Assembly: GCF_000515415.1 (NCBI RefSeq)
Contig: NZ_KI911783.1
Location: 6,187,831-6,251,830, forward strand
Direction of reading: 5' to 3'
DNA length: 64,000 bases
From: Bradyrhizobium sp. WSM1417
GTDB taxonomy: Bacteria; Pseudomonadota; Alphaproteobacteria; Rhizobiales; Xanthobacteraceae
The first letter of the stretch is position 1; each line of letters begins with the position of its first letter. This document shows, in pieces, positions 1 to 64,000 of this stretch. A program made the translations under genes and the position numbers. The notes under the pieces were generated by a model. That model had not been told where the DNA came from. It did not search any database and worked only from the letters and a program-made list of their open reading frames with translations.

Positions 1-830
1 GCTATTCGGACTCGCTGCGCGCGATGCTAATGTGGGCAGCCGAAGACTGGAAGGCCAAGGGCAAGTCCGGCAAGCCGAAATTCGTCCACATGGGGGCCAA
101 CCACCCTTATCCGAACGCGCCGAAGGCCGCCGGCGAAGCCATGGCGCAGGAGCTCGGCTTCGAGGTGCTGCCCCCGCTGGTGTTCGCGCTCGCGCCGGGT
201 GACTACAGCGCGCAGTGCCTGAGCCTGAAATCCTCGGGCGCCAACTACGCCTATCTCGGCAACACCGCCGCGTCCAACATCTCGGTGATGAAGGCCTGCA
301 AGACCGCCGGCGTCGACATCCAGTTCATGGGCAATGTCTGGGGCATGGACGAGAACGCCGCCAAGACCGCGGGCGATGCCGCCGACGGCGTGATCTTCCC
401 GCTGCGCACGGCGGTGAGCTGGGGCGGCGATGCCCCCGGCATGAAAACGGTGATGGAGATCTCGAAGATGTCCGACCCGACCGGCAAGGTCTATCGCCCC
501 GTGCACTACATCGCGGCGGTCTGCTCGGCGCTTTACATGAAGGAGGCGATCGATTGGGCCGCCAAGAACGGCGGCGCCACCGGCGAGAACGTCGCCAAGG
601 GCTTCTACCAGAAGAAGGACTGGGTGCCGGCCGGGATGGAAGGTGTCTGCAATCCCTCGACCTGGACCGATAAGGACCACCGCGGCACGCTGAAGGTCGA
701 CCTCTACCGCACCAAGATTGCGGGCGCGACCGACGGCGACCTCAACGACCTCATGGCCAAGGGCGCGATCAAGCTCGAGAAGGTCAAGACCGTCGAGCTG
801 CCGCGCAAGCCGGAATTGCTGGGCTGGTGA
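1..830 (+). CDS. ABC transporter substrate-binding protein, LivK type (5' truncated by window)
   Basis: Open reading frame already running at the window edge (frame begins at base 3) and ending at TGA 828-830; about 275 C-terminal residues are visible. It looks like the second half of a periplasmic Leu/Ile/Val-type binding protein (Peripla_BP_6 fold), with alternating beta-strand/helix segments such as FVHMGANHPYPN, the Q-C-L-S-L-K-S-S-G-A-N-Y segment and FMGNVWGMDE. The signal peptide lies outside the window. The LivF-type ATPase gene follows after a 160-bp gap containing a repeat, so this is the solute receptor of that importer. Substrate is not readable; the family binds branched-chain amino acids, amides or aromatic acids. 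The PaaK-like gene downstream makes an aromatic or carboxylic acid plausible, which is inference. Confidence 0.85.
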   Translation, partial: YSDSLRAMLMWAAEDWKAKGKSGKPKFVHMGANHPYPNAPKAAGEAMAQELGFEVLPPLVFALAPGDYSAQCLSLKSSGANYAYLGNTAASNISVMKACKTAGVDIQFMGNVWGMDENAAKTAGDAADGVIFPLRTAVSWGGDAPGMKTVMEISKMSDPTGKVYRPVHYIAAVCSALYMKEAIDWAAKNGGATGENVAKGFYQKKDWVPAGMEGVCNPSTWTDKDHRGTLKVDLYRTKIAGATDGDLNDLMAKGAIKLEKVKTVELPRKPELLGW

Positions 831-849
831 GCTTAGCCCTCACCTCACA

Positions 850-977
850 CACAAATGTCATCCCCCGCCTTGTGCGCAGCGCGCACTGGAGCGGGGGATC
901 CAGTACGCCGGGGCCTCTCCGCGAGTCTCAGGCGTCTCTGGAATACTGGGTCGCCCGGTCAAGCCGGGCGACGACAG
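850..977. repeat. Intergenic palindromic (REP-like) repeat
   Basis: Between the binding protein and the ATPase. It holds two strong palindromes: TCCCCCGC at 861-868 pairs with GCGGGGGA at 891-898, with inner arms GTGCGC/GCGCAC at 872-886, and GTCGCCCGG (950-958) pairs with CCGGGCGAC (964-972). This layout resembles dispersed extragenic repeats of Bradyrhizobium-type genomes. It may fold in the transcript and set the ratio of receptor to ATPase. Confidence 0.75.
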
Positions 978-990
978 CGGAGTACGAGGC

Positions 991-1833
991 ATGACCGAAA
1001 TTCACGAAGCAGCAGCTCGTCCCTCCCCCGGCATCGTACCCGCACCGCCTCTCCTTGCCGTGCGCAACATCGAGGTCGTCTATGACGACGTCATCCTGGT
1101 GCTGCGCGGTCTCAGCCTCGACGTGCCCAAGGGCGCGATCGTGGCGCTGCTCGGCGCCAACGGCGCCGGCAAGTCGACGACGCTGAAGGCGATCTCTGGG
1201 CTGCTCAAAACCGAGGACGGCGAAGTCACACGTGGCGAAATCTTGTTCGAAGGCGAGCGGATCAATGGCATCGACCCCGACAAGATCGTCCGCCGCGGCA
1301 TCTTCCAGGTGATGGAGGGCCGGCGCATCGTCGCCGACATGACCTCGCTGGAAAACCTCAAGCTCGGCGCCTTCACCCGCCGGGACCGCGACGTTGGCGC
1401 CGATCTCGACATGGTCTTCAACTATTTCCCGCGTCTGAAAGAGCGCACCGGGCTTGCCGGTTATCTCTCCGGCGGCGAGCAGCAGATGCTCGCGATCGGC
1501 CGCGCGCTGATGGCTCGCCCGAAGATGATCCTGATGGACGAGCCCTCGATGGGCCTGTCGCCGCTGCTGGTGAAAGAGGTGTTCTCAATCATCCACAAGA
1601 TCAACCGTGACCTCGGCGTCACCATTCTTCTGGTCGAGCAGAACGCCCGCGCTGCGCTGTCGGTGGCAAGCCACGGCTACATCATGGAGCAGGGCAAGGT
1701 CGTGCTCGACGGCACCGCGGACGAATTGCGCGACAACGAGGACGTCAAGGAATTCTACCTCGGCGGCGCCGGCGACCAGCGCAAGAGCTTCAAGAACCTC
1801 AAGAGCTTCAAGCGGCGCAAGCGCTGGCTTTAA
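991..1833 (+). CDS. livF: Branched-chain-amino-acid-type ABC transporter ATP-binding protein (LivF)
   Basis: 280 residues from ATG 991; the frame is open upstream, but that part is the repeat, and ABC homology begins about residue 20. Walker A GANGAGKS about 55-62, signature LSGGEQ about 159-164, Walker B with MDEPS about 182-186, then LLVEQNA, where Gln replaces the switch His as is usual in LivF/LivG proteins. The Q-V-M-E-G-R-R motif near 107 is also LivF-like. It would be one of the two ATPases of a HAAT importer. The permeases and LivG are not in the window. The C-terminus has an extra lysine/arginine-rich tail (about 15 residues). The stop overlaps the convergent sugar epimerase gene by 4 bp. 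Confidence 0.93.
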   Translation: MTEIHEAAARPSPGIVPAPPLLAVRNIEVVYDDVILVLRGLSLDVPKGAIVALLGANGAGKSTTLKAISGLLKTEDGEVTRGEILFEGERINGIDPDKIVRRGIFQVMEGRRIVADMTSLENLKLGAFTRRDRDVGADLDMVFNYFPRLKERTGLAGYLSGGEQQMLAIGRALMARPKMILMDEPSMGLSPLLVKEVFSIIHKINRDLGVTILLVEQNARAALSVASHGYIMEQGKVVLDGTADELRDNEDVKEFYLGGAGDQRKSFKNLKSFKRRKRWL

Positions 1834-2984
1834 CCATCCAATACCTGTTCCGCTTCCGTGACTGCGCAGAGAACATGATAGAACGACGACGCAGGAATGG
1901 TGTCGATCAGCGATTTGCCGTCGCGCTCGAACTGGTCGTACCAGCCGCCCCGCACGGGATGACTGAGATAATGGCGTTCGAGCCGCGCCAGAGCCATGCG
2001 CGCCTCGTCCGCCGCGCCCGCCTCGCCGGATTCGGCCTGCGCGATCCACGCCTTCGCGATCTCGGTCTGTGGCCACAGCCGGCGCGTAGTGCGGCGAATG
2101 TTGCCGGCGTCGTCACCCTCGTCGATCAGGCAGCCGGTGGCCTCGTCGCGATAGCGCAGCGCGGTTACCAGCAGCTCGGCGCGCCGCTGTCCGGTCGGGC
2201 AGCCCGTGATGCGTTCGAACCCCTTCAGCAACCAGACCCATTCCGCCTGGTGGCCGGGCTCGATGCTGACCGGCGCGATCTTCGACCAGTCCTCCTCGAA
2301 ATATTCGCCGAGCGCGCGCGTCCGCTTGTCGTAGAGATTGGCGAGGAACAGTGCGAAGAACTCGCCGGCGCGGTTCTGGAACGACAAATCGTGGGTCGCG
2401 TCAAAGCACGCGATCATCGCCTCGAACAGATGCATGTGCGGGTTCTGCCGGCGCGGCAGCGAAACCGGAAGACCTTCGTGGACGCCGCCGTGCGGCGAGC
2501 GCAGATGACCGTCGAGGAAGGCGAGCAGCGCGTCGATCTCTGCGCGAATTTGTGCGTCCTGGTCGAGCGCGTAGACTGTCGCGAGCGCAAACAGGATGAA
2601 GGCGTGGTCGTAGGCATCGCGGCGGGCGTCCAGCACCGCGCCCTCCGGCGTCAGACGGTGCACGTAGCCCGGCCGGCCGTCGGGCGCCTTTGCTTTGGCG
2701 AGCAGATGCTCGAGCCCCTTCAGTGCGATGGCGCGCCCCTCAGGGTACCAGCCGATCTGCGCAGCCTTGGCGTAGCACCAGATCTGACGGGCCTGCACGA
2801 ACACGCGCCGCGGCGCGGCGCTGTCCGCCGTGCCGTCACGATGCAGCCGATCGATGAAACCACCCGCGCCATGGTCCCAGCCGACCGTCGACCACAACGG
2901 CAGCGCCTCGTCGATCATGCGGCGCTTCAGGCGCGGCACGACGTCCGACGCCTCGTCCGCCGCACTGATTCCCTCGTCCGCCAT
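1830..2984 (-). CDS. AGE-family sugar epimerase/isomerase
   Basis: 384 residues from ATG 2984, chosen because an AGAGGA ribosome site lies just upstream; the frame stays open to 3044. It is an (alpha/alpha)6-barrel N-acylglucosamine 2-epimerase/mannose isomerase family protein, with RVFVQARQIWCY near 75, the R-D-A-Y-D-H-A-F motif near 140, PHMHLFEA near 200 with its metal/substrate-side His residues, E-P-G-H-Q-A-E-W near 260 and LWPQTE near 320. Length fits the family. It would interconvert mannose/fructose/glucose-type or N-acyl hexosamine substrates in the cytosol; which one cannot be told. It is convergent with livF and divergent from the PaaK-like gene (86 bp between starts). Confidence 0.88.
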   Translation of the reverse strand: MADEGISAADEASDVVPRLKRRMIDEALPLWSTVGWDHGAGGFIDRLHRDGTADSAAPRRVFVQARQIWCYAKAAQIGWYPEGRAIALKGLEHLLAKAKAPDGRPGYVHRLTPEGAVLDARRDAYDHAFILFALATVYALDQDAQIRAEIDALLAFLDGHLRSPHGGVHEGLPVSLPRRQNPHMHLFEAMIACFDATHDLSFQNRAGEFFALFLANLYDKRTRALGEYFEEDWSKIAPVSIEPGHQAEWVWLLKGFERITGCPTGQRRAELLVTALRYRDEATGCLIDEGDDAGNIRRTTRRLWPQTEIAKAWIAQAESGEAGAADEARMALARLERHYLSHPVRGGWYDQFERDGKSLIDTIPASSFYHVLCAVTEAEQVLDG

Positions 2985-3070
2985 CGCGTCCTCTTCAAAC
3001 CTCGTCCATGGCCGTCTGATACCCATGCCGGCGGCGGTGCGCAACGGATGCCAACACGGAAAGATCAGCC

Positions 3071-4294
3071 ATGACCGCCCATTACGACGCCCTCGAGACG
3101 CGCGAGCAAGCCGCGCGCGAGGCCGATCTGTTCGCCCGCCTGCCCGGCGTGCTGCGCTCTGCGATGACCGCGCCCGCCTATGCCGATCGGCTGAAAGGCG
3201 TGGATCCGGCTACCGTGACCTCCAGGGCGGCACTGGCGGGCCTGCCGGTGCTGCGCAAGTCGGAACTGCCGGCCCTCCACAAGGCGTCCACGCCCTTCGG
3301 AGGGTTCGTCGCGGCGGCGCCCGGCTCGTTCGCCCGCCTCTTCACCTCCCCCGGGCCGATTTTCGAGCCGGAGGGGCGGCAGGCCGACCCCTGGCGCGGC
3401 GCACGGGCGCTGTTCGCGGCCGGGTTCCGGCCCGATGACATCGTGCTCAACACCTTCAGCTACCATCTCACCCCCGGCGGCTTCATCTTCGATGCCTCGG
3501 CCCGCGCGCTGGGTTGCGCCGTGATCCCGGCTGGTCCAGGGAATACCGAGCAGCAATTCGAGCTGATCGAGGCCTATCGTCCCGTCGGCTACAGCGGCAC
3601 GCCGGATTTCCTGAAGATCTTGCTCGATGCTGCCGCAAGCTCGGGCCGCGACGTCTCCTCGATCAAGCGCGCGGTGGTCTCGGGCGCGGCCTTCCCGCCC
3701 TCGCTCCAGGTGGAGATCAAGGGGCGTGGCATCGACGCCTACCAAGCCTTCGGCACCGCCGATCTCGGCCTCATCGCCTTCGAGACCGTTGCGCGCGACG
3801 GCATGGTCGTGAACGAGAACCTGATCATGGAGATCGTCCAGCCCGGGACCGGCGATCCCGTGGCGCCCGGCGACGTCGGCGAGATCGTCGTGACCTCACT
3901 GGACCCGCACCATCCCTGGATCCGGCTCGCGCTCGGCGACCTCACCGCGACAATGCCGGGCACCAGCCCCTGCGGGCGCACCAACATGCGCATCAAGGGC
4001 TGGATGGGCCGCGCCGACCAGACCACCAAGGTCAAGGGCATGTTCGTCCGCCCCGAGCAGGTCGCCGAGATCAGCAAGCGCCATTCCGCGCTCGGAAGAT
4101 TACGCCTCGTCGTCACGCGCCAGGGCGAGGCCGATGCAATGACGTTGAAAGCGGAGACGGCGGTCGCGAACGACGGGCTGCGCGAGGAGATTGCAGGCAC
4201 CTTGCGCGCAGTGACGAAGCTCGGAGGCGAGGTTGAATTGGTGAGACCCGGCGCGCTGCCGAACGACGGCAAGGTGATCGCGGACGAGCGGTAG
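3071..4294 (+). CDS. Phenylacetate-CoA ligase-like AMP-forming enzyme (PaaK family)
   Basis: 407 residues from ATG 3071. Adenylate-forming superfamily, PaaK branch: GYSGTPDFL near 175, F-G-T-A-D-L-G near 228 (nucleotide-binding), and a C-terminal domain with RIKGWMGRADQTTKVKGMFV carrying the hinge and the catalytic lysine region. It would activate a carboxylate to acyl-AMP and then acyl-CoA in the cytosol. PaaK-like ligases often sit beside LivFGHMJK-type importers in alphaproteobacteria, so it probably activates the acid imported by the transporter at the left edge. The classical phenylacetate pathway genes are absent here, so phenylacetate itself is not assumed. Confidence 0.87.
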   Translation: MTAHYDALETREQAAREADLFARLPGVLRSAMTAPAYADRLKGVDPATVTSRAALAGLPVLRKSELPALHKASTPFGGFVAAAPGSFARLFTSPGPIFEPEGRQADPWRGARALFAAGFRPDDIVLNTFSYHLTPGGFIFDASARALGCAVIPAGPGNTEQQFELIEAYRPVGYSGTPDFLKILLDAAASSGRDVSSIKRAVVSGAAFPPSLQVEIKGRGIDAYQAFGTADLGLIAFETVARDGMVVNENLIMEIVQPGTGDPVAPGDVGEIVVTSLDPHHPWIRLALGDLTATMPGTSPCGRTNMRIKGWMGRADQTTKVKGMFVRPEQVAEISKRHSALGRLRLVVTRQGEADAMTLKAETAVANDGLREEIAGTLRAVTKLGGEVELVRPGALPNDGKVIADER

Positions 4295-4838
4295 AGCTGA
4301 CCTTGTTCGGGTAACAGCGAATATTTTGCAAAAAACAAGTTCTGTTCCGGCGAAACTTGCGCAAAACGCCCGGATTATCCGAGGCTTACGCGCTTCCCAG
4401 ATGCAGGGTGGTCGAAAATAACAGGGAATTCCGAGCTGCGATCAGGGAATTTCCCGTCCAGCAACAGGGAAGCTGCGGAGCCAAAGCAGGGAAGCCACTC
4501 GGGTAGGCCTTGGAGAAACGCCCCAAGGGCCTTCTGAGCTCCCGACCTGCCAACGCTCGGGGGTTCGTCATCCCAAACCAGCAGGATCGCAAACTAGCAG
4601 GGTCATCTCGGATCTGCCTCTCACGTCGGAGTCCGGCCATACTTGTCACGCCCTTGTGATAAAATCCGAAAACGCAATAGGAGGCCTCTGCATTCGCCAA
4701 TTGGACTCGACCGCTACCCCCATGGCCCCCCGAATCCGCAATATCGGATTTTGAGCGTTTACCAACGCCATCGGCCCCGTTCTGCCGCAGCTCCATCTTG
4801 GGATAGCGTTCTCCGGACCAACCCAAGGAGAAATGAGC
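4295..4838. other. Noncoding stretch at left edge of the accessory island
   Basis: No convincing gene. A long open frame exists on the minus strand (down from 5411) but has no family resemblance and runs through a repeat. The notable content is the periodic CAGGGAA repeat at 4404-4604. The segment from 4640 to 4830 leads into the ribosome site (AAGGAG, 4825-4830) of the next gene and may hold its promoter. Confidence 0.6.
4404..4604. repeat. Periodic CAGGGAA repeat, about 22-bp period
   Basis: Exact CAGGGAA at 4422, 4443, 4465 and 4487 gives spacings of 21, 22 and 22 bp. Looser copies start at 4404 (CAGGGTG), 4582 (CAGGATC) and 4598 (CAGGGTC). Only the heptamer is kept; the intervening bases differ. 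Two helical turns separate the copies, so they lie on one face of the DNA. Confidence 0.6.
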
Positions 4839-5249
4839 ATGGGCATTCCGTTCGATCAGCAGCAGCTTCGCAACGATCCGCCGTGGTCCGTCCGACACGA
4901 GCTTCCCACCCGCAAGCGCCGCGGTCGCCCGTCCAACCATCCGGCACAGCAGGACTTTACGCTCGAGCAGATCGACAGGATCTATCCGTGGCTGTGCGGG
5001 CGGCTTAGGGCACATCAAGCTGTTCAGGACCGCACCACCGATCATGTCGCGACCAGCGAACGCGCCTACCGGCTGTTGGCATTTTGGGCACGCAAGCGCC
5101 TGGCGAATATAGATTGGACGACCCTCCGCAATAATCACAGCTCTTGGAAGGGCGGCCGCCTTCACCCCGAAGAACGCTGCACGGATTCGGAGGACTTCGA
5201 TGCGGAGATTGAACGCCAGTTTTCGCGCCCTTCCGATCGTGCACCGTAA
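4839..5249 (+). CDS. Hypothetical protein with AT-hook-like motif
   Basis: 136 residues. Two in-frame ATGs exist (4833 and 4839); the second sits 8 nt after AAGGAG (4825-4830) and is preferred. I do not recognise the family. Near the N-terminus it has a basic RKRRGRPSN segment resembling an AT-hook, followed by an acidic/aromatic helical stretch (FTLEQIDRIYPWLCGRL) and a basic mid-section, and it ends in an acidic then basic tail. This suggests a small DNA-binding protein. It is codirectional with the ParB-methyltransferase gene 92 bp downstream and may be cotranscribed with it. Confidence 0.55.
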   Translation: MGIPFDQQQLRNDPPWSVRHELPTRKRRGRPSNHPAQQDFTLEQIDRIYPWLCGRLRAHQAVQDRTTDHVATSERAYRLLAFWARKRLANIDWTTLRNNHSSWKGGRLHPEERCTDSEDFDAEIERQFSRPSDRAP

Positions 5250-5341
5250 CCGCCAATTTCCGTGAGCGAAGTGCGAGCCGTGATCTGCAAAAACACCTCT
5301 CCGGGGCAATCCGCCCAGAGCGAACTCAACAGGAGAAAACC

Positions 5342-6628
5342 TTGCAGATCGAGGACATGTCAATTGAAGCCTTGAAGCCTTACGCGGGGAATGCGCGCAC
5401 CCATTCTGCAAAGCAGATCAAGCTGATCGCACAGAGCATCGAACGGTTCGGCTTCACCAATCCAATTCTTATCGATGATGCAGGTCAGGTGATTGCGGGC
5501 CATGGACGCCTCGCGGCTGCAAGCCTGCTCAACCTAAAGACAGTCCCCTGCGTCCGCCTCTCGCATCTTAGCGAAACGGATAAGCGGGCGTACGTTCTTG
5601 CGGACAATCGCGTAGCTGAAAAGGCGGGCTGGGATAACGCGATCCTTGCTATCGAACTTAAGCAGCTGGCGGAGGTGGGGTTCGATCTCGATCTGAGCGG
5701 TTTTGAAGCCGCCGAAGTGGACTGCATCATCGAAAACTTCGACGATGACATGGAGCAGCCTGAAGACCGCATTCCTGACCGTGGTGAGAGTCCCATCGTG
5801 AGTCGCCTCGGAGACATATGGCGGCTGGGTAAGCACGTTCTATTCTGCGGTGATGCAACGAACCCCGCCGTCTACGAAACTCTCATGGATGACGAGCGGG
5901 CCGATTTCGTTTTCACCGATCCGCCGTACAATGTTCGCATTGGCGGCAATGTATCGGGGCTGGGGGCGATCAAGCACCGCGAATTTGCGATGGCTTCAGG
6001 AGAGATGAGCGAGGAGGAATTCACCCGGTTCCTCTCCAAGGCCTTCCGGCTGCTTTGCCATTATTCGAAGGACGGCTCGATCCACCAGATCTGCATGGAC
6101 TGGCGGCATATGCGGGAAATGTTGCTTGCAGGGGATCGGCACTATCCGGAGCTCAAGAACCTCTGCGTTTGGAACAAGACGAACGCCGGCATGGGGTCGT
6201 TCTACCGCTCCAAGCATGAGCTGGTCTTTGTCTGGAAGAACGGATCGGCTGCCCATACCAATACCTTCGAGCTGGGTCAGCACGGACGCTATCGGACCAA
6301 TGTCTGGGATTATGAAGGCGCGAGCAGCATGCGGCTCGGTCGCATGGACGAACTGAAGCTTCATCCTACTGTGAAGCCCGTGGCGATGGTGGCCGAAGCC
6401 ATGAAGGACTGCTCCAAGCGCGGTCAGATCGTGCTTGATCCCTTCTGTGGGAGTGGGACGATCCTGATTGCAGCGGAAAAGACTGGCCGCATTGCGCGAG
6501 CCATCGAGCTTGACCCCGCTTACGTCGATGTCGCGGTCCGGCGTTGGGAGCAGTACACTGGAAAGAAGGCCTGGCTTTATCCAATGCAGGAAAGCTTCGA
6601 GGAGCTGGCGGAAGTCCGGGGGGCCTAA
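5342..6628 (+). CDS. ParB-domain/DNA methyltransferase fusion (orphan, phage-type)
   Basis: 428 residues; TTG start at 5342 behind AGGAGA (an in-frame ATG is at 5357). Residues 1-100 are a ParB/Srx-like domain (NARTH near 17, AGHGRL about 52-57, VLADNR near 85). Residues 155-410 are a beta-class amino-methyltransferase: catalytic DPPYNV 193-198, HPTVKP about 341-346, and SAM-binding DPFCGSGT about 366-373. It would methylate adenine-N6 or cytosine-N4 in a specific site. Such fusions are common in prophages and integrated elements. No restriction enzyme is adjacent, so it is an orphan methylase. DUF5681 proteins follow, as in phage packaging-side gene clusters. Confidence 0.92.
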   Translation: MQIEDMSIEALKPYAGNARTHSAKQIKLIAQSIERFGFTNPILIDDAGQVIAGHGRLAAASLLNLKTVPCVRLSHLSETDKRAYVLADNRVAEKAGWDNAILAIELKQLAEVGFDLDLSGFEAAEVDCIIENFDDDMEQPEDRIPDRGESPIVSRLGDIWRLGKHVLFCGDATNPAVYETLMDDERADFVFTDPPYNVRIGGNVSGLGAIKHREFAMASGEMSEEEFTRFLSKAFRLLCHYSKDGSIHQICMDWRHMREMLLAGDRHYPELKNLCVWNKTNAGMGSFYRSKHELVFVWKNGSAAHTNTFELGQHGRYRTNVWDYEGASSMRLGRMDELKLHPTVKPVAMVAEAMKDCSKRGQIVLDPFCGSGTILIAAEKTGRIARAIELDPAYVDVAVRRWEQYTGKKAWLYPMQESFEELAEVRGA

Positions 6629-6767
6629 TCCATTTGGTTTCAAAGCGCCCACCCGAGCCTTTCGACCCAGACGCCGGCGCTATCGGAATTCCCTCGGCAT
6701 TGTCGTGAGCGCTGAGTCTGCTTCGGTCGTGCTATTTGTCTCCCAGCTCAAACCAGCGCGAGGACGC

Positions 6768-7130
6768 ATGGACGACCACGCCAATTCAATCACGCCCACA
6801 GAGCCCGATGGTGCTTCGCCAGGTTACGAGATCGGGTACAAACGTCCGCCCAAGCATGCGCAATTTCCCAAGGGAAGAACAGGAAACCCTAAGGGCCGTC
6901 CAAAGCGCCCCGATGGGATTAGCCTAAAGGAGCTCTTCGATGGTGTTCAACGCACAAAGGACGGGAGCACGCTCTCTCGAAGAGAACTAATGGTGCGCCG
7001 AATCCTTCACGATGCGATGGCAGGAGATTCTCGTGAGTTTAACAGGTTTATCGACCTCATGGAGCGCTCCGGACTAATCCGGCGAGCCACTCCGAAGAGC
7101 ACAGGTCCCATTATCGTGAAGCGCGTTTAG
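6768..7130 (+). CDS. DUF5681 domain protein
   Basis: 120 residues from ATG 6768; the frame is open upstream into the methyltransferase region, but family homology starts here. It has the characteristic N-terminal segment with F-P-K-G-R-T-G-N-P-K-G-R-P (about 33-45) followed by a helical part ending in FNRFIDLMERSGLI. Function of the family is unknown; members cluster with ParB-methyltransferases and terminase genes in alphaproteobacterial phage-like regions. It lies 140 bp after the methyltransferase on the same strand. The basic G-N-P-x-G-R-P motif suggests nucleic-acid contact. Confidence 0.8.
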   Translation: MDDHANSITPTEPDGASPGYEIGYKRPPKHAQFPKGRTGNPKGRPKRPDGISLKELFDGVQRTKDGSTLSRRELMVRRILHDAMAGDSREFNRFIDLMERSGLIRRATPKSTGPIIVKRV

Positions 7131-7218
7131 GCTATCAGTTCGAACGTTCAAGTCCCGCAGGCGCACGACAGGATGAGCTAGGGAGACATTGAATGGACGG
7201 CAGAATGGATGAACGACA

Positions 7219-7593
7219 ATGACCGAACGTACGAAAGTGAACTGCGGGCAAACCCGTCGTGCCTCTTGCAGGAACGCGACGGAAAGCGTGATCGCCATCT
7301 TTAAGCGGCTCGCAATGGAGTCCGTGATGCTCACCACAGATGGCCGTCGGCAAAAGGTCCCCCGAGCCGTAGCTATCCTCTTGAAAAACTACAATGCGGC
7401 TCTTCAAGGCGACAAGAGCGCCCGGAACAATGTCTGGCGCCTTTTGGAGCGAACCGGAGAGCTGATCGACCAGAATGATCCGGCAATAGCAGGCAAGCCA
7501 ATAGTCGTTCCCGAGAAGATTTGGGATACGGAAAAGCTCCTGGAGGAATACGGCATCAGCATCGTTGAGGGTAAACCTAGCCGAACAGCCTGA
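7219..7593 (+). CDS. Second, N-terminally reduced DUF5681-like protein
   Basis: 124 residues from ATG 7219, with a weak ribosome site. The middle (about 35-85: TTDGRRQKVPRAVAILL, then ARNNVWRLLERTGEL) matches the C-terminal half of the DUF5681 protein just upstream (TLSRRELMVRRILHD, then EFNRFIDLMERSGLI). The G-N-P-x-G-R-P motif is missing and the first 25 residues are unlike the family. It is probably a diverged paralogue whose 5' end has been replaced. Spacing to the first copy is 88 bp. It may be a decaying copy. Confidence 0.6.
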   Translation: MTERTKVNCGQTRRASCRNATESVIAIFKRLAMESVMLTTDGRRQKVPRAVAILLKNYNAALQGDKSARNNVWRLLERTGELIDQNDPAIAGKPIVVPEKIWDTEKLLEEYGISIVEGKPSRTA

Positions 7594-7923
7594 TTAGCGC
7601 TTCGCCGCGTTGCCGGCCAATTCCATCGCTAGATCCAGAGCTGCGACTCCAATCTGATCTGAAGACTGAGATCTGCAACGCCGGTCCATCCAAACAACAA
7701 TCGCGGAGAAATCGCCGCCACCGACAATTTCCCTCTCGGCACTCACGTTTAGACCGCTGACGAAGCCCACGACCCAGGATTCAAAGGCTGCCTTTACGAC
7801 TAAGTTCTTCTTCCTATTCAGCCAGGCGGTACAAGATTGCGAGCCAGCGCCCACAATCGTTGATCCGGCGTTCAGCGACGTCGGCAAGAGTAGCATCATC
7901 ACTATGGCAAGCGCTCGTCTCAT
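7594..7923 (-). CDS. Small exported protein (Rap1a/Tai-like fold suspected)
   Basis: 109 residues from ATG 7923 with GAGGAAGAG directly upstream. Residues 1-19 form a clean signal peptide (MRRALAIVMMLLLPTSLNA). The mature part has two cysteines, a W-V-V-G-F-V-S-G-L-N motif and WMDRRC followed by an amphipathic helix. This order (Cys, W-x-x-G-(F/Y)-x-S-G, D-x-x-C) is typical of a large family of small periplasmic rhizobial proteins related to Rap1a-like immunity folds. The two Cys could form a disulfide. It is the only gene of this type here and its stop abuts the DUF5681 paralogue, with which it converges. Confidence 0.65.
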   Translation of the reverse strand: MRRALAIVMMLLLPTSLNAGSTIVGAGSQSCTAWLNRKKNLVVKAAFESWVVGFVSGLNVSAEREIVGGGDFSAIVVWMDRRCRSQSSDQIGVAALDLAMELAGNAAKR

Positions 7924-8045
7924 CTCTTCCTCGACCGAAAACGGCTACTTCCAAGGAGGCTCTATCTGATGCTTTGCCCGACGGCGCAAGCTCAGGTTTT
8001 TCGATTTGCCTGCGCATGCTGAATGGACGCTTCTACGGCCGATCG

Positions 8046-8183
8046 CTATCTCAGGCTCGAATCCGGCCAGTGACGAACCTCATTGGCGCGGCGGGATCGA
8101 CGCGAGTTCTGCCGCACCATTGCGTAGAGCACAAACAGGCCGATGGTGATCGCGACAGCCAGCAGTGGGAAAATGTAGTTCAT
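8046..8183 (-). CDS. 45-residue single-span membrane protein
   Basis: ATG at 8183 preceded by TTGGAGG at 4 nt, stop TAG at 8046. Residues 4-22 are a hydrophobic span (IFPLLAVAITIGLFVLYAM), followed by a strongly basic cytoplasmic segment (VRQNSRRSRRANEVRH). The ribosome site, span and positive-inside charge together support a real small gene. Function is unknown. It is transcribed in the same direction as the exported protein gene at 7923. Confidence 0.55.
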   Translation of the reverse strand: MNYIFPLLAVAITIGLFVLYAMVRQNSRRSRRANEVRHWPDSSLR

Positions 8184-8283
8184 GCAGCCTCCAAGACTTG
8201 AAATACTAGCAGCGCGACCAATCGGCGCGACGCTCTCCGGCCTGAGACCCTACACTGCCAGTTTCCTACTCAGCTCGTGGTTC

Positions 8284-8670
8284 TCATCCGGCATTCCGCT
8301 TGAAATGTTTGAGCCCCCGCCGTTGCCGCGAGAGAGCAGCCTTCTCATACCGTTCCAAGCTCGACAAATATCTCATTTGCTTTGGTTCCGCGCCCTCGAT
8401 CACCGCCAACATCAGAATTAACCTAAGAGCTCGCAGGCGATCCTGGCGGCTCCTAGCTTGAGCCAAATCTTGACCTGCGACATGCATGTCCGTACCTTTG
8501 AAGCCTTCCGCAAGGACTGCATCGAAACCAGAACCGGCGGGTTCGTCCCAACGAGATAAGCCATGCCGATAGGCGTTGCGGCTCGATGCTGCTTTGCCGA
8601 CGCTTGTTTGCGGCCCGGTACTCCTCGCTGCGTTTGCGCGATTGGCTTCGATTTGTCGCTTTGACGCCAA
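8284..8670 (-). CDS. Conserved hypothetical protein (basic N-terminal R-Q-I-E-A-N motif)
   Basis: 128 residues; TTG start at 8670 with AAGGAGG 4 nt upstream. The N-terminus KRQIEANRANAARSTGP, continuing TSVGKAASSRNAYRHGL, is the signature of a family common in alphaproteobacterial mobile regions and of unknown function. It resembles the G-P-x-T-x-x-G-K motif region of small basic proteins encoded near transposases. The rest is helical and charged. A degenerate second copy of the first residues may exist on the minus strand at about 9410-9450. Confidence 0.6.
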   Translation of the reverse strand: MASKRQIEANRANAARSTGPQTSVGKAASSRNAYRHGLSRWDEPAGSGFDAVLAEGFKGTDMHVAGQDLAQARSRQDRLRALRLILMLAVIEGAEPKQMRYLSSLERYEKAALSRQRRGLKHFKRNAG

Positions 8671-8733
8671 CTTGCCTCCTTGATTTCACTATCTCGCAAT
8701 CAAGCGATCCGCTTTATCGCGAAGACCACGGCC

Positions 8734-9333
8734 TCAATCCTCGGTTGCCGCGCCTCGGCGATGCGACGGAGGATACGACGGATCCGGCAACAACGGCGCA
8801 ATGAACGTATGTAGGTTTGATCCATCAAACAGATAGGCGGCTATTCCGGCCGCTTGTGCCGCAGCAAGATCGCTCTGCTTGTCGCCGACCATGAAGCTAG
8901 CATCGATATCCACCGAATACCGCTCAAGGAGGGCTCTGATCATCCCCGGCTGCGGCTTACGACAGCTACAGAGGACACGGTAACGCTCAACCAGACCATC
9001 GGGGTGATGGGGGCAGAATTCGAACGCATCGATACGGGCACCAACCATAGCAAGTTCACGCAACATCCATTCGTGCAGATTGCGAACATGCCGCTCCTCG
9101 TAAAACCCCCTCGCGATTCCTGATTGGTTCGTCACGACAAACGCAAGATACCCAGCGTCATTGACTGCTTTGACGGCCTGCTGGGCTCCTTCCACCCACC
9201 GGATCTGGCCGGGTTCGAAAGCGTAGCCGTCGTCCTCATTGAGGACGCCATCACGATCGAAAAATACTGCCGGACGCTTCAAATCTCGTAGGCCCAAGTC
9301 GGAGGGGACACCCTCTGATCTTCCGACAATCAC
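8734..9333 (-). CDS. gmhB: D-glycero-D-manno-heptose-1,7-bisphosphate 7-phosphatase-like HAD hydrolase
   Basis: 199 residues; the frame starts at GTG 9333. HAD-IIIA signature: FFDRDGVLNED near 25 (nucleophile Asp and acid/base Asp), TNQSGIARG near 70, a zinc-loop type segment with CPHHPDG, then CSCRKP near 110-125, and VGDKQSDL near 147. These are the features of GmhB, which removes the 7-phosphate in ADP/GDP-heptose synthesis for LPS core. Some homologues act on other sugar bisphosphates. Partner genes (gmhA, hldE) are not in the window. It lies 9 kb from the polysaccharide locus, inside the decayed island. Confidence 0.85.
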   Translation of the reverse strand: MIVGRSEGVPSDLGLRDLKRPAVFFDRDGVLNEDDGYAFEPGQIRWVEGAQQAVKAVNDAGYLAFVVTNQSGIARGFYEERHVRNLHEWMLRELAMVGARIDAFEFCPHHPDGLVERYRVLCSCRKPQPGMIRALLERYSVDIDASFMVGDKQSDLAAAQAAGIAAYLFDGSNLHTFIAPLLPDPSYPPSHRRGAATED

Positions 9334-9680
9334 GGCTTCATTTCAACATGTCATGCGACCGGACAACATCGTTCGCTGCGAGCGCGCCCTTTTGCATCCA
9401 CGTCTTTGCTGTTCATGCGTGAATTGGCTTCGTTTTGTCGGGATTATACCGATCAGCCTCGTCCCGTCCCCGCCCTAAGCGCGTGAGAACAAGAGCCATT
9501 CCTGCCGCTAAAACGAGCAAGATTGTTGCTGCAGAAAGGACTGGCCTTCATCCGCGATTGGAGCGTTACTGATTCGACTGGGCGCCACCTTCGATCGTAG
9601 CGCCGGTATCTCGCCTCGCGGAAGCGGGGCTTCAGGCAGTGCGGCATGTAAAGCCGCTTGTTTTTGCGAAGGAGATACCG
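9334..9680. other. Divergent intergenic region gmhB / recombination cassette
   Basis: No gene seen. It should hold the divergent promoters. GCGGC/GCCGC (9637-9641 and 9649-9653) can form a small hairpin just before the ribosome site of the exonuclease gene. Minus-strand bases 9410-9450 can be read as R-Q-N-E-A-N, similar to the start of the protein at 8670, which suggests a degraded duplicate. Confidence 0.4.
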
Positions 9681-10541
9681 GTGACAACAGTTCAATCAAA
9701 CGGCGCTGATGCGCCCAATCACATTATCAGATTTAACCCCAATGACCGCCGCCACTTCATCGGCGGCTCGGATGCGCGTGTCATCATGGGCGACGATCAG
9801 GACAAGCTCATTCGCCTGTGGCACGAGAAACGTGGAGAGGTCGCACCAGAAGATCTCTCGGATAATCTCATCGTCCAGCTCGGCACGATAACAGAAGTCC
9901 TCAATCGCGCCTGGTACCAGCGCTCGACCGGACAAACCATTTCGGACATCCAGAAGCGCGTTCGGCATCCCGTGCACAAATGGATGGCGGCAACACTCGA
10001 TGGCATGGTCGAGCAGACTGGAGCGGTGTTCGAGGCCAAGTTCATGCTGCCCTGGGCGTTCACGGAGGAGGCCGCCGCCGAAAAGCACATGGCCCAACTG
10101 CAGCATAATATGTGGGTGGTCGCCGCTCGCTCGTCCGTACTCTCGATCATCACCGGCGGTGGCAAATGGGTTGAGATCAAAATCCACGCCGATCCGCTCT
10201 ATCAGCATTTGCTCCTCACGGCCGAGAAGAAGTTTTGGCGCTGCGTTCAGAGTGGCGAACCGCCTCTGCTCTTCAACATCGAAACGCCGCGACCAAGGCT
10301 GGAGGCCGTTAAGGTCGTCGATATGTCTTCGTCCAATGCCTGGGGCGAGTTCGCAGCAACCTATCTCCGCAGCAAGGACGCCCACGGGGAGCACGAGCTC
10401 TCCAAAGCTGAGTTGAAGAAGCTCGTGCCCGACGATGCCAAGGAGGCAAGCGGGCACGGGATCAAGGCCAAGCGCTCCAAGTCCGGCGCCATCAGCTTCG
10501 ACGCTCTCGCCTTGGAGGCTTCCGATGCATCAATCCAGTGA
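9681..10541 (+). CDS. YqaJ-type phage recombination exonuclease
   Basis: 286 residues; GTG start at 9681 chosen because AAGGAG (9669-9674) lies 6 nt upstream (an in-frame ATG at 9639 is upstream). PD-(D/E)XK nuclease of the YqaJ/lambda-exonuclease group: IGGSDA 27-32, G-T-I-T-E near 68-72, T-L-D-G with catalytic Asp about 107, E-A-K about 118-120, and Q-L-Q-H about 139-142. It would resect dsDNA ends 5' to 3'. The next gene overlaps by 17 bp and encodes an ERF annealing protein, so the two form a Red-like exonuclease/annealase pair. Confidence 0.85.
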
Positions 10542-11688
10542 GCGGATCGGGGCGATCGCGGGTGCCCTCGCCCGGGCGCAGGCCGAGCTAACCAACCCGG
10601 AAAAGACCCTCACCGCGATCATCCGCTCCCCCTTCCCGCGAGAGGACGACCGGACCTTCCGCTACGCCTCCTTGGCCTCGGGCCTGGACATCGTCCGCAA
10701 GACGCTAAGCCAGCAGGAGATTGCAACCGTCCAGACTACACGGATCGACCCCGCGAGCGGGCAGGTGCATCTCACGACCCTGTTGGCCCATGCCTCCGGC
10801 GAATGGATTTCCTCCGATTGGCCGGTCTGCGCCGCAAAGGAGGTTGAAGCCCCCCACCGTATGGGCGCCTCGTTGACCTATGCCCGCCGATATGCCCTGT
10901 TCGCTCTTGTTGGAATTGCCGGTGAGGACGATCTGGATGCGCCCGATGCGGTCGCTGGCCCTCAGAGTGCCATCCAACCTCAAGCCGCTCCAGCTGCCCA
11001 GCGGAGGACGTCCAAGGGCACTTTGAACCGCCCTGCGGTTCTATCAACGGAACGCTCGGCCGAGTTATTGGACCGGCTTTTGAACGAGCTTGCCGTTCTG
11101 GATGCCGGCGACGGCCTACTCGCATGGGCCAGGACGAGCCTCCCTCTCAAGAACACCCTACTAGAGGCGGACGCTCACGTTCTAGAAGCTGCCTTCCAGA
11201 TGAGGTTCGAGCAAGCTGTTGTCAGCGAACGCGAACAGCAGGCGAAGGCAGGATCCTGTATCGGGACCGACAGGGATCATCCACAGATCCTCAACAGTGA
11301 CGACCGCCAAGGTACCGACGCTAAAACCGCCAACTCGCAACCAGTCGGCCTCGCGTTTCCGAAAGAGTTGCCACGGAAGAGAAGCAAAGGCCACCTCGCG
11401 TTCGTTCGCAGTCAGGGGTGCCTGGTCTGTAACAGGAGTCCTTCGGATGCACATCACCTGAAGTTCGCGCAATCACGCACGCTGGGACGCAAGGTCAGCG
11501 ATGAATTCACTGTTCCACTCTGCCGGTCGCATCACCAAGCCCTCCACCGACACGGCGACGAGAAGGCGTGGTGGGCGAACCTACAGATCGCACCGCTATC
11601 AATTGCAAAGGAGCTATGGATTGTCAGTCCGGTCCATCCGACGGACGCAGCAAACATCACCTTGCCTGTGCCCGCCCCCATTTCCTGA
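10525..11688 (+). CDS. ERF-family single-strand annealing protein fused to an HNH-like domain
   Basis: 387 residues; ATG 10525, preceded by TTGGAGG, overlapping the exonuclease gene. Residues 1-145 are an ERF recombinase domain ([32 protein letters not shown], then [11 protein letters not shown] near 113-123 and L-F-A-L-V-G-I-A). A variable linker follows. Residues about 295-352 form a zinc-ribbon/HNH-type module: C-x2-C about 299-302, D-A-H-H about 309-311, and L-C-R-S-H-H-x3-H about 332-341. ERF anneals ssDNA made by the exonuclease. The C-terminal module (DUF968/HNH-like) could nick or bind branched DNA. Confidence 0.85.
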
Positions 11689-11700
11689 GACGCCTCGGCA

Positions 11701-12327
11701 ATGAACGCTGAACTTGAACGACTTCAGACGCAGACTGTGGCTGCGATGCCAACCGAGATAGAGGCCATGCGCCCGCCGCCCCAGCTTCTTCCGGGAGAGA
11801 GTATCGACCACTATCATAACCTTCAGGCCGCGGTCTTGCGCGATATCAATCCTCGATCAGCGATTGAGTGGCTCCTGGCTTTCGACATCGCCGAATTGTC
11901 TTGGGAGATGCTGCGGTATCGCGTTTTGCGCAACAGGCTTCTCAGCACCTACCGGCAAAAGGCGATCGAAACAATGCTTCGTCGTGTGGACGTAGCCGGC
12001 ATCGCGCCCGCCCTGCAAGACCTTGCCGAGATCTACACCATAAAGAACGCCCTGGATTGGCGACTCGACCCATCCGCTGCGCTCGACATCGAAGCCCGAC
12101 TCGGAACTCAAGGTTACGACCAATACGCCATCAGCATGGAGGTCTACGTTCAAGCACGTGAGACCCTTCCCCTATTCGATTCGCTGTTGAACGGAGCACA
12201 ACTTCGCCGCCTGCTGTTGTTGAAGGAGGTAAACAATCTGCGCCGAACTAGGGTGGATGTTAGGGTTGCCGCCGAGCGCCAGCGCCGATCGAAATCTACT
12301 GGGTTGGCGCGAACTCCAGGCAGATGA
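11701..12327 (+). CDS. Conserved hypothetical protein of the recombination cassette
   Basis: 208 residues from ATG 11701, 12 bp after the ERF gene, so probably cotranscribed. The protein is soluble and mostly helical: PGESIDHYHNLQAAVLRDINP, AIEWLLAFDIAELSWEMLRYR, then a charged C-terminus (QLRRLLLLKEVNNLRRTRVDV). I know similar alphaproteobacterial hypothetical proteins but no function. No catalytic motif is evident. Its place suggests an accessory to the exonuclease/annealase pair, or cargo of the same element. Confidence 0.6.
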   Translation: MNAELERLQTQTVAAMPTEIEAMRPPPQLLPGESIDHYHNLQAAVLRDINPRSAIEWLLAFDIAELSWEMLRYRVLRNRLLSTYRQKAIETMLRRVDVAGIAPALQDLAEIYTIKNALDWRLDPSAALDIEARLGTQGYDQYAISMEVYVQARETLPLFDSLLNGAQLRRLLLLKEVNNLRRTRVDVRVAAERQRRSKSTGLARTPGR

Positions 12328-12331
12328 GGCC

Positions 12332-12628
12332 TGACCTTAATCCAGTTTGAAGTTCGTTCTGACCCAAGACGAGGTCCAGAGCATGAAGCGCAAGCGGTTT
12401 GCGGAAGAACATATCATCGGGGTTTTGAAGGAGCACGAAGCGGTGGTTCCGGTCGCCGATCTCTGCGGCAGCATGGTGTCAGAGATGCCAAATCCACATG
12501 GAAGGCCGGGTTCGCAGGATGGTCGTCTTGGAGGCCAAGCGACTGCGGTCGCTGGAGGACGAGAACACGAAGCTGAAGCGCGTTCTGGCTCACGCCATCT
12601 TGGACAATGCGGCGCTAAAGGATCCCCG
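12332..12628 (+). pseudogene. IS3-family (IS407-like) left end and frameshifted orfA
   Basis: The left terminus TGACCTT at 12332 matches the inverse complement of the right terminus at 17933 with an internal deletion. From ATG 12384 the orfA start is clear (MKRKRFAEEHIIGVLKEHEA), but the frame breaks after about 30 codons; later codons in another frame read E-A-K-R-L-R-S-L-E-D-E-N-T-K-L-K-R, as in the second copy at 16001. Homology stops near 12628. It is a dead fragment of a transposase helix-turn-helix protein. Confidence 0.8.
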
Positions 12629-13082
12629 ACCACCTTAAGCCGGCGCCCCTTTGCGCGCACCCAGCTCGCTAACGGGTGGCGGCCGTGAAAGACGGCATCA
12701 TGAGCGCGATTCGCTCAAAGATCCGCGCGTTTTGAATCAAAAGATTATGTTATTTAACTAGATGGGTCGGAAACCACCAAACCTCACGTGCGGCACTGGA
12801 TCGCCGGTCGCCTAGCCGGCCTTTAACTGTTTTTTCTTCCCAACGAAATCCCACTGAAACAGACTAGGTCGATGCTGGCCGGATCGAAACCCGGGGTACG
12901 AGCATGCCAGCCCTGATGGACCTGATCTGGCGGCGCGTTGCCTACACGATGCTGATCGGCATGCGGTCCAGGTTAGTTAGGCAATTACCGAGGAGGTCGC
13001 GCGAGTGCGAGCGGCCGCGAGTCCGAAACAGGAACGAAATTGAACCTTCTGATCTTAATTCCCGCGCACGGAGGATACAGTG
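12629..13082. other. Noncoding stretch with possible weak terminator
   Basis: No gene supported. A 5-bp GC stem (12802-12806 with 12815-12819) followed by a T-rich run (12821-12837) could be a weak terminator. The segment 12900-12985 has codon-like texture but no recognisable product and is probably another IS scrap. The ribosome site of the next small gene is at 13070-13075. Confidence 0.35.
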
Positions 13083-13175
13083 ATGACTGCAACGATTGTT
13101 TTGGTTCTATTGGGGATTGTCGGTATTGACGTCGCACTCGGGTACGCTTTGGCCCGCTGGAACATCGATCTTTGA
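13083..13175 (+). CDS. 30-residue single-span membrane protein
   Basis: ATG 13083, TGA 13173-13175, with GGAGGA (13070-13075) 7 nt upstream. The peptide is almost one hydrophobic helix (TIVLVLLGIVGIDVALGYAL) ending in RWNIDL. The strong ribosome site and span support translation; nothing else is known. It resembles the short stress or regulatory membrane peptides annotated rarely because of size. No partner gene is evident. Confidence 0.45.
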   Translation: MTATIVLVLLGIVGIDVALGYALARWNIDL

Positions 13176-13470
13176 TGGATATCCGGGAGCCGAAAGAGGC
13201 CGCAGCTAGTACTGCGCCAATAGTTCGGCGTAAATGCCCAAGATTGCGGCCGTGAAATAGACGTAGACACACCACATCATCCATGTGCGGGGAATGAGCT
13301 TAGCTCCTTTGGGCGACGCGACATCCAATATCTAAGCTACCCAGGGGCGCCGCGCCAGTGTGAGCGCGGGCGTTTGTTGCGGGGCCAAATCCCGATTCAG
13401 TGTAGCAGTTTGGCAACAGCACTTAGCGCGGAGCGCTGCTAAAGCACGCCGGCAATTCGCGGAGTCGAGC

Positions 13471-13683
13471 ATGTCAATCGATCGCAAACAGACAGTCGAA
13501 TGGAACGGCGAGACCTTGACTGGGTGGGTGGCCATCGATGGAACGCCAAAGAAAGTCTCGGCAGATCGTGCAACGATCCACGCTCAAGCTCCCGGGTTCA
13601 GTGATGCGTTAAGTAGGGAAATCGACCAGCACCGGGTCGAGATTTTCGAGAAGCTGCTGCCTTACTTTCGGCGGCACGGCTAG
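13471..13683 (+). CDS. Small conserved hypothetical protein
   Basis: 70 residues from ATG 13471; the frame is open upstream, but similarity of style to small alphaproteobacterial proteins starts at MSIDRKQTVEWNG. Sequence pattern: a beta-rich first half (VEWNGETLTGWVAIDGTPKKVSADRATI) and an amphipathic C-terminal helix (EIDQHRVEIFEKLLPYF). It is soluble with no export signal. Function is unknown; the fold pattern recalls DUF1488-like proteins, a weak suggestion only. Confidence 0.5.
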   Translation: MSIDRKQTVEWNGETLTGWVAIDGTPKKVSADRATIHAQAPGFSDALSREIDQHRVEIFEKLLPYFRRHG

Positions 13684-13707
13684 CTCCCTGAAAGATTTAG
13701 CCCACCG

Positions 13708-13733
13708 GGTCGGGCAAAGAAAACCCGCCGACC
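13708..13733. terminator. Possible bidirectional hairpin between convergent genes
   Basis: GGTCGG (13708-13713) pairs with CCGACC (13728-13733), with a possible GGG/CCC extension around an A-rich loop. It lies between the + small gene and the - cold-shock gene. There is no good U-run, so termination is uncertain. Confidence 0.3.
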
Positions 13734-13856
13734 TTGTGAGCGAGCGGGAGTGGGTCGCAAGATTTTAGATGGGTGGGCACCCGATCTCTTTGGAATCAGA
13801 CATATCATGATCGCCCGCCAGCGTGAACTGGCGGCCTCAGTGTGTGGGAGCTTCGC

Positions 13857-14057
13857 CTATAGTCTCAGATTACCTGCTGACTCCTTTCCGCGATCGCTCA
13901 CGATTTCGTAGCTCACCTTTGCACCTTCCGCCAAACTACTGAACCCGGCCTTCTCCACAGCTGAAATGTGCACGAAGACGTCCTTACCGCCGCCGTCGGG
14001 CTGAATGAAGCCATAGCCTTTGCTCGCGTTGAACCATTTCACAATGCCTGTCGCCAC
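13857..14057 (-). CDS. CspA-family cold-shock protein
   Basis: 66 residues from GTG 14057, with GGAGAG upstream (Met-Ala-Thr-Gly-Ile-Val-Lys-Trp start). Single OB-fold cold-shock domain: RNP1 KGYGFIQ about 15-21, RNP2 VFVHISA about 31-37, C-terminal VSYEI. It would bind single-stranded RNA/DNA as an RNA chaperone in the cytosol. Alphaproteobacterial genomes carry several, and this one sits alone in the island. The 5' untranslated region is AT-rich, which fits thermal regulation, but no specific element was identified. Confidence 0.93.
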
Positions 14058-14148
14058 GGACGTCTCTCCTGAAAAATGAACGTCATAACATGACAGAAGC
14101 TGAGAAAAACGGAAAGCCAGCATCTCACGATTCTAATGCACTTTTATT

Positions 14149-14514
14149 CTCGGCGTTGACGGCATCTCAGACTTCAACGCGCTGCACTCCCGAAAGCACG
14201 AATACGAGGCGCAGCTCTAGGCCTTCGACGTGCTGGCGCTGGCCGGTGACGATCTTCGCGACCTGCCGCTCCACCTGCACCAGGCCAACCTCCAGAGACT
14301 GCTAGCGCGACGGCCGGACGGGATCACCGTGGCGCCGTTTGAGCGGGGCGAGATCGGTCCTGACCTGTACCATGCCGCTTGCCGCGTGGGCTTGGAGGGG
14401 CTGGTCTCCAAACACTGCAATCGGCCGTACCGCGGCGGCCGACAGAAACATTGGGTCAAGGTCAAGAACCGGAGCCATCCGGCGATGACACGCTTGATGG
14501 AAGCCTCCAGATGA
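14149..14514 (+). pseudogene. ATP-dependent DNA ligase fragment (LigD/Lig-C type)
   Basis: In-frame codons from about 14155 read D-G-I-S-D-F-N-A-L-H-S-R-K-H, then Q-L-stop-A-F-D-V-L-A-L. The TAG at 14218-14220 stands where the family has Tyr. The frame continues to TGA 14512-14514 with GLEGLVSKH and H-W-V-K-V-K-N-R, the nucleotidyl-transferase motifs IV and V. The N-terminal part with the adenylated lysine and the OB domain are both missing. So it is a dead piece of an NHEJ-type ligase, with no Ku gene nearby. Confidence 0.8.
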
Positions 14515-14681
14515 GAGAGCTTGGTCAGATTTTGATCGCCGGGGGATGCGGAGCACTGATCCGAGACGCCCGGGGGCATGTTGGGTTGATGAGCGGTAAT
14601 GCCGAACTGAAGCAGCTAGTAGTCCGCCGAAACCGATCGTATATGGTGCGACGATATCCCACCGCGCGAATCGATCAGTGA
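14511..14681 (+). CDS. Doubtful small ORF after the ligase remnant
   Basis: 56 codons from ATG 14511, overlapping the ligase stop (ATGA) and ending at TGA 14679-14681 on the start of the lipoprotein gene. The product (ILIAGGCGALIRDARGHVG, then a basic segment) is unrecognised. The tight end-to-end overlaps are suggestive, but there is no independent sign of coding. Confidence 0.25.
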   Translation: MRELGQILIAGGCGALIRDARGHVGLMSGNAELKQLVVRRNRSYMVRRYPTARIDQ

Positions 14682-15037
14682 TGCGTTACGCTCCTTTGTT
14701 GTGCTTGCTCCTGACTGCCTGTTCTTCAATGTGGGCCGACACGTCAGGGCCCGTGCCGGAGTTACAGCCGGTGCAGGCACCCACCGAAGAAGCGATAAAA
14801 AAGGGCGTTCAGATTGCCGCCAAAGCAGCAAAGCTAGCTACGCCGGTTGAGGTCTCAGCCCTACGGAAGGCTGACCACGGACCAGGCGATTACTTTGTCT
14901 GCCTGAGAGAGGCGAGCCCGTTGCCTGACCAGCCACGCCCGACGTATTCCGTGTTCTTCGATGACGGGTACAAGGACTTTAGAATGTCCGTCATCCTAGA
15001 AAAGTGCGAGCAGCAGTCGTATTCGGCGACGAACTGA
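14681..15037 (+). CDS. Small lipoprotein
   Basis: 118 residues from ATG 14681 (GTG 14678 is also possible). The N-terminus MRYAPLLCLLLTACSS is a lipobox-type signal with acylated Cys about 14. The mature part is linked by a Pro/Gln-rich stretch to a compact domain containing DYFVCLRE and YSVFFDDGYKDFRMSVILEKCEQQSY. Two further Cys could pair. Similar small lipoproteins of unknown function occur in rhizobia. Likely outer-membrane or periplasmic location. Confidence 0.65.
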   Translation: MRYAPLLCLLLTACSSMWADTSGPVPELQPVQAPTEEAIKKGVQIAAKAAKLATPVEVSALRKADHGPGDYFVCLREASPLPDQPRPTYSVFFDDGYKDFRMSVILEKCEQQSYSATN

Positions 15038-15109
15038 GACCTGAGGACGGAGGCTCGCCGGCAGTCCCTATGCCTCGCTCTGTCCGACGACACACGCCTA
15101 CCCACGTCC

Positions 15110-15215
15110 TCTGATATCGAGCCGTGCTTGGTATGCGCCGAATGCGGCAACCGAGGGGCTCAGGTCAGACCGGATTTTGGCACCGGCAATCCGCCGCAGT
15201 TTGCGGGATCTAACG
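15110..15215 (+). pseudogene. Degenerate zinc-ribbon-like segment, copy 1
   Basis: Codons read S-D-I-E-P-C-L-V-C-A-E-C-G-N-R-G-A-Q-V-R-P-D-F, then N-P-P-Q-F-A. No start codon or ribosome site precedes it. It is a near copy of 15285-15390 in a different reading frame, 175 bp apart. The C-x2-C-G-x-R pattern suggests half of a small zinc-ribbon. Confidence 0.55.
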
Positions 15216-15284
15216 CGGCTTCGCCAGCCGCGGTCGCGCTTTCGCTCAGCCCAAAACGATAGTTTCAACTCTTATGTTCGCTTG

Positions 15285-15390
15285 TCTGATATCGAGCCAC
15301 ACTTCGTTTGCGGCGGATGCGGCAACCGATGGGCTGACGTCAGGCTGGATTTCAGCAGTGGCAGGCCGCCTCAATTTGCGGCCTCGAGCG
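15285..15390 (+). pseudogene. Degenerate zinc-ribbon-like segment, copy 2
   Basis: Codons read S-D-I-E-P-H-F-V-C-G-G-C-G-N-R-W-A-D-V-R-L-D-F, then R-P-P-Q-F-A. It lies in a frame open from 15177 to 15425, whose ATG falls inside copy 1 in another frame. It is probably a tandem duplication remnant of a small C-x2-C protein rather than a working gene. Confidence 0.5.
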
Positions 15391-15591
15391 CCCGTTGGCT
15401 ACCCGTAGATCTCAGTCCCGAGTGAGTTGTTGGGCAGAAGACACCACCCCGGCAACAAGGGGAATGGCCAAGGCACCGTCTGATGTGTGCTGATAACCCG
15501 GCGCGGTGGAGGCGTTGTTAGCAAGCTGCTGCCGTTTTTCGACATGCCCGACCATTAACGCCGGATCTGGTGCCATTCTCCGCGCCCGGTT

Positions 15592-15819
15592 TCACCTTGA
15601 CAAGCTTTGAGCATTGCCGAGCGCAGCGGTATCGCCCGGACACCTTACGCCTGAGGCGGCAAATTGGCAGAAATACGCACTTGCTTCACCGCCTTGAATT
15701 ACCTTCGTAGGCGAAACTATCGTGCCGATCATCGCCGCCAAAAGCGGAAGAAAAAGACCGACAGTCGTGGCAGCAGTTGCAGTTATGAAACCTGCAGCAA
15801 TTGCAGATTGCTCTTTCAT
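15592..15819 (-). CDS. Small secreted or membrane-anchored protein
   Basis: 75 residues from ATG 15819 with AGGGAG 5 nt upstream. The N-terminal 35 residues form a hydrophobic segment (AAGFITATAATTVGLFLPLLAAMIGTIV) usable as signal peptide or anchor, followed by a short polar part with two Cys (YFCQFAASGVRC) that could form a disulfide. Unknown function. The island around it is largely decayed, so it may be a remnant. Confidence 0.45.
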   Translation of the reverse strand: MKEQSAIAAGFITATAATTVGLFLPLLAAMIGTIVSPTKVIQGGEASAYFCQFAASGVRCPGDTAALGNAQSLSR

Positions 15820-16181
15820 ATCGACTCCCTGAAATCGGCCAGCCGGATCACCCGCGTGCTGTGACCTTCGAAACGGTTTGCTAGATTTCCGGGTCTCCAG
15901 GCGATAGAAGATAAAGTCTCATGGTTAAATAATTGCTTACAGCTCCCCCTTAGACTAATCAGGTAAACGACCTTGGTCAGCATTCCCAATCGGCGCGAGG
16001 ATGGACGTCTCAGAGGCCAAGCGACTGCGGTCGCTGGAGGACGAGAACACGAAGCTGAAGCGGCTTCTGGCTGACGCCACGTTGGACAATGCGGCGCTGA
16101 AGGATCTCCTGGGAAAGAAGTGGTGACGCCCGCAAGGAAGCGGAAAGCTGTCGCTCATCTGGTGGATGCCCGTAGCAACCA

Positions 16182-17135
16182 TTAAGTCTGGATGACGTTT
16201 TCGCGCCAGGGCGTACCTCTGGCAACGACAGTGTTGGCATAGATCAGGAGCTTCCTGGCGCAAGCCACCATAGCGACGTTGTGGGCTTTCCCCGCGGCCG
16301 TGAGACGGCTGTAGAGGTTGATCAAGGCCTTATTCCAGCGGAAGGCTGCGGGGAGCGCGGCGGCGTAGAGGGAGCGCCGAAGACGGCCCCGGCCCCCGGC
16401 GATGTGACGCTGGCCTTTGTATTTCCCGCTGTCGTCGTCGAAGGGAGCAAGACCTGCGAGCGCCGATGCCTGCTCCCGGTTGATGCGGCCGAGCTCGGGC
16501 ATCCGGATAATCAGGGCAAGCGCGGTGCGTTCGCCAATGCCCGGAACGCTTATGACGAGATCAAGTCGGGCAGCCAGGTCGTGGTGATCGCGCAATTGCT
16601 TGGCAATGAGGCGTAGCTGCGCCAGTCTTCGCACCTTGAGCCGCGCAATGTCGGCGAGAACCATTCGTTTCAGGCGCGGTTCGGCAATGTGCTCGAGCCG
16701 GGTCTTGAAGCGAGCGATATCCTCTTCGATTTGCTCGACGAAGGTCAGGCCGTCGGCAAGTGCCGTCAGTCGCTGGTCCGCCCCTATCTCATGTGGTTCG
16801 ATTGCGGTCGCACATGCGGCAATCAAAGCCGCATCGAGCGCATCATTTTTAGCCCTCTGGCGGTGCATGCGCGCAAAGGCCCGCACCTGGATCGGTTGGA
16901 GAACCAGAACGAGAAAACCTGCCGCCTGCAGGTGCCTGACCACACCACGTTCGTAACCACCGGTCGCCTCGATCCCGACGCGTTCGACTCCGGCCTTTGT
17001 CAGCTCCAAACGAAGTTGTTTCCAACCCCGCATTGAGTTTGCGACTTGTAAACGCTGAGTCTGTCCGCAAATCGCAACGTCCAGCTTGTCTTTGGCCGTA
17101 TCGATGCCGGCCACAATCATGCTAGTCTTTTCCAT
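16182..17135 (-). CDS. IS110-family transposase (bridge-RNA-guided recombinase family)
   Basis: 317 residues from ATG 17135, with GAGGAAG upstream; the frame extends to 17180, but homology begins here. N-terminal RuvC-like DEDD domain: G-I-D-T-A-K-D with D12, I-E-A-T-G with E56, and K-N-D-A-L-D-A with D98 and D101. C-terminal Tnp_20 domain from about 190 (V-P-G-I-G-E-R-T-A-L-A, A-L-A-G-L-A-P-F, R-R-S-L-Y-A-A-A). Full length without stops or frameshifts. The family cuts and joins element and target DNA using an RNA encoded by the element end. Confidence 0.92.
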   Translation of the reverse strand: MEKTSMIVAGIDTAKDKLDVAICGQTQRLQVANSMRGWKQLRLELTKAGVERVGIEATGGYERGVVRHLQAAGFLVLVLQPIQVRAFARMHRQRAKNDALDAALIAACATAIEPHEIGADQRLTALADGLTFVEQIEEDIARFKTRLEHIAEPRLKRMVLADIARLKVRRLAQLRLIAKQLRDHHDLAARLDLVISVPGIGERTALALIIRMPELGRINREQASALAGLAPFDDDSGKYKGQRHIAGGRGRLRRSLYAAALPAAFRWNKALINLYSRLTAAGKAHNVAMVACARKLLIYANTVVARGTPWRENVIQT

Positions 17136-17340
17136 CTTCCTCGACCCTGCCTTGTGAAGCGAACCAAATTGTTCCGGCAACCATCCGGGTCCGATGAAGG
17201 TGCTGGCGCGATCACGCTACGGGGCAGCCACAAACTGCTCAGGATGGGTACGATCCGATCGCCAGCGGCCTGCTGCGGATTGCAGTCCGCAGCAGGCCAT
17301 TCCTCACGGAACGGGTCGATGATATTCGATTCCGCTATTA
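17136..17340 (-). ncRNA. Candidate IS110 bridge RNA region
   Basis: Untranslated part of the IS110 element upstream of its transposase, where this family encodes the bridge RNA. A perfect 13-bp stem (17267-17279 with 17286-17298, loop TTGCAG) lies toward the element end and, read on the minus strand, comes first, like the 5' stem-loop of known bridge RNAs. The two internal guide loops were not modelled. Confidence 0.45.
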
Positions 17341-17933
17341 CAAGGATGACCGAACGGCGGGCGTGTAAAGTCATGGGCTGCTGCCGTATGACGATGAGAT
17401 ACCGGATGACCCGTGCCGACGATATCGGTCTTCGCCAGCGCATGAGGGCGATCGCCCAGCAGCGCCGCCGCTTCGCTACCGGCTGCATGTTCTGCTCAGG
17501 CGGAGGGGTATCTGGTCAACCACAAGAAGCTCTTCCGGCTCTATCGGGAAGAGAAGCTAACGTGCGTCGCCCAGCATGGTGGTCAGCGACAACGGCAGCG
17601 AGCTCACCAGCAACGCGATTCTCGCATGGGCCGACCAGGGCCGTGTCGCGTGGCACGACATCGCGCCGGGCAAACCCATGCAGAACGCCTTCATCGAGAG
17701 CTTCAAAGGTCGGCTGCGGGATGAGTTTTTGAACGAGACGCTGTTCACGTCATTGGCCCAAGCCCGCGTCGCGCTTGGATGCTGGCGGGCCGACTACAAC
17801 GATACGCGACCCCACTCGCAGCTCGGATGGAGAACCCCGTCCGAGTTCGCGATGACCTGTCACTCACCGCCCAGCAGGCAAATCCAACGGCAAGGACGAA
17901 CTCAGAACTGGATAAAACCTAGGGGCAAGGTCA

Positions 17934-18610
17934 CTCTTAAGGTCTGCGCTGATCTTCAATCACTGGCTCAATTCCGCCTTAACCGGACGCAACATTTCAG
18001 GCTGCTTGGTCAACCGAGACTTAGCTCCTGTTATCGCTCCGACAGCCTAAGATGGGAGCACCGCGATCTCGAGGAGCCCACGGCTAACGCGCGCAAAAAG
18101 CAAGGAAAAACCGTACCAATCTGCTTTTTGCAACCTGGTGCGCGGCGCTCGGTTGTTCTCTTGCGGAACGAACAGCTCCGTCATTCTCGTTCCGCTCTCC
18201 GGTAGCACAGTCGCACACAGGCCGATGTTCGTGGCAAATGCACGCTAGCGATCCATCGCCATTAAGAATGGTCATAATGCAATTCCCGACCAATAAACCC
18301 ATCAAAGGACGCAATGTCCCTCGCAACACTGCAGGACGAACGCGGCCTCAGCTTGGAACTATAAGCTAAGGCACTCTGTGTCTAGACAGGTGGACCACGG
18401 AACCTGGCGGTCCCACACAACTTGCTTTCGGGGCCCGACCTTGCGATGGTCCGTGCGGCGAGAACGGCAGATTCTCGCAATCTTGAGCTGCCCCTCTGTT
18501 GCAATTATGGCGACGGGCAAGAGCGGCGGAGGCGGCTAAATTGAAGGCGTACGATGCGAACTTTTGAACCATGCTGGATGAATGCTGTCCCGCTGGCAGT
18601 TAACTGAGTC
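17934..18610. other. Noncoding gap between the island and the polysaccharide locus
   Basis: No gene supported on either strand. It must contain the promoter of the capD-like gene. The one clear structure is a 10-bp perfect inverted repeat at 18093-18131. The 3' part (18370-18600) shows nothing recognisable. Confidence 0.45.
18093..18131. repeat. Perfect 10-bp inverted repeat, 19-nt spacer
   Basis: GCAAAAAGCA at 18093-18102 and TGCTTTTTGC at 18122-18131. It could be an RNA hairpin (T-rich second arm) or a protein site, 480 bp ahead of the capD-like start. Confidence 0.45.
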
Positions 18611-20557
18611 ATGCAACGGATATCCCAACTCACTCGACGCAACATTTTTATTGCGCTGCACGATCTGCTAGCCACCGGCTTAGCACTATTCGGCGCGGTC
18701 TATCTTCGATTCGAAGGGCGTGATGGTTTTTCTGCAAGCCTGCCCCTGCTGCTTGAAATCCTTCCTTACTTCCTGGCTTTGACGGCGGTTGTTTGCCTCA
18801 GCTTCGGACTAACTGCAACGAAGTGGCGGTTCTTTTCCCTACCGGACGCCATCAATGTCGTGCAAGTATCTACCGTTCTCACCGTAGCTCTCCTCGCGGT
18901 TGATTACATACTTGTGGCCCCCAATGTACTAGGCACATACTTCATCGGTAAGATAACTCTGGTACTATTCTGGTTTCTTGAAGTTTTCTTTCTCAGTTTT
19001 CTACGAGTCGCTTACCGTTATTTTCGCTATACGCGAGTTCGTCGGCATGCACGGATTGGCGAAGCCACGCCAACGCTTTTGATCGGCCGTGCCGCGGATG
19101 CCGAAGTTGTCCTACGTGGGATCGAGAGCGGAGCAATAAAAGGCATCTGGCCGGCCGCCATCCTTTCGCCCTCAAACACCGATCAAGGACAATTAGTTCG
19201 CGGTTTGCCCGTCCTAGGCAATACAGAAGACCTCGAGGAGGTCACGAACGATTTTGCGCTGCGTAAGAAGTCGATCGGACGCATTGTCATGACACCTTCG
19301 GCCTTTGAAGCGGAGGCGCAGCCAGAGGCGACTATTATGCGAGCTCGCCGCCTCGGCTTGATAGTCAACCGACTGCCTTCGCTGGAGAGCGGAGACGTAC
19401 CGCGTCTTACGAACGTTGCTGTCGAAGATTTACTGCTCCGCTCTAGCGCGCAGGTTGATTACACCTCTCTGGAGAAGACAATAGCTGGCACCTCTGTTAT
19501 TGTTACAGGCGGGGGAGGCTCGATTGGTTCGCAGATATGCGAGCGGGTTTTAGCATTCGGGGCCGCGCGGCTGTTAATCGTCGAAAATTCCGAACCGGCT
19601 CTGTACGCGGTTTCGGAAGCTCTGGAAGCTCTCCATAGCGGTGCTACTATCGAGGGACGCGTCGCTGATATCCGTGACCGCGAGCGCATGATGCAGCTGA
19701 TGGCTGCGTTCAAGCCTGATCTTGTCTTTCATGCAGCGGCATTAAAACATGTCCCTATCCTCGAACGCGACCCTGGTGAAGGCGTTAAAACCAACATTTT
19801 TGGGTCGATCAATGTGGCTGATGCAGCTGTTGCGGCCGGCGCCAAGGCAATGGTGATGGTTTCCACCGACAAAGCCATTGAGCCGGTTTCAATGCTGGGC
19901 ATGACCAAGCGCTTCGCTGAAATGTATTGTCAGGCGCTCGATCATGAGCTGGCCCTAGAAGAACACCCCGGAAGACTGCCTACACGGCTTATATCTGTCA
20001 GATTCGGTAATGTTCTGGCCTCGAATGGATCAGTTGTGCCGAAATTCAAAGCGCAAATTGAGGCAGGCGGCCCCGTCACGGTTACGCATCCTGACATGGT
20101 AAGATATTTTATGACGATTCGAGAGGCCTGCGATCTCGTCGCCACAGCGGCCGCACATGCGCTCCTCACAAAGCGATCGAAGGTTTCGGTTTACGTACTG
20201 AACATGGGCCGACCGGTTAAGATCTTGGACCTTGCCGAACGCATGATCAGTCTCTCAGGCCTTCAGCCGGGCCGCGATATTGAGATTATCTTTACTGGTA
20301 TGCGTCCTGGGGAACGCCTGAACGAGATCTTGTTTGCTTCCGAAGAACCCGCGGTCGAAATAGGGATAGCGGGTGTCTTGGCCGCTAAACCGAACCAACC
20401 TCCTATGCATGAGTTGCGCAAGTGGATCACGTTGCTCAGGCGGGCGATTAAGCAGGATGACTCGCTGACGCTTCGGACCGTCCTCACGGCAGCCGTACCG
20501 GAGTTTAATCGTCTAGATAGTCGCATTGCCTCACCGGAAGTTCGTACTTCGGAATAA
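18611..20557 (+). CDS. Membrane CapD/WbpM-type nucleotide-sugar 4,6-dehydratase
   Basis: 648 residues from ATG 18611. About four membrane spans in residues 13-130, a first Rossmann-like domain about 150-250, then an SDR dehydratase domain: T-G-G-G-G-S-I-G 299-306, H-A-A-A-L-K-H 374-380, S-T-D-K-A 418-422 and G-M-T-K-R with Lys 433. As in WbpM/FlaA1 proteins, the catalytic Tyr is replaced (M-T-K instead of Y-x-x-x-K). It would convert UDP-GlcNAc to the 4-keto-6-deoxy sugar at the inner membrane face, feeding 6-deoxy amino sugars such as QuiNAc or FucNAc. It opens the polysaccharide locus and converges with the sugar transferase gene. Confidence 0.92.
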   Translation: MQRISQLTRRNIFIALHDLLATGLALFGAVYLRFEGRDGFSASLPLLLEILPYFLALTAVVCLSFGLTATKWRFFSLPDAINVVQVSTVLTVALLAVDYILVAPNVLGTYFIGKITLVLFWFLEVFFLSFLRVAYRYFRYTRVRRHARIGEATPTLLIGRAADAEVVLRGIESGAIKGIWPAAILSPSNTDQGQLVRGLPVLGNTEDLEEVTNDFALRKKSIGRIVMTPSAFEAEAQPEATIMRARRLGLIVNRLPSLESGDVPRLTNVAVEDLLLRSSAQVDYTSLEKTIAGTSVIVTGGGGSIGSQICERVLAFGAARLLIVENSEPALYAVSEALEALHSGATIEGRVADIRDRERMMQLMAAFKPDLVFHAAALKHVPILERDPGEGVKTNIFGSINVADAAVAAGAKAMVMVSTDKAIEPVSMLGMTKRFAEMYCQALDHELALEEHPGRLPTRLISVRFGNVLASNGSVVPKFKAQIEAGGPVTVTHPDMVRYFMTIREACDLVATAAAHALLTKRSKVSVYVLNMGRPVKILDLAERMISLSGLQPGRDIEIIFTGMRPGERLNEILFASEEPAVEIGIAGVLAAKPNQPPMHELRKWITLLRRAIKQDDSLTLRTVLTAAVPEFNRLDSRIASPEVRTSE

Positions 20558-20849
20558 AGAAGCTCGCCGGTAGACTGACGGGATTGTCGGTAACGGAAAG
20601 GTCGATGCCTTGGCAAATAGATAGCCCGCGACTATTGAGCGGCTCGACGCGATCGACGATGCAAGGAGTAGGTACAGGCCAACTCGATCGCGCCAAATCG
20701 AGCTGATCCGACCCTGTTTGTGGTCTTGGTCCAATGAGATCTTACGACCCGGGCCGACATCACATCAGCATTGGTACGCCTTTGAAAGCGCTGCGGCGGC
20801 AGAAGCTCGATAGGGCAGAGCGCCCTTTTCCTTAGCGCGTTCGAATGCC
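20558..20849. other. Convergent intergenic region
   Basis: Lies between the 3' ends of the dehydratase and sugar transferase genes. No gene and no clear terminator hairpin recognised. Confidence 0.35.
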
Positions 20850-21605
20850 TCAAACGCTTACGGGAGGGTAGAGAGTTTGGACAACTTCGTTCATGCCCGG
20901 CGGCGGGAAGGCCGGCAGCGGCTTGTCCCGGCGCGACACGTCGATCAGCTTTGGATCCGCGCCGTTCGTCGCGAGGATTCGATGAACGCCGTCCAGCGCC
21001 AGCGGCTTGTTAGCGATCGCGATGATGGTCAGGAGGATCAGCTCTAGATTCAGGACCAGGCTGCGCTTTTCAACATAGAAAAGGCCAAGACGACTTTTCC
21101 ATGGACGAATGATTTGCTCGTAAAGCAGGTCAGGATCGGAAGAACCGCGCAAGATTTCACCTTCATCGGAGAATACGATCGAAGCGAGATCGGTAATTCC
21201 AGGTCGCACAGTCAACAGCTTTTTCTCGTCCGAGCTGTAACCACCAACGGCTTGGAGAACGTTCGGACGGGGGCCAACGAGGCTCATGTCTCCCTTCAGC
21301 ACGTTCCAAAGCTGCGTGATTTCGTCAAGCTTATATCGTCGGATTAAATGCCCGACACGCGTGATCCGCATGTCAGTATTGGAGGTCGAAGCAACGCCGG
21401 TGCGATCGGCATTCTTGACCATCGAACGCAGCTTGACCATCTCGAAAGCCCGCCCGCCGCGTCCGGCACGTTCGGCGACGTAGAACGGAGAAGAGCCATC
21501 TTGCCACCAAACCGCTATCATCGCCGCCAGAATGACAGGCGAAAAGACGATCAGGCCGATCAGCGAGAGAACGATGTCGCATGCGCGCATCGAGACGGAA
21601 TACAT
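20850..21605 (-). CDS. Phosphoglycosyl transferase initiating repeat-unit synthesis (monotopic PGT)
   Basis: 251 residues from ATG 21605 (TTG 21614 is possible, with GAGAGG upstream). Bacterial sugar-transferase family (PF02397): an N-terminal hydrophobic re-entrant segment (DIVLSLIGLIVFSPVILAAMIAV), then V-K-L-R-S-M near 60, D-E catalytic dyad in Y-K-L-D-E-I-T-Q-L-W-N near 95, G-D-M-S-L-V-G-P-R-P and R-P-G-I-T-D-L. It moves sugar-1-phosphate onto undecaprenyl phosphate. It is the last gene of the six-gene minus-strand run that begins at 26169 and probably starts the glycan whose dehydratase is convergent. Confidence 0.92.
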   Translation of the reverse strand: MYSVSMRACDIVLSLIGLIVFSPVILAAMIAVWWQDGSSPFYVAERAGRGGRAFEMVKLRSMVKNADRTGVASTSNTDMRITRVGHLIRRYKLDEITQLWNVLKGDMSLVGPRPNVLQAVGGYSSDEKKLLTVRPGITDLASIVFSDEGEILRGSSDPDLLYEQIIRPWKSRLGLFYVEKRSLVLNLELILLTIIAIANKPLALDGVHRILATNGADPKLIDVSRRDKPLPAFPPPGMNEVVQTLYPPVSV

Positions 21606-21634
21606 GACCTCCAACCGGCCTCTCTAGCCGCTCC

Positions 21635-22552
21635 CTAACCAAATAACTCGCGAACTGCCTCACAAATCGCCGACGCATCGACCTTGTAGTAATTGCGCAG
21701 AAACTGCTGATCTCCGACTACTGCGGAATATACACCGGCCAAACCCAGACGTCTGAATTTGACACCGATTCCAGTCTCGACGCAGACTTCGGCCACCGCA
21801 CCGCCCAGTCCACCACTCACTTGATTTTCCTCGACGGTGACAATCGCCTTCGTCGTCGCGATAGCATCACGAATTTCTTCAGCGTCAACAGGGGTCAATG
21901 TGTGCATGCTCACGACCCTCGCAGAGATATTCTGTTTCGACAATTCATCGGCTGCGCCAAGTGCATCGGCCACAACGCCGCCCGCGCCGATAATCGTCAC
22001 GTCTCGCCCCTCGCGTACACGCCGCGCTTTCCCAAGCTTGTAGGGAATGCCCGAGACGGATGTATCGATTGGAACCTGCTTTTCGATACGGAGATAGCCG
22101 ACGCCCGGCGCAGCAATAAGGGCACGCACGGCGTGGCGGGTTTCGAACCGGTCGCAAGGCGCGACTACAGTCACCCCCGGAAGCGCGCGCATGATCGAGA
22201 TATCCTCGGTCGCGTGGTGCGACATACCGAGATTCCCATAGGTGAATCCACCACCGCTGCATATAACGTTAACGTTTGCGCCGTGATAAGCCGCATCGTT
22301 CCGGATCTGCTCAAGACAGCGAAGCGTGGAGAAATTGCCAATGGAATAAGCGAATATCTTCCAACCATCCAGCGCAAGACCAGTACTGATCCCGATCATA
22401 TTTTGCTCAGCAACGCCGACATTAATAAAACGATCCGGAAACCGCGCGATAAATTCGTCGAAGATACCAAAGCCGAGATCGGCAGTCACGAGCATGACGC
22501 GCTCGTCCTCTCCAGCAAGCTCAACTAACGTACCAATAAAGCCGTCTCTCAT
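21635..22552 (-). CDS. Transketolase-like, C-terminal (pyrimidine-binding) subunit
   Basis: 305 residues from ATG 22552. Transket_pyr domain: V-T-A-D-L-G-F-G, F-I-N-V-G-V-A-E-Q-N-M near 42-52 with the Glu that activates the TPP pyrimidine, and H-H-A-T-E-D near 110. A C-terminal transketolase domain follows from about 180 (V-T-I-I-G-A-G-G-V-V). With the N-terminal subunit encoded 2 bp upstream it would make a two-chain TPP enzyme. Split transketolases inside polysaccharide loci are thought to move two-carbon units for unusual branched or rare sugars; here that is inference. Confidence 0.88.
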   Translation of the reverse strand: MRDGFIGTLVELAGEDERVMLVTADLGFGIFDEFIARFPDRFINVGVAEQNMIGISTGLALDGWKIFAYSIGNFSTLRCLEQIRNDAAYHGANVNVICSGGGFTYGNLGMSHHATEDISIMRALPGVTVVAPCDRFETRHAVRALIAAPGVGYLRIEKQVPIDTSVSGIPYKLGKARRVREGRDVTIIGAGGVVADALGAADELSKQNISARVVSMHTLTPVDAEEIRDAIATTKAIVTVEENQVSGGLGGAVAEVCVETGIGVKFRRLGLAGVYSAVVGDQQFLRNYYKVDASAICEAVRELFG

Positions 22553-22554
22553 GG

Positions 22555-23406
22555 CTAGGGGCGCGCCCTTTCAAGCTCCGCTACCGCGGCCACATACTCG
22601 TCACCCTGCGGGGTGCGATAGTGCCAAAGCACGGAATTTTCCATAAAACTAACGCCGCGTCCCTTGATTGTGTGGGCGATGAGAAGGCTCGGCTTGCCGC
22701 TCTCGAACGGGACACGGGCAAGCTGGCGCACCAGTGCCGCGTGATCGTGACCGTCGATCTCCTCCACGGCCCAGTTGCAGGCCACCAGTTTGTCTCGCAG
22801 CGGCTCGAGCCGCAGCGTATCGTCGACTGAACGCAGACTCTGGAGCTTGTTGTAATCCACGATCGCGACGAGATTGTCGAGCTTGTGATGCGCCGCGAAC
22901 AGGAACGCTTCCCAGTTCGAACCTTCATCGCATTCGCCGTCGCTCATTAAAACGAAGGCACGATGCGATGCCTTGCGCTTCTTTGCGCTCAGCGCCATTC
23001 CGGTTGCGACCGACAGCCCGTGCCCCAGAGAACCGGTCGAGAGTTCTATTCCCGGAATGCCTTTGTGCGAGATGTGGCCCGATAAAAGCGAACCGTTGAT
23101 GCAGTATTTCTTCAGCTCTTCGGTCGAAAAGAACTGCATCTCGGCCAGCGCTGCGTAGAGAGCGCAACCCGCGTGGCCTTTGCTCAGTACAAAACGGTCG
23201 CGTGCAGGGTCACTTGGATTGAGCGGATCGACGGACAGAATGGAATCGTACAGCACCGCAACGATATCGGAGATCGAAAAAATCGAGCCGATGTGAGATG
23301 TCTTTGCGCGATTGACCATATCGACGGCATGACGGCGAATTCGCCACGCAAGCTCAGCCGAGGACTCCCAGCGATTAGCCTGTTCGGGATGTGTGCTACC
23401 GATCAT
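22555..23406 (-). CDS. Transketolase-like, N-terminal (TPP-binding) subunit
   Basis: 283 residues from ATG 23406. TPP-binding domain: K-T-S-H-I-G-S-I near 35, S-K-G-H-A near 74, TGSLGHGLS near 122, and the G-D-G-x(n)-N-type motif as S-D-G-E-C-D-E-G-S-N-W-E near 153, ending with V-D-Y-N. About half the length of a housekeeping transketolase, as expected for a split enzyme. Both halves overlap in order with the methyltransferase and aminotransferase genes, so the enzyme is committed to this locus and is not the pentose-phosphate enzyme. Confidence 0.88.
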   Translation of the reverse strand: MIGSTHPEQANRWESSAELAWRIRRHAVDMVNRAKTSHIGSIFSISDIVAVLYDSILSVDPLNPSDPARDRFVLSKGHAGCALYAALAEMQFFSTEELKKYCINGSLLSGHISHKGIPGIELSTGSLGHGLSVATGMALSAKKRKASHRAFVLMSDGECDEGSNWEAFLFAAHHKLDNLVAIVDYNKLQSLRSVDDTLRLEPLRDKLVACNWAVEEIDGHDHAALVRQLARVPFESGKPSLLIAHTIKGRGVSFMENSVLWHYRTPQGDEYVAAVAELERARP

Positions 23407-23452
23407 GGTCCGAAGGTCCTCAGTATCGCGCCGCCGAGCCTTGACAGCCGGA

Positions 23453-24214
23453 CTAGTCTATTACCGCATAAGCAATATAGGGATCGAAGGAAAGACGCCT
23501 CAACTGCAGCTTCTGGCGCTGACAGAATTCAACCATGGCCAGCGTCTCGCCTGGCCACAGTGGATTGTCCAGTTCGTCGAACGCTATGATGGCCCCCTTC
23601 GGCATTCGTGGAACGAAACTTTCCAACGCTACCTTAGTCCCCTCGTATAGATCGAAGTCGAGGAACAGCAGCGATACCACAAGGTGCGGATGCTCGTTAA
23701 CGAACTGCGGGATGGTTTTGGCGCCATCGCCCTTGATCAGCTTGACCTTTGGGATGTGTCCGATGAAGCGCGTGGAATCGTGAATCGCACTGAGTTGCAT
23801 GATTTCGTCGTAGCTGTCGGCGGCGAGATCACCTGCCTTCACATGTTTGCTGGCATCCGCGATATCCTTCGAGTCGAGATCGGGAAATCCGCCGAAAGTA
23901 TCGAAGCCGTAGATTCTGCGCGTCAGATTGACCGGCTCCATGATGGCCGAAAGCTTGGCCCAGGTCATGATTCCGAACCCCTGATGCACGCCACATTCGA
24001 TAATCGAGCCCTTGACCTCGACGACTTGCTTGAAAATCTCGTAAAGTGCGAGGAAACGAGTCAGGTTCTGCCGCCGGACATACTTCGGGAAGTTCTCGAT
24101 CTTCTTTTCCCACGGCAGCGCATTGGCTTCGAACAACAGCTTGTTGCCCGCAGCCTCGTGCTGCTCCGCCTCGGTACGAAAGCCGCCGGCCACCGCGGGC
24201 TCGTTGTGAGTCAT
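23453..24214 (-). CDS. TylF/MycF-type sugar O-methyltransferase
   Basis: 253 residues from ATG 24214. Macrocin-O-methyltransferase family: I-I-E-C-G-V-H-Q-G near 72-80 (SAM loop), Y-G-F-D-T-F-G-G-F-P-D near 101-111, L-I-K-G-D-G, then L-L-F-L-D-F-D-L-Y-E near 185 (metal-binding Asp pair) and I-A-F-D-E-L-D-N-P near 213. It would methylate a hydroxyl of a sugar nucleotide or of the growing glycan, using SAM and a divalent cation. It sits between the transketolase pair and a DegT aminotransferase in the same run. Confidence 0.85.
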   Translation of the reverse strand: MTHNEPAVAGGFRTEAEQHEAAGNKLLFEANALPWEKKIENFPKYVRRQNLTRFLALYEIFKQVVEVKGSIIECGVHQGFGIMTWAKLSAIMEPVNLTRRIYGFDTFGGFPDLDSKDIADASKHVKAGDLAADSYDEIMQLSAIHDSTRFIGHIPKVKLIKGDGAKTIPQFVNEHPHLVVSLLFLDFDLYEGTKVALESFVPRMPKGAIIAFDELDNPLWPGETLAMVEFCQRQKLQLRRLSFDPYIAYAVID

Positions 24215-24235
24215 ATTAAGCTCTCGAATACAGGA

Positions 24236-25357
24236 TCAGCGTTCAGGCGTTCCACGCCGATAGAATTCTGCAATGGCGCTGCTGATATATGCCACGGCCT
24301 CGTCATCCACTGACACATTCATGGGCAAAAGCAAATACCGTTGTGTCATGCTCTCGGTGTACGGCACATTGCCGCTGAGCCCCAGCTTCTCGAACTGGTG
24401 AATGGTATAGCCGCCCCACTGGATGATTGTGCCGACGCCCCGGTCCTGAAGATACGCCTTAAGTTCGTCGCGATCTTCCGCCTCGATCTCGTAGTTCTGG
24501 AAAATGTCATAATGGTCCGGCTCGGAATCAGGAGGCGGCGGCAGCCTGAGTTTCTCGATAGTCTTGAGACGCTCGTGATATTGCCGCGCAATCGAGCGGC
24601 GACGTTCGACTTCCTTGTCGTAGTAGCGGAATTTGACGTTGAGAAGTGCAGCCTGAATGTTGTCGAGCCGCGAATTATAGCCCCAGGCCTCGACCTTGCC
24701 GGATTTTCCGCGGCCATGATCGCGCAGCATACGGGCGTTATCTGCGATGGAATCGTCGTCCGTGATGATGGCACCGCCATCTCCGAAGCAGCCGAGCGTC
24801 TTCGACGGGTAGAACGAAAAAGCCCCCACTGCGCCGAACCGGCCCGCCTGTTTACCTCGGAATTTCGCACCCAAGGCCTGGCAACTGTCCTCAATAACCT
24901 TGAGGCCATGTTTCGCCGCAACTTCGCAAATCGCGTCCATGTTGGCCACGCGACCATTCAGCTGGACCGGCATGATCGCGCTAGTTCGGTTCGTGATCGC
25001 CTTCTCTGCGGAGGCCACGTCCATCAGGTGATCCGGGCCGCAGTCGACGAGAACAGGTACCGCACCCGCGTGATGTGCCGCAGCCGCGCTTGCTACGAAG
25101 GTATGCGACGGCACCAGAACTTCATCCCCCGGCCGGATCCCGGCAGACCTAAGCCCGATCAAGAGGGCCATCGTTCCGTCGGCGACTCCGATCGCATGCT
25201 TCGCGCCGGTATATTCGGCGAGCGTCCTCTCGAAGTCATCCAGATCCTTCTGCATAATGAAGGCGCCGCGCCCGCTCGCATTCCGAAATGCCTCGACGAA
25301 CTCGGCCTCATAAAGACGGAACAGTGCCGGATAGTCAAAAAACGGTATCTTCTTCAT
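24236..25357 (-). CDS. DegT/DnrJ/EryC1-family sugar aminotransferase (first of three)
   Basis: 373 residues from ATG 25357; TTG 25393 would overlap the preceding gene by 4 bp and cannot be excluded. Type I PLP fold: G-V-A-D-G-T-M-A-L near 58, V-P-S-H-T-F-V-A near 82, V-I-E-D-S-C-Q-A-L-G near 155, and F-S-F-Y-P-S-K-T-L-G near 178 with the PLP lysine. It transfers an amino group from glutamate to a keto sugar nucleotide. Substrate could be the 4-keto-6-deoxy product of the CapD-like enzyme or a sugar made with the adjacent transketolase. R-L-D-N-I-Q-A-A-L is also typical. Confidence 0.9.
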   Translation of the reverse strand: MKKIPFFDYPALFRLYEAEFVEAFRNASGRGAFIMQKDLDDFERTLAEYTGAKHAIGVADGTMALLIGLRSAGIRPGDEVLVPSHTFVASAAAAHHAGAVPVLVDCGPDHLMDVASAEKAITNRTSAIMPVQLNGRVANMDAICEVAAKHGLKVIEDSCQALGAKFRGKQAGRFGAVGAFSFYPSKTLGCFGDGGAIITDDDSIADNARMLRDHGRGKSGKVEAWGYNSRLDNIQAALLNVKFRYYDKEVERRRSIARQYHERLKTIEKLRLPPPPDSEPDHYDIFQNYEIEAEDRDELKAYLQDRGVGTIIQWGGYTIHQFEKLGLSGNVPYTESMTQRYLLLPMNVSVDDEAVAYISSAIAEFYRRGTPER

Positions 25358-25389
25358 TTGTGATCCGTGCCGAGGCACACTCCTGAAAT

Positions 25390-26169
25390 TCAATGACGCT
25401 GGGCTGCGCAGTAGACTACCCTGTGCCGCCGGTCGGGAACGCCAGCCGGAATTGGCACCGCCCGCTCATATTCGATCATCCCTTCGCTAATTTCGATCGG
25501 CATGCGTACAAGGGAGCCGAACACGATCCGCTTCAAGAACTTCTTCCCGTTCATCGTCTTCGGCATCAAATTCAAGCCCACAACCGCTCTCTTCACTGGA
25601 ACCAGCGCCCGCTGCCATAGAGGCGCGGCTTCATAGGTCCAGTAGCCGAAAAAGGTTGTCGTAAACGCGTCCGGATCGAACAAGCGGCCGAGTTCCTGTA
25701 CGCCATGGTAGGTGTGCGAATAGGGGCTCGGATTGAAATCCGGCATGTCTTTATTAGAATTCGTAACCAGGACATAGCCGCCTGAGCGAAGCACGCGGCG
25801 GCATTCAGCAACGAACGCTGAAGGGTCCGGCAAGTAGTACAGCGCTTCGAAAATAACGATCACGTCGAGCGAGTTGTCCCCGAAAGGCAGCGCCTGTGCG
25901 TCGATCACTTGGGTCGGAACCCGGCGGCCATAATGGGCAGTCACCCGTGCCACCAATGTGGGATTGATATCGCCAGCATAGATAGTTCGGGCCCGCTGCG
26001 CCAGGTAGCCCAGCCCGAAACCGCTACCGCAAGCAACTTCCAACACATCCTTCTCTTCGCAATATGCTGCCGCCCAATAATAGCGATGACAAGCGCTCGC
26101 AACCTGCTGTCGAGTCACCTCATCGCCAGCAAGTTCCGTGATCGTGCTGAAATCCGCAGCCGTTTGCAT
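25390..26169 (-). CDS. Class I SAM-dependent methyltransferase
   Basis: 259 residues from ATG 26169, first gene of the minus-strand run. SAM motif I V-L-E-V-A-C-G-S-G-F-G-L-G near 42-54, acidic loop Y-A-G-D-I-N, and post-motif V-I-D-A-Q-A-L-P-F-G-D-N-S-L-D near 86-100 (Methyltransf_11 type). Small-molecule or sugar substrate. The next gene's start overlaps its end closely. A 218-bp divergent promoter region separates it from the Wzx-like gene. Confidence 0.85.
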   Translation of the reverse strand: MQTAADFSTITELAGDEVTRQQVASACHRYYWAAAYCEEKDVLEVACGSGFGLGYLAQRARTIYAGDINPTLVARVTAHYGRRVPTQVIDAQALPFGDNSLDVIVIFEALYYLPDPSAFVAECRRVLRSGGYVLVTNSNKDMPDFNPSPYSHTYHGVQELGRLFDPDAFTTTFFGYWTYEAAPLWQRALVPVKRAVVGLNLMPKTMNGKKFLKRIVFGSLVRMPIEISEGMIEYERAVPIPAGVPDRRHRVVYCAAQRH

Positions 26170-26387
26170 GCGACTATCAAATCAACTGTTGTTCGAATGG
26201 GTTACAGGGTGCGGGGCAGCGACGACACCAGCGCCCTACGGGTCTTAAAGCAACTGTCCCCGATTTGCAACAAGCCCAATTCCGGCGATTTTTGGTAATA
26301 TGCAGAGATCATTGCGCTTTCACCGCGAGTGCCATATGGCTCCCACAGGTTGATCTCCGGATCCGAGATGGAATCAGAACGCGCTCC

Positions 26388-27575
26388 ATGACACTTCACT
26401 CGCTCCCTGGGTACGCGCATGGCGCGTTCTGGAAAGTTCTCGCGCTTCTGGCAAAGGCGGCATTCGTCTTCCTAATCATTCCGCGGTTAGCAGATGGCGT
26501 TTTCGGTGGATATAGCCTCGCCTCGACTATTACGATGCTTGTGGCAGTCGGGTTGTCCCTCGGGGCACTCGATGCGCTTCCGGTGTTCACGCGCGGCCGG
26601 AAGGCTATCGAACGGAGCTTGGCCCCGCTCTTTCATATGGTCCTGATCGCTGCAGGCCTTTGTCTCGCGGCTTATGCGATTGTAGGCGGCATCGTGTCGA
26701 TCGCTGCTGCTGTGGCGGCCGCCAATCTCAGCTACTTGATCTTATCGGGCATCCTGCGTTCAAGCCGGCCGCATTACTATGAACTGCTGATTAACTTGCC
26801 CATTCCTCTTTTCGTTGGACTTTGCGCATTTCTTCTGGCTCCCGATCTCGAACGACTCCTTTTGCAGTTTGCATTGGCACACCTGGCGGTTGTGATTGCG
26901 ATTGGCGCCTGCGGCGGCCTTCTATCCCCAAGCAGCCATAGGCAACGCATCTACTCGATCTCGATCGTGCGTCGCCTGCTGAAGACGGGCAACATCAAGA
27001 GCGTGTCGGCGATCCTCCTTCTCGTTGACTTTAGAGCTCTGATTTTGGTGCCCGGGATCCTGTTTGCCACCGTGCCCGCCGACGCGCTGGCCATGGCCCT
27101 CACGCTAGCGGAGGCTGTTTGGCAGCTTGGCATGGTCGTTGTGAACCGAAATTATTCGCTCTACTGCAAGGGGGTGGGAACTCTTAGAGATTCGGTCAGG
27201 ACTGCCTGTTTGCTCCTTACCTGTTTTGTCCTTTTAGGATGTGCGTTCATCTTGCTCCCGATACCGTTCACCATCCGCCGCTTCGACTGGCACTTGATCG
27301 GCTGGGCGCTTCTGTTTTTCGCTGCAATGATTAGTCTGCTAGAATTACGTTACTTTTTTTGGTCTCGCGGCCAGTACGACTATCAAATTGTGCTGGCGCA
27401 AGTTGTGATCGCGAGCGTTCAGGTTGTCGTTGTCGCAACTCTGCCGGAACAATTCTGGCTTCCTGCCTCAGCTCTGATGGCTCTGGCGGGAACCGTGGCA
27501 TTGTTGGCTCACCTCCTGCGAACCAAACTTGGCCTCTCAACACCAGCGGGGTCTCCAAAAACCACCCATTGCTAG
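26388..27575 (+). CDS. Wzx-like polysaccharide flippase
   Basis: 395 residues from ATG 26388 (open frame from 26265, but the membrane protein begins after MTLHSLPGYAHG). Polytopic: about 10-12 hydrophobic spans starting at VLALLAKAAFVFLIIPRLADG. The start pattern (lysine-containing first helix, L-A-D-G-V-F-G-G-Y-S-L-A) is that of the MATE/Wzx family, which turns lipid-linked repeat units across the inner membrane. Sequence alone is weak for this family; the call rests on topology and on the Wzy-like gene next door on the same strand. Confidence 0.65.
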   Translation: MTLHSLPGYAHGAFWKVLALLAKAAFVFLIIPRLADGVFGGYSLASTITMLVAVGLSLGALDALPVFTRGRKAIERSLAPLFHMVLIAAGLCLAAYAIVGGIVSIAAAVAAANLSYLILSGILRSSRPHYYELLINLPIPLFVGLCAFLLAPDLERLLLQFALAHLAVVIAIGACGGLLSPSSHRQRIYSISIVRRLLKTGNIKSVSAILLLVDFRALILVPGILFATVPADALAMALTLAEAVWQLGMVVVNRNYSLYCKGVGTLRDSVRTACLLLTCFVLLGCAFILLPIPFTIRRFDWHLIGWALLFFAAMISLLELRYFFWSRGQYDYQIVLAQVVIASVQVVVVATLPEQFWLPASALMALAGTVALLAHLLRTKLGLSTPAGSPKTTHC

Positions 27576-27698
27576 TCTCACCTACTCCTGTTGACCCGTC
27601 TAACTTTTGTGTGCGATTTGAAAGCACCCTTGCAGAAGTGATTTCTCCAGCTTCTTTGACGTTGGCCGTTTGCACCGGCGCACCTCGGTGGGACCGAA

Positions 27699-29174
27699 AT
27701 GCTGCACAACATCTCCTTGCCTAAACTGCTTGAACGGCGAGACCTCCTTGGGGCATTCGCCTTCGCGGTCGCAGCAATCTCCGGCAAGCTTTCTGCAACG
27801 AGGTTCATGGGCGAGGTATTCCCTCCGTGGCTTCTTGAAGTGCGGCTATGGACCACCATCGTGGCCGTAATTCTCCTGCTCCCGTTCGCGCGCTTGATCG
27901 ACTGGAATCGCTGGAATAGCTTCTCTTTCTGCGGTGTTTTCGTCCTGATTGTCTATCTGATCCTACGCGCACCATTCGGCGCCGCCGACCTCACGGCCCG
28001 GAAAGTTGTCGACCTGATCTATCTGATCATTCTCTGCTACTTGGCTGTAATCGTCGCTTCGGATGCAGCCAGATACAAGATTTGCGGCGCGACGGTTTTG
28101 ATCGTCAGCGGAGCCCTCTTTCTGCTTGCTCTGACGGGCGTCGCAGCGAACCCGGAATTGAATGGGTTGGGTTGGGCCGCAGTCGGAGGTCCTTTGACAT
28201 TTTACCGGCTCGAATTCCTGGGTTTCAGTTGTGCTTTGTGGATGATTTTGCACAACAAATGCCATCTAGCTTTCGGAAGTATGCTCCTTGGCGTTTTTCT
28301 GTTTGCGACTTTGGCCTCGCTGTCGAAGGCTGCTTATGGAGCGGCCGCGATTGCTATTCTGGTGCTGACGGCAGGACTGATCGCACAACGTAATTGGCGC
28401 ACCCTCACGATGCTTGTGACGATCTCCATCTTTGTTTTTCTCGGTTGGCATGAATTTCTGGCAAGCAAATTCTACATGCGCGCCAATACTGCGTTCGCCT
28501 CCCAGCAAACCGCTCCAACCGAAAGTGATCTCGCACAAATAGAAAAGCGCTATCAATTGGTAGTTCCTTCAAACAAGACCAAGAGCGCCCTTCATGAGCC
28601 TGGGATCACAGAATCCGAAAAAGGAGCCGCTGCAGGCCACTTTCTTGCTCCTGGTTTCAGTTTCTCGACTGAATTTCGCTGGTGTGTCTTGGACGATCAG
28701 AACGGCGGCGAGAAAGCCAGAGTGACTTGCCATGAGAGGACATTGATCGACCAATCTCAGCGCCTGTTCTTCCTATTTAAGGCCCTAGAGCAGCCCACAC
28801 TGTTCGGTCACGGAATCGCGAACTTTCGTGTGCTAGCGCTGAATCCCGGCGCGGGGTACAGGCTTGAGCAGTACAACTACCCGCACAACATCATCCTTGA
28901 ACTACTCTACGATTCTGGAATCGTGGGTGTCGGTCTTCTTGTCGTTGCGCTAGTTTTCGCGCTTGCAGGGTTCTTTCGGTTTGTCGGGCGCGAGCCCGCC
29001 TTGCTTGCCATCGGGGGTTTTGGATTGTTTATGTTCATTTCTGCCTTGGCAGGCGGCGATTTCTACGATTTTCGGCTGTTCTGGTTGGTTGCATTGATGT
29101 GGAGTACATACGCTGGCGCTTGGAGTCAGGATGCACTGCTGATGCAGGCTACGAATAAAGAACATCTCGCCTGA
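27699..29174 (+). CDS. O-antigen polymerase/ligase family membrane protein (Wzy-like)
   Basis: 491 residues from ATG 27699. About 11-12 spans, with a large periplasmic loop (about residues 265-390, including R-Y-Q-L-V-V-P and several Arg), then Y-P-H-N-I-I-L-E-L-L-Y-D-S-G-I-V-G-V, the Wzy_C motif. Family members either polymerise repeat units or ligate them to lipid A core. Together with the Wzx-like gene it forms the export and polymerisation pair; a second member lies at 47154. Which is polymerase and which ligase cannot be settled here. Confidence 0.8.
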   Translation: MLHNISLPKLLERRDLLGAFAFAVAAISGKLSATRFMGEVFPPWLLEVRLWTTIVAVILLLPFARLIDWNRWNSFSFCGVFVLIVYLILRAPFGAADLTARKVVDLIYLIILCYLAVIVASDAARYKICGATVLIVSGALFLLALTGVAANPELNGLGWAAVGGPLTFYRLEFLGFSCALWMILHNKCHLAFGSMLLGVFLFATLASLSKAAYGAAAIAILVLTAGLIAQRNWRTLTMLVTISIFVFLGWHEFLASKFYMRANTAFASQQTAPTESDLAQIEKRYQLVVPSNKTKSALHEPGITESEKGAAAGHFLAPGFSFSTEFRWCVLDDQNGGEKARVTCHERTLIDQSQRLFFLFKALEQPTLFGHGIANFRVLALNPGAGYRLEQYNYPHNIILELLYDSGIVGVGLLVVALVFALAGFFRFVGREPALLAIGGFGLFMFISALAGGDFYDFRLFWLVALMWSTYAGAWSQDALLMQATNKEHLA

Positions 29175-29182
29175 CAGCCGCT

Positions 29183-30508
29183 TTAGGCAGAGACGATATG
29201 AGTTCCAATCAATCCTCGCTTGCCGCAAGCGTTGCGCGTATCGACCACAAGACGCGCCCACTTGACCAGCGCTGCATAATCGACGTCGTCGTGATCAGTG
29301 GCGATCAGCACCGCATCATATGAATCGATTTCCGGACCGAACGCGATAGATTTCCTGTTGGCCAGGTCTCCGTGTTCTCGCGTCGGAGGAATAATCCGAA
29401 CATGGGGGTCATAGAACTCGACAGTTGCTCCGCGCGCTTCAAGTAACTCGATCAAGACGAGAGATGGGCTCTCCCGGATGTCATCGATATTCTTCTTGTA
29501 AGCCAGCCCCAGCACTAGAATGCGCGAGCCATTTAACCCCTTCCGGAACTCACGATCGAGCGCGATCGCCAGCTCGCTGATAACGTGGCTAGGCATGTTG
29601 GAATTGATTTCGCCGGCCAGTTCGATAAACCGCGTCGCGATTCCGAACTCTCGAGCTTTCCAGGTGAGATAGAAAGGGTCGATCGGGATGCAGTGACCGC
29701 CGAGACCCGGGCCGGGATAGAATGGCATGAAGCCAAACGGCTTGGTCTTGGCCGCTTCGATCACTTCCCAGATGTCGATTCCCATTTTTTTGTATATTAT
29801 CTTCAGCTCATTTACGAGGGCAATATTGACGGCGCGGAAAATGTTCTCGGTAATCTTTACCGCTTCAGCGGTTGCAGCTGACGATACTGGAACTGTCTTC
29901 GCAATGAAGCCGTCGTAAAGGGCGACCGCCAGTTCGCGTGCGAGTAGATCATCGCTCCCAATGACTTTTGGAATCCGAGTGGTGCTGAAATCCGGATTGC
30001 CGGGGTCCTCGCGCTCGGGAGAAAATGCTAGAAAGAAATCGACACCGTTGCGGAGTCCGCTTTTTTCGAGGATGGGCTGCAACACCTCACGAGTTGTCCC
30101 GGGAAACGTTGTCGATTCCAGAACTACCAACTGGCCTGCACGCAAATTCGCGGAAACCACAGCCGCTGTGGACTCTACAAACGACAGATCAGGCTCGAGA
30201 TGCGCCGTCAAAGGAGTCGGAACGCAGATGAGGATGGCGTCGGCTTCGCGTAGGCGGGAAAAGTTTGATGTTGCTTGGAAGCGGCCGCTCTGGTTGGCCA
30301 ACGCTATCTTGCTGGCTTCGATGTGTTTGATATAGCTTTGTCCATTTGCCAGTAGCTCCGGCTTTTCAGGATCAATGTCAAAGCCAATCACGCGCGAACC
30401 AGATTCGGCTATAGCGATGCAGAGCGGAAGGCCGACGTAACCAAGCCCTATAACGCCGACAATGGCCTTCCGGCTGCGAAATCTGCCCACGAGATTATCA
30501 ACTGACAT
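29183..30508 (-). CDS. Nucleotide-sugar 6-dehydrogenase, WbpA-like
   Basis: 441 residues from ATG 30508; frame open to 30547. UDP-glucose/GDP-mannose dehydrogenase superfamily: G-L-G-Y-V-G-L-P near 25-32, S-T-T-F-P-G-T near 120, central E-R-x-D-P-G-N, and catalytic Cys in P-G-L-G-G-H-C-I-P near 265, C-terminal R-x-S-P-S-L. The overall pattern (with F-S-P-E-R) is that of UDP-N-acetylhexosamine dehydrogenases such as WbpA, giving UDP-GlcNAcA with 2 NAD+. With the oxidoreductase, aminotransferase and acetyltransferase at 42.9-46.5 kb it completes a UDP-diacetamido-uronic acid route. Confidence 0.88.
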   Translation of the reverse strand: MSVDNLVGRFRSRKAIVGVIGLGYVGLPLCIAIAESGSRVIGFDIDPEKPELLANGQSYIKHIEASKIALANQSGRFQATSNFSRLREADAILICVPTPLTAHLEPDLSFVESTAAVVSANLRAGQLVVLESTTFPGTTREVLQPILEKSGLRNGVDFFLAFSPEREDPGNPDFSTTRIPKVIGSDDLLARELAVALYDGFIAKTVPVSSAATAEAVKITENIFRAVNIALVNELKIIYKKMGIDIWEVIEAAKTKPFGFMPFYPGPGLGGHCIPIDPFYLTWKAREFGIATRFIELAGEINSNMPSHVISELAIALDREFRKGLNGSRILVLGLAYKKNIDDIRESPSLVLIELLEARGATVEFYDPHVRIIPPTREHGDLANRKSIAFGPEIDSYDAVLIATDHDDVDYAALVKWARLVVDTRNACGKRGLIGTHIVSA

Positions 30509-30589
30509 GTTCAGCTTTCTTTCGTATGTAAGTGCCGCTAGGTACACACTAAGGGCTTGGCCAAGAACATAAATCGTCTGTGGAATAGC

Positions 30590-31891
30590 CTATAAAGCCA
30601 TCGGACGATGGGACGCAACATCCTTCTGAGGGGACGCCGTAGCGGCAATGTGCTCAAGATGCAGGCAAAAGCTGTCGTAGATTCTTTCAGGATCGAAGAG
30701 TTCTTTGTAAACCTCTAGCGCCTTCTGTTTTTTCATCCCGAAGGAAAGACGGTCGGCCGATATAAGTTGCAAGCACTTGGCGACCGAAGTCTCATCGCCC
30801 TCACTGTAGAAGTACCCCAAACCGCGCATCTCCAACAGCGAACGGACCAGCCCCGTTAGACCGGTCATGATCGGCAGCCCTGCACCGAGGTACTCACCCA
30901 CCTTGTTAGGATAATGCACGACAAAATCTGCCGTCGAAAAATAGGGTACGATACCATAGTGGCACCGCCGCAGTAGGACATGGATTTCGGCGGCTGTTCT
31001 CCAGCCTGCGAAAACGATGTGCTTTTCGTTCCGGCCCAATCTGCGCAATTCCTCGTCCTGATCCCCCTTACCGCAAATGACGAGTTTCGCCCTTTGCTTT
31101 TCGGCCACCGGAAGCTGGACCGCCCCCTGTACCAAAGTTTTCAGGTCCAGCCGATGACTTAGTGTCCCGGCGAAACATCCAATGATATGGTCACTGCTGG
31201 ATGCAATGCCCATCTCATCCCAGAACCGTTCTGCATCGCGGATATCCGACTTCGCCGGCGGAGTTGGATTGATTGCTAGGTGAAAGGCTCGATCGAGGGG
31301 GCCGCGCCGACGACTGCCTCGCTGCAACGCCCAATCCACGAAGCCATCAGTCACACCGAGAACCGCAGTCGCATTCCGAACGGTATAGCGAAGCGAACGG
31401 TTCCAATAGGCCAAAGCCGGAATCGCCGCAAGGCGGGTAAGGCCGGACGTGTGATCGGCGATGATGTCCGGCCACATATCTCTGAAGTCGATAGCGATAG
31501 GAATATTTTGCGATACGGCAAACCGAACAGCGGCTTCGGCCAGTTCGATTGGAGGATATCCGCAAAGAATGATGTCAGGACACGGCAGCGTCGGCGCAAG
31601 GCGAGCGAATTCGCGAGCATTCTGAATTTGACTTACGATACGACCGAATGAGACATTCTTTGGGTAGAGTCGACCGTACAGCAGCACTAACTTGTAACCT
31701 TCCGGTCTGTCCGCAATCGACGTTGTCGAAGCGCGTTGCTCCTTTCTCTGGTGATTGACCGTGGAATTCCACCATGTCACTTCGTGCCCACGGAGAGCCA
31801 ATCGTTCCGCCATAATACCGGTTCTCAGGAGACGCGGCTTACCGGCATCCGAGGGTATTTCCTCTCCTGTGTTGACTAACCATATTCGCAT
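30590..31891 (-). CDS. Glycosyltransferase family 4
   Basis: 433 residues from ATG 31891. GT-B fold: N-terminal domain with D-F-R-D-M-W-P-D near 137-144, C-terminal nucleotide-sugar domain with G-C-F-A-G-T-L-S-H-R-L-D near 238, V-I-C-G-K-G-D near 273, and the E-x7-E region as N-K-V-G-E-Y-L-G-A-G-L-P near 330. Retaining transferase acting on the cytoplasmic face. Donor and acceptor unknown. It lies 80 bp upstream of the dehydrogenase on the same strand, so the two may be cotranscribed. Confidence 0.88.
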   Translation of the reverse strand: MRIWLVNTGEEIPSDAGKPRLLRTGIMAERLALRGHEVTWWNSTVNHQRKEQRASTTSIADRPEGYKLVLLYGRLYPKNVSFGRIVSQIQNAREFARLAPTLPCPDIILCGYPPIELAEAAVRFAVSQNIPIAIDFRDMWPDIIADHTSGLTRLAAIPALAYWNRSLRYTVRNATAVLGVTDGFVDWALQRGSRRRGPLDRAFHLAINPTPPAKSDIRDAERFWDEMGIASSSDHIIGCFAGTLSHRLDLKTLVQGAVQLPVAEKQRAKLVICGKGDQDEELRRLGRNEKHIVFAGWRTAAEIHVLLRRCHYGIVPYFSTADFVVHYPNKVGEYLGAGLPIMTGLTGLVRSLLEMRGLGYFYSEGDETSVAKCLQLISADRLSFGMKKQKALEVYKELFDPERIYDSFCLHLEHIAATASPQKDVASHRPMAL

Positions 31892-32014
31892 GTAAAATCA
31901 CCTACGGAGGATTGCTAAATTCGCGGTGTCGGTCGCCGCGACCGGAAGATCGTTGCTACAAGGAACCCTAATGTAAGTTTTGGCCATCAACGTAATTCGA
32001 CGGCCGATGCAAAT

Positions 32015-33901
32015 CTATTTGAGGATCGGCTTCCAGAGAATATGAGTTTCATCTTCGTATTCTGTGTGGCTCTCCACTACCTCCGTATAGGCGGACGGAA
32101 AGTTCAGGCCCAGGGCTCTCATGACCGTGTCGGGAATCGACCGATGGCCCTTTGGAGCTGTTAATACCCATGCGCCACTGAGTTGATCGCGCGGCACAGT
32201 TTCAAGCGCCCGTCTCGTGAATTCTTCACTGTTAGGATAACCACCCAACAGCCAAGCGGAGCCGATCGGCAATCCGTCTAAAACGAATATTGTAGTGGGA
32301 GCGGTTCCCGTCAGGTCGATGATCGGTGTCAACCTTTCAAAGCCCGACGCAATCGCTGCCTTTTCAATTCGTTGGAAATAGCTAGCGGAGGCGGGGTCGA
32401 GACAGATCGGGAGACTTGAATGTCTGATAGAAACGCACTCACTTTGCTCCCACAGCGGATGCATCAAACGATAGGGGTGCGATGCCGCGCCGACCAGTGC
32501 CGCAAACGTGGCGAAAACGTATCCCACCCCTATCCATTCGACGAGTCGAGCATACGTAGTCGGAAACAGAGCGATTGCTATTAGGAATGCAGCTCCGATC
32601 CAGAACACCGAAGCAAGCCCGCTCATTAGATCAATCGCGTTTCCGCTTCCAAATCCGAAGGCGATCGGAATCCAACAAAGCAGCAGCGCCGTCCAGCACG
32701 CTGCCGCTCTGGCGTCATCATAGAGGGATCGGCCGATTAAAGCTAGCAGCGAACTGGCCAAAATCACCATCGCTAGAACAGACGATAAGCCCTGCCAGAC
32801 AAGCATCGAAATTAGAAAAAGAACGGTGATGAAAGCGAGATTGGCCTTCGATGTTCGAAGGATGTAGGCCGCCAGAACCGCGATGACCGTAGTCAAAGGT
32901 ATTAGGCGCGCGACCGATCGATTACCCTCGTCAGCAGCAATTGTTACTCCGATGCAGATGGAGACTGCAATGAGAGCAAGCGCGACGAACAGATGGACGA
33001 ATGGCCCCGCTTTGTTCATGCCTCCCAATTGAACGACCACAACAGCAATTGCGGTCGCACCGAGAAAGAAAGCCCAGTCGAAATACGAAAACGTGTACCA
33101 AAACTGATCCTTGACCGAAGGCAAGAACGGAGGCCTCAACAGACTAATTAGGTCAAAACCCAGGCCGTAGCGCGCGATCAAACCTTGGAAAGACCCGCCA
33201 ATCACGTGCGCGATCGCCGCGCTGAAAATGAAGGTCAGGAAGGCCGCCCACATCACCGACACAAAAGCTTCGCGCCGCTTATGAACAGCCAGAAAAACCA
33301 TGGCGAACAGCGCCATTGGGAAGACAGTCGAAGGCCTTGCCATCCAGATCGCAATCGCGCCGAAGCTGGTTAAGGCAGCACTCGACAACATGCGAGGGCT
33401 ATAACTGCGGCCAGCAGCGCCGACGCTAAACAACAAACCGGACGCGAACAACAGGCATCCTGCAAAATTCAGGAGATTGTATCCAGGCGAAGGCAGCCAC
33501 CAGCTGTAAAAAAAAAGCGCGACGATCGACAGAAAAAACAGAGCAGACACCGGCAGATTCGGGCCCTTGGGTAGCAACCTGTACGCATAAGATCCGACGC
33601 CGCAACCGAAAACAAAGCCAGATCCCAAGACCATCACGCCCGCGACTAAGCGCCACGCGACGATGTCGTCTGGAAAAATTAGCGCGAGAGGATGAAAGAA
33701 AAACCCGGTCGCAGTGAGAAAAAAAGTGTATTCCCAGGGATGCTTGGTCCAGTTCAGGTAAAAACCTTCGTCGGTCAGATCAAGCCCCCGCATTAGCAAT
33801 GCTGCAAAGAGGACGAGAGTCAGTGCTGCAAAGATACATCCAGCAATGCGCCACCAGTTCCAGGCCCGCTGTACTTTGATGATATCTGACTTCGAACCCA
33901 C
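32015..33901 (-). CDS. Large polytopic membrane protein, GT-C-like
   Basis: 628 residues from GTG 33901, with AGGGA 6 nt upstream; frame open to 33997. About 12-13 membrane spans in residues 10-500, then a soluble C-terminal periplasmic domain of roughly 125 residues. The first loop has D-L-T-D-E-G-F-Y-L near 37-45, the acidic pair placed as in GT-C mannosyl/arabinosyltransferases that use polyprenyl-phosphate sugars. No standard family name is certain. It might add a side sugar or non-carbohydrate group after flipping. It starts divergently from the methyltransferase gene. Confidence 0.6.
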   Translation of the reverse strand: MGSKSDIIKVQRAWNWWRIAGCIFAALTLVLFAALLMRGLDLTDEGFYLNWTKHPWEYTFFLTATGFFFHPLALIFPDDIVAWRLVAGVMVLGSGFVFGCGVGSYAYRLLPKGPNLPVSALFFLSIVALFFYSWWLPSPGYNLLNFAGCLLFASGLLFSVGAAGRSYSPRMLSSAALTSFGAIAIWMARPSTVFPMALFAMVFLAVHKRREAFVSVMWAAFLTFIFSAAIAHVIGGSFQGLIARYGLGFDLISLLRPPFLPSVKDQFWYTFSYFDWAFFLGATAIAVVVVQLGGMNKAGPFVHLFVALALIAVSICIGVTIAADEGNRSVARLIPLTTVIAVLAAYILRTSKANLAFITVLFLISMLVWQGLSSVLAMVILASSLLALIGRSLYDDARAAACWTALLLCWIPIAFGFGSGNAIDLMSGLASVFWIGAAFLIAIALFPTTYARLVEWIGVGYVFATFAALVGAASHPYRLMHPLWEQSECVSIRHSSLPICLDPASASYFQRIEKAAIASGFERLTPIIDLTGTAPTTIFVLDGLPIGSAWLLGGYPNSEEFTRRALETVPRDQLSGAWVLTAPKGHRSIPDTVMRALGLNFPSAYTEVVESHTEYEDETHILWKPILK

Positions 33902-34069
33902 GCAGCATCCCTGTCGCAATTGGCTCCGCCCCGGCCGGCGACAGCAATCTGGGCTCTGATTAGGCCGGAATGCAACAAATTGCAAAATGTTCCACACGGC
34001 AGGATTTTATGGTATCCGGGGCAACTTACTCCGAACGCATCAGTCGAAGCGACGGCAGCTTACCAAACA

Positions 34070-34990
34070 GTGAAATTGAACGTGTTGCGATTGACAGGTA
34101 CGGCAGACAGCCAACGGAATGCCCGACTAGCAAAGGTGCGTGGAGCACTCTGCTGTCCTGCATGTCGCGCGGATCTCCTCGACTTCCCTTCTTTCCTGCG
34201 CTGCTCTTCATGCTCCGCAGAGTATCCCGTCAGGGACGGAAAAATTTACTTCATCGAGGTTCCCAATGCGACCGACGAACTTGACAGCGTCAAGTACCGG
34301 CTCAAGAAGGCCCTTGGGAAGGCCTACTACTCTGTGGGCATTGCAGTGTTCGCGCCGACGTTTCCGTTCAACTATCGGGCCGCCGTTCTGCGGTTCGTAG
34401 AGCCGGACAAACAGCTCGTCATCGATATCGGAGCCGGCAATCACCGTATAGATCAGCGGATCGTTACTATCGATCTGTTCGATTACGTAGCGACGGACAT
34501 TGTCTGCGATCTGAGCAGCCTGCCGTTCCGGGATGAATCCGTCGACGCTTTCATATCGCGGTCCGTTCTTGAGCACGTCCCCCGACTGACGCAGATTTGC
34601 AAGAATCTTGCGCGAGCGACGCGCAAGAACGGTTTGGCCGCGCACCTGATCCCTTTCATGTTTCCGTTTCACGCATCCCCACATGATTATCAGCGGCTCA
34701 CCCATATCGGCGCCGCCACTCTCTTTCCAGGTTTTGAGCTGCTTGAGCAACGTAACGCAACGGGACCCTTTACCCTACTTACTCTGCTATTGACCGAACT
34801 TTTTGCCGTGATTTTCTCGCTCGGCAACGAGCGCCCAAAGGCTTTTCTTTACCTCACTTTCTGTTTGATCTTTTTTCCAATTAAGTTTCTGGATTTTCCG
34901 TTCGTCGGACGACCGTCCATGCTGGGAATTGCGCCGACAATTTTCACCGTGACACGCAAGACAAGAAGTCAAACGCCATGCCCCCTGTGA
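34070..34990 (+). CDS. SAM methyltransferase with Trm112-like zinc module
   Basis: 306 residues from GTG 34070; start unsure, as the frame is open to 33920 and GTG 34079 and TTG 34082 also fit, none with a good ribosome site. N-terminus has C-C-P-A-C and C-S-S-C (about 28-50), a zinc knuckle seen in Trm112-like domains. Methyltransferase: I-D-I-G-A-G-N near 120 and S-R-S-V-L-E-H-V-P near 162. The C-terminus has two hydrophobic segments ([17 protein letters not shown] and [16 protein letters not shown]), suggesting membrane association. Its end overlaps cysD by 13 bp, tying it to the sulfate genes. Confidence 0.75.
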
Positions 34991-35985
34991 CGACGGTGCG
35001 AGAGCACACTCAAACCGCGGAGACGCCGCTTGAGGATCTGATCTTCAACTATGCGAGACAAGATGCAGATGCACCGCGCGGTCGCAATCTCACTTCGCAC
35101 CTCCGGCGGCTGGAAGCGGAGTCGATCGAGATCATGCGCGAAGTCATTGCCGAAATGGCCAACCCTGTCTTCCTGTATTCCATCGGCAAGGACTCGACGG
35201 TGATGCTTCACCTCGCTCTAAAAGCCTTCTTCCCGGACAAGCCGCCGTTTCCCTTTCTTCATATCGCAACGACCTGGGACTTTCAGGACATGATTACATT
35301 CCGCGATCTAATAGCGATCGCGCTTGGTATCGAACTGAGGGTCCATACCAACGAAGATGGCTTGCGACGCGGCATAAATCCCATCGCTTCCGGTGCAAGC
35401 ACGCATGCGCAGGTCATGTGCACGGAAGGTTTGCGCCAAGCCTTTGACAAGTGGAAGTTCGACGCTGCTTTCGGCGGCGCCCGCCGCGACGAAGAAAAAA
35501 GCCGCGCCAAGGAACGGGTATTTTCGTTCCGCAACACTTCTCATGCGTGGGATCCCCGCAACCAACGTCCCGAACTCTGGAATCTATACAATACGAGACT
35601 TAAGGATGGGGAATCGCTCAGGATTTTTCCCTTGTCAAACTGGACCGAGCTGGATGTCTGGACTTACATCAAGCTGGAAAAAATCCCGGTTGTACCGCTA
35701 TACTTCTCCCGCGTAAGACCCATACTCCATCGCTCGGGCGCTCTCATCATGCGAGACGACGAACGCATGCCCTTAAATTTAGGCGAAACGCCTGACATGA
35801 TGCCCGTTCGATTTCGGACTCTTGGATGCTATCCGCTCACTGGCGCAATGGAATCGCGAGCTGTGAACGTCGACGAGATCATTTTGGAAATGCAGACCTC
35901 GGCGATGTCGGAGCGTCAAGGACGCCTGATCGACTATGATGAGGCAGCATCGATGGAACGGAAGAAGCGAGAGGGGTACTTCTGA
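34978..35985 (+). CDS. cysD: Sulfate adenylyltransferase subunit 2
   Basis: 335 residues from ATG 34978. PAPS-reductase/ATP-sulfurylase small-subunit fold: PP-loop S-I-G-K-D-S-T near 68-74, [12 protein letters not shown] near 163-174, S-N-W-T-E-L-D-V-W near 220, and the conserved C-terminus ending K-R-E-G-Y-F. Makes APS from ATP and sulfate together with CysN. It lies in a run with a methyltransferase (overlap 13 bp) and a CysN-CysC fusion (overlap about 1 bp). There is no cysH, cysI or cysG nearby, so the product goes to sulfation rather than cysteine, as in NodP. Confidence 0.96.
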
Positions 35986-37868
35986 TTACCGGGCCTTCCA
36001 ACGAGACATTCGATCGCGAACCGACGCGCGAAGGCGGACTGCTCCGCCTTCTGACCTGCGGATCGGTCGATGACGGCAAATCGACCCTGATCGGCCGCCT
36101 TCTTCTCGATTCGCAATCGATCTTTCAGGATCAGTTGTCCGCCGTCGAGCGAGACTCGGCCCGCCATGGAACGAATGGAGAGGACGTCGATCTCGCGCTG
36201 CTTCTCGATGGCCTCGAAGCGGAGCGTGAACAGGGCATCACGATCGACGTCGCCTACCGGTTTTTCACGACCCGAAACCGCAGCTTCATTGTCGCGGATA
36301 CGCCGGGGCACGAACAATATACGCGCAATATGGCGACCGGCGCCTCGACCGCCGATCTTGCGATCATTTTGGTCGATGCCCGCAAAGGCCTCCTCACCCA
36401 GACAAAACGGCACAGTTTCATCTGCGCACTGCTCGGCATCCGGCACGTCGTTCTCGCCGTCAACAAGATGGACCTCGTCGGCTATTCGCAAGAGGCATTC
36501 GACCGGATCGTCGAAGCCTATCGTACGTTCGCCCAGCCCCTGGAGTTTCGCTCGGTCGCGGCGATTCCGATATCCGGCCGTTTCGGCGTGAATGTCGTCA
36601 GCCGTTCGCCGTTGACCCGATGGTATGAAGGTCCCACCCTCGTGGACCATCTTGAACATGTCGATGTCTCCGCGCATGCCGACGTCCAGCCGTTCCGGTT
36701 TCCGGTCCAGCTTGTAAGCCGCCCGCATTCGGATTTCCGCGGCTATGCCGGCACCGTGGCGAGCGGATCGGTGAGCCGTGGCGACGACGTCGTCGTGGCG
36801 AGATCGGGACGCAAAACCGTCGTCTCAAAGATCGTCACGTTCGACGGCGAACGTGAGCAGGCCAAGGCAGGCGACTCGGTCACGCTCGTGCTTGGCGACG
36901 AAATCGATATCGCGCGCGGGGACGTTTTGGTCGACCCTCAGAACAGGCCAGCAGTCGCTGATCAATTCGCGTGCAAGCTGATCTGGATGGATGACAATCC
37001 GATGCTGCCGGGACGATCCTATCTCCTGAAATCCGGCACCCAAAAGATTCCGGCGCGGATCACGACGCTGAAGCATCAGGTCGACGTCAACACGCTCGAC
37101 CAGAGGGCCGCCCGGACGTTGAGCCTCAACGAAATCGGAATCTGCAATATCGCGACATCGGCGCCGCTGGTCTTTGATCCCTACGCGGACAACCGGCGCA
37201 CGGGATCATTCATCCTGATCGACCGGTTCACCAACACCACGGCCGGCGCCGGCATGATATCTTTTCCGCTTCGCCGCGCCACCAACATTCACCATCATGA
37301 TCACCTGATCAGCAAGACGCAACATGCGGCGCTGAAACAGCAAAAACCCACCATCCTTTGGTTCACGGGATTGTCGGGTTCCGGCAAATCCACGATCGCC
37401 AATCAGCTCGAGAAGACGCTTCACGATCGCGGCTATCACACGTTCCTTCTCGACGGCGACAACATCCGTCACGGCCTCAACCGCGACCTCGGGTTCACCG
37501 ACGCCGACCGCGTTGAAAACATCCGACGCGTCGGAGAGGTCGCCAAGCTTCTGCTGAACGCCGGGCTGATCGTCATTTGCTGCTTCATTTCACCGTTCCG
37601 GGCCGAGCGGGACAGCTTGCGCGAGTTGGTCGGCGCAGACGAATTCCTTGAGATATTCGTCGATACGCCGCTCGAGGAATGCATCCGGCGCGACCCGAAA
37701 GGGCTCTACGCGGCGGCCCTTGCCGGCAAGATCAAGAACTTTACGGGTGTCGATTCGCCCTACGAACCTCCGGAAAAGCCGGACATTCACATCAGGGATA
37801 CTGAGGAAGCGACCGATGCCGCCTCTCGCGTCGCAGCATGGCTGCTCCCCCGGATCAAGAGCGTCTAG
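35985..37868 (+). CDS. cysNC: Bifunctional sulfate adenylyltransferase subunit 1 / APS kinase
   Basis: About 627 residues. GTPase part: G1 G-S-V-D-D-G-K-S-T near 26-34, G3 D-T-P-G-H near 105, G4 N-K-M-D near 160; beta-barrels to about 440. APS kinase part: G-L-S-G-S-G-K-S-T near 462-470, then D-G-D-N-I-R-H and R-D-P-K-G-L-Y. Makes PAPS (NodQ/CysNC type). The frame has no ATG, GTG or TTG before TTG 36135, which is after the G1 loop. Translation must start at a rare codon: ATT 35985, overlapping the cysD stop and 8 nt after GAGAGGGG, or CTG 35982. The 5' limit is therefore approximate. Confidence 0.93.
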   Translation: MTGPSNETFDREPTREGGLLRLLTCGSVDDGKSTLIGRLLLDSQSIFQDQLSAVERDSARHGTNGEDVDLALLLDGLEAEREQGITIDVAYRFFTTRNRSFIVADTPGHEQYTRNMATGASTADLAIILVDARKGLLTQTKRHSFICALLGIRHVVLAVNKMDLVGYSQEAFDRIVEAYRTFAQPLEFRSVAAIPISGRFGVNVVSRSPLTRWYEGPTLVDHLEHVDVSAHADVQPFRFPVQLVSRPHSDFRGYAGTVASGSVSRGDDVVVARSGRKTVVSKIVTFDGEREQAKAGDSVTLVLGDEIDIARGDVLVDPQNRPAVADQFACKLIWMDDNPMLPGRSYLLKSGTQKIPARITTLKHQVDVNTLDQRAARTLSLNEIGICNIATSAPLVFDPYADNRRTGSFILIDRFTNTTAGAGMISFPLRRATNIHHHDHLISKTQHAALKQQKPTILWFTGLSGSGKSTIANQLEKTLHDRGYHTFLLDGDNIRHGLNRDLGFTDADRVENIRRVGEVAKLLLNAGLIVICCFISPFRAERDSLRELVGADEFLEIFVDTPLEECIRRDPKGLYAAALAGKIKNFTGVDSPYEPPEKPDIHIRDTEEATDAASRVAAWLLPRIKSV

Positions 37869-37966
37869 TCCACAACTATGCCCTTCCGGCCATGGACTTG
37901 GTCCGGGATGAAAGTTAAGCAGAGGTTCATTCCAGAGGCCAGCAGGCACATTCCGTACGGTTCGAG

Positions 37967-38947
37967 ATGACCAGCGAGAGACCACGTCCAGCGCGGCTGA
38001 CCTTGATTACTCCGGTATTCAATGAATCGCCGAATATCGAAGCGTGCGCCGAGGCGGTCAACCGGGTGATCTTCGCCGATCGCGACATCGACGGCCGCGT
38101 GATTTTCGTCGACGATGGATCATCCGACGACAGTTGGGCCAGGATCGAAGCGCTGGCCCGGACATCACCTCGTTTTTCCGGGGTTCGACTGTCGCGGAAT
38201 TTCGGCGCCCATTACGCACTGACGGCTGGCTTCGATCATGTCGAGCCGGATCAGGACATTGTGGCCACGCTGGCTTGCGACCTGCAGGATTCCCCCGAAA
38301 CAGTTCTCGATTTCATCCGGGAGTGGCGCAACGGCGCCGACATCGTCTGGGGCGCACGCCGCGAACGGGCCGATAGCTGGCCGCGCAAAACCGCGTCGCA
38401 TATCCTGAACTACGTGCTAAAGCGCTATGCGATGCCGAAGAACTCGAGGTTCAGAACCGGCAGCTTCCTCCTGTTGGATCGCACCGCGTTCGACTGCTTT
38501 CTGCTATATCGTGAACATAACCGCGTCACGTTCGCGCTCGTCGCCTGGACGGGTTTCAATCAGGCGACAGTTCCTTACGATCGGAAAGCGCGCGTCCACG
38601 GCACCACGCGATGGTCGTTCGGTCAGATGCTGAACACGGCCTACGACGTCTTTATCGGCTTCTCGCCAGTTCCTGCGAAGTTCGTTGCGATGCTCGGCTT
38701 CAGCGTCTTCACTGGCAGCATACTGTTCCTGCTCTATCTCTTGATAAGCTGGTCGATCACCGACGTGGAACCCGGCTGGACCGGAATCATGACCATGATG
38801 ACCGTGCTGTTCGGATTGCTGTTCATGATGGTCGGCATGCTTGCCGAATATCTCTATCGCATCTTCATCGAGACAAAGAAGCGCCCGCTCTATTTCGTTT
38901 CGAAGCGAACCAAGCCGTCACCGATAAGGCCGGCAGGCGATGTCTGA
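37967..38947 (+). CDS. Glycosyltransferase family 2, DPM1/ArnC/GtrB type
   Basis: 326 residues from ATG 37967. GT-A domain: T-L-I-T-P-V-F-N-E near 12-20, V-D-D-G-S-S-D-D-S near 47-55, L-A-C-D-L-Q-D near 103-109 (metal-binding), H-G-T-T-R-W-S near 210. Two C-terminal spans (about 235-300), then a basic tail. Such enzymes load a sugar onto undecaprenyl phosphate for use by GT-C enzymes in the periplasm. This pairs naturally with the GT-C-like protein at 32015-33901. The next gene overlaps by 8 bp. Confidence 0.88.
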   Translation: MTSERPRPARLTLITPVFNESPNIEACAEAVNRVIFADRDIDGRVIFVDDGSSDDSWARIEALARTSPRFSGVRLSRNFGAHYALTAGFDHVEPDQDIVATLACDLQDSPETVLDFIREWRNGADIVWGARRERADSWPRKTASHILNYVLKRYAMPKNSRFRTGSFLLLDRTAFDCFLLYREHNRVTFALVAWTGFNQATVPYDRKARVHGTTRWSFGQMLNTAYDVFIGFSPVPAKFVAMLGFSVFTGSILFLLYLLISWSITDVEPGWTGIMTMMTVLFGLLFMMVGMLAEYLYRIFIETKKRPLYFVSKRTKPSPIRPAGDV

Positions 38948-40061
38948 GACCTCGCTGACCAAGGTACGGCTAAGCGGCCAGGACCTACCGGCGGCGGCGT
39001 CCTGGGCCGACGGGCTCGATATCATGTTGCCGGCCCAGATGGCCGCGCTGATCGGCCATGGCCACGTCGACTGGAGCGACTTCACCGTGCAGGCGCAAGC
39101 GCAGGCCAGCGCGGTGCACCTCCGGGAACGTAATGCCTACCTGTCGAGGCCGCCGGCATCGGCACGGCTGCCGGTGAACTATCGAACTATTCCGGGGCCA
39201 CTCCGCCGCGCCATCGGGCGCGGCATCGGACGGATGCAGCGCTATCGGCAATCCCGGTGGGCCAGTTTCCCGGGCTGGCCGGTGGACCTTTCGGCGGATG
39301 CCGCGGCAGATCTCGGTGGCGTGCCGTTTCCAAGGCCGGCGCGAACGCCGGTTCTGCTCACCCACGACATCGATAGCGCGGAAGGACTGACCAATCTGGT
39401 CAAATGGTTCCTGCCGATCGAAGAAGCCAGCGGCGCACACTCGGCTAACTATATCGTGCCCTGCGCCTGGCCGATCGACAGACGCCTAACCTCGGAGATT
39501 GACAGTCGCGGTCATGAAATCGGCATTCATGGCTACGATCATTCGAACCGGACGCCCTTCGCGCCTGCGGCAGAACGGCACGCGCGCCTCGCAGCCGGTG
39601 CACAGGTCGGAGCTGAATTCAAAACAGCCGGGTATCGCGCCCCATCGCTGGTGCGCACGAAGGTCATGATCGAGGAGCTTGCGTCGCACTATCGCTATGA
39701 CAGCAGCATTCCGACGTCCGGCGGGCTGTTTCCGGTTCCCAACAACGGGTGCGCCAGCGCCCGTCCCTGGAAGATCGGCACTATGTGGGAGCTTCCGCTC
39801 TCGATGCCGCGCGACGGCAGCTTGCAATTCCTTGGCTATAGCCCTGCCCGGATCCTGTCGACATGGATCAGAGCCGCTCACCTGATCGCCAGCAGCGGCG
39901 GCATCGTATGCCTCCTGACGCACTGCGAGCGCGGCTTTTCCGGAAATTCGCCGATGCTCAAGATCTATCGGGACTTCATCGAGACAGTCGCGGCCGATGA
40001 CAGCTTCGAATTCCTGCGGCCGATCGATCTCGTCGAACGCCTGGATCGGCAATCCGCGTGA
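38940..40061 (+). CDS. Polysaccharide deacetylase (CE4/NodB-like)
   Basis: 373 residues from ATG 38940. After a 135-residue unfamiliar N-terminal region, the deacetylase domain has L-T-H-D-I-D near 139-144 (metal-binding Asp) and I-H-G-Y-D-H-S near 195-201 (two metal-binding His), G-Y-R-A-P-S near 225, and L-L-T-H-C-E-R near 320. No signal peptide, so it may act in the cytosol on a lipid-linked or nucleotide-bound amino sugar, removing N-acetyl. It overlaps its neighbours on both sides (8 and 4 bp), which implies coupled translation. Confidence 0.85.
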   Translation: MSETSLTKVRLSGQDLPAAASWADGLDIMLPAQMAALIGHGHVDWSDFTVQAQAQASAVHLRERNAYLSRPPASARLPVNYRTIPGPLRRAIGRGIGRMQRYRQSRWASFPGWPVDLSADAAADLGGVPFPRPARTPVLLTHDIDSAEGLTNLVKWFLPIEEASGAHSANYIVPCAWPIDRRLTSEIDSRGHEIGIHGYDHSNRTPFAPAAERHARLAAGAQVGAEFKTAGYRAPSLVRTKVMIEELASHYRYDSSIPTSGGLFPVPNNGCASARPWKIGTMWELPLSMPRDGSLQFLGYSPARILSTWIRAAHLIASSGGIVCLLTHCERGFSGNSPMLKIYRDFIETVAADDSFEFLRPIDLVERLDRQSA

Positions 40062-40798
40062 CCGGCGAAGCGGGCCGACCGTTTGAAAAGGCGGCCTTCT
40101 CCGGGCGCAAGGATAGCATTCGCCTGTTCCTCGATGCCGCGCTTGCGCGCATGCCTGAGAGCGACGCGCTTCGCGTTCTGGATCTCGGGTGCGGGGCCGG
40201 CGATCTCCTTCTCGCGGTTCGCCGATACAGACCCCGCGCATCCCTGACCGGCATCGATATCTCGCCTCTCAACATCCAGGCCGCTGTTGCGCGCGCCAAA
40301 GCCGACCCCTACGGCCTTGAGAGTGTAACATTCGAGGCTGCTGATTATTTACGAGCTCAGTTCGAAACGTTCGGCGTCATCCTGGCGGAAAGTGTGCTCC
40401 ACCTCATCGCCGATGATCATGATGGGCTTGCCGCCAAGCTTGCGGCGGATCTGGCTCCGGGCGGCCTCCTTATCGCAACAATGCCGCAGGATAATTTGAC
40501 GAACCGGATACTGATCGGTCAGCGACGTCTGTGGCGGGCGATGCCGCCGGCCGCCGACTCCCTTGCCGTCAAAATCGCTCGGACAATCCATCCGACTGAG
40601 CCCGCGCATATCATCGCGGAACGCGTTCGTTATCTGCGGATCATCCCTGAACGTCTGCACGGACCGCAATGGATTAGGCAAATGCAAATGGCAGGCCTCG
40701 ATCTGGTGGAAGATTCAAACTGGCCGCGGGCAACAATCCTCAAGCCAATCCATCGCCTGCTGGTTTTCAAGCGACAGATGTCGGCAGGTGAAAACTAA
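40058..40798 (+). CDS. Class I SAM-dependent methyltransferase
   Basis: 246 residues; GTG start at 40058 overlapping the deacetylase stop. Motif I V-L-D-L-G-C-G-A-G-D near 39-48, T-G-I-D-I-S near 66, motif II E-S-V-L-H-L-I near 110. Methyltransf_25/12-like. It is the last gene of the + run and ends 38 bp from the convergent aminotransferase gene. It is the fourth methyltransferase in the locus. Confidence 0.83.
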   Translation: MTGEAGRPFEKAAFSGRKDSIRLFLDAALARMPESDALRVLDLGCGAGDLLLAVRRYRPRASLTGIDISPLNIQAAVARAKADPYGLESVTFEAADYLRAQFETFGVILAESVLHLIADDHDGLAAKLAADLAPGGLLIATMPQDNLTNRILIGQRRLWRAMPPAADSLAVKIARTIHPTEPAHIIAERVRYLRIIPERLHGPQWIRQMQMAGLDLVEDSNWPRATILKPIHRLLVFKRQMSAGEN

Positions 40799-40835
40799 AC
40801 CGTCGGCACCGAACACACGCGCCGCGATCGCGACC

Positions 40836-41978
40836 TCAATCCGCGAAAAACGAGAGGACTTCGAGAACCCGTTCCACGTCCGCATTCGTCATGCCGGGGA
40901 AAATCGGCAACTGCAGCGACGACGAAGCCACGGCTTCTGTATGCGGCAGCTTGGCATTCATATGACGATAGGGTTCTTCAAGGTGCGAGGCCATTACACC
41001 ACGACGCGTCGCCACGCCATGCCGATAGAAGTGCTCCATTAGCGCATTTCTCGTCGATAACTGGCCGTCGCGCACCCTGACCTGGAACGATTGCCAGTTG
41101 GGCGTGACATGCTGCGGTACGGTCGGCGCGACGACGACCGCGTGATTCTTCAAACCATCGAGGTACGCCTGTGCAATCGCACGGCGGCGCGCAAGAAAGG
41201 CATCGAGTTTCCCGATCTGCGCGACTCCGACCGCAGCCTGAATGTCCGTAATGCGAAAATTATAGCCGATCTCCGGATAGGATTCGAACGTGGTCGGCGA
41301 ACTCGCATGCCGCTGATAATCGCTGAGCGACATCCCCTGATGGCGCAAGCGGCGCAATTTCGCCGAGAGCTCGCCATCTTTGGTGACAATCATGCCACCC
41401 TCGCCAGTCGTAATTACTTTTCGGGCATGAAGGCTGAAAACCGAATGCGGCGCCTGCGAGCCGACCGGTGCCCCGCGGAATTTGCTCCCGAACGAACAGG
41501 CGGCGTCCTGAATAAGGATAAGGTTGTTGGCCGCCGCGAGCGCCTGGAAGCGGTCGATATCGCAAGGCAAACCTACCTGATCGACCGGCAGAATGGCATG
41601 CGTCTTTGGCGTGATCTTCCGCTCAGCGTCATCCGGATCGATATTGAATGTCACCGGATCAATATCCGCGAAAACGGGCGTGGCGCCCGCGTGCACGATG
41701 ACGTTGACGGAGGCGATAAACGTCAGAGAAGGTACGATGACCTCATCGCCTGGACCGACTCCCAGCGCCTTCAGCAACAGAAATGCTCCTGTCGTCCACG
41801 ACGAAACCCCGACAGCAGCTTCGGCGCCGCAGGCTTCGGCAAACCGGTTCTCGAACTCGGCCAGCCTGGGTCCGCCAACCACCCATCGGCTACGGATCGC
41901 CTGCGCCGCAGCCTCTTCTTCCTCGAGGCCGAAGCAAGGCTGGCTGAATGCAACGTCAGGAGACGACGACATCGACAT
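40836..41978 (-). CDS. DegT/DnrJ-family sugar aminotransferase (second of three)
   Basis: 380 residues from ATG 41978; ATG 41972 is better spaced from GGAAGG. PLP type I: G-V-S-S-W-T-T-G-A near 58, V-P-S-L-T-F near 82, I-Q-D-A-A-C-S-F-G near 155, F-S-L-H-A-R-K-V-I-T-T-G-E-G-G near 180-194 (PLP lysine), Y-N-F-R-I-T-D near 240. PseC/ArnB/SpsC-like overall. It overlaps the epimerase gene by 23 bp at the 3' end of the six-gene minus run. Amino donor glutamate; keto-sugar substrate unknown. Confidence 0.9.
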   Translation of the reverse strand: MSMSSSPDVAFSQPCFGLEEEEAAAQAIRSRWVVGGPRLAEFENRFAEACGAEAAVGVSSWTTGAFLLLKALGVGPGDEVIVPSLTFIASVNVIVHAGATPVFADIDPVTFNIDPDDAERKITPKTHAILPVDQVGLPCDIDRFQALAAANNLILIQDAACSFGSKFRGAPVGSQAPHSVFSLHARKVITTGEGGMIVTKDGELSAKLRRLRHQGMSLSDYQRHASSPTTFESYPEIGYNFRITDIQAAVGVAQIGKLDAFLARRRAIAQAYLDGLKNHAVVVAPTVPQHVTPNWQSFQVRVRDGQLSTRNALMEHFYRHGVATRRGVMASHLEEPYRHMNAKLPHTEAVASSSLQLPIFPGMTNADVERVLEVLSFFAD

Positions 41979-42975
41979 CGCCTTCCATCACCCAGTTTTC
42001 GATCTTTTCTTCCAACAGATCCTTCGGATCGATCGTTCCGCGAACCCAATCGATGTAATCGCGCACCCCCTCGCGAAGCTCGATTTCGGCACGATAGCCG
42101 AGCAAGGTCTTTGCCTTTACGGTGTCGGCGTGCAGATAAGCTACATCGCCCGGGCGGTCGCCACGATATTCGATCGTTAGATCATTTCGCGAGAGAGCCG
42201 TCAGGACTTCCCGGGCTAGGTCACTCACCGTGACCGGCATCCCGCGGGCGATGTTGACGCGGTGGCCGATGACGGCATCCGTTTCGCCAGCAAGCCTGAT
42301 CCCACGGGCGATTTCGGTCACATAGGTAAAGTCGCGCGCGTTGGTGCCATCGCCGAATACAACCGGGCGAAGCCCGTTCAGAACTCGTCCGACGAAGCGC
42401 GGCAATACCTCGGCACGAACCCCAGTCTGGTACGCCCGGGGGCCATATGCATTGAAGGGCCGCACAACGGTCGTAGGCAGCCCGTAGGTTCTCAGGTAAG
42501 CTTCGGTGTACAACTCGCCCGCCAGCTTCGACGCGCCGTAAGCCGTCATCGGGCAGCAGACTGTGAGGTCTTCGTGCAGCTCCGCGCGTGACGCATTGCC
42601 ATACACCTCCGAGCTGGAGCAATACACGAAGCGACCGATGCGGCGGCGTCGCGCTTCCTCCAAAAGGGTGATCGTTCCGGTCGCATTCACATCGTGAGAT
42701 TCCATTGGGCGCGTGAGAGACCGGCGCACACATTGAGTCGCAAGATGATAGACTATCTCGCAGTTCTCGAACGCATCCGCCACCGCCCGGGGATCTGTCA
42801 CCGACCCGCTCAGGATGCGAACGTCACCATTTCCGTTCGCCTCAACGAGGTTGCTTTCAGAGCCGACAGAGAAATCGTCCAGAACGGTTACTGGTCTTCC
42901 CTGTTCGATAAGCTGATCGACCAGGTGACTACCAATGAATCCGGCGCCGCCGGTTACGAGAATTCGCGCCGTCAT
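41956..42975 (-). CDS. NAD-dependent sugar epimerase/dehydratase (GalE/RmlB-like SDR)
   Basis: 339 residues from ATG 42975, overlapping the upstream oxidoreductase by 4 bp. Extended SDR: T-G-G-A-G-F-I-G-S-H near 8-17, H-L-A-T-Q near 77, catalytic Ser-x-Tyr-Lys set S-S-S-E-V-Y-G and Y-G-A-S-K near 144-148. It acts on a UDP- or GDP-linked sugar, most likely as a C4 epimerase (UDP-glucose or UDP-GlcNAc type). Its place between oxidoreductase and aminotransferase suggests it shapes an amino sugar of the repeat unit. Confidence 0.9.
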   Translation of the reverse strand: MTARILVTGGAGFIGSHLVDQLIEQGRPVTVLDDFSVGSESNLVEANGNGDVRILSGSVTDPRAVADAFENCEIVYHLATQCVRRSLTRPMESHDVNATGTITLLEEARRRRIGRFVYCSSSEVYGNASRAELHEDLTVCCPMTAYGASKLAGELYTEAYLRTYGLPTTVVRPFNAYGPRAYQTGVRAEVLPRFVGRVLNGLRPVVFGDGTNARDFTYVTEIARGIRLAGETDAVIGHRVNIARGMPVTVSDLAREVLTALSRNDLTIEYRGDRPGDVAYLHADTVKAKTLLGYRAEIELREGVRDYIDWVRGTIDPKDLLEEKIENWVMEGDVDVVVS

Positions 42976-43997
42976 CGCGGCTCTTCCCGCTGCGACCGCA
43001 CGCGCTTCAAATTGCTGTCCAGGCGCGCCTGGGCCAATTCCAGGGTCCGCACGATCTTCAATCCTTCGCTCCCATCCATGATGGAGGATGCCTTGCCCTT
43101 AATGACGTCGGCAAAGTGCTGGGTGACGCCAACGAGCGCCTCCATCTTCCGCAGCCGCGGTGAATGGATATCGCCGATCCGGTATTGCGGAATGATCATC
43201 GAGCGCTGCTCTTCAGGCTGAAAATGGATGCCGGAACTGTAGATCTTGATCTTCTGGTCTTCGTCAAGATCGTCCCACACGAGCATCTTGTCGGTTCCGC
43301 CAATCGTGAAGCGGCGGATCTTGACCGGGGACATCCAGCTCAGATTCAGATGCGCAATGCAGTTCTTCCGGAAATGCAATGTGAGATACGCCATATCCGG
43401 CGCATCCTGATTCACGTGGCAATAGCCCGAGGCCTCGACGTCAATCAGTTCGTCATCGATTAGATGATTAATGATCGAAAGATCGTGCGGCGCCAGATCC
43501 CAGAGGCAGTTCACGTCCGGCTGGAACAGACCGAGGTTCACGCGCAACGAATCGAAGTAGCAGACTTTACCGAGCGCTGAACGCGCAACCAGTTCCTTGA
43601 TCATCTGGACTGCGCCGGTGAACAGAAACGTGTGGTCGACCATCAGAACGAGAGAATTCCGCTTGGCCCGCTCGACGAGATCGCGAGCCTCATCCGACGT
43701 TGCACACATCGGCTTCTCAACCAGCACATGTTTTCCAGCATCGAGCGCACGGCGCGCGATGTCGTAGTGACTTGCGACAGGAGTCGCTATGACCACTGCA
43801 TCAACCTCAGGAAGGGCGATGAGCGTTTCAGGGTCGTGGAATGTGCGGATATCGGGAGATGAGGCCGAGATGCGATCGCGGGTCTCGAGCTTTTTATCGG
43901 CAACTCCGATGACGCGGCAATCCGTATTGCTGCGAAAATTTCGAAGCAGGTTTGGTCCCCAGTAGCCATAGCCCACCAATCCAATTCCGATAGTCAT
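42972..43997 (-). CDS. Gfo/Idh/MocA oxidoreductase, WbpB-like
   Basis: 341 residues from ATG 43997 (GTG 44012 possible). N-terminal NAD-binding G-Y-G-Y-W-G near 9-14, E-K-P-M-C near 91-95 (catalytic Lys), L-W-D-L-A-P-H-D-L near 167-175 (catalytic His). WbpB-type enzymes oxidise C3 of UDP-GlcNAcA, giving the keto sugar for transamination. The aminotransferase and acetyltransferase that would follow are two and three genes upstream in the same operon. Narrow substrate is inferred from context. Confidence 0.88.
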   Translation of the reverse strand: MTIGIGLVGYGYWGPNLLRNFRSNTDCRVIGVADKKLETRDRISASSPDIRTFHDPETLIALPEVDAVVIATPVASHYDIARRALDAGKHVLVEKPMCATSDEARDLVERAKRNSLVLMVDHTFLFTGAVQMIKELVARSALGKVCYFDSLRVNLGLFQPDVNCLWDLAPHDLSIINHLIDDELIDVEASGYCHVNQDAPDMAYLTLHFRKNCIAHLNLSWMSPVKIRRFTIGGTDKMLVWDDLDEDQKIKIYSSGIHFQPEEQRSMIIPQYRIGDIHSPRLRKMEALVGVTQHFADVIKGKASSIMDGSEGLKIVRTLELAQARLDSNLKRVRSQREEPR

Positions 43998-44103
43998 TGT
44001 GCCGCCATCCACCTCAGCGCGCGATGCGCAGATCCCGCATATATATCAGACAAACTGTTCGCTACGGGCCTGCCGGCGGCCACAGGGCTGTCAGGTTAGC
44101 TAG

Positions 44104-44862
44104 CTAAACTCCCCAACCGGAGACATCAACGCCGGTCAGATCGTGAAAATCCCGGATTTCAGGAGCGAAATGCTCACGAAGCCGCTCCGCGGTTCGGGGA
44201 TCGATGGGCTTATCGGCTTCCGTCGCGTTGACGCGACCTGTCTGCAGAACGGACCACGGCAGTTGTTCCAACCCTGCAAATGCCTGGATACCAGCAACGA
44301 AGCGCTCCGGACTGCTGAGGATATCTTCAAAAATGAAAAACCCGATGCGCTCGCGGCCCAAGGCGTCGATCCAGGCTCTCGCAAAGCTCCCATATCGCCC
44401 GCGCGTGGTGTAGTCGAACGGCCGTGCGGCTTCCCTTCCTGGTGGCAGCGGACTGGGCCGCTTGCCCTCGAGATTCAATGCTTCCTCGAAGTCCAGCGTC
44501 TCAAGACCATTCTTTCGCGACCAGAGCCAGTTGGAATAAGCACGATCGACGGGATTACGCAGCAAGATGATCAGCTTGGTTTTTGGCAACAATCGCGCGA
44601 ACCGCACCCGCGCATCTTCATTCTCAAAATAGTTGGTGGTCTTCTCGATCTTCACCGAGTTCGGCGCGGAATTGGCGAAATAGTTATCGTACCTTTTTAG
44701 AATCCCGGCATCGCCATCCAGATGCCCCGTCAGCAGAACTTTCGGCTCCGGGGCGATCGGCTTCGCCAGATGCACCCGGGGATGCTTGTCGAGGACTTCG
44801 CACAGGAACGTCGTGCCCGAACGCGGCGCTCCGCCAATGACGACGTCGGGCAAAATCGGCAT
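44104..44862 (-). CDS. PAPS-dependent sulfotransferase
   Basis: 252 residues from ATG 44862. 5'-phosphosulfate loop G-A-P-R-S-G-T-T-F near 11-19, 3'-phosphate motif R-N-P-V-D-R-A-Y-S-N-W near 102-112, and an F-I-F-E-D-I segment near 175, the layout of heparan-sulfate/NodH-like sulfotransferases. No signal peptide, so it acts in the cytosol, probably on a lipid-linked glycan or nucleotide sugar. It sits between WbpE- and WbpB-like genes, and PAPS-forming cysD/cysNC lie 8 kb away in the same locus. The acceptor hydroxyl or amine is unknown. Confidence 0.9.
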   Translation of the reverse strand: MPILPDVVIGGAPRSGTTFLCEVLDKHPRVHLAKPIAPEPKVLLTGHLDGDAGILKRYDNYFANSAPNSVKIEKTTNYFENEDARVRFARLLPKTKLIILLRNPVDRAYSNWLWSRKNGLETLDFEEALNLEGKRPSPLPPGREAARPFDYTTRGRYGSFARAWIDALGRERIGFFIFEDILSSPERFVAGIQAFAGLEQLPWSVLQTGRVNATEADKPIDPRTAERLREHFAPEIRDFHDLTGVDVSGWGV

Positions 44863-44904
44863 ATAAAATCATCTCCTGCGGATCGCGGCCGCCCGCGTTC
44901 CGGA

Positions 44905-46002
44905 TCAACGATAGAACGTCGCGACGGTCTTGACGACGTAATCAAGCTGCTCATCCGTCATTCCGACAAACAACGGCAACGAAAGACCTTCGTCTGCCCA
45001 CCTGTCGGACACGGGATAGGCTGTACCGGGTTTCACATAGGCCGACATAGCGGGCTGTCGGTGCAATGGCACCGGATAATGCAGGCCCGTCTCGATCCCG
45101 GATTTCGACAGCGCGTCACGGAGCAAATTTCGCGACGGCGTGCGCACGACGAAAAGATGCCAGCAGTGCGTCTGATGCCGAACAGACGGGATTTCGAGCG
45201 GGAGCCCCTCAAGCTTTGCAATATACTGATTGGCGAGTTCGGTCCGCCGCTTCGTCCAGGCGGACAACAGCGGCAGCTTGTGCGTCAGAACGACGGCTTG
45301 CAGCCCGTCCATCCGATAGTTGAACCCGAGTTCCGCATGTACATATCGATCGGTCTGCGCATGATTGCGCAAGGAGCGTAAGCGGCCCGCGTATCTATCA
45401 TCTGAGGTCACGATCAATCCGGCTTCGCCCGCGGCCCCGAGATTCTTGCCCGGATAGAAGCTGATGCAACCCAATTCCCCCAGCGAGCCAGTCGAACGCC
45501 CGTTCCAGGTTGCTCCGATCGACTGCGCGGCGTCTTCGATCACCTTCAGGTCGTAGTCAAGGGCGAAGCTGAGAACCGCATCCATGTTCGCCGGCTGACC
45601 GTATAGATGGACAGGAACAACGGCGCGCGTCCGCGGAGTTACAAGTCGACGGGCGACCTCGACGTCGATTGTTCCGGTCTCGTCATCGACATCGCAGAAG
45701 ACGGGGATTGCGCCAATGTACAGGATACCCCAGGCGCTGCCGATAAACGTGTGAGCAGGCAGCAGGACCTCATCGCCGCTCCTTACGCCGGCGGAGAGAA
45801 GCGCGAGATGAAGCGCCGACGTTCCGGAATTGACGCCGATCGCGTGCGGAACCCCCAGCCATTCCGCGATCTGACGCTCGAAGGCTTCGACGAACGGGCC
45901 CGACGAGAACTGGCTGCTGGCAAACACCCGGTCAAAATCAGACCTGACGCCCTCTTCGATATGACGCCACTGCCATGTCAAATCGTTGAAAGGTACTTTC
46001 AC
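44905..46002 (-). CDS. DegT/DnrJ-family aminotransferase, WbpE-like (third of three)
   Basis: 365 residues from GTG 46002. PLP type I: F-N-D-L-T near 5, G-V-N-S-G-T-S-A-L near 55, L-P-A-H-T-F-I-G near 81, V-I-E-D-A-A-Q-S-I-G near 153, F-Y-P-G-K-N-L-G-A near 180 (PLP lysine). The P-F-x-D-L start and P-G-K-N-L-G-A are typical for WbpE/WlbC and QdtB/FdtB enzymes that aminate C3. The acetyltransferase gene ends 16 bp upstream and belongs to the same operon, so UDP-3-keto-GlcNAcA is the likely substrate. Confidence 0.9.
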   Translation of the reverse strand: MKVPFNDLTWQWRHIEEGVRSDFDRVFASSQFSSGPFVEAFERQIAEWLGVPHAIGVNSGTSALHLALLSAGVRSGDEVLLPAHTFIGSAWGILYIGAIPVFCDVDDETGTIDVEVARRLVTPRTRAVVPVHLYGQPANMDAVLSFALDYDLKVIEDAAQSIGATWNGRSTGSLGELGCISFYPGKNLGAAGEAGLIVTSDDRYAGRLRSLRNHAQTDRYVHAELGFNYRMDGLQAVVLTHKLPLLSAWTKRRTELANQYIAKLEGLPLEIPSVRHQTHCWHLFVVRTPSRNLLRDALSKSGIETGLHYPVPLHRQPAMSAYVKPGTAYPVSDRWADEGLSLPLFVGMTDEQLDYVVKTVATFYR

Positions 46003-46018
46003 AAGTTATCCAGTATGG

Positions 46019-46501
46019 CTAGCGTATATTGCGCTTATCGCGGATATCGCCGATCACCCGCGCAGGGTTTCCAGCCACGATGGCGAATGGCGGGACATCA
46101 TTCGTCACGACGGAGCCGGCGCCGATCAATGAAGAGGCCCCGATTCTGACAGGCAGGATGACAGCCCCGCTGCCGATTGACGCGCGGAGCTCCACCGAGG
46201 TGCGTGACATCACCCACTCGTCCGTTATTCGCCGCCCGCACTCGTCTGTAGCACGGGGCAGAAGATCATTGGTGAACACAACGCCATGACCGACGAAAAC
46301 CTCATGCCCGATGTCGACGCCTTCACAAACGAAAGAATGAGACTGAATCTTGCAGAGACGGCCGATCACCGCCCCCGCTTGAATTTCGACGAAGGGACCA
46401 ATGAACGTGTCGTCTCCTATGCAACATCCATAGAGATTTACTAGATCTGGTAAAGGAATCCGCGTCCTTTCTCCCAGTTGAACATTGGCAGCAATGGGCA
46501 A
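46019..46501 (-). CDS. Hexapeptide-repeat sugar N-acetyltransferase, WbpD-like
   Basis: 160 residues from TTG 46501, chosen because AAGGAG lies 7 nt upstream (46509-46514); a TTG at 46534 is less likely. Left-handed beta-helix of I-G-x-x-x-x-I-G hexads: L-G-E-R-T-R-I, I-G-D-D-T-F-I-G, I-G-R-L-C-K-I, I-G-H-E-V-F-V-G-H-G-V near 74 (catalytic His region), I-G-S-G-A-V-I, ending V-A-G-N-P-A-R-V. It uses acetyl-CoA on a 3-amino sugar nucleotide (WbpD/WlbB). First gene of the six-gene minus-strand operon. Confidence 0.9.
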   Translation of the reverse strand: MPIAANVQLGERTRIPLPDLVNLYGCCIGDDTFIGPFVEIQAGAVIGRLCKIQSHSFVCEGVDIGHEVFVGHGVVFTNDLLPRATDECGRRITDEWVMSRTSVELRASIGSGAVILPVRIGASSLIGAGSVVTNDVPPFAIVAGNPARVIGDIRDKRNIR

Positions 46502-46668
46502 GCGACCGCTCCTTCTTCGGCCTTCAAATGCCAAGTTCGCTAAGCCCGGTCAACCAAATACAACTGTCGCGTTCAGATATCCGTCGGGCTTGATCGGTAA
46601 GTTCTCTTTTCGTTCCAGTTGCAATAGTCCTAAGATTGTGAGGTTCTGAACTTAAATTGGGCAAGTCG

Positions 46669-47118
46669 ATGAAGCGGCACGTTCTGTTTTTATGCACTGG
46701 GAACTATTATCGAAGCCGCTTTGCGGAAGAGGTGTTCAATCACTGCGCCAAGCTAAATGGCTTGGATTGGATCGCATACTCGCGCGGCCTAGCACTGGAA
46801 AGGGGCGCCTCGAACGTAGGTCCCCTGTCCCCGCATACCCAAGGTGCGCTCAAGGACCGCGGCATCCTTCCTCGGGGTAAGGATCGCCTCCCCAAAGCAT
46901 GCACAATAGACGACCTGCATCGTGCGCACATGGTTGTGGCGCTGGATGAGACCGAACATCGCGAGTTGGTTCATGCACGGTTTCCGGAGTGGAAGAGTCG
47001 CGTCAACTACTGGAACATTCACGATGTAGATCTCAGCGAACCAGTGAATGCCCTCGCATTGATTGATCTCGAAATCTCGCAGCTCATCGACCGTCTACGG
47101 GGTGGACTCACCTCATAA
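46669..47118 (+). CDS. Low-molecular-weight protein-tyrosine-phosphatase-like protein
   Basis: 149 residues from ATG 46669 (TTG 46657 is upstream in frame). P-loop C-T-G-N-Y-Y-R-S with Cys 9 and Arg 15 keeps the C-x5-R signature, although the usual C-x-x-N-x-C-R-S has Tyr for the second Cys. The general-acid region W-N-I-H-D-V-D lies near 120. LMW phosphatases near polysaccharide genes usually reset Wzc-type tyrosine kinases, but no such kinase is in the window. It is followed 35 bp later by the second O-antigen polymerase/ligase gene. Confidence 0.8.
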   Translation: MKRHVLFLCTGNYYRSRFAEEVFNHCAKLNGLDWIAYSRGLALERGASNVGPLSPHTQGALKDRGILPRGKDRLPKACTIDDLHRAHMVVALDETEHRELVHARFPEWKSRVNYWNIHDVDLSEPVNALALIDLEISQLIDRLRGGLTS

Positions 47119-47153
47119 CACTGCCTTAGCGTCTCAAACTCTTCAACACCTAC

Positions 47154-48437
47154 TTGGACCTTAATTTGTTGAGCCTGACACAAAAAACGCAGTCTTTGAA
47201 TCGACTAGGGCGCGATTGGAACTGCATTTCAAACCGATCTAGGATCGTAGATTATCTTACAATCTTGATGGCGGCGTCCCTGCCTTGGTCGACAACGATC
47301 TTTGGCATCTTTGCGACACTTTGGCTGATCGCGGTCGCCACCGTAATCGACATGTCTCATTTTTTGAAGCACCTCCGCCGTCCCGCCTGCTGGCTCCCAA
47401 TCTCATTGTGTAGCCTTGCAGTGGTCGGGATGTCATGGGCCGACGCTCCGTGGGAGGCGCGGTTTCATGCTACAGGATCAATGACGAAGCTAGTGGCTAT
47501 TCCGCTCCTTATTTATCACTTCGAGCGCTCGGAAGGCGGAATGAAAGTGCTCCTCGCCTTTCTCGCCTCGTGTACAATTCTGCTTGCGCTGTCATGGCTT
47601 AACTGGTTCGAGCCACGGACCATCCTCCTGTCGGTTAGAACGGTTGGTGTTCCCGTCAAGAACTGGATCACGCAGGGCGTCGAATTCACGCTTTGCATTT
47701 TCGGTGCCACCGCTCTGGCCGCGACGATGTGGAGGGATCGTCGACCGTATCTCGCGCTTGGCTTCCTCGCTTTGGCGCTCGCGTTTCTGCTTAATCTCGC
47801 TTTTGTGGCATCATCCCGAACTTCGCTGATTTCGCTTCCTATCTTGCTGTTGATTTCGACCGTCAGATATTTGGACTGGCGTCGCGCCCTCCTCCTGTAC
47901 CTAGCGGCTTTTGCCGTTGCGATACTCACCTGGTGCCTTGCCTCGAATCTTCGGTTGCGCATCGAAAGTCTCCAGCAGCAATACACATCAACAAACGGCC
48001 AACCGACCTCCGTAGGTATACGATTGCTGTATTGGTCCAAGGCGCTGACGTTCATCCGCACTGCCCCACTGGCTGGTCACGGCACGGGCTCTATACGCAC
48101 GATGTTCGAGCGCGATGCAGCTGGAAAGACGGTAGTCGACGAGCAGATCGTCGCGAATCCGCATAACCAGAGTCTCTATTTCGGCATCGAGTGGGGCCTG
48201 ATTGGAGTGGTCCTGCTGTACTGGATGTGCATCGTGCACTTTATGACGTTCACAGGAGCGCGCTGGATCTCCTGGCTCGGAATGATCGTGGTGAGCCAAA
48301 ATATCTTCGACTCGCTCTTCAATTCGCACATTTCGGACTACGTGGAGGGCTGGATCTACGTGCTTGGAGTGGGCACTGCCGGTGGTATGATTTCGAAGCT
48401 CAGCAAACCACACCCGGATGCCGTTTCCGCCAAGTGA
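47154..48437 (+). CDS. O-antigen ligase/polymerase family membrane protein
   Basis: 427 residues if started at TTG 47154; TTGs at 47166 and 47169 and ATG 47268 are alternatives. About 10-11 spans (A-S-L-P-W-S-T-T-I-F-G-I start is characteristic of WaaL/RfaL-like proteins) and a periplasmic loop before the last spans with H-G-T-G-S-I near 305 and N-P-H-N-Q-S-L near 333, the Wzy_C/WaaL motif with catalytic-type His. The N-P-H-N-Q form favours a ligase, leaving the 27699 protein as polymerase. This split is inference. Confidence 0.78.
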   Translation: MDLNLLSLTQKTQSLNRLGRDWNCISNRSRIVDYLTILMAASLPWSTTIFGIFATLWLIAVATVIDMSHFLKHLRRPACWLPISLCSLAVVGMSWADAPWEARFHATGSMTKLVAIPLLIYHFERSEGGMKVLLAFLASCTILLALSWLNWFEPRTILLSVRTVGVPVKNWITQGVEFTLCIFGATALAATMWRDRRPYLALGFLALALAFLLNLAFVASSRTSLISLPILLLISTVRYLDWRRALLLYLAAFAVAILTWCLASNLRLRIESLQQQYTSTNGQPTSVGIRLLYWSKALTFIRTAPLAGHGTGSIRTMFERDAAGKTVVDEQIVANPHNQSLYFGIEWGLIGVVLLYWMCIVHFMTFTGARWISWLGMIVVSQNIFDSLFNSHISDYVEGWIYVLGVGTAGGMISKLSKPHPDAVSAK

Positions 48438-49236
48438 TGGATGATCAGTAAGACTCCAATCCCATCGATCAATCGCCCTAAGGACAACCGGCCGCAAGCC
48501 GTTCGAAGGTCATCACCGGCCTGTGCCGAGCTCGCGCCGAAATTTGCCTATGTTCTCGGCGAGATCCGCGCCGCAACTATGGAAAACCATGACCATCATC
48601 CTTGGTTATGCTTGTATATTCGTGGCATGTTTCGCGTGAAAGAGAATCTGGTTCTCGTCTCCACAACATCTTGCTCCTCCAGTTACCCCTTGAAGTATCG
48701 AAGTTGTGCCTCTCCGATCGCCACCTGCCGCCAATGCAGCACCGGCAGGAGCATCCGCGAACTCATTTTTAGGTCTTCCTGGCTGCGCTCAGCTTCCTAA
48801 GCGAGGCTGACTGGCGTTGTCCCGGCACCTCATAGTAACCCTCCCGTTGATGTTCGCGCGAATGGCCTGGAACGCACTTCAGCGAAGATGGCGGCATCGA
48901 ACTCGACAACGCTGAGGTCGAACGATCAATCCGTGTTGTCAATCTCGGCCCGCACGCGCTGTTTGCGCGATCCTACGGCGACGCTGAACACTGGCTCTAA
49001 TCTCGTCGCTGATGTGAGCTGCAGACTCAACGAGGTCGATCCGCTCGCCCATCTGGCCGAGATCCTGACCGGGACTCCACGACTATCCAAATCACATCCG
49101 CCAGCTACTACCTGGCACCTACGCCTGAAGCCCTCAAAACCCGTCGCCCGAGAACGACACTTACTCTGACTTAAGATGGAAAGTCGACAAGAACTCCGTT
49201 CATTATCGCCCGCCCGTTTATCACCGCGCTCGGCGT
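48438..49236. other. Noncoding junction between polysaccharide locus and protease gene
   Basis: No live gene. A frame from 48441 to 48800 can be opened, but its composition and lack of family resemblance argue against coding. The right half holds the IS66 remnant. Confidence 0.5.
48868..49128 (+). pseudogene. IS66-family transposase (TnpC) C-terminal remnant
   Basis: Codons read W-N-A-L-Q-R (48868), then after a frameshift G-G-I-E-L-D-N-A-E-V-E-R-S-I-R and A-E-H-W-L followed by TAA. Another frame continues L-N-E-V-D-P-L-A-H-L-A-E-I-L-T, and after a last shift D-Y-P-N-H-I-R-Q-L-L-P-G-T-Y-A-stop (49126-49128). These are the final motifs of IS66 TnpC. At least three lesions make it dead. Confidence 0.85.
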
Positions 49237-51654
49237 TCAGCTAAGGAAGAAGCCGTCGCTCGATACGAGATGATCGACGTGACTATCAGCCTGGTAGTGC
49301 ACCGTCGTATCAGGTCGGGCATCCGAACGAAAAACTATTGTTGTTTGTGGACTATCATGGATGTCTTGGTTCGAGTGATCGTATGGAGCCGCCGGTGGAT
49401 ATACCGCTAATGCAGGTGAGCGACTGTTGTTGAGAGGCGGAGCTCCCCAATCTTCCCATGGGGAGAAATTAGAGCCTGTCGAAAGCGCCACATACGCGGT
49501 CCCTCTGTTGAATTGAAGTAGATCAAATTTGCCATCCCCATTAAGGTCTGAGAACTTATCGCCAGAAGTGGCACCGATGGCCCAGTCTTTCCAAGGGCCG
49601 AATTTTGTACCGTCTGACGTCGCCACAACCTCTCGCCCATTATAAATTTGCACTAGGTCCGCCTTGCCATCTCCATTGACGTCGACGAACTTGTCACTAG
49701 AGGTTGCTCCGCCGGTCCAGTCACGCCACGGCCCAAACTTCGTGCCGTCCGATAGTGCAACTACCTCTCGCCCATTATAGCACTGCACGAGGTCGGCCTT
49801 GCCATCACCATTGACGTCCGCGAACTTGTCGGCTTCCGTCGTCCCACTCGCCCAATTCGCCCAGGAAAGAAACTTGGTACCGTCCGAGAGAGCGACGGTC
49901 TCCTGACCGTTGTAGAACTGCGCGAGATCCGCTTTTCCGTCCCCATTAACGTCGACCAGCTTGTCGGCCGCAGTTGCGCCACCTGTCCACCCCTGCCAAG
50001 GTCCGAACTTAGTTCCGTCGGACAAGGCGACGACCTCTCGGCCGCCGTAGAACTGCACGAGGTCAACCTTACCATCGCCGTTGACGTCCACGAACTTATC
50101 GGTCGCAGTCGCCCCTGTGGCCCAGTCCACCCACGGACCGAACTTGCTGCCTTCGGACAACGCAACCACTTCTCGACCATTATAGAACTGTATGAGATCT
50201 GCCTTGCCGTCTCCGTTGGCATCAGCCCGAACATCCGAAGAAGTTAGCCCCGTTCCCCATGGACTTTCAGCGGAAAAAGCCGACCCTGTCGACAGTGCTA
50301 TGAAGCCAGTCTGGCCAACAAGATGAAGAAGGTCCGCTCTTTGGTCGCCGTTAAAGTCAGCAATGAATATGTTATCCGGGTCAAACGAAGTCACAGAAAG
50401 GGTACTGGTGCCATCACCGAACTGAAAATTCTCCACACCCGTCACCGTATCTGTCCCATCGGGCGAGCCGGAACGCTGGTCCACAATGGTGAAAGTCTGC
50501 GTCATCGAATTGTAGGAGATGGCGTAGTTGGCTTCGTTGCCTGAATAGACTGCCGTGTCGGTGCCCGAGCCTCCATCGATTGTGTCGTTCCCTCCCCCGC
50601 CGGTGATCGTGTCATTTCCGCCACCGCCCTTCAGCGTGTTGGCGATGGCGTTGCCCAGGATCGTGTCGTTGCCTGACCCGCCCGTGGCGTTGTCGATGTA
50701 GGACCGCGCGTCGTTGTTGTAGAGATAGGAATTGTAGACGTTGCCCGACGCGTAATGGCCGTTGCCGAGATTGGCGAGTTGAACCGACGAGAACAGAGAC
50801 GACGCACCTGGATTGAGGTTGATGCTCAGGTTCGTCGTGTAGTTCGACAGGTCGTAGGTATCGACGCCGCCACCATCCCAGATCGTCTCGTAGATGCGAT
50901 TGGCCGAGCCACCGGCACCGCCATTGTCGGCCGGCTGGCCAACGCCGTTGATGAACTCCTGCCCGGTGGTGGAGCTCCATGTATAGACGGTGGTCCCGCC
51001 CTGGGTGGTGTAGTCGGCGCCGTACATCGTCTGCAGCGCTAGGATATCGTTGGCCATATAGGTCTGCGGATATCCATAGGCTTCGTTGGTGTAGCCGCTC
51101 GTGGTCGAAGCACCGACATAGCTGCGATAGCTCATGACGGTGTATTCGCTGTCATCATGCGCGCTCGGCACCGCGACATTGGCGGGTCCGCCTGCCTCCT
51201 GACTGTGCTTCAAGCCAAGGGCGTGTCCGAGCTCGTGCAACGCAGTCGTGAAATAGTAATTGCCGAGCGCAGCCAGCGAATAGTTATAGCCGGTTCCGAA
51301 CCACACATCGCCGCCGGACGCGTAGTTGCCAGGGTAATAGGCGTAGGACGTCGGGTTGGCCGCCGGCGACTGCGCGACCATGATGTCGGCGCCGTTCGTC
51401 CCGGCGTACTGGATGTTGGCATTGGTGTAGCCGAGGATCAGTCCAATCGCGTAATTGATCGCCGCCTGCATCTGACTCGGCGCCGAGGCAAAACCCGAGG
51501 TCGTCGGCTCACTGCTGCCGCCGCTGTAGGGACTGGCGTAGTCGTTTGCAGCGTCCGGAAAGCTGTAGGTGATCGCGCCGGTCCATTTATAGCCTGAAAG
51601 CAGGCCGTCGATCTCGGCGTTGTTGGTGGCACTGACGTTGACGGCGGTGGCCAA
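49237..51654 (-). CDS. Serralysin-like M10 metalloprotease with RTX and VCBS-type repeats
   Basis: 805 residues; TTG start at 51654 with GGAG 6 nt upstream. Zinc motif H-E-L-G-H-A-L-G-L-K-H 140-150, Met-turn Y-T-V-M-S-Y with Met about 174. RTX nonapeptides G-G-x-G-N-D-T near 337-375 (calcium roll). Then seven copies of a 45-50-residue unit, each with D-x-N-G-D-x-x-x-D-L (VCBS/FG-GAP type), about 432-750, and a C-terminus usable by a type I secretion system. No N-terminal signal peptide, as expected. Secretion genes are not adjacent. Secreted protease with a calcium-binding, possibly glycan- or protein-binding, tail. Confidence 0.92.
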   Translation of the reverse strand: MATAVNVSATNNAEIDGLLSGYKWTGAITYSFPDAANDYASPYSGGSSEPTTSGFASAPSQMQAAINYAIGLILGYTNANIQYAGTNGADIMVAQSPAANPTSYAYYPGNYASGGDVWFGTGYNYSLAALGNYYFTTALHELGHALGLKHSQEAGGPANVAVPSAHDDSEYTVMSYRSYVGASTTSGYTNEAYGYPQTYMANDILALQTMYGADYTTQGGTTVYTWSSTTGQEFINGVGQPADNGGAGGSANRIYETIWDGGGVDTYDLSNYTTNLSINLNPGASSLFSSVQLANLGNGHYASGNVYNSYLYNNDARSYIDNATGGSGNDTILGNAIANTLKGGGGNDTITGGGGNDTIDGGSGTDTAVYSGNEANYAISYNSMTQTFTIVDQRSGSPDGTDTVTGVENFQFGDGTSTLSVTSFDPDNIFIADFNGDQRADLLHLVGQTGFIALSTGSAFSAESPWGTGLTSSDVRADANGDGKADLIQFYNGREVVALSEGSKFGPWVDWATGATATDKFVDVNGDGKVDLVQFYGGREVVALSDGTKFGPWQGWTGGATAADKLVDVNGDGKADLAQFYNGQETVALSDGTKFLSWANWASGTTEADKFADVNGDGKADLVQCYNGREVVALSDGTKFGPWRDWTGGATSSDKFVDVNGDGKADLVQIYNGREVVATSDGTKFGPWKDWAIGATSGDKFSDLNGDGKFDLLQFNRGTAYVALSTGSNFSPWEDWGAPPLNNSRSPALAVYPPAAPYDHSNQDIHDSPQTTIVFRSDARPDTTVHYQADSHVDHLVSSDGFFLS
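49540..50390 (-). repeat. In-gene tandem repeat (about 147 bp unit, seven copies)
   Basis: Nucleotide trace of the VCBS-type repeats of the metalloprotease: each unit carries a GATGTCAATGGAGATGGCAA-like core (minus strand), for example near 50080, 49940, 49800 and 49660. Copies in the middle are more alike than the first and last, suggesting recent unit turnover. Confidence 0.7.
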
Positions 51655-51853
51655 GGGAATCTCCGAAGCAGCAAACCCCGTTCGATTCGGGGCGCGTCAG
51701 GTGATTCTAGCTTGAGAGTTAAACGTTTGGTTTAATTTGGGCGAACCGGTCCGGACTCCTTCCGTAAGGCCGTGTTAGCCATCAAATCCCGTAGTCATAC
51801 GGGCCAGACCAAGGGATGTCGGTTCCGGCGACTTACTTGTTGCGAGTGAAATC

Positions 51854-52168
51854 ATGAAACGAGGTCTATTCTCGGCCGGTCTGTTCGGCGCCCTGATGGC
51901 GCTTGCCGGGCCGGGCCATCTACCTTTCGGAGGACTGCCTGCCATGGTCGGAGAAGCCAATGCGGATGGGAGCGGCAAACAAGGCTGCACCGCGGGGCGC
52001 GCGCCCTCCGTTCCAACCGCCCGCGACCCCTCGGCTGCGGTCGCGGAGGAGTACGAATCCGCCCGTCGCAAGGGAACGCGGGAGGCGTTCGAGCTGTTCA
52101 TTGCGCGCCACGGCGATGACCCGCTGGCCGAGCAGGCGCGCGCCGAGCTGAAACAGCTGGCGCGCTGA
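51854..52168 (+). CDS. Small exported protein with charged helical C-terminus
   Basis: 104 residues from ATG 51854. Signal peptide in residues 1-37 (KRGLFSAGLFGALMALAG). The C-terminus E-E-Y-E-S-A-R-R-K-G-T-R-E-A-F-E-L-F-I-A-R-H-G-D-D-P-L-A is a helical hairpin pattern found in several rhizobial exported proteins of unknown role, like a single TPR or Sel1-type unit. It starts divergently from the metalloprotease gene with 199 bp between starts; a shared promoter region is likely. Confidence 0.65.
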   Translation: MKRGLFSAGLFGALMALAGPGHLPFGGLPAMVGEANADGSGKQGCTAGRAPSVPTARDPSAAVAEEYESARRKGTREAFELFIARHGDDPLAEQARAELKQLAR

Positions 52169-52302
52169 TCCTTCGCGGGCGCCCCTCAGGCATTGCACTT
52201 CGACAGGCGGCATCCCCGCGGCCCTGACCTGCCGCGTGATGTCTTGCCGCATGGTCATTCGGCACTATGGTAGGCCCGCAATTTGTCCCGGAGCCCATCA
52301 AG

Positions 52303-53496
52303 ATGCCCTTTCCGCATGCCTCGGAAGCCCTGTCACGCTTCACCGTGCTCGATCTGACCCGCGTCCGGTCCGGGCCCACCTGCGTGCGGCAGCTCGCGGA
52401 CTGGGGCGCCAACGTGATCAAGATCGACGCGCTCACCGCGGATGCCGGCGGCGAGCAGCCGGGCGGGCCGCGGCGGGGCTCCGACTTCCAGAATTTGCAT
52501 CGCAACAAGCGGGCGATGACGCTTAACCTGAAGGACGAGCGCGGGCTCGCCGTGTTCAAGCGCCTCGCTGCCAAGGCCGACGTTGTGGTGGAGAATTTCC
52601 GTCCCGACGTGAAAAAGAAGCTGGGCATCGACTATGAGGGCCTCGCCAGGATCAATCCACGCATCGTCTACGGCAGCATCTCCGGCTTCGGCCAGGACGG
52701 GCCCTACCACAAGCGGCCGGGCTTCGATCAGATCGCGCAAGGCATGGGCGGGCTGATGTCGATCACGGGCGCGCCGGGCGAAGGCCCGATGCGGGTCGGC
52801 ATTCCGGTCGCCGACCTCACCGCCGGTCTGTTCTGTGCCATGGGCATCCTCACCGCACTGCTGGAGCGCGAGGTTTCTGGCAAGGGCCAGTGGGTGCACA
52901 CGTCGCTGCTGCAGGCCCAGATCTTCATGCTCGACTTCCAGGCCGCACGCTGGCTGATGGAAAAGGAAGTGGCCAAGCAGGCCGGCAACAACCACCCGAC
53001 CAGCATTCCGACCGGCGTGTTCAAGACCTCGGACGGCTACATCAACATCGCCACCACGGGCGGCCGGATCTGGGAGCGCTGCGCGCAGGCGATCGGCGCG
53101 CCGGAACTCTACAGCCATCCCGACTATCTGACCGCGCCGGCCCGCTCCAAGAACCGCGACGCGCTCAATGCCGAGATCGAGAAGCGTACCTTGACGAAGT
53201 CCACCGAGACCTGGGTCCGTGAACTCAACGAGGCCGGCGTGCCCTGCGGGCCGATCTACGCCATCGACCAGATGTTCGAAGACGAGCAGGTCAAACATCT
53301 CGGCATTGCGCAGGAGGTGCCGAATGACGAGGGTCGCGACATCCGTCTGGTCGGCCAGCCCCTGACGCTGTCGCGCACGCCGAGCAGGATGGTGGCGCGG
53401 CCGCCGGAATTCGGCGAGCAGACCGACAAAGTGCTCGCAGAATTCGGTTTTGATCAAGACGAAATTGTAGCTCTCAGGGCGGCGAGGGTCGTGTAG
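52303..53496 (+). CDS. CoA transferase, CaiB/BaiF (family III)
   Basis: 397 residues from ATG 52303, with GGAG upstream (ATG 52267 in frame also possible). Family III features: V-L-D-L-T-R-V-R-S-G-P near 14-24, G-A-N-V-I-K-I-D near 32-39, R-N-K-R-A-M-T-L-N-L-K near 67, F-R-P-D-V near 103 and S-I-S-G-F-G-Q-D-G-P-Y near 127-137, with G-F-D-Q-I-A-Q-G-M-G-G-L-M carrying the catalytic Asp about 145. It moves CoA between acyl groups (formyl-, succinyl- or carnitine-type). The physiological pair is not deducible here. Confidence 0.92.
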   Translation: MPFPHASEALSRFTVLDLTRVRSGPTCVRQLADWGANVIKIDALTADAGGEQPGGPRRGSDFQNLHRNKRAMTLNLKDERGLAVFKRLAAKADVVVENFRPDVKKKLGIDYEGLARINPRIVYGSISGFGQDGPYHKRPGFDQIAQGMGGLMSITGAPGEGPMRVGIPVADLTAGLFCAMGILTALLEREVSGKGQWVHTSLLQAQIFMLDFQAARWLMEKEVAKQAGNNHPTSIPTGVFKTSDGYINIATTGGRIWERCAQAIGAPELYSHPDYLTAPARSKNRDALNAEIEKRTLTKSTETWVRELNEAGVPCGPIYAIDQMFEDEQVKHLGIAQEVPNDEGRDIRLVGQPLTLSRTPSRMVARPPEFGEQTDKVLAEFGFDQDEIVALRAARVV

Positions 53497-53785
53497 ATTC
53501 AAAGTGAGCGCGCAGAAAGCGACATGAAAAAGCACGCGAAAGCACGCTCGTCTCAGGTCGCCTAGTGAACGCGCTCGCGCACAGTCCGGTACCCGGCGCG
53601 TGTCGCCTTGGAACAAGGTGGTCAGCGAACGGAAGACGCTCGTTCAGCCTGCGTTTACTGACCGGCTCCTCGTTGAAGGTCGCGAGTTCACAATTGTGTC
53701 TGCGGGGCGCACCCTGGGGACGGCCTTGTGCTTATGGGTGAGGCCGTGCTTTTGTGGGGCGGATGCTCGAGCGGTACGGTCCGGT

Positions 53786-54274
53786 ATGATACTAAGTACA
53801 CACGCGATTGTTGGCGGCGCCATCGCTTATATGTTGCCCTCCCATCCAATCGCGGTCGCTGTCGCTGGATTTGCGAGCCATTTTGTGATCGATGCAATTC
53901 CACACTGGGACTATCCCCTTCAAGCAATCTCAGTTCGCAAGGATGCCGATAACCAACTGTTGAAGGCGGATCGTCGATTGTGGATGGACCTGCTCACGAT
54001 TGCGAGCGATGCATCGACTGGATTCGCGCTGGCGATCCTTCTATTTTACCCAAGCGCGCCGATTTGGCTGATCGCGCTGGGGGCGGCCGCCGGCATGCTG
54101 CCCGACCCGCTCCAGTTCGTGCATAGCCTCTACAGGCGAGAACCGCTCGTGATGCTTCAACGCTTCCATGTCTGGATACACACTAAACGTAGGCTGAACT
54201 GGCAGATTGGTATCGTGTCGCAGGCCGCCTTCGCCGCACTCGTTGCGGCAACCGCGCTAGTCGCGAAGCAATAA
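53786..54274 (+). CDS. Membrane protein, YdjM/DUF457-like
   Basis: 162 residues from ATG 53786; the frame is open to 53600 but that part is unlike protein. Early I-L-S-T-H-A-I-V-G-G-A near 2-12, then S-H-F-V-I-D-A-I-P-H-W-D-Y near 31-43, the His/Asp pattern of LexA-regulated/YdjM membrane-bound putative metal-dependent hydrolases. Four or so hydrophobic spans. Function is not established for the family. It ends 25 bp from the convergent tctA gene. Confidence 0.65.
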   Translation: MILSTHAIVGGAIAYMLPSHPIAVAVAGFASHFVIDAIPHWDYPLQAISVRKDADNQLLKADRRLWMDLLTIASDASTGFALAILLFYPSAPIWLIALGAAAGMLPDPLQFVHSLYRREPLVMLQRFHVWIHTKRRLNWQIGIVSQAAFAALVAATALVAKQ

Positions 54275-54298
54275 GCGAATAGAAGACCATGCGGTTTT

Positions 54299-55798
54299 CT
54301 ATCGCCTCCTCGATTGTAGATGTCCGAGGAGACGATCGAGTACCGGCCAAAACAGCAGCACGATCGCCAAGGTCGTGATCGAGCCGACCAGGCCGTTCGA
54401 CCAGAACACCTTGAGGTCGCCGCCGGCCCCGATCATCGACAGTCGGAAGGCATCCTCCGCCCGGTTGCCGAGTACGAGCGCCAGCGTGAACGGAGCGAGC
54501 GGAATGCCGATCTTCTTGAAGACGTAGCCGACGACGCCGAAGCCGAGCATCAGCCAGATGTCGAACATCGCGTTCTGGATCGCATAGGCGCCGATCGCGC
54601 ATGACACCACGATCATCGGCGCCACCGCGGCGAACGGCACGCGCAGGATCGAGGCGAAGATCGGCACCGTCGTCAGCACCAGCACAAGGCCGACGACATT
54701 GCCGAGATACATCGAGGCAATCAGGCCCCAGACGAAATCCTTGTGCTCGACGAACAGCAGCGGTCCGGGATTGAGCCCCCACACCATCAACCCGCCGAGC
54801 AGGATCGCGGCGGTGCCGGAGCCGGGAATGCCGAGCGCCAGCATCGGCAGCAGCGCCGCGGTGCCGGAGGCATGCGCCGCCGTCTCCGGCGCGAACACGC
54901 CCTCGATGCGGCCCTTACCGAAGCTCTCGGTGTCCTTGGAGAAACGCTTTGCCAGGTTGTAGCCCATGAAAGAGGCCGCGATCGCGCCGCCCGGGGTAAT
55001 GCCGAGCCAGCAGCCGATGAAGGAGGAGCGCAGCAGCGTCACCCAGTATTTCGGCAGGTCCTTCCACACACTCAGCACGACGCGCAACGAAATGCTCGCC
55101 GCGTGTCCGCGCAGCGCCAGGCGCTCCTCCATCGTCAGCAGGATCTCGCTGATGCCGAACAGGCCGATGACGGCGACGAGGAAGTTGATGCCGCGCAAAA
55201 GCTCGGACGAGCCGAAGGTCATGCGCAGATTGCCTGACACCGTGTCCATGCCGATGCCGGCGAGCAACAGCCCCAGCGACATCGAGATGAGGGTCTTGTG
55301 CTTGGCCTCGCGCCCGAGACCGACGAAGGAGCAGAAGGTCAGCAGATACACCGCGAAGAACTCGGGCGGGCCGAATTTCAACGCAAAGGACGAGATCATC
55401 GGGGCGAGGAAGGTGATCAGGAGCACCGCGACCAGCGAGCCTATGAAAGAGGACGTGAACGCAGCCGTCAGCGCCTCTGCCGCCCTGCCCTGCTGCGCCA
55501 TCGGATAGCCGTCGAAAGTGGTCGCGACCGACCAGGCCTCGCCCGGGATGTTGAACAGGATCGAGGTGATCGCGCCGCCGAACAGCGCGCCCCAATAGAT
55601 GCAGGACAGCATCACGATCGCCGAGGTCGGGTCCATCGTGAAGGTGAGCGGCAGCAGGATCGCGACGCCGTTGGGTCCGCCGAGTCCGGGCAAGACGCCG
55701 ACGAAGATGCCGAGCACCAGCCCGACCATCATCAGCACGAGCGTCTTCCACGTCAGCAGGACCGCAAAGCCGTGAAGCAAGAGACCGAAAGCTTCCAT
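54299..55798 (-). CDS. tctA: Tripartite tricarboxylate transporter large permease
   Basis: 499 residues from ATG 55798; the open frame continues upstream into tctB, but TctA homology begins at MEAFGLLLHGFAVLL. About 11-12 spans, with G-V-L-P-G-L-G-G-P-N-G near 38 and P-G-G-A-I-A near 265 and L-G-I-P-G-S-G-T-A-A near 335, the TctA glycine-rich loops. It moves a carboxylate into the cytosol with a cation, together with TctB and a TctC receptor, both upstream in the same operon. Confidence 0.94.
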   Translation of the reverse strand: MEAFGLLLHGFAVLLTWKTLVLMMVGLVLGIFVGVLPGLGGPNGVAILLPLTFTMDPTSAIVMLSCIYWGALFGGAITSILFNIPGEAWSVATTFDGYPMAQQGRAAEALTAAFTSSFIGSLVAVLLITFLAPMISSFALKFGPPEFFAVYLLTFCSFVGLGREAKHKTLISMSLGLLLAGIGMDTVSGNLRMTFGSSELLRGINFLVAVIGLFGISEILLTMEERLALRGHAASISLRVVLSVWKDLPKYWVTLLRSSFIGCWLGITPGGAIAASFMGYNLAKRFSKDTESFGKGRIEGVFAPETAAHASGTAALLPMLALGIPGSGTAAILLGGLMVWGLNPGPLLFVEHKDFVWGLIASMYLGNVVGLVLVLTTVPIFASILRVPFAAVAPMIVVSCAIGAYAIQNAMFDIWLMLGFGVVGYVFKKIGIPLAPFTLALVLGNRAEDAFRLSMIGAGGDLKVFWSNGLVGSITTLAIVLLFWPVLDRLLGHLQSRRR

Positions 55799-55809
55799 CG
55801 CGGGCCCGC

Positions 55810-56352
55810 CTAGTAGCCGAAGGCCGCTTCGAGCGGCCCTTTCGGCATGATGACGTCGAAGGCGATGTCGAAGGTAACGAACATGATCGCCGTGAATACG
55901 ACAGCGGTGAGCAACGACTTCCACAGCGCGATCTTGCCGACGAGACGCATGAAGCTGGCGATCAGCAGGAAGCTCGCGACATAGAGGCCGAGAAACTGCG
56001 TCGCCAGGCAGAACAGCAGCGTCGGCACGAACACCGCCATCACGCGGCGGGCTTGCGCGCGCGTGACGAAGGTTTCGGGTGCCGCGCGGTGCGCGACCAG
56101 CGCCACGATCAGGCCGTAGAGGCTGGCACCACCGAGAATGACAGAGAGATAGAACGGGAAATAGCCGGGCTCCGGCCCGGTCGAATCCCAGGAGGCGCCG
56201 GTGCGCCAATTGTCGTAGCCGAGCGTGGCGGCCAGCGCGAGCAACAGCAGACAGACGAATATCTCGATCGTGCCGGAGGAGACGACGGAAGGCGAGTCGT
56301 CTTCGGGCGCGGTCGGATCGTCGACGACGATTTCAAGATCGGTTTGGGGCAT
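55810..56352 (-). CDS. tctB: Tripartite tricarboxylate transporter small subunit
   Basis: 180 residues from ATG 56352. Four predicted spans: IEIFVCLLLLALAATLGY; F-P-F-Y-L-S-V-I-L-G-G-A-S-L-Y-G; VFVPTLLFCLATQFLGLYVASFLLIAS; and LTAVVFTAIMFVTFDIAF. The P-G-Y-F-P-F-Y motif near 60 is the TctB hallmark. It ends 12 bp before tctA. A repeat element separates it from the receptor gene. Confidence 0.9.
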   Translation of the reverse strand: MPQTDLEIVVDDPTAPEDDSPSVVSSGTIEIFVCLLLLALAATLGYDNWRTGASWDSTGPEPGYFPFYLSVILGGASLYGLIVALVAHRAAPETFVTRAQARRVMAVFVPTLLFCLATQFLGLYVASFLLIASFMRLVGKIALWKSLLTAVVFTAIMFVTFDIAFDVIMPKGPLEAAFGY

Positions 56353-56375
56353 AAACGAACAACAATCGCTGTGGC

Positions 56376-56522
56376 CAATCCCCTCTCCCGTCCACGGGGA
56401 GAGGGTTAGGGTGAGGGAAGTCTCCACGAGGACGGCGATAGACGGACTCGCGGAGAGTCCCCCTCACCCGCATCGCTTCTTCGATGCGATGCGACCTCTC
56501 CCCGCAAGCGGGGCGAGATGAA
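56376..56522. repeat. Intergenic palindromic repeat (CCTCTCCCCG type)
   Basis: Lies between tctC and tctB. CCCCTCTCCCGTCCACGGGG at 56381-56400 and its near mirror CCTCTCCCCGCAAGCGGGGC at 56493-56512, with GATGCGATG/CATCGCATC-like arms in the middle (56469-56492). It resembles dispersed extragenic elements of Bradyrhizobium-type genomes and is unrelated to the repeat at 850. Confidence 0.7.
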
Positions 56523-56526
56523 GCAA

Positions 56527-57513
56527 TCACTTCGCGACAAACCCGGCTTCCGTCATCAGCGACTTGTTGACTGCATCGTCCTCCTCGAGGAACTGCACCA
56601 TGTCCTTCCCGGTGAGGAAGATCGGCTTCAGCGCCTGCTTTTCCATGTAGTCCTTGTATTCCGCGGTCTGCGTCACCTTGTGGAACAGCTCGACATAGAA
56701 CGCCTGCTGTTCCGCCGTGACCTTGCCGGGCAGGAACATCGCGCGCAGCATCAGATACTGGACGTCGACGCCCTCCTCCTTGCAGGTCGGGATGTCGGCC
56801 CAGGACTGCGTCTCCGTCACCTTGCTGGTGTAGGAGATTCGCTCCTTGTCAAACACGCAGAGCGGACGCACCTGGCCCGCGCGCCAGACCTCAAGATTCT
56901 CGGATGGATTGTTGACGTTGGATTCGGTGTGGTTGCCGACCAGCTGGGTCGCGGCCTCGCCGCCGGACTTGTAGGGCAGATAGGAGAATTTTGCGCCGGT
57001 CTTCTGCTCGAGGAACACGGTCAGCACGTGATCCTCGCGCTTGGAGCCGGTGCCGCCCATCTTGAACGGCGCGCTCGCCCCCTTCGCGGCCGCGACGAAC
57101 TCCTTCACCGTCCTGGGGCCTGTGCTGTTGTCCCACAGCACGAACTGGTCGAGTGCGATCACCGAAACCGGGGTCAGCTCACGCCAGTTGAACGGGATCT
57201 TCGCCGACAGCGGCAGCATGTAGATCAGCGAATAGGCGATCAGCACCTTGTTGGGGTCACCCTCGCTGGACTTCATGTACATCAGCGCTTCCGCGCCGGA
57301 AGCCCCGCCCTTGAGCGAGACCACGATCGGCTGCTTCATCAGATTGTTCTTCTGGATGGCGGCCTGCATCATCCGCGCCATCTGGTCGGAGGCGCCGCCC
57401 GCGCCCGCCGCGACCACGATCTCGACCGGTTTGGTCGGCTCCCAGCCGGCAAACGCCGGCGTGCTCAACGATAGCGCCGCTGCGACGCCAACAGCTTTCA
57501 CTAGAATTCGCAC
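56527..57513 (-). CDS. tctC: Tripartite tricarboxylate transporter receptor (Bug family)
   Basis: 328 residues from ATG 57513. Signal peptide 1-22 (MRILVKAVGVAAALSLSTPAFA), then W-E-P-T-K-P-V-E-I-V-V-A-A-G-A-G-G-A-S-D near 24-43, the Bug ligand loop; T-G-S-K-R-E-D-H near 150 replaces the usual T-G-S-G. Periplasmic carboxylate receptor; ligand not readable. The GntR-controlled cluster downstream (aminotransferases, hydratase, FAD oxidase) hints at a hydroxy or amino acid. Confidence 0.93.
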   Translation of the reverse strand: MRILVKAVGVAAALSLSTPAFAGWEPTKPVEIVVAAGAGGASDQMARMMQAAIQKNNLMKQPIVVSLKGGASGAEALMYMKSSEGDPNKVLIAYSLIYMLPLSAKIPFNWRELTPVSVIALDQFVLWDNSTGPRTVKEFVAAAKGASAPFKMGGTGSKREDHVLTVFLEQKTGAKFSYLPYKSGGEAATQLVGNHTESNVNNPSENLEVWRAGQVRPLCVFDKERISYTSKVTETQSWADIPTCKEEGVDVQYLMLRAMFLPGKVTAEQQAFYVELFHKVTQTAEYKDYMEKQALKPIFLTGKDMVQFLEEDDAVNKSLMTEAGFVAK

Positions 57514-57654
57514 CGTTTCGTCCCCTGGTTATTGTTGGCTTTGTATTTGCCAGGAATTTATCGACGCATTGTGCGGACTAATGCGAGCGAGTTCAAGCAG
57601 GCGGGCATGCCGCTGCCTATGACTTTCGGCTGACGAAGCCAAGCCGGAGCCGCG

Positions 57655-58452
57655 CTACTTGCCCTTCCAGTTCGGCGTGCGCTTGTTGAGGAAGGCGTCC
57701 ATTCCCTCGCGGAAATCTTCGCTCATATAGGCCTTGAGGATCAGATCCTCGCCCTCTTCGCGCGACAGCGTGCGGCGGATGCGGCGCACCGCCTCCTTGG
57801 TCGCTTCAAGCGTCAACGGGGCGTGGCTCGCCACCAGCCTGGCGGTCTCGTCGGCGCGGCGCTGCAGCGTCTCGACGTCGGGAACGATCTCGTTGAGGAG
57901 GCCGAGGGCCAGTGCTTCCGGTGCCTCGACGAGGCGCGCCTTGAAGATCAGATCCTTGGTGCGGGCGGGGCCGACCAGCGAGACGACGCGGCTGATGTTC
58001 GACATCGACAGGCAGTTGCCGAGCGTGCGCGCGATCGGAAACCCGATGCGCGTCGTTTCAGTCCCGATGCGGAGGTCGCAGCACGCCGCAATTCCGGCGC
58101 CACCGCCGGTGCAGGCCCCCGCGATCGCCGCGATCACGGGCACGCGGCACTGCTCCAGCGTGCCGAGCACGCGATCGATGCGGGCCTCATAGTCGAGCGC
58201 ATCCTGCGCGGTTTTGAACGCACGAAACTGAGAAATGTCGGTGCCGGAGGCAAACGCCTTGTCGCCGGCGCCGGTCAGGATCAGCGCCTTGATCGAGCGG
58301 TCGGCGTTGATTTCCTGGCAGATCTCCGCCATGCGCTCGTACATGGCGAAGGTCAGTGCGTTGCGCGCCTGCGGGCGGTTGAAGGTGATCCGCGCGATGC
58401 CGTCGGTGACGGAGTAGAGCAGGTCTTCGTTGGCGGTCGTCGGTGCGTTCAT
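57655..58452 (-). CDS. Enoyl-CoA hydratase/isomerase family protein
   Basis: 265 residues from ATG 58452. Crotonase fold: N-R-P-Q-A-R-N-A-L near 24-32, A-S-G-T-D-I-S-Q-F near 67-75 (oxyanion-hole loop A-S-G-x-D), G-A-C-T-G-G-G-A-G-I-A near 111-121. The Glu of classical hydratases at the G-G-G-x-E site is Ala/Gly here (G-G-G-A-G-I-A), so the reaction could be another crotonase reaction. It lies between tctC and the aminotransferase genes on the same strand. Confidence 0.9.
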   Translation of the reverse strand: MNAPTTANEDLLYSVTDGIARITFNRPQARNALTFAMYERMAEICQEINADRSIKALILTGAGDKAFASGTDISQFRAFKTAQDALDYEARIDRVLGTLEQCRVPVIAAIAGACTGGGAGIAACCDLRIGTETTRIGFPIARTLGNCLSMSNISRVVSLVGPARTKDLIFKARLVEAPEALALGLLNEIVPDVETLQRRADETARLVASHAPLTLEATKEAVRRIRRTLSREEGEDLILKAYMSEDFREGMDAFLNKRTPNWKGK

Positions 58453-58496
58453 CGCGCGCTCTCTTTTCTCTAGGTTAGTTCAGGCAACCTGGACCT

Positions 58497-59696
58497 TCAG
58501 GCAACCTGAGCTTTGGTCATCGGCACCGCGTCGCGTCCCTTCAGGACGTCCATGGCCGCCAACACGCCACCGCTCCGGTGCGGGATCTTTGCAAGATCGA
58601 GGCCCATCTCGACGCCGGCGAGCGTGCCCATCAGCATCAAATCGTTAAAATGGCCGATATGGCCGATGCGGAACACCTTGCCCTTGACCTTGTTCAGGCC
58701 GGTGCCGAGCGACATGTCGAAGTTTTCCAGCACCACCTTGCGGAAGGCGTCGGCATCGTGGCCATCAGGCACGCGCACGCCTGTGAGCGCCGGCGAATGC
58801 GCGGCAGGATCGGCGCACTGCGTCTCCAGGCCCCAGACCTTGATCGCGGCACGGGTCGCCGCGCTGTGGCGCTTGTGGCGGGTCCAGACGTTCTCGAGCC
58901 CCTCCTCTTCCAGCATCTTGATCGCCTCGCGCAGGCCGTAGAGCAAATTGGTGGCCGGCGTATAGGGGAAGGTGCCGAGCTTGTTGAAGCCGATGACCTC
59001 CTGCCAGTCCCAATAGGAGCGCATGCCGGGGTTGGCCTTCGCCACCGCGAGCGCCTTCTCCGAGACGGCGTTGAAGCCGAGGCCGGGCGGCAGCATCAGG
59101 CCCTTCTGCGAGCCGGCGACCGAGACGTCGATGCCCCAGGCATCGTGCTCGTACTCCATCGAGCCGAGGCCGGAGATGGTGTCGACCATCAGCAGCGCGG
59201 GGTGCTCGACCCGGTCGAGCAGCTTGCGCACCTCCAGCGGCGGCGTCACGCAGCCGGTCGAGGTCTCGTTGTGGACGACACAGACCGCCTTGATCGTGTG
59301 CTGCTTGTCGGCGGCAAGGCGCTTCTCGATCTCGGCGAGATCGGCGCCATGGCGCCAGTCGCTCGGGATGAAGTCGACGTCGAGCTTGAACTTATCGGCG
59401 ATGCCGCGCCACAGCACGGCGAACTGGCCGGTCTCGCACATCAGGACCTTGTCGCCGGGTGCGAGCACGTTGACCATCGCAGCTTCCCAGGCGCCGGTGC
59501 CGGACGAGGGGAAGATGATCACGGGCTGCTTGGTGCGGAACACCCGCTGCATTCCGGCGAGGACGGCGAAACCGAGCTCGGCGAACTCCGGACCGCGATG
59601 GTCCAGCGTCGGCATGTCCATCGCCCGCAGCACCCGGTCGGGCACGTTGGTCGGTCCTGGAATCTGGAGAAAATGCCTTCCAGTATGCACGGTCAT
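58497..59696 (-). CDS. Class V aminotransferase, serine/alanine-glyoxylate type (copy A)
   Basis: 399 residues from ATG 59696, with GGAAGGA upstream. I-P-G-P-T-N-V-P-D near 12-20, D-H-R-G-P-E-F near 33, S-S-G-T-G-A-W-E near 67, V-H-N-E-T-S-T-G near 145, V-D-T-I-S-G-L near 175, G-S-Q-K-G near 200 (PLP Lys), and R-I-G-H-I-G near 350. It would move an amino group to glyoxylate or a similar oxo-acid. A close relative is encoded at 61153-62355, with an MFS carrier between them. Confidence 0.9.
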   Translation of the reverse strand: MTVHTGRHFLQIPGPTNVPDRVLRAMDMPTLDHRGPEFAELGFAVLAGMQRVFRTKQPVIIFPSSGTGAWEAAMVNVLAPGDKVLMCETGQFAVLWRGIADKFKLDVDFIPSDWRHGADLAEIEKRLAADKQHTIKAVCVVHNETSTGCVTPPLEVRKLLDRVEHPALLMVDTISGLGSMEYEHDAWGIDVSVAGSQKGLMLPPGLGFNAVSEKALAVAKANPGMRSYWDWQEVIGFNKLGTFPYTPATNLLYGLREAIKMLEEEGLENVWTRHKRHSAATRAAIKVWGLETQCADPAAHSPALTGVRVPDGHDADAFRKVVLENFDMSLGTGLNKVKGKVFRIGHIGHFNDLMLMGTLAGVEMGLDLAKIPHRSGGVLAAMDVLKGRDAVPMTKAQVA

Positions 59697-59810
59697 CGGC
59701 GTCCTTCCCGGTCTTGCCTTGATTTTGATGGCCGCCGAATAGCACCATTTGACCGGCTTGTCCCCTCTCCTAAAGGCGCCTCCCATGCATAACCGGCGGG
59801 CGGCCACCCC

Positions 59811-61094
59811 CTACTCCGCGGCCAGCACCTTACCAGACGGCAGGCCGCTTTCGGCCTCCGTGAACGGGCGCTCCGGATGCATCAGGAAGGCGGAAAAGCC
59901 GCCGAGCAGCAGCAGACCCATCGACATCAGGAACGGCAGGTACCAATTGCCGGTCGCGTCGATGACGAAGCCCGCGACCAGCGGAGATACGATGGCGGCA
60001 AAGGCCGAGCCGGTGTTCATGAGTCCCGAGGCGGTCCCGGAATGTTTCGGGGCGATGTCCATCGGGATCGACCACATCGGGCCGATCACCAGCTCGGCGC
60101 AGAAGAAGCCGGCCGACAGGCACAGCGCGACGATCGTGATGTCGTGGACGAACAGGATCGGAAACAGCGAGAGCAGCGCCCCGGCAAATCCCGTAACGGT
60201 GACGCTCAGCCGCGCCAGGCGGACATTGCCGGTGCGGTCGAGGATCTTGTCCGAGAGCACGCCCCCGACGCTATCGCCGATCACGCCGGCAAAGAACACG
60301 CCGGAAGCGAACAGCGCCGAATTCTTGATGTCGAGATTGTAGTTGTTCTTGAAGAACAGCGGCAGCCAGTTGAGATAGAGCCACAAGCACCAGCCGTAGC
60401 AAAAATAGGTCAGCGTCACCGGCCACATTCGCCTCAACAGCGGGCCCCATGGCACCTGCGGCCGCTCGCGGGTCGGGCGCGGCGGCAGTGCGGCGAGCTC
60501 GGCCTCGGTAATGGAGGCGTGCTCCTTCGGCTCGTTGCGGAAGTACCAGACCCAGACGACGCCCCAGACGAGACTGACGAAGCCGAGCGCGACGAACGCG
60601 CCGCGCCAGGTCAGCCACAGGATCAGCAGCGCCACCACCGGCGGCGTTACCGCATTGCCGAGCCGGGCGAAGGAATGGGTCAGCCCTTGCGCAAAACCGC
60701 GGCGGTTCGCGGGCGTCCAGTATTGCATCGCACGCGTCGCGGTCGGAAAGGTCGCGCCCTCACCGAAGCCGAGCGCAAAACGGGCGATGAACAGCGCGGC
60801 GAGGCCATGTACAAAGCCGGTCGAGATGGTCGCTACCGCCCAGATCATGCCGCACCAGAACAGCGTCTTGCGCGGCCCGAAGCGATCGCCGACCCAGCCC
60901 CCGATCACCTGGAACAGCAGATAGGGATAGGCGAAGGCGGAGAAGACGAGGCCGAGCTGGGTGTTCGACAGACCGAGCTCCTTCTGGATCTCGCTCGCCG
61001 CGGTGCCGATGTTCACCCGGTCGACACAGGTGATGAAGTACATCGCGCAGAGCATCGCCAGCACGACATGCGTGGCCTTGAACCGAATTTTCAT
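59811..61094 (-). CDS. MFS transporter, anion:cation symporter type
   Basis: 427 residues from ATG 61094, preceded by GGAGGGG (GTG 61100 is too close to it). Twelve spans; V-D-R-V-N-I-G near 25-31 (the D-R-x-N of ACS/DgoT carriers), G-G-W-V-G-D-R-F-G-P-R-K near 66-77 (motif A), and R-F-A-L-G-F-G-E-G-A-T-F-P near 108. Likely imports a sugar acid or related organic anion with protons. It sits between the two aminotransferase genes. Confidence 0.92.
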   Translation of the reverse strand: MKIRFKATHVVLAMLCAMYFITCVDRVNIGTAASEIQKELGLSNTQLGLVFSAFAYPYLLFQVIGGWVGDRFGPRKTLFWCGMIWAVATISTGFVHGLAALFIARFALGFGEGATFPTATRAMQYWTPANRRGFAQGLTHSFARLGNAVTPPVVALLILWLTWRGAFVALGFVSLVWGVVWVWYFRNEPKEHASITEAELAALPPRPTRERPQVPWGPLLRRMWPVTLTYFCYGWCLWLYLNWLPLFFKNNYNLDIKNSALFASGVFFAGVIGDSVGGVLSDKILDRTGNVRLARLSVTVTGFAGALLSLFPILFVHDITIVALCLSAGFFCAELVIGPMWSIPMDIAPKHSGTASGLMNTGSAFAAIVSPLVAGFVIDATGNWYLPFLMSMGLLLLGGFSAFLMHPERPFTEAESGLPSGKVLAAE

Positions 61095-61152
61095 CTCCAC
61101 CCCTCCGTGTTTATCTTTTTTAGTGGTTGTCGCCCGCGTGTCCCCGCGCGGT

Positions 61153-62355
61153 TTAAGTGCCGACCACTTTCAGATGCGGCGACGCGTTGCGCTGCGGGCG
61201 CTGCTCCAGCAGCTTCATCGCAGCGTCGACGCCACCGGAGCGGTGCGGCACGCCCGCGACCGACAAGCCCATCTCCACGCCGGTGAGCGCGCCGAGCAGC
61301 GTCAGCGCATTGCATTCGCCGAGATGGCCGATGCGGAAGACTTTGCCGGCGACCTTCGACAGGCCCGAGCCGAGCGACATGTTGTAATTGTCCAACACGA
61401 TCTTGCGGAACTGATCGGCGTCATGCCCCGGCGGCATCAGCACTGCCGTGAGCACCGGCGAAAATTCCGACGGCTCCTGGCAGAGGATCTCGAGGCCCCA
61501 ATGATTGACGGCAGCACGGGTCGCGGCAGCCAGCCGCTGATGCCGCGCGAAAACGTCGTCGAGCCCCTCTTCGAGCAGCATCGCGATCGCCTCGCGCAAG
61601 CCGTAGAGCAGATTGGTCGCCGGCGTGTAGGGGAAGAAGCCGTTTGCATTGGGCTTGAGCATCTCCTCCCAGTCGAAATAGGAGCGCGGCATCCTGTTGG
61701 TCTTCGCCGCAGCGCGCGCCTTCTCAGAGATCGCGTTGAAGCCGAGGCCGGGCGGCAGCATGAAACCTTTTTGCGAGCAGCTGACGCTGACATCGACCTT
61801 CCATTCGTCGTGGCGGTAGTCGACCGAGCCGAGCGAGGAGATGGTGTCCACCATCAGCAGCGCCGGATGGCCGGTGCGATCGATCGCGGCGCGAATCTCG
61901 GCGATGCGGCTGGTCGCCCCGGTCGAGGTCTCGTTGTGCACGACCATCACGGCCTTGATCGCGCGCGCGGTGTCGTCAGTGAGTCTCGCCTCGATCACGG
62001 CCGGATCGGCGCCGCGGCGCCAGTCGCCAGGAACGAAATCGACCTCGATGCCGAACCGTCCCGCCATTTGACGCCAAAGGGTGGCGAAATGGCCGGTCTC
62101 GACCATCAGCACCTTGTCGCCCGGCGACAGCGTGTTGACGATCGCGGCCTCCCAGGCGCCGGTGCCCGACGAGGGGAAGATCACCACCGGGCCGGCGGTC
62201 TGGAAGATTTTCTGGCTGCCTTCGAGCACGGCGCGGCCAAGCTCGCCGAATTCCGCGCTCCGGTGGTCGATGACAGGCATGTCCATGGCGCGCAGGACGC
62301 GCTCGGGGACCGGGCTCGGGCCCGGAATCTGAAGGAAATGGCGTCCCTGATGCAT
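61153..62355 (-). CDS. Class V aminotransferase, serine/alanine-glyoxylate type (copy B)
   Basis: 400 residues from ATG 62355, with GGGAGG upstream. Same motif order as copy A: I-P-G-P-S-P-V-P-E, S-S-G-T-G-A-W-E, V-H-N-E-T-S-T-G, V-D-T-I-S-S-L-G, C-S-Q-K-G (PLP Lys). It has Cys where copy A has Gly before S-Q-K, Y-F-D-W-E-E-M for Y-W-D-W-Q-E-V, and other replacements, so the pair is an old duplication. It starts 134 bp from the divergent GntR regulator. Confidence 0.9.
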   Translation of the reverse strand: MHQGRHFLQIPGPSPVPERVLRAMDMPVIDHRSAEFGELGRAVLEGSQKIFQTAGPVVIFPSSGTGAWEAAIVNTLSPGDKVLMVETGHFATLWRQMAGRFGIEVDFVPGDWRRGADPAVIEARLTDDTARAIKAVMVVHNETSTGATSRIAEIRAAIDRTGHPALLMVDTISSLGSVDYRHDEWKVDVSVSCSQKGFMLPPGLGFNAISEKARAAAKTNRMPRSYFDWEEMLKPNANGFFPYTPATNLLYGLREAIAMLLEEGLDDVFARHQRLAAATRAAVNHWGLEILCQEPSEFSPVLTAVLMPPGHDADQFRKIVLDNYNMSLGSGLSKVAGKVFRIGHLGECNALTLLGALTGVEMGLSVAGVPHRSGGVDAAMKLLEQRPQRNASPHLKVVGT

Positions 62356-62398
62356 GAAAACCTCCCTGTCGGCGGATTTTAGCCGGCTCTGGAGCCTA

Positions 62399-62410
62399 TT
62401 TTGCATTCAT
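62399..62410. promoter_or_regulatory. Candidate GntR operator, left copy
   Basis: TTTTGCATTCAT lies in the divergent space between aminotransferase B and the regulator. The same 12-mer with one change (TTTTGAATTCAT) is at 63245-63256, in the gap after the regulator and before the FAD oxidase. Two near-identical sites around one regulator suggest its binding site. Confidence 0.35.
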
Positions 62411-62488
62411 TTTTTGTACTTTCAACAGATTTTTGGTATTCGATTGTGGACATCGACGCGACCAAACAGGCAAACTACTGTGCTGCAA

Positions 62489-63226
62489 ATGAAATCCACG
62501 ATTCCCGACACCGGGGTTCCGATTGCCCCGCCCGCCGCAAATGGCGGCGACCGCCAAGAGGCCTCGCTTCACGGCGAGATCCTGCTGCGGCTGCGCGACT
62601 ACGTGGTTGAGGGCAACATTCCCGACGGCGCGCGCGTTCCCGAACGGCAGCTCTGCGAGATGTTCGGCATCTCCCGCACGCCGCTGCGCGAGGCCTTGAA
62701 AGTGCTCGCCGCCGAGGGCCTGATCGAGCTGCTCCCCAACCGCGGCGCACGGGTCCGCCAGCTCAGCCAGCGCGACCTCGAGGAGCTGTTCGACGTGATG
62801 GCGGGGCTGGAGAGCCTTGCCGGGCGCCTGGCCTGCGAAGCCATTACGGATGCGGAAATCACCGCGATCGAGCAGCTGCACTACGAGATGTACGGCCACT
62901 ATCTGCATCGCGACATGCACGGCTATTTCCAGACCAACCAGCGCATCCACGAAAGCATCGTCGCGGCCGCGCGCAGCGAGACGCTGAAGACCGCCTACGC
63001 CAACTTTGCAGGCCGCATCCGCCGCGTCCGCTACTCCGCCAATTTCGCCCGCAAGCGGCAGCGCTGGGCGGAAGCGATGCGAGAGCACGAGGCCATCCTC
63101 GATGCGCTGCGCCGCCGTGCCGCGAGCGAGCTCAGCGACATCCTGTTCCAACACCTGCGCAACAAGCGGACGGCCGCGCTCGAGCACCTGACCGAGCCCC
63201 AAGCGGACGCTCCGGCCTCCCCTTGA
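62489..63226 (+). CDS. GntR-family regulator with FCD ligand domain
   Basis: 245 residues from ATG 62489 (GTG 62480 possible; the frame is open to 62354 but crosses the promoter). Winged helix about 28-95: R-L-R-D-Y-V-V-E-G near 35, P-E-R-Q-L-C-E-M-F-G-I-S-R-T-P-L-R-E-A-L near 51-70, G-L-I-E-L-L-P-N-R-G. FCD domain from about 100: D-V-M-A-G-L-E, H-x3-M near 135, and R-E-H-E near 200 with metal-binding His positions. Probably represses the flanking catabolic genes until an organic acid binds. Confidence 0.93.
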   Translation: MKSTIPDTGVPIAPPAANGGDRQEASLHGEILLRLRDYVVEGNIPDGARVPERQLCEMFGISRTPLREALKVLAAEGLIELLPNRGARVRQLSQRDLEELFDVMAGLESLAGRLACEAITDAEITAIEQLHYEMYGHYLHRDMHGYFQTNQRIHESIVAAARSETLKTAYANFAGRIRRVRYSANFARKRQRWAEAMREHEAILDALRRRAASELSDILFQHLRNKRTAALEHLTEPQADAPASP

Positions 63227-63244
63227 GGATAGCCGGCTTGCTCA

Positions 63245-63256
63245 TTTTGAATTCAT
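63245..63256. promoter_or_regulatory. Candidate GntR operator, right copy
   Basis: TTTTGAATTCAT with the 8-bp palindrome TGAATTCA at 63248-63255, 76 bp before the FAD oxidase start and 19 bp after the regulator stop. Eleven of 12 bases match the site at 62399. Confidence 0.35.
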
Positions 63257-63331
63257 AATATAATCGATGAGAAACAAGAATGAATACTCCAGCCCGGCCG
63301 TGCGCCTCGCTGGATCAGTCCGGGACCAGGG

Positions 63332-64000
63332 ATGACAAACGCCTCCTCGCTCGAACGGCGCCTGCGCGCGGAAATGACCGGCGACGTCCTGTTCGATCGC
63401 TTCAGCCGCGGCCGTTACGCCACCGACGCCTCGTTCTATCAGATCGTGCCCGCGGGCGTGGTTGTGCCCAGGACCATGGACGAGGCCTTGCGGGCGCTGG
63501 CGATCGCCCGGGACGACGGACGGAAGGTCACCCCGCGCGGCGGTGGCACCTCGCAATGCGGCCAGACCGTCAATGACGGCCTCCTGGTCGATCTCTCGAA
63601 GCACCTGAACCGGATCCTGTCACTCGACGTCGAAGGACGCACCTGCGTGGTCGAGCCGGGCATCGTGCTCGACGACCTCAACCGCCAGCTGAAGAAACAC
63701 GGCCTCTGGTTTCCGGTCGACGTCTCCACGGCCTCGCGCGCCACCATCGGCGGCATGGCCGGCAACAATTCCTGCGGCGGGCGTAGCCTGCGCTACGGCA
63801 CCATGCGCGACAACACGCTGTCGATGGAGGCCGCGCTTGCCGATGGCACGCTGAGCCGCTTCGGCGAGGTGTCGCGCGATCTTTCCGATCTCGATGCGAA
63901 CGACAGCGCCCGCGCCCTGTTCCGCGATATGCTCGATCTCGGCGCCCGCGAGGCCGGGGAGATCGCCGCACGCTTTCCTAAAGTGCAGCGCCGTGTCGGT
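63332..64000 (+). CDS. FAD-linked oxidase, GlcD/D-lactate dehydrogenase type (3' truncated by window)
   Basis: First 223 codons from ATG 63332, open at the window edge. FAD_binding_4 (PCMH) domain: V-V-P-R-T-M-D-E-A near 44, T-P-R-G-G-G-T-S-Q-C-G-Q near 68-79, V-E-P-G-I-V near 108, G-G-M-A-G-N-N-S-C-G near 136-145, then S-L-R-Y-G-T-M-R-D-N. It oxidises a 2-hydroxy acid such as glycolate or D-lactate. Many relatives of this start are fused to a C-terminal Fe-S/CCG module, which cannot be checked here. It follows the GntR gene by 105 bp. Confidence 0.88.
   Translation, partial: MTNASSLERRLRAEMTGDVLFDRFSRGRYATDASFYQIVPAGVVVPRTMDEALRALAIARDDGRKVTPRGGGTSQCGQTVNDGLLVDLSKHLNRILSLDVEGRTCVVEPGIVLDDLNRQLKKHGLWFPVDVSTASRATIGGMAGNNSCGGRSLRYGTMRDNTLSMEAALADGTLSRFGEVSRDLSDLDANDSARALFRDMLDLGAREAGEIAARFPKVQRRVG

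Follow-up and report, generated by a model that had tools for sequence, protein, structure and literature searches.

In a 64,000-nucleotide stretch of the Bradyrhizobium sp. WSM1417 genome (positions 6187831-6251830, hereafter the window), we found a gene module which probably assembles, on a lipid carrier, a sulfated amino sugar destined for a surface glycan. Sequence and fold establish the enzyme families of this module, the presence of a second PAPS set and the co-inheritance of its genes. The earlier sequence-only reading, which had proposed a sulfated glycan with dedicated PAPS synthesis, is partly supported as a whole.

Two facing gene runs and a second PAPS supply

The plus-strand run carries, in the arrangement that the sequence-only reading had described, genes for a methyltransferase-domain protein (33920..34990, longest open reading frame; Methyltransf_11, 38.2 bits), for CysD, the ATP sulfurylase small subunit, as a second genomic copy (34978..35985; NF009214, 490.9 bits against a cut-off of 413), and for CysNC, the large subunit fused to APS kinase (35985..37868; NF004035, 914.7 bits against 715). 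They are followed by a GT2 glycosyltransferase (37967..38947; PF00535), a CE4/NodB-like deacetylase (38940..40061) and a SAM methyltransferase (40058..40798; Methyltransf_31, 55.1 bits), the gene of which shares 4 bp with the deacetylase gene.

The open reading frame listed for cysNC starts at TTG 36135, which would cut off the GTPase P-loop. The frame is open upstream of this codon and encodes RLLTCGSVDDGKSTLIGRLL, P-loop included, so that a truncated cysNC was ruled out. Since no in-frame ATG, GTG or TTG precedes the P-loop, the start must be a non-standard codon, candidates being CTG 35982 or ATT 35985 behind GAGAGGGG, CTG 36039 and CTG 36051.

A separate cysD/cysNC/cysH set, with the genome's second APS kinase, forms the assimilatory locus at 1.76 Mb, which also encodes CysG and, at scores below cut-offs, a NirA/sulfite-reductase-like protein. 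PF01507 has three matches genome-wide, namely the cysD of the window, a further cysD and the cysH at 1.76 Mb, in agreement with the claimed absence of cysH from the window. The possibility that the window genes are the assimilatory copies was ruled out by this separate set, and because that set is located elsewhere, the PAPS supply in the window reads as dedicated to the glycan locus.

The facing minus-strand run begins with a DegT aminotransferase similar to perosamine synthase and ArnB (40836..41978; PF01041; perosamine synthetase, E 1e-72; ArnB, E 1e-69), an SDR of the nucleotide-sugar dehydratase/epimerase/decarboxylase family (41956..42975; PF01370, with PDB matches) and a Gfo/Idh/MocA oxidoreductase (42972..44012; PF01408; NF040723, 145 bits, below cut-off). 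Beyond the PAPS sulfotransferase (44104..44862; PF13469/PF00685) lie a second, QdtB/WbpE-like DegT aminotransferase (44905..46002; PF01041; best PDB match 7b0d, E 5e-93; QdtB, E 6e-81; WbpE, E 4e-69) and a hexapeptide-repeat acetyltransferase (46019..46534; PF00132; NeuD/PglB/VioB-type, 78 bits, below cut-off). Judged by sequence, the first DegT would aminate C4 and the second C3, and the oxidoreductase appears to be of the sugar 3-dehydrogenase type. This combination of Gfo/Idh, two DegT proteins, SDR and acetyltransferase fits a multi-amino sugar. The sulfotransferase thus does lie inside facing amino-sugar genes as claimed, but the uronic acid in the earlier designation of this operon is unproven. 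A triamino-arabinose-type sugar is a conceivable candidate; a diacetamido sugar is dealt with in excerpts of PMC8040287.

Outside the facing run, a nucleotide-sugar 6-dehydrogenase (29183..30547, minus strand; TIGR03026, 413 bits) may supply uronic acid; none of 10 related loci showed a relative, which places it outside the conserved core. Likewise without a relative seen in these 10 loci is a 660-residue protein (32015..33997, minus strand, longest open reading frame) with 12 transmembrane segments, as called by the simple hydropathy script that we used throughout. Its Pfam matches were at chance level only (E up to 5) and it has 14 relatives, one of them at 72% in Bradyrhizobium ottawaense; three of those listed lie on contigs with lengths (191544, 3594853 and 19195) that also turn up for sulfotransferase or deacetylase matches. 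Conceivably, the protein is a GT-C transferase partner. Wzy-like proteins and a sugar-phosphate transferase are also encoded in the locus, and the neighbouring genes bear out the surface-polysaccharide setting claimed for the cys and sulfotransferase genes.

Sulfotransferase, deacetylase and glycosyltransferase

The predicted sulfotransferase has the fold common to the NST and 3-OST domains of heparan sulfate synthesis, and these rank above other sulfotransferases. Its model fits the N-sulfating NST and the O-sulfating 3-OST structures equally (Z within 1), and in profile comparison 3-OST-3 scores higher. P13, R14, G16, T17, E73 and K74 are invariant in 21 of 21 aligned rows and align to NDST1 and 3-OST-3, so that both the PAPS loop and the Glu expected of a heparan-type sulfotransferase are present; we take E73 to be the catalytic Glu. 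The N of the ExxxNYF motif, common to NDST1, varies among the 21 rows. This is the sole PF00685/PF13469 protein found in the genome, a count which covers these two families.

The deacetylase remains below the Pfam threshold (PF01522, 17.5 bits against 23.1), and structure comparison shows a NodB-homology fold, the best matches being CE4-type entries and ArnD; an NDST1 chain, either domain of which could account for the match, ranks 30th in Foldseek. All 43 aligned rows keep D143, H197, H201, R233 and H328, and 42 of them keep D145. By residue conservation, the Asp-His-His metal site and the catalytic Asp, Arg and His of CE4 enzymes are therefore present, with the individual roles assigned by analogy with the CE4 motifs. 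Hydropathy found no transmembrane segment in this protein.

The GT2 is similar over nearly its full length of 326 residues to PDB 5eke (sll0501; E 3e-46, residues 10-312), which we take to be GtrB, and to ArnC (9hwj; E 3e-38, residues 10-318). Two C-terminal hydrophobic segments, at 251 and 283, complete the features of the GtrB/ArnC undecaprenyl-phosphate glycosyltransferase type. NCBIfam scores were 170 bits for PgfS and 132.8 bits for ArnC, both below cut-off (529 for the ArnC equivalog). Since the GT2 resembles undecaprenyl-phosphate transferases, a lipid-linked sugar serving as decoration looks likelier than a plain backbone residue. Of the sulfated O-antigen or capsule suggested earlier, the surface-polysaccharide setting holds, but the backbone placement looks the less likely one.

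Distribution of the module

Within the genus, high-scoring sulfotransferase, deacetylase and GT2 co-occur in the same 2 of 265 genomes, where absences are relative since the genome searches score few first-look candidates per genome (e.g., 5 of 53). Searches with the deacetylase at E up to 1e-15, with few top candidates scored per genome, returned its own genome alone both in the order (1 of 347) and in the class (1 of 385). Among plasmids, the locus DNA matched 18 records at cysD/cysNC only, the sulfotransferase 210 records, all below 60% identity (the best 20 of 210 at 28-30%), and the deacetylase gave 1 weak match.

In more distant bacteria, relatives of the sulfotransferase sit with a GT2 and a deacetylase in Acidobacteria, Rokubacteria and Desulfobacula. 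The sequence-only reading had named co-occurrence in other genomes as a check, and the deacetylase was indeed present in 8 of 10 related sulfotransferase loci elsewhere, and the GT2 in 9, compared to a deacetylase in 0 of 26 paralogue control loci (window proteins searched at 1e-8; stretches of 4.7-18 kb; sulfotransferase itself detected in 23 of 26). A further comparison of the two genes, which also points to their travelling together in distant bacteria, drew on the best 120 of 1220 sulfotransferase and the best 120 of 980 deacetylase matches; one sulfotransferase row there has no contig, and one deacetylase length (P0241, 1493), under 5 kb and equal to no sulfotransferase length, was left out. 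Neither deacetylase nor GT2 was seen in L008 (7.9 kb, the whole contig), and L015 (10.9 kb covered) has the GT2 and no deacetylase. In L010 and L011, the deacetylase may belong to a different subfamily, because its identity is 29-30% versus 47-48% for the sulfotransferase. A mirror-tree comparison over nine loci gave r values of 0.52, 0.62 and 0.76, reached by 5, 3 and 5 of 2000 label shuffles, shared phylogeny being included in these correlations.

The gene order differs between loci. Three Acidobacteria loci (L012, L013 and L016) carry sulfotransferase, GT2 and deacetylase in one run; the stretches covered showed no relatives of the amino-sugar enzymes. In the window, L008, L009 and L047, the sulfotransferase gene instead lies within the amino-sugar operon, away from the GT2 and deacetylase. 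An APS kinase adjoins in three Acidobacteria loci, and a relative of the 33920..34990 methyltransferase (47% identity) adjoins the sulfotransferase in L012. In genome G243 (L110), a distant deacetylase (27%) lies beside amino-sugar genes without a sulfotransferase, which indicates that sulfation need not accompany relatives of this deacetylase.

Proposed pathway and its alternatives

We infer the order of the steps, the carrier, the acceptor and the position of the sulfate on nitrogen as follows. CysD and CysNC would make PAPS locally from ATP and sulfate, and the facing operon would provide an acetylated amino-sugar nucleotide. Like ArnC, which handles a formylated sugar, the GT2 would charge undecaprenyl phosphate with one N-acetylated sugar. 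The next step would parallel that of ArnD after ArnC: on the cytosolic side, the CE4-like deacetylase would free the amine. The heparan-type sulfotransferase would transfer sulfate from PAPS to the lipid-linked sugar, most likely to the freed amine or else to a hydroxyl. A methyltransferase would put a methyl group on the sugar, or it could act on the amine instead. The completed sugar would be flipped and joined to LPS or another surface glycan; given the Wzy-like proteins and the sugar-phosphate transferase in the locus, an undecaprenyl-diphosphate oligosaccharide might serve as acceptor.

Loading undecaprenyl phosphate and then unmasking the amine is also the logic of the ArnB-ArnC-ArnD-ArnT pathway as outlined in part of PMC12748117, to which the ArnB-like DegT, the ArnC-like GT2 and the ArnD-like fold correspond. 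In contrast to that outline (PMC12748117), an acetyl rather than a formyl group is expected here, sulfotransferase, methyltransferase and PAPS synthesis are additional, no ArnT was identified in the locus, and the GT2 scores below the NCBIfam ArnC cut-off.

The same module might sulfate oxygen, with a hydroxyl modified as by 3-OSTs and the freed amine staying free, methylated or otherwise acylated. We regard this as quite possible, if short of probable: pure O-sulfation needs no deacetylase, and the link of the deacetylase with the sulfotransferase is roughly as close as that of the GT2. A tentative reading is that the module acts as a bacterial split NDST, which would N-deacetylate and then N-sulfate a lipid-carrier-linked sugar before export; it would occur in several groups at phylum level, in many cases with genes for PAPS of its own. 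N-sulfated sugars are a hallmark of animal heparan sulfate; if the split-NDST reading is true, heparin-type N-sulfation gains a bacterial counterpart on undecaprenyl phosphate, and N-sulfated exopolymers reported chemically, not genetically, gain their genes. The earlier remark that deacetylase and sulfotransferase could yield an N-sulfated sugar is strengthened by the joint occurrence of the two genes in distant bacteria, but the nitrogen itself is a proposed position.

NDST holds deacetylase and sulfotransferase in one polypeptide, whereas here they are separate open reading frames on opposite strands, and NDST1 uses adjacent Asp residues (D319/D320) rather than the D-x-D found here (D143, D145). 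Compared with NDST as presented in excerpts of PMC10864358, both proteins here lack transmembrane segments by hydropathy. Glycosaminoglycan-active sulfotransferases are stated as not known from prokaryotes in a section of PMC7356697, which also gives 75-80% N-sulfation, by nitrous acid, for Pontiella exopolymers. A PF13469 sulfotransferase lies there in a GT2/GT4 cluster with aminotransferase and methyltransferase genes, and the excerpted text makes no gene-to-product link and does not mention PAPS (PMC7356697). With its deacetylase and sulfotransferase recurring jointly in distant bacteria, our module is a candidate for the missing genes behind N-sulfated sugars in bacteria, and deacetylase, heparan-type sulfotransferase and PAPS genes form a small cloneable set to test whether and how bacteria N-sulfate. 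If it works, it offers a pair of bacterial enzymes for chemistry of the heparin type, where the expression of active NDST in bacteria is described as a key bottleneck (PMC13353177, in part).

With the wps-1 exopolysaccharide cluster of Actinoplanes, a predicted heparan-sulfate-type sulfotransferase (WpsH), a methyltransferase and the APS-kinase-family gene AMIS_7390 have similarly been examined; in the available portion of PMC13390465, the sulfated product is a prediction and a deacetylase lies in another cluster, wps-3. Extra cys genes in loci for sulfated polysaccharides have precedents, such as the capsule locus of Vibrio sp. KMM 8419, for which the sulfated structure is solved (PMC11641403, in part). 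Second copies of cysC/N/D accompany sulfotransferase genes there, a hallmark also found here, and the main text, as far as excerpted, has no mention of N-sulfation (PMC11641403). Among the papers listed by our literature searches (the best 15 of 56 in one and 15 of 38 in another), no prior description of a module of deacetylase, heparan-type sulfotransferase and PAPS synthesis was seen.

Rather than a lipid-linked decoration, a repeat residue of a Wzx/Wzy O-antigen or capsule might be sulfated, with GT2 and deacetylase serving a decoration pathway of their own within the locus. The position of the sulfotransferase inside the amino-sugar operon in the window, L008, L009 and L047 would suit this, as would the sugar-phosphate transferase and Wzy-like genes; we nevertheless consider it unlikely, since L012, L013 and L016 join the sulfotransferase to GT2 and deacetylase with no amino-sugar enzyme relatives in the stretches covered. 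That the genes are relics or redundant sulfate-assimilation genes without a sulfated product, as the lack of a standard cysNC start codon might suggest, is very improbable given the open frames, the kept catalytic-type residues and the recurrence of the set in distant groups.

In the rhizobial NodH/NodPQ and LpsS systems, PAPS from CysD/CysNC-type proteins feeds a carbohydrate sulfotransferase (for NodH, see PMC11625862). In contrast to these, the present sulfotransferase has the NST/3-OST fold and the genes are not linked to nodA. Use of the PAPS and sulfotransferase for Nod factors or another small metabolite would draw on the presence of nodA in the genome and of no second sulfotransferase of these families, but is the least credible explanation: relatives accompany GT2 and deacetylase in Acidobacteria, Rokubacteria and Desulfobacula, and the sole NCBIfam match of the sulfotransferase, to NoeE, reached 19.2 bits against a cut-off of 500. 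The sole NodA match, at 2387386 (2.39 Mb), is 3.8 Mb from the window, in agreement with the claimed absence of nodA from the window, and speaks against a part of the locus in Nod-factor sulfation. To this nodA-carrying strain, the module adds a probable sulfated surface sugar with genes far from nodA.

The surface-polysaccharide locus and the cysNC start

The 8.05-Mb genome is a single contig, with the window at 6187831-6251830, and the surface-polysaccharide locus spans 18.6-48.4 kb of the window. We find there a Polysacc_synt_2 dehydratase, an initiating sugar transferase, a split transketolase, methyltransferases, DegT, Wzy-like proteins, a nucleotide-sugar dehydrogenase and a GT4. Inside this locus two runs of genes converge. 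The plus-strand run comprises, in order, a methyltransferase, cysD (34978-35985), cysNC, a GT2 (37967-38947), a CE4-like deacetylase (38940-40061) and a second methyltransferase, all overlapping or abutting except for a 98-bp gap 5' of the GT2 gene (cysNC counted from 35985). The minus-strand run consists of an acetyltransferase, DegT, the heparan-type sulfotransferase (44104-44862), Gfo/Idh, an SDR and DegT. The sequence-only reading had described this layout correctly, subject to two amendments: the sugar is no more than possibly "uronic", and cysNC begins upstream of the listed open reading frame, at a non-standard codon. No in-frame ATG, GTG or TTG is present 5' of the cysNC P-loop (35940-36135, plus strand), and translation must begin at CTG 35982 or ATT 35985 behind GAGAGGGG, or at CTG 36039 or 36051. 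Automatic annotation may consequently truncate the gene at TTG 36135, with loss of the P-loop.

The transketolase is encoded as two adjacent genes for its C-terminal and N-terminal parts (21635-23406, minus strand), as if serving a branched or unusual sugar. A mobile border is suggested by the region immediately upstream of the locus (9639-18205), which contains genes for phage-type recombination (YqaJ, ERF) together with transposase/integrase fragments (IS110, rve). An 805-aa protein with an M10 serralysin C-terminal domain, RTX and FG-GAP repeats (49237-51654, minus strand) also adjoins the locus.

Supply of PAPS

Judged by gene content, PAPS synthesis in the window is dedicated, as had been proposed: the genome contains a second cysD and a second APS kinase (two of each, with one cysH), and another cys set lies at 1.76 Mb. 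That set is accompanied by CysG, CysH, a sulfate-binding protein and, at scores below cut-offs, a protein resembling NirA/sulfite reductase; the CysNC encoded there shares only 37% identity with that of the window. Searching the genome for PF13469 and for PF00685 yielded no protein other than the window sulfotransferase. Linkage to PAPS genes was observed in four of the six genus genomes with a sulfotransferase match of at least 60 bits, own genome included: cysD-cysNC lies within the same 20-kb stretch in the close relative G100 and in G103 and G133, the sulfotransferases of the latter two having 25-26% identity to the window's. No cysD-cysNC was seen in the 19.9 kb around the G199 match, and the G247 stretch is a contig of just 5.6 kb.

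Co-inheritance in the genus and in distant bacteria

Alignment of the sulfotransferase to 265 genus genomes gave two high scores, 462 bits in its own genome and 345 bits in G100; 36 further genomes scored 21-114 bits. The deacetylase exceeded 500 bits in these two genomes (107 bits in G243), as did the GT2 (next best, 289 bits), some relative of which is present in 263 of the 265. In the class (385 genomes), no genome but its own gave a deacetylase match, and sulfotransferase paralogues of 75-132 bits occurred in 25 others. Close relatives of the deacetylase (89%) and of the 12-TM membrane protein (32015-33997, minus strand; 68-72%) are in Bradyrhizobium, and one of the sulfotransferase (87%) is in Nitrobacter. 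The G103 locus (L051, 1973-17403) has relatives of the backbone genes (dehydrogenase, GT4, Wzy, DegT, cysD, cysNC) with a different sulfotransferase (26% identity), and neither the deacetylase nor the window-type GT2 was seen there, as though one cassette for sulfation had been exchanged for another.

Ten related loci were compared, nine from one scan of named genomes (sulfotransferase identity 37-58%; Rhodospirillales, Filomicrobium, two Rokubacteria, three Acidobacteria, Desulfobacula and Eremiobacterota) and that of G100 (47%). The deacetylase occurs in eight (none in L008 or L015; just 29-30% identity in L010 and L011; cut off at the contig end in L009), the GT2 in nine (missing from L008) and a relative of the second methyltransferase in six. 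An APS kinase is found in four, without CysN in L012, L013 and L016 and as CysNC in L047; six carry amino-sugar enzymes (L008, L009, L010, L011, L014, L047), and L015 has a DegT fragment at the edge of its stretch. Among 26 control loci around sulfotransferase paralogues (25 genomes), none contained relatives of the deacetylase, window GT2, window methyltransferase or DegT; one had an APS-kinase relative and six an SDR. In the protein database, where the best 120 of 1220 sulfotransferase and 120 of 980 deacetylase matches were compared, exact length matches to deacetylase contigs were obtained for 14 of the 50 sulfotransferase contigs that were 5 kb or longer (shifted control: mean 0.125, maximum 2). 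An LPG_synthase_TM (PF03706) membrane protein, possibly a carrier-lipid flippase, lies near the related sulfotransferase operons in L008 (6574-7620) and L009 (6383-7324).

N-sulfation versus O-sulfation

A passage of PMC11641403 treats extra PAPS genes with a sulfotransferase in a polysaccharide locus as a "hallmark" of the synthesis of sulfated polysaccharides. Passages of two further papers describe an actinomycete exopolysaccharide cluster with a predicted heparan-type sulfotransferase, studied alongside an APS-kinase-family gene (PMC13390465), and measured N-sulfated exopolymers of Pontiella (PMC7356697). Among the matches listed from open-licence papers, we found no module joining an undecaprenyl-phosphate-type GT2, a CE4-like deacetylase, a heparan-type sulfotransferase and PAPS genes. 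The closest worked-out logic is that of ArnC followed by ArnD, in which, according to a section of PMC12748117, undecaprenyl phosphate receives the amino sugar only in masked form and unmasking comes afterwards. In contrast to the Arn pathway, the mask in the window module would be expected to be acetyl, and sulfation and methylation would follow, fed by local PAPS.

The deacetylase frees an amine and is co-inherited with a heparan-type sulfotransferase, which makes N-sulfation by this pair the most economical candidate reading; O-sulfation, however, is about as likely. Against N-sulfation, a 27% deacetylase relative in G243 (L110, 8783-14400) lies amid amino-sugar genes (hexapeptide transferase, DegT and Gfo/Idh relatives) with no sulfotransferase relative seen in the 18-kb stretch, and 3-OST-3 gets the higher profile score.
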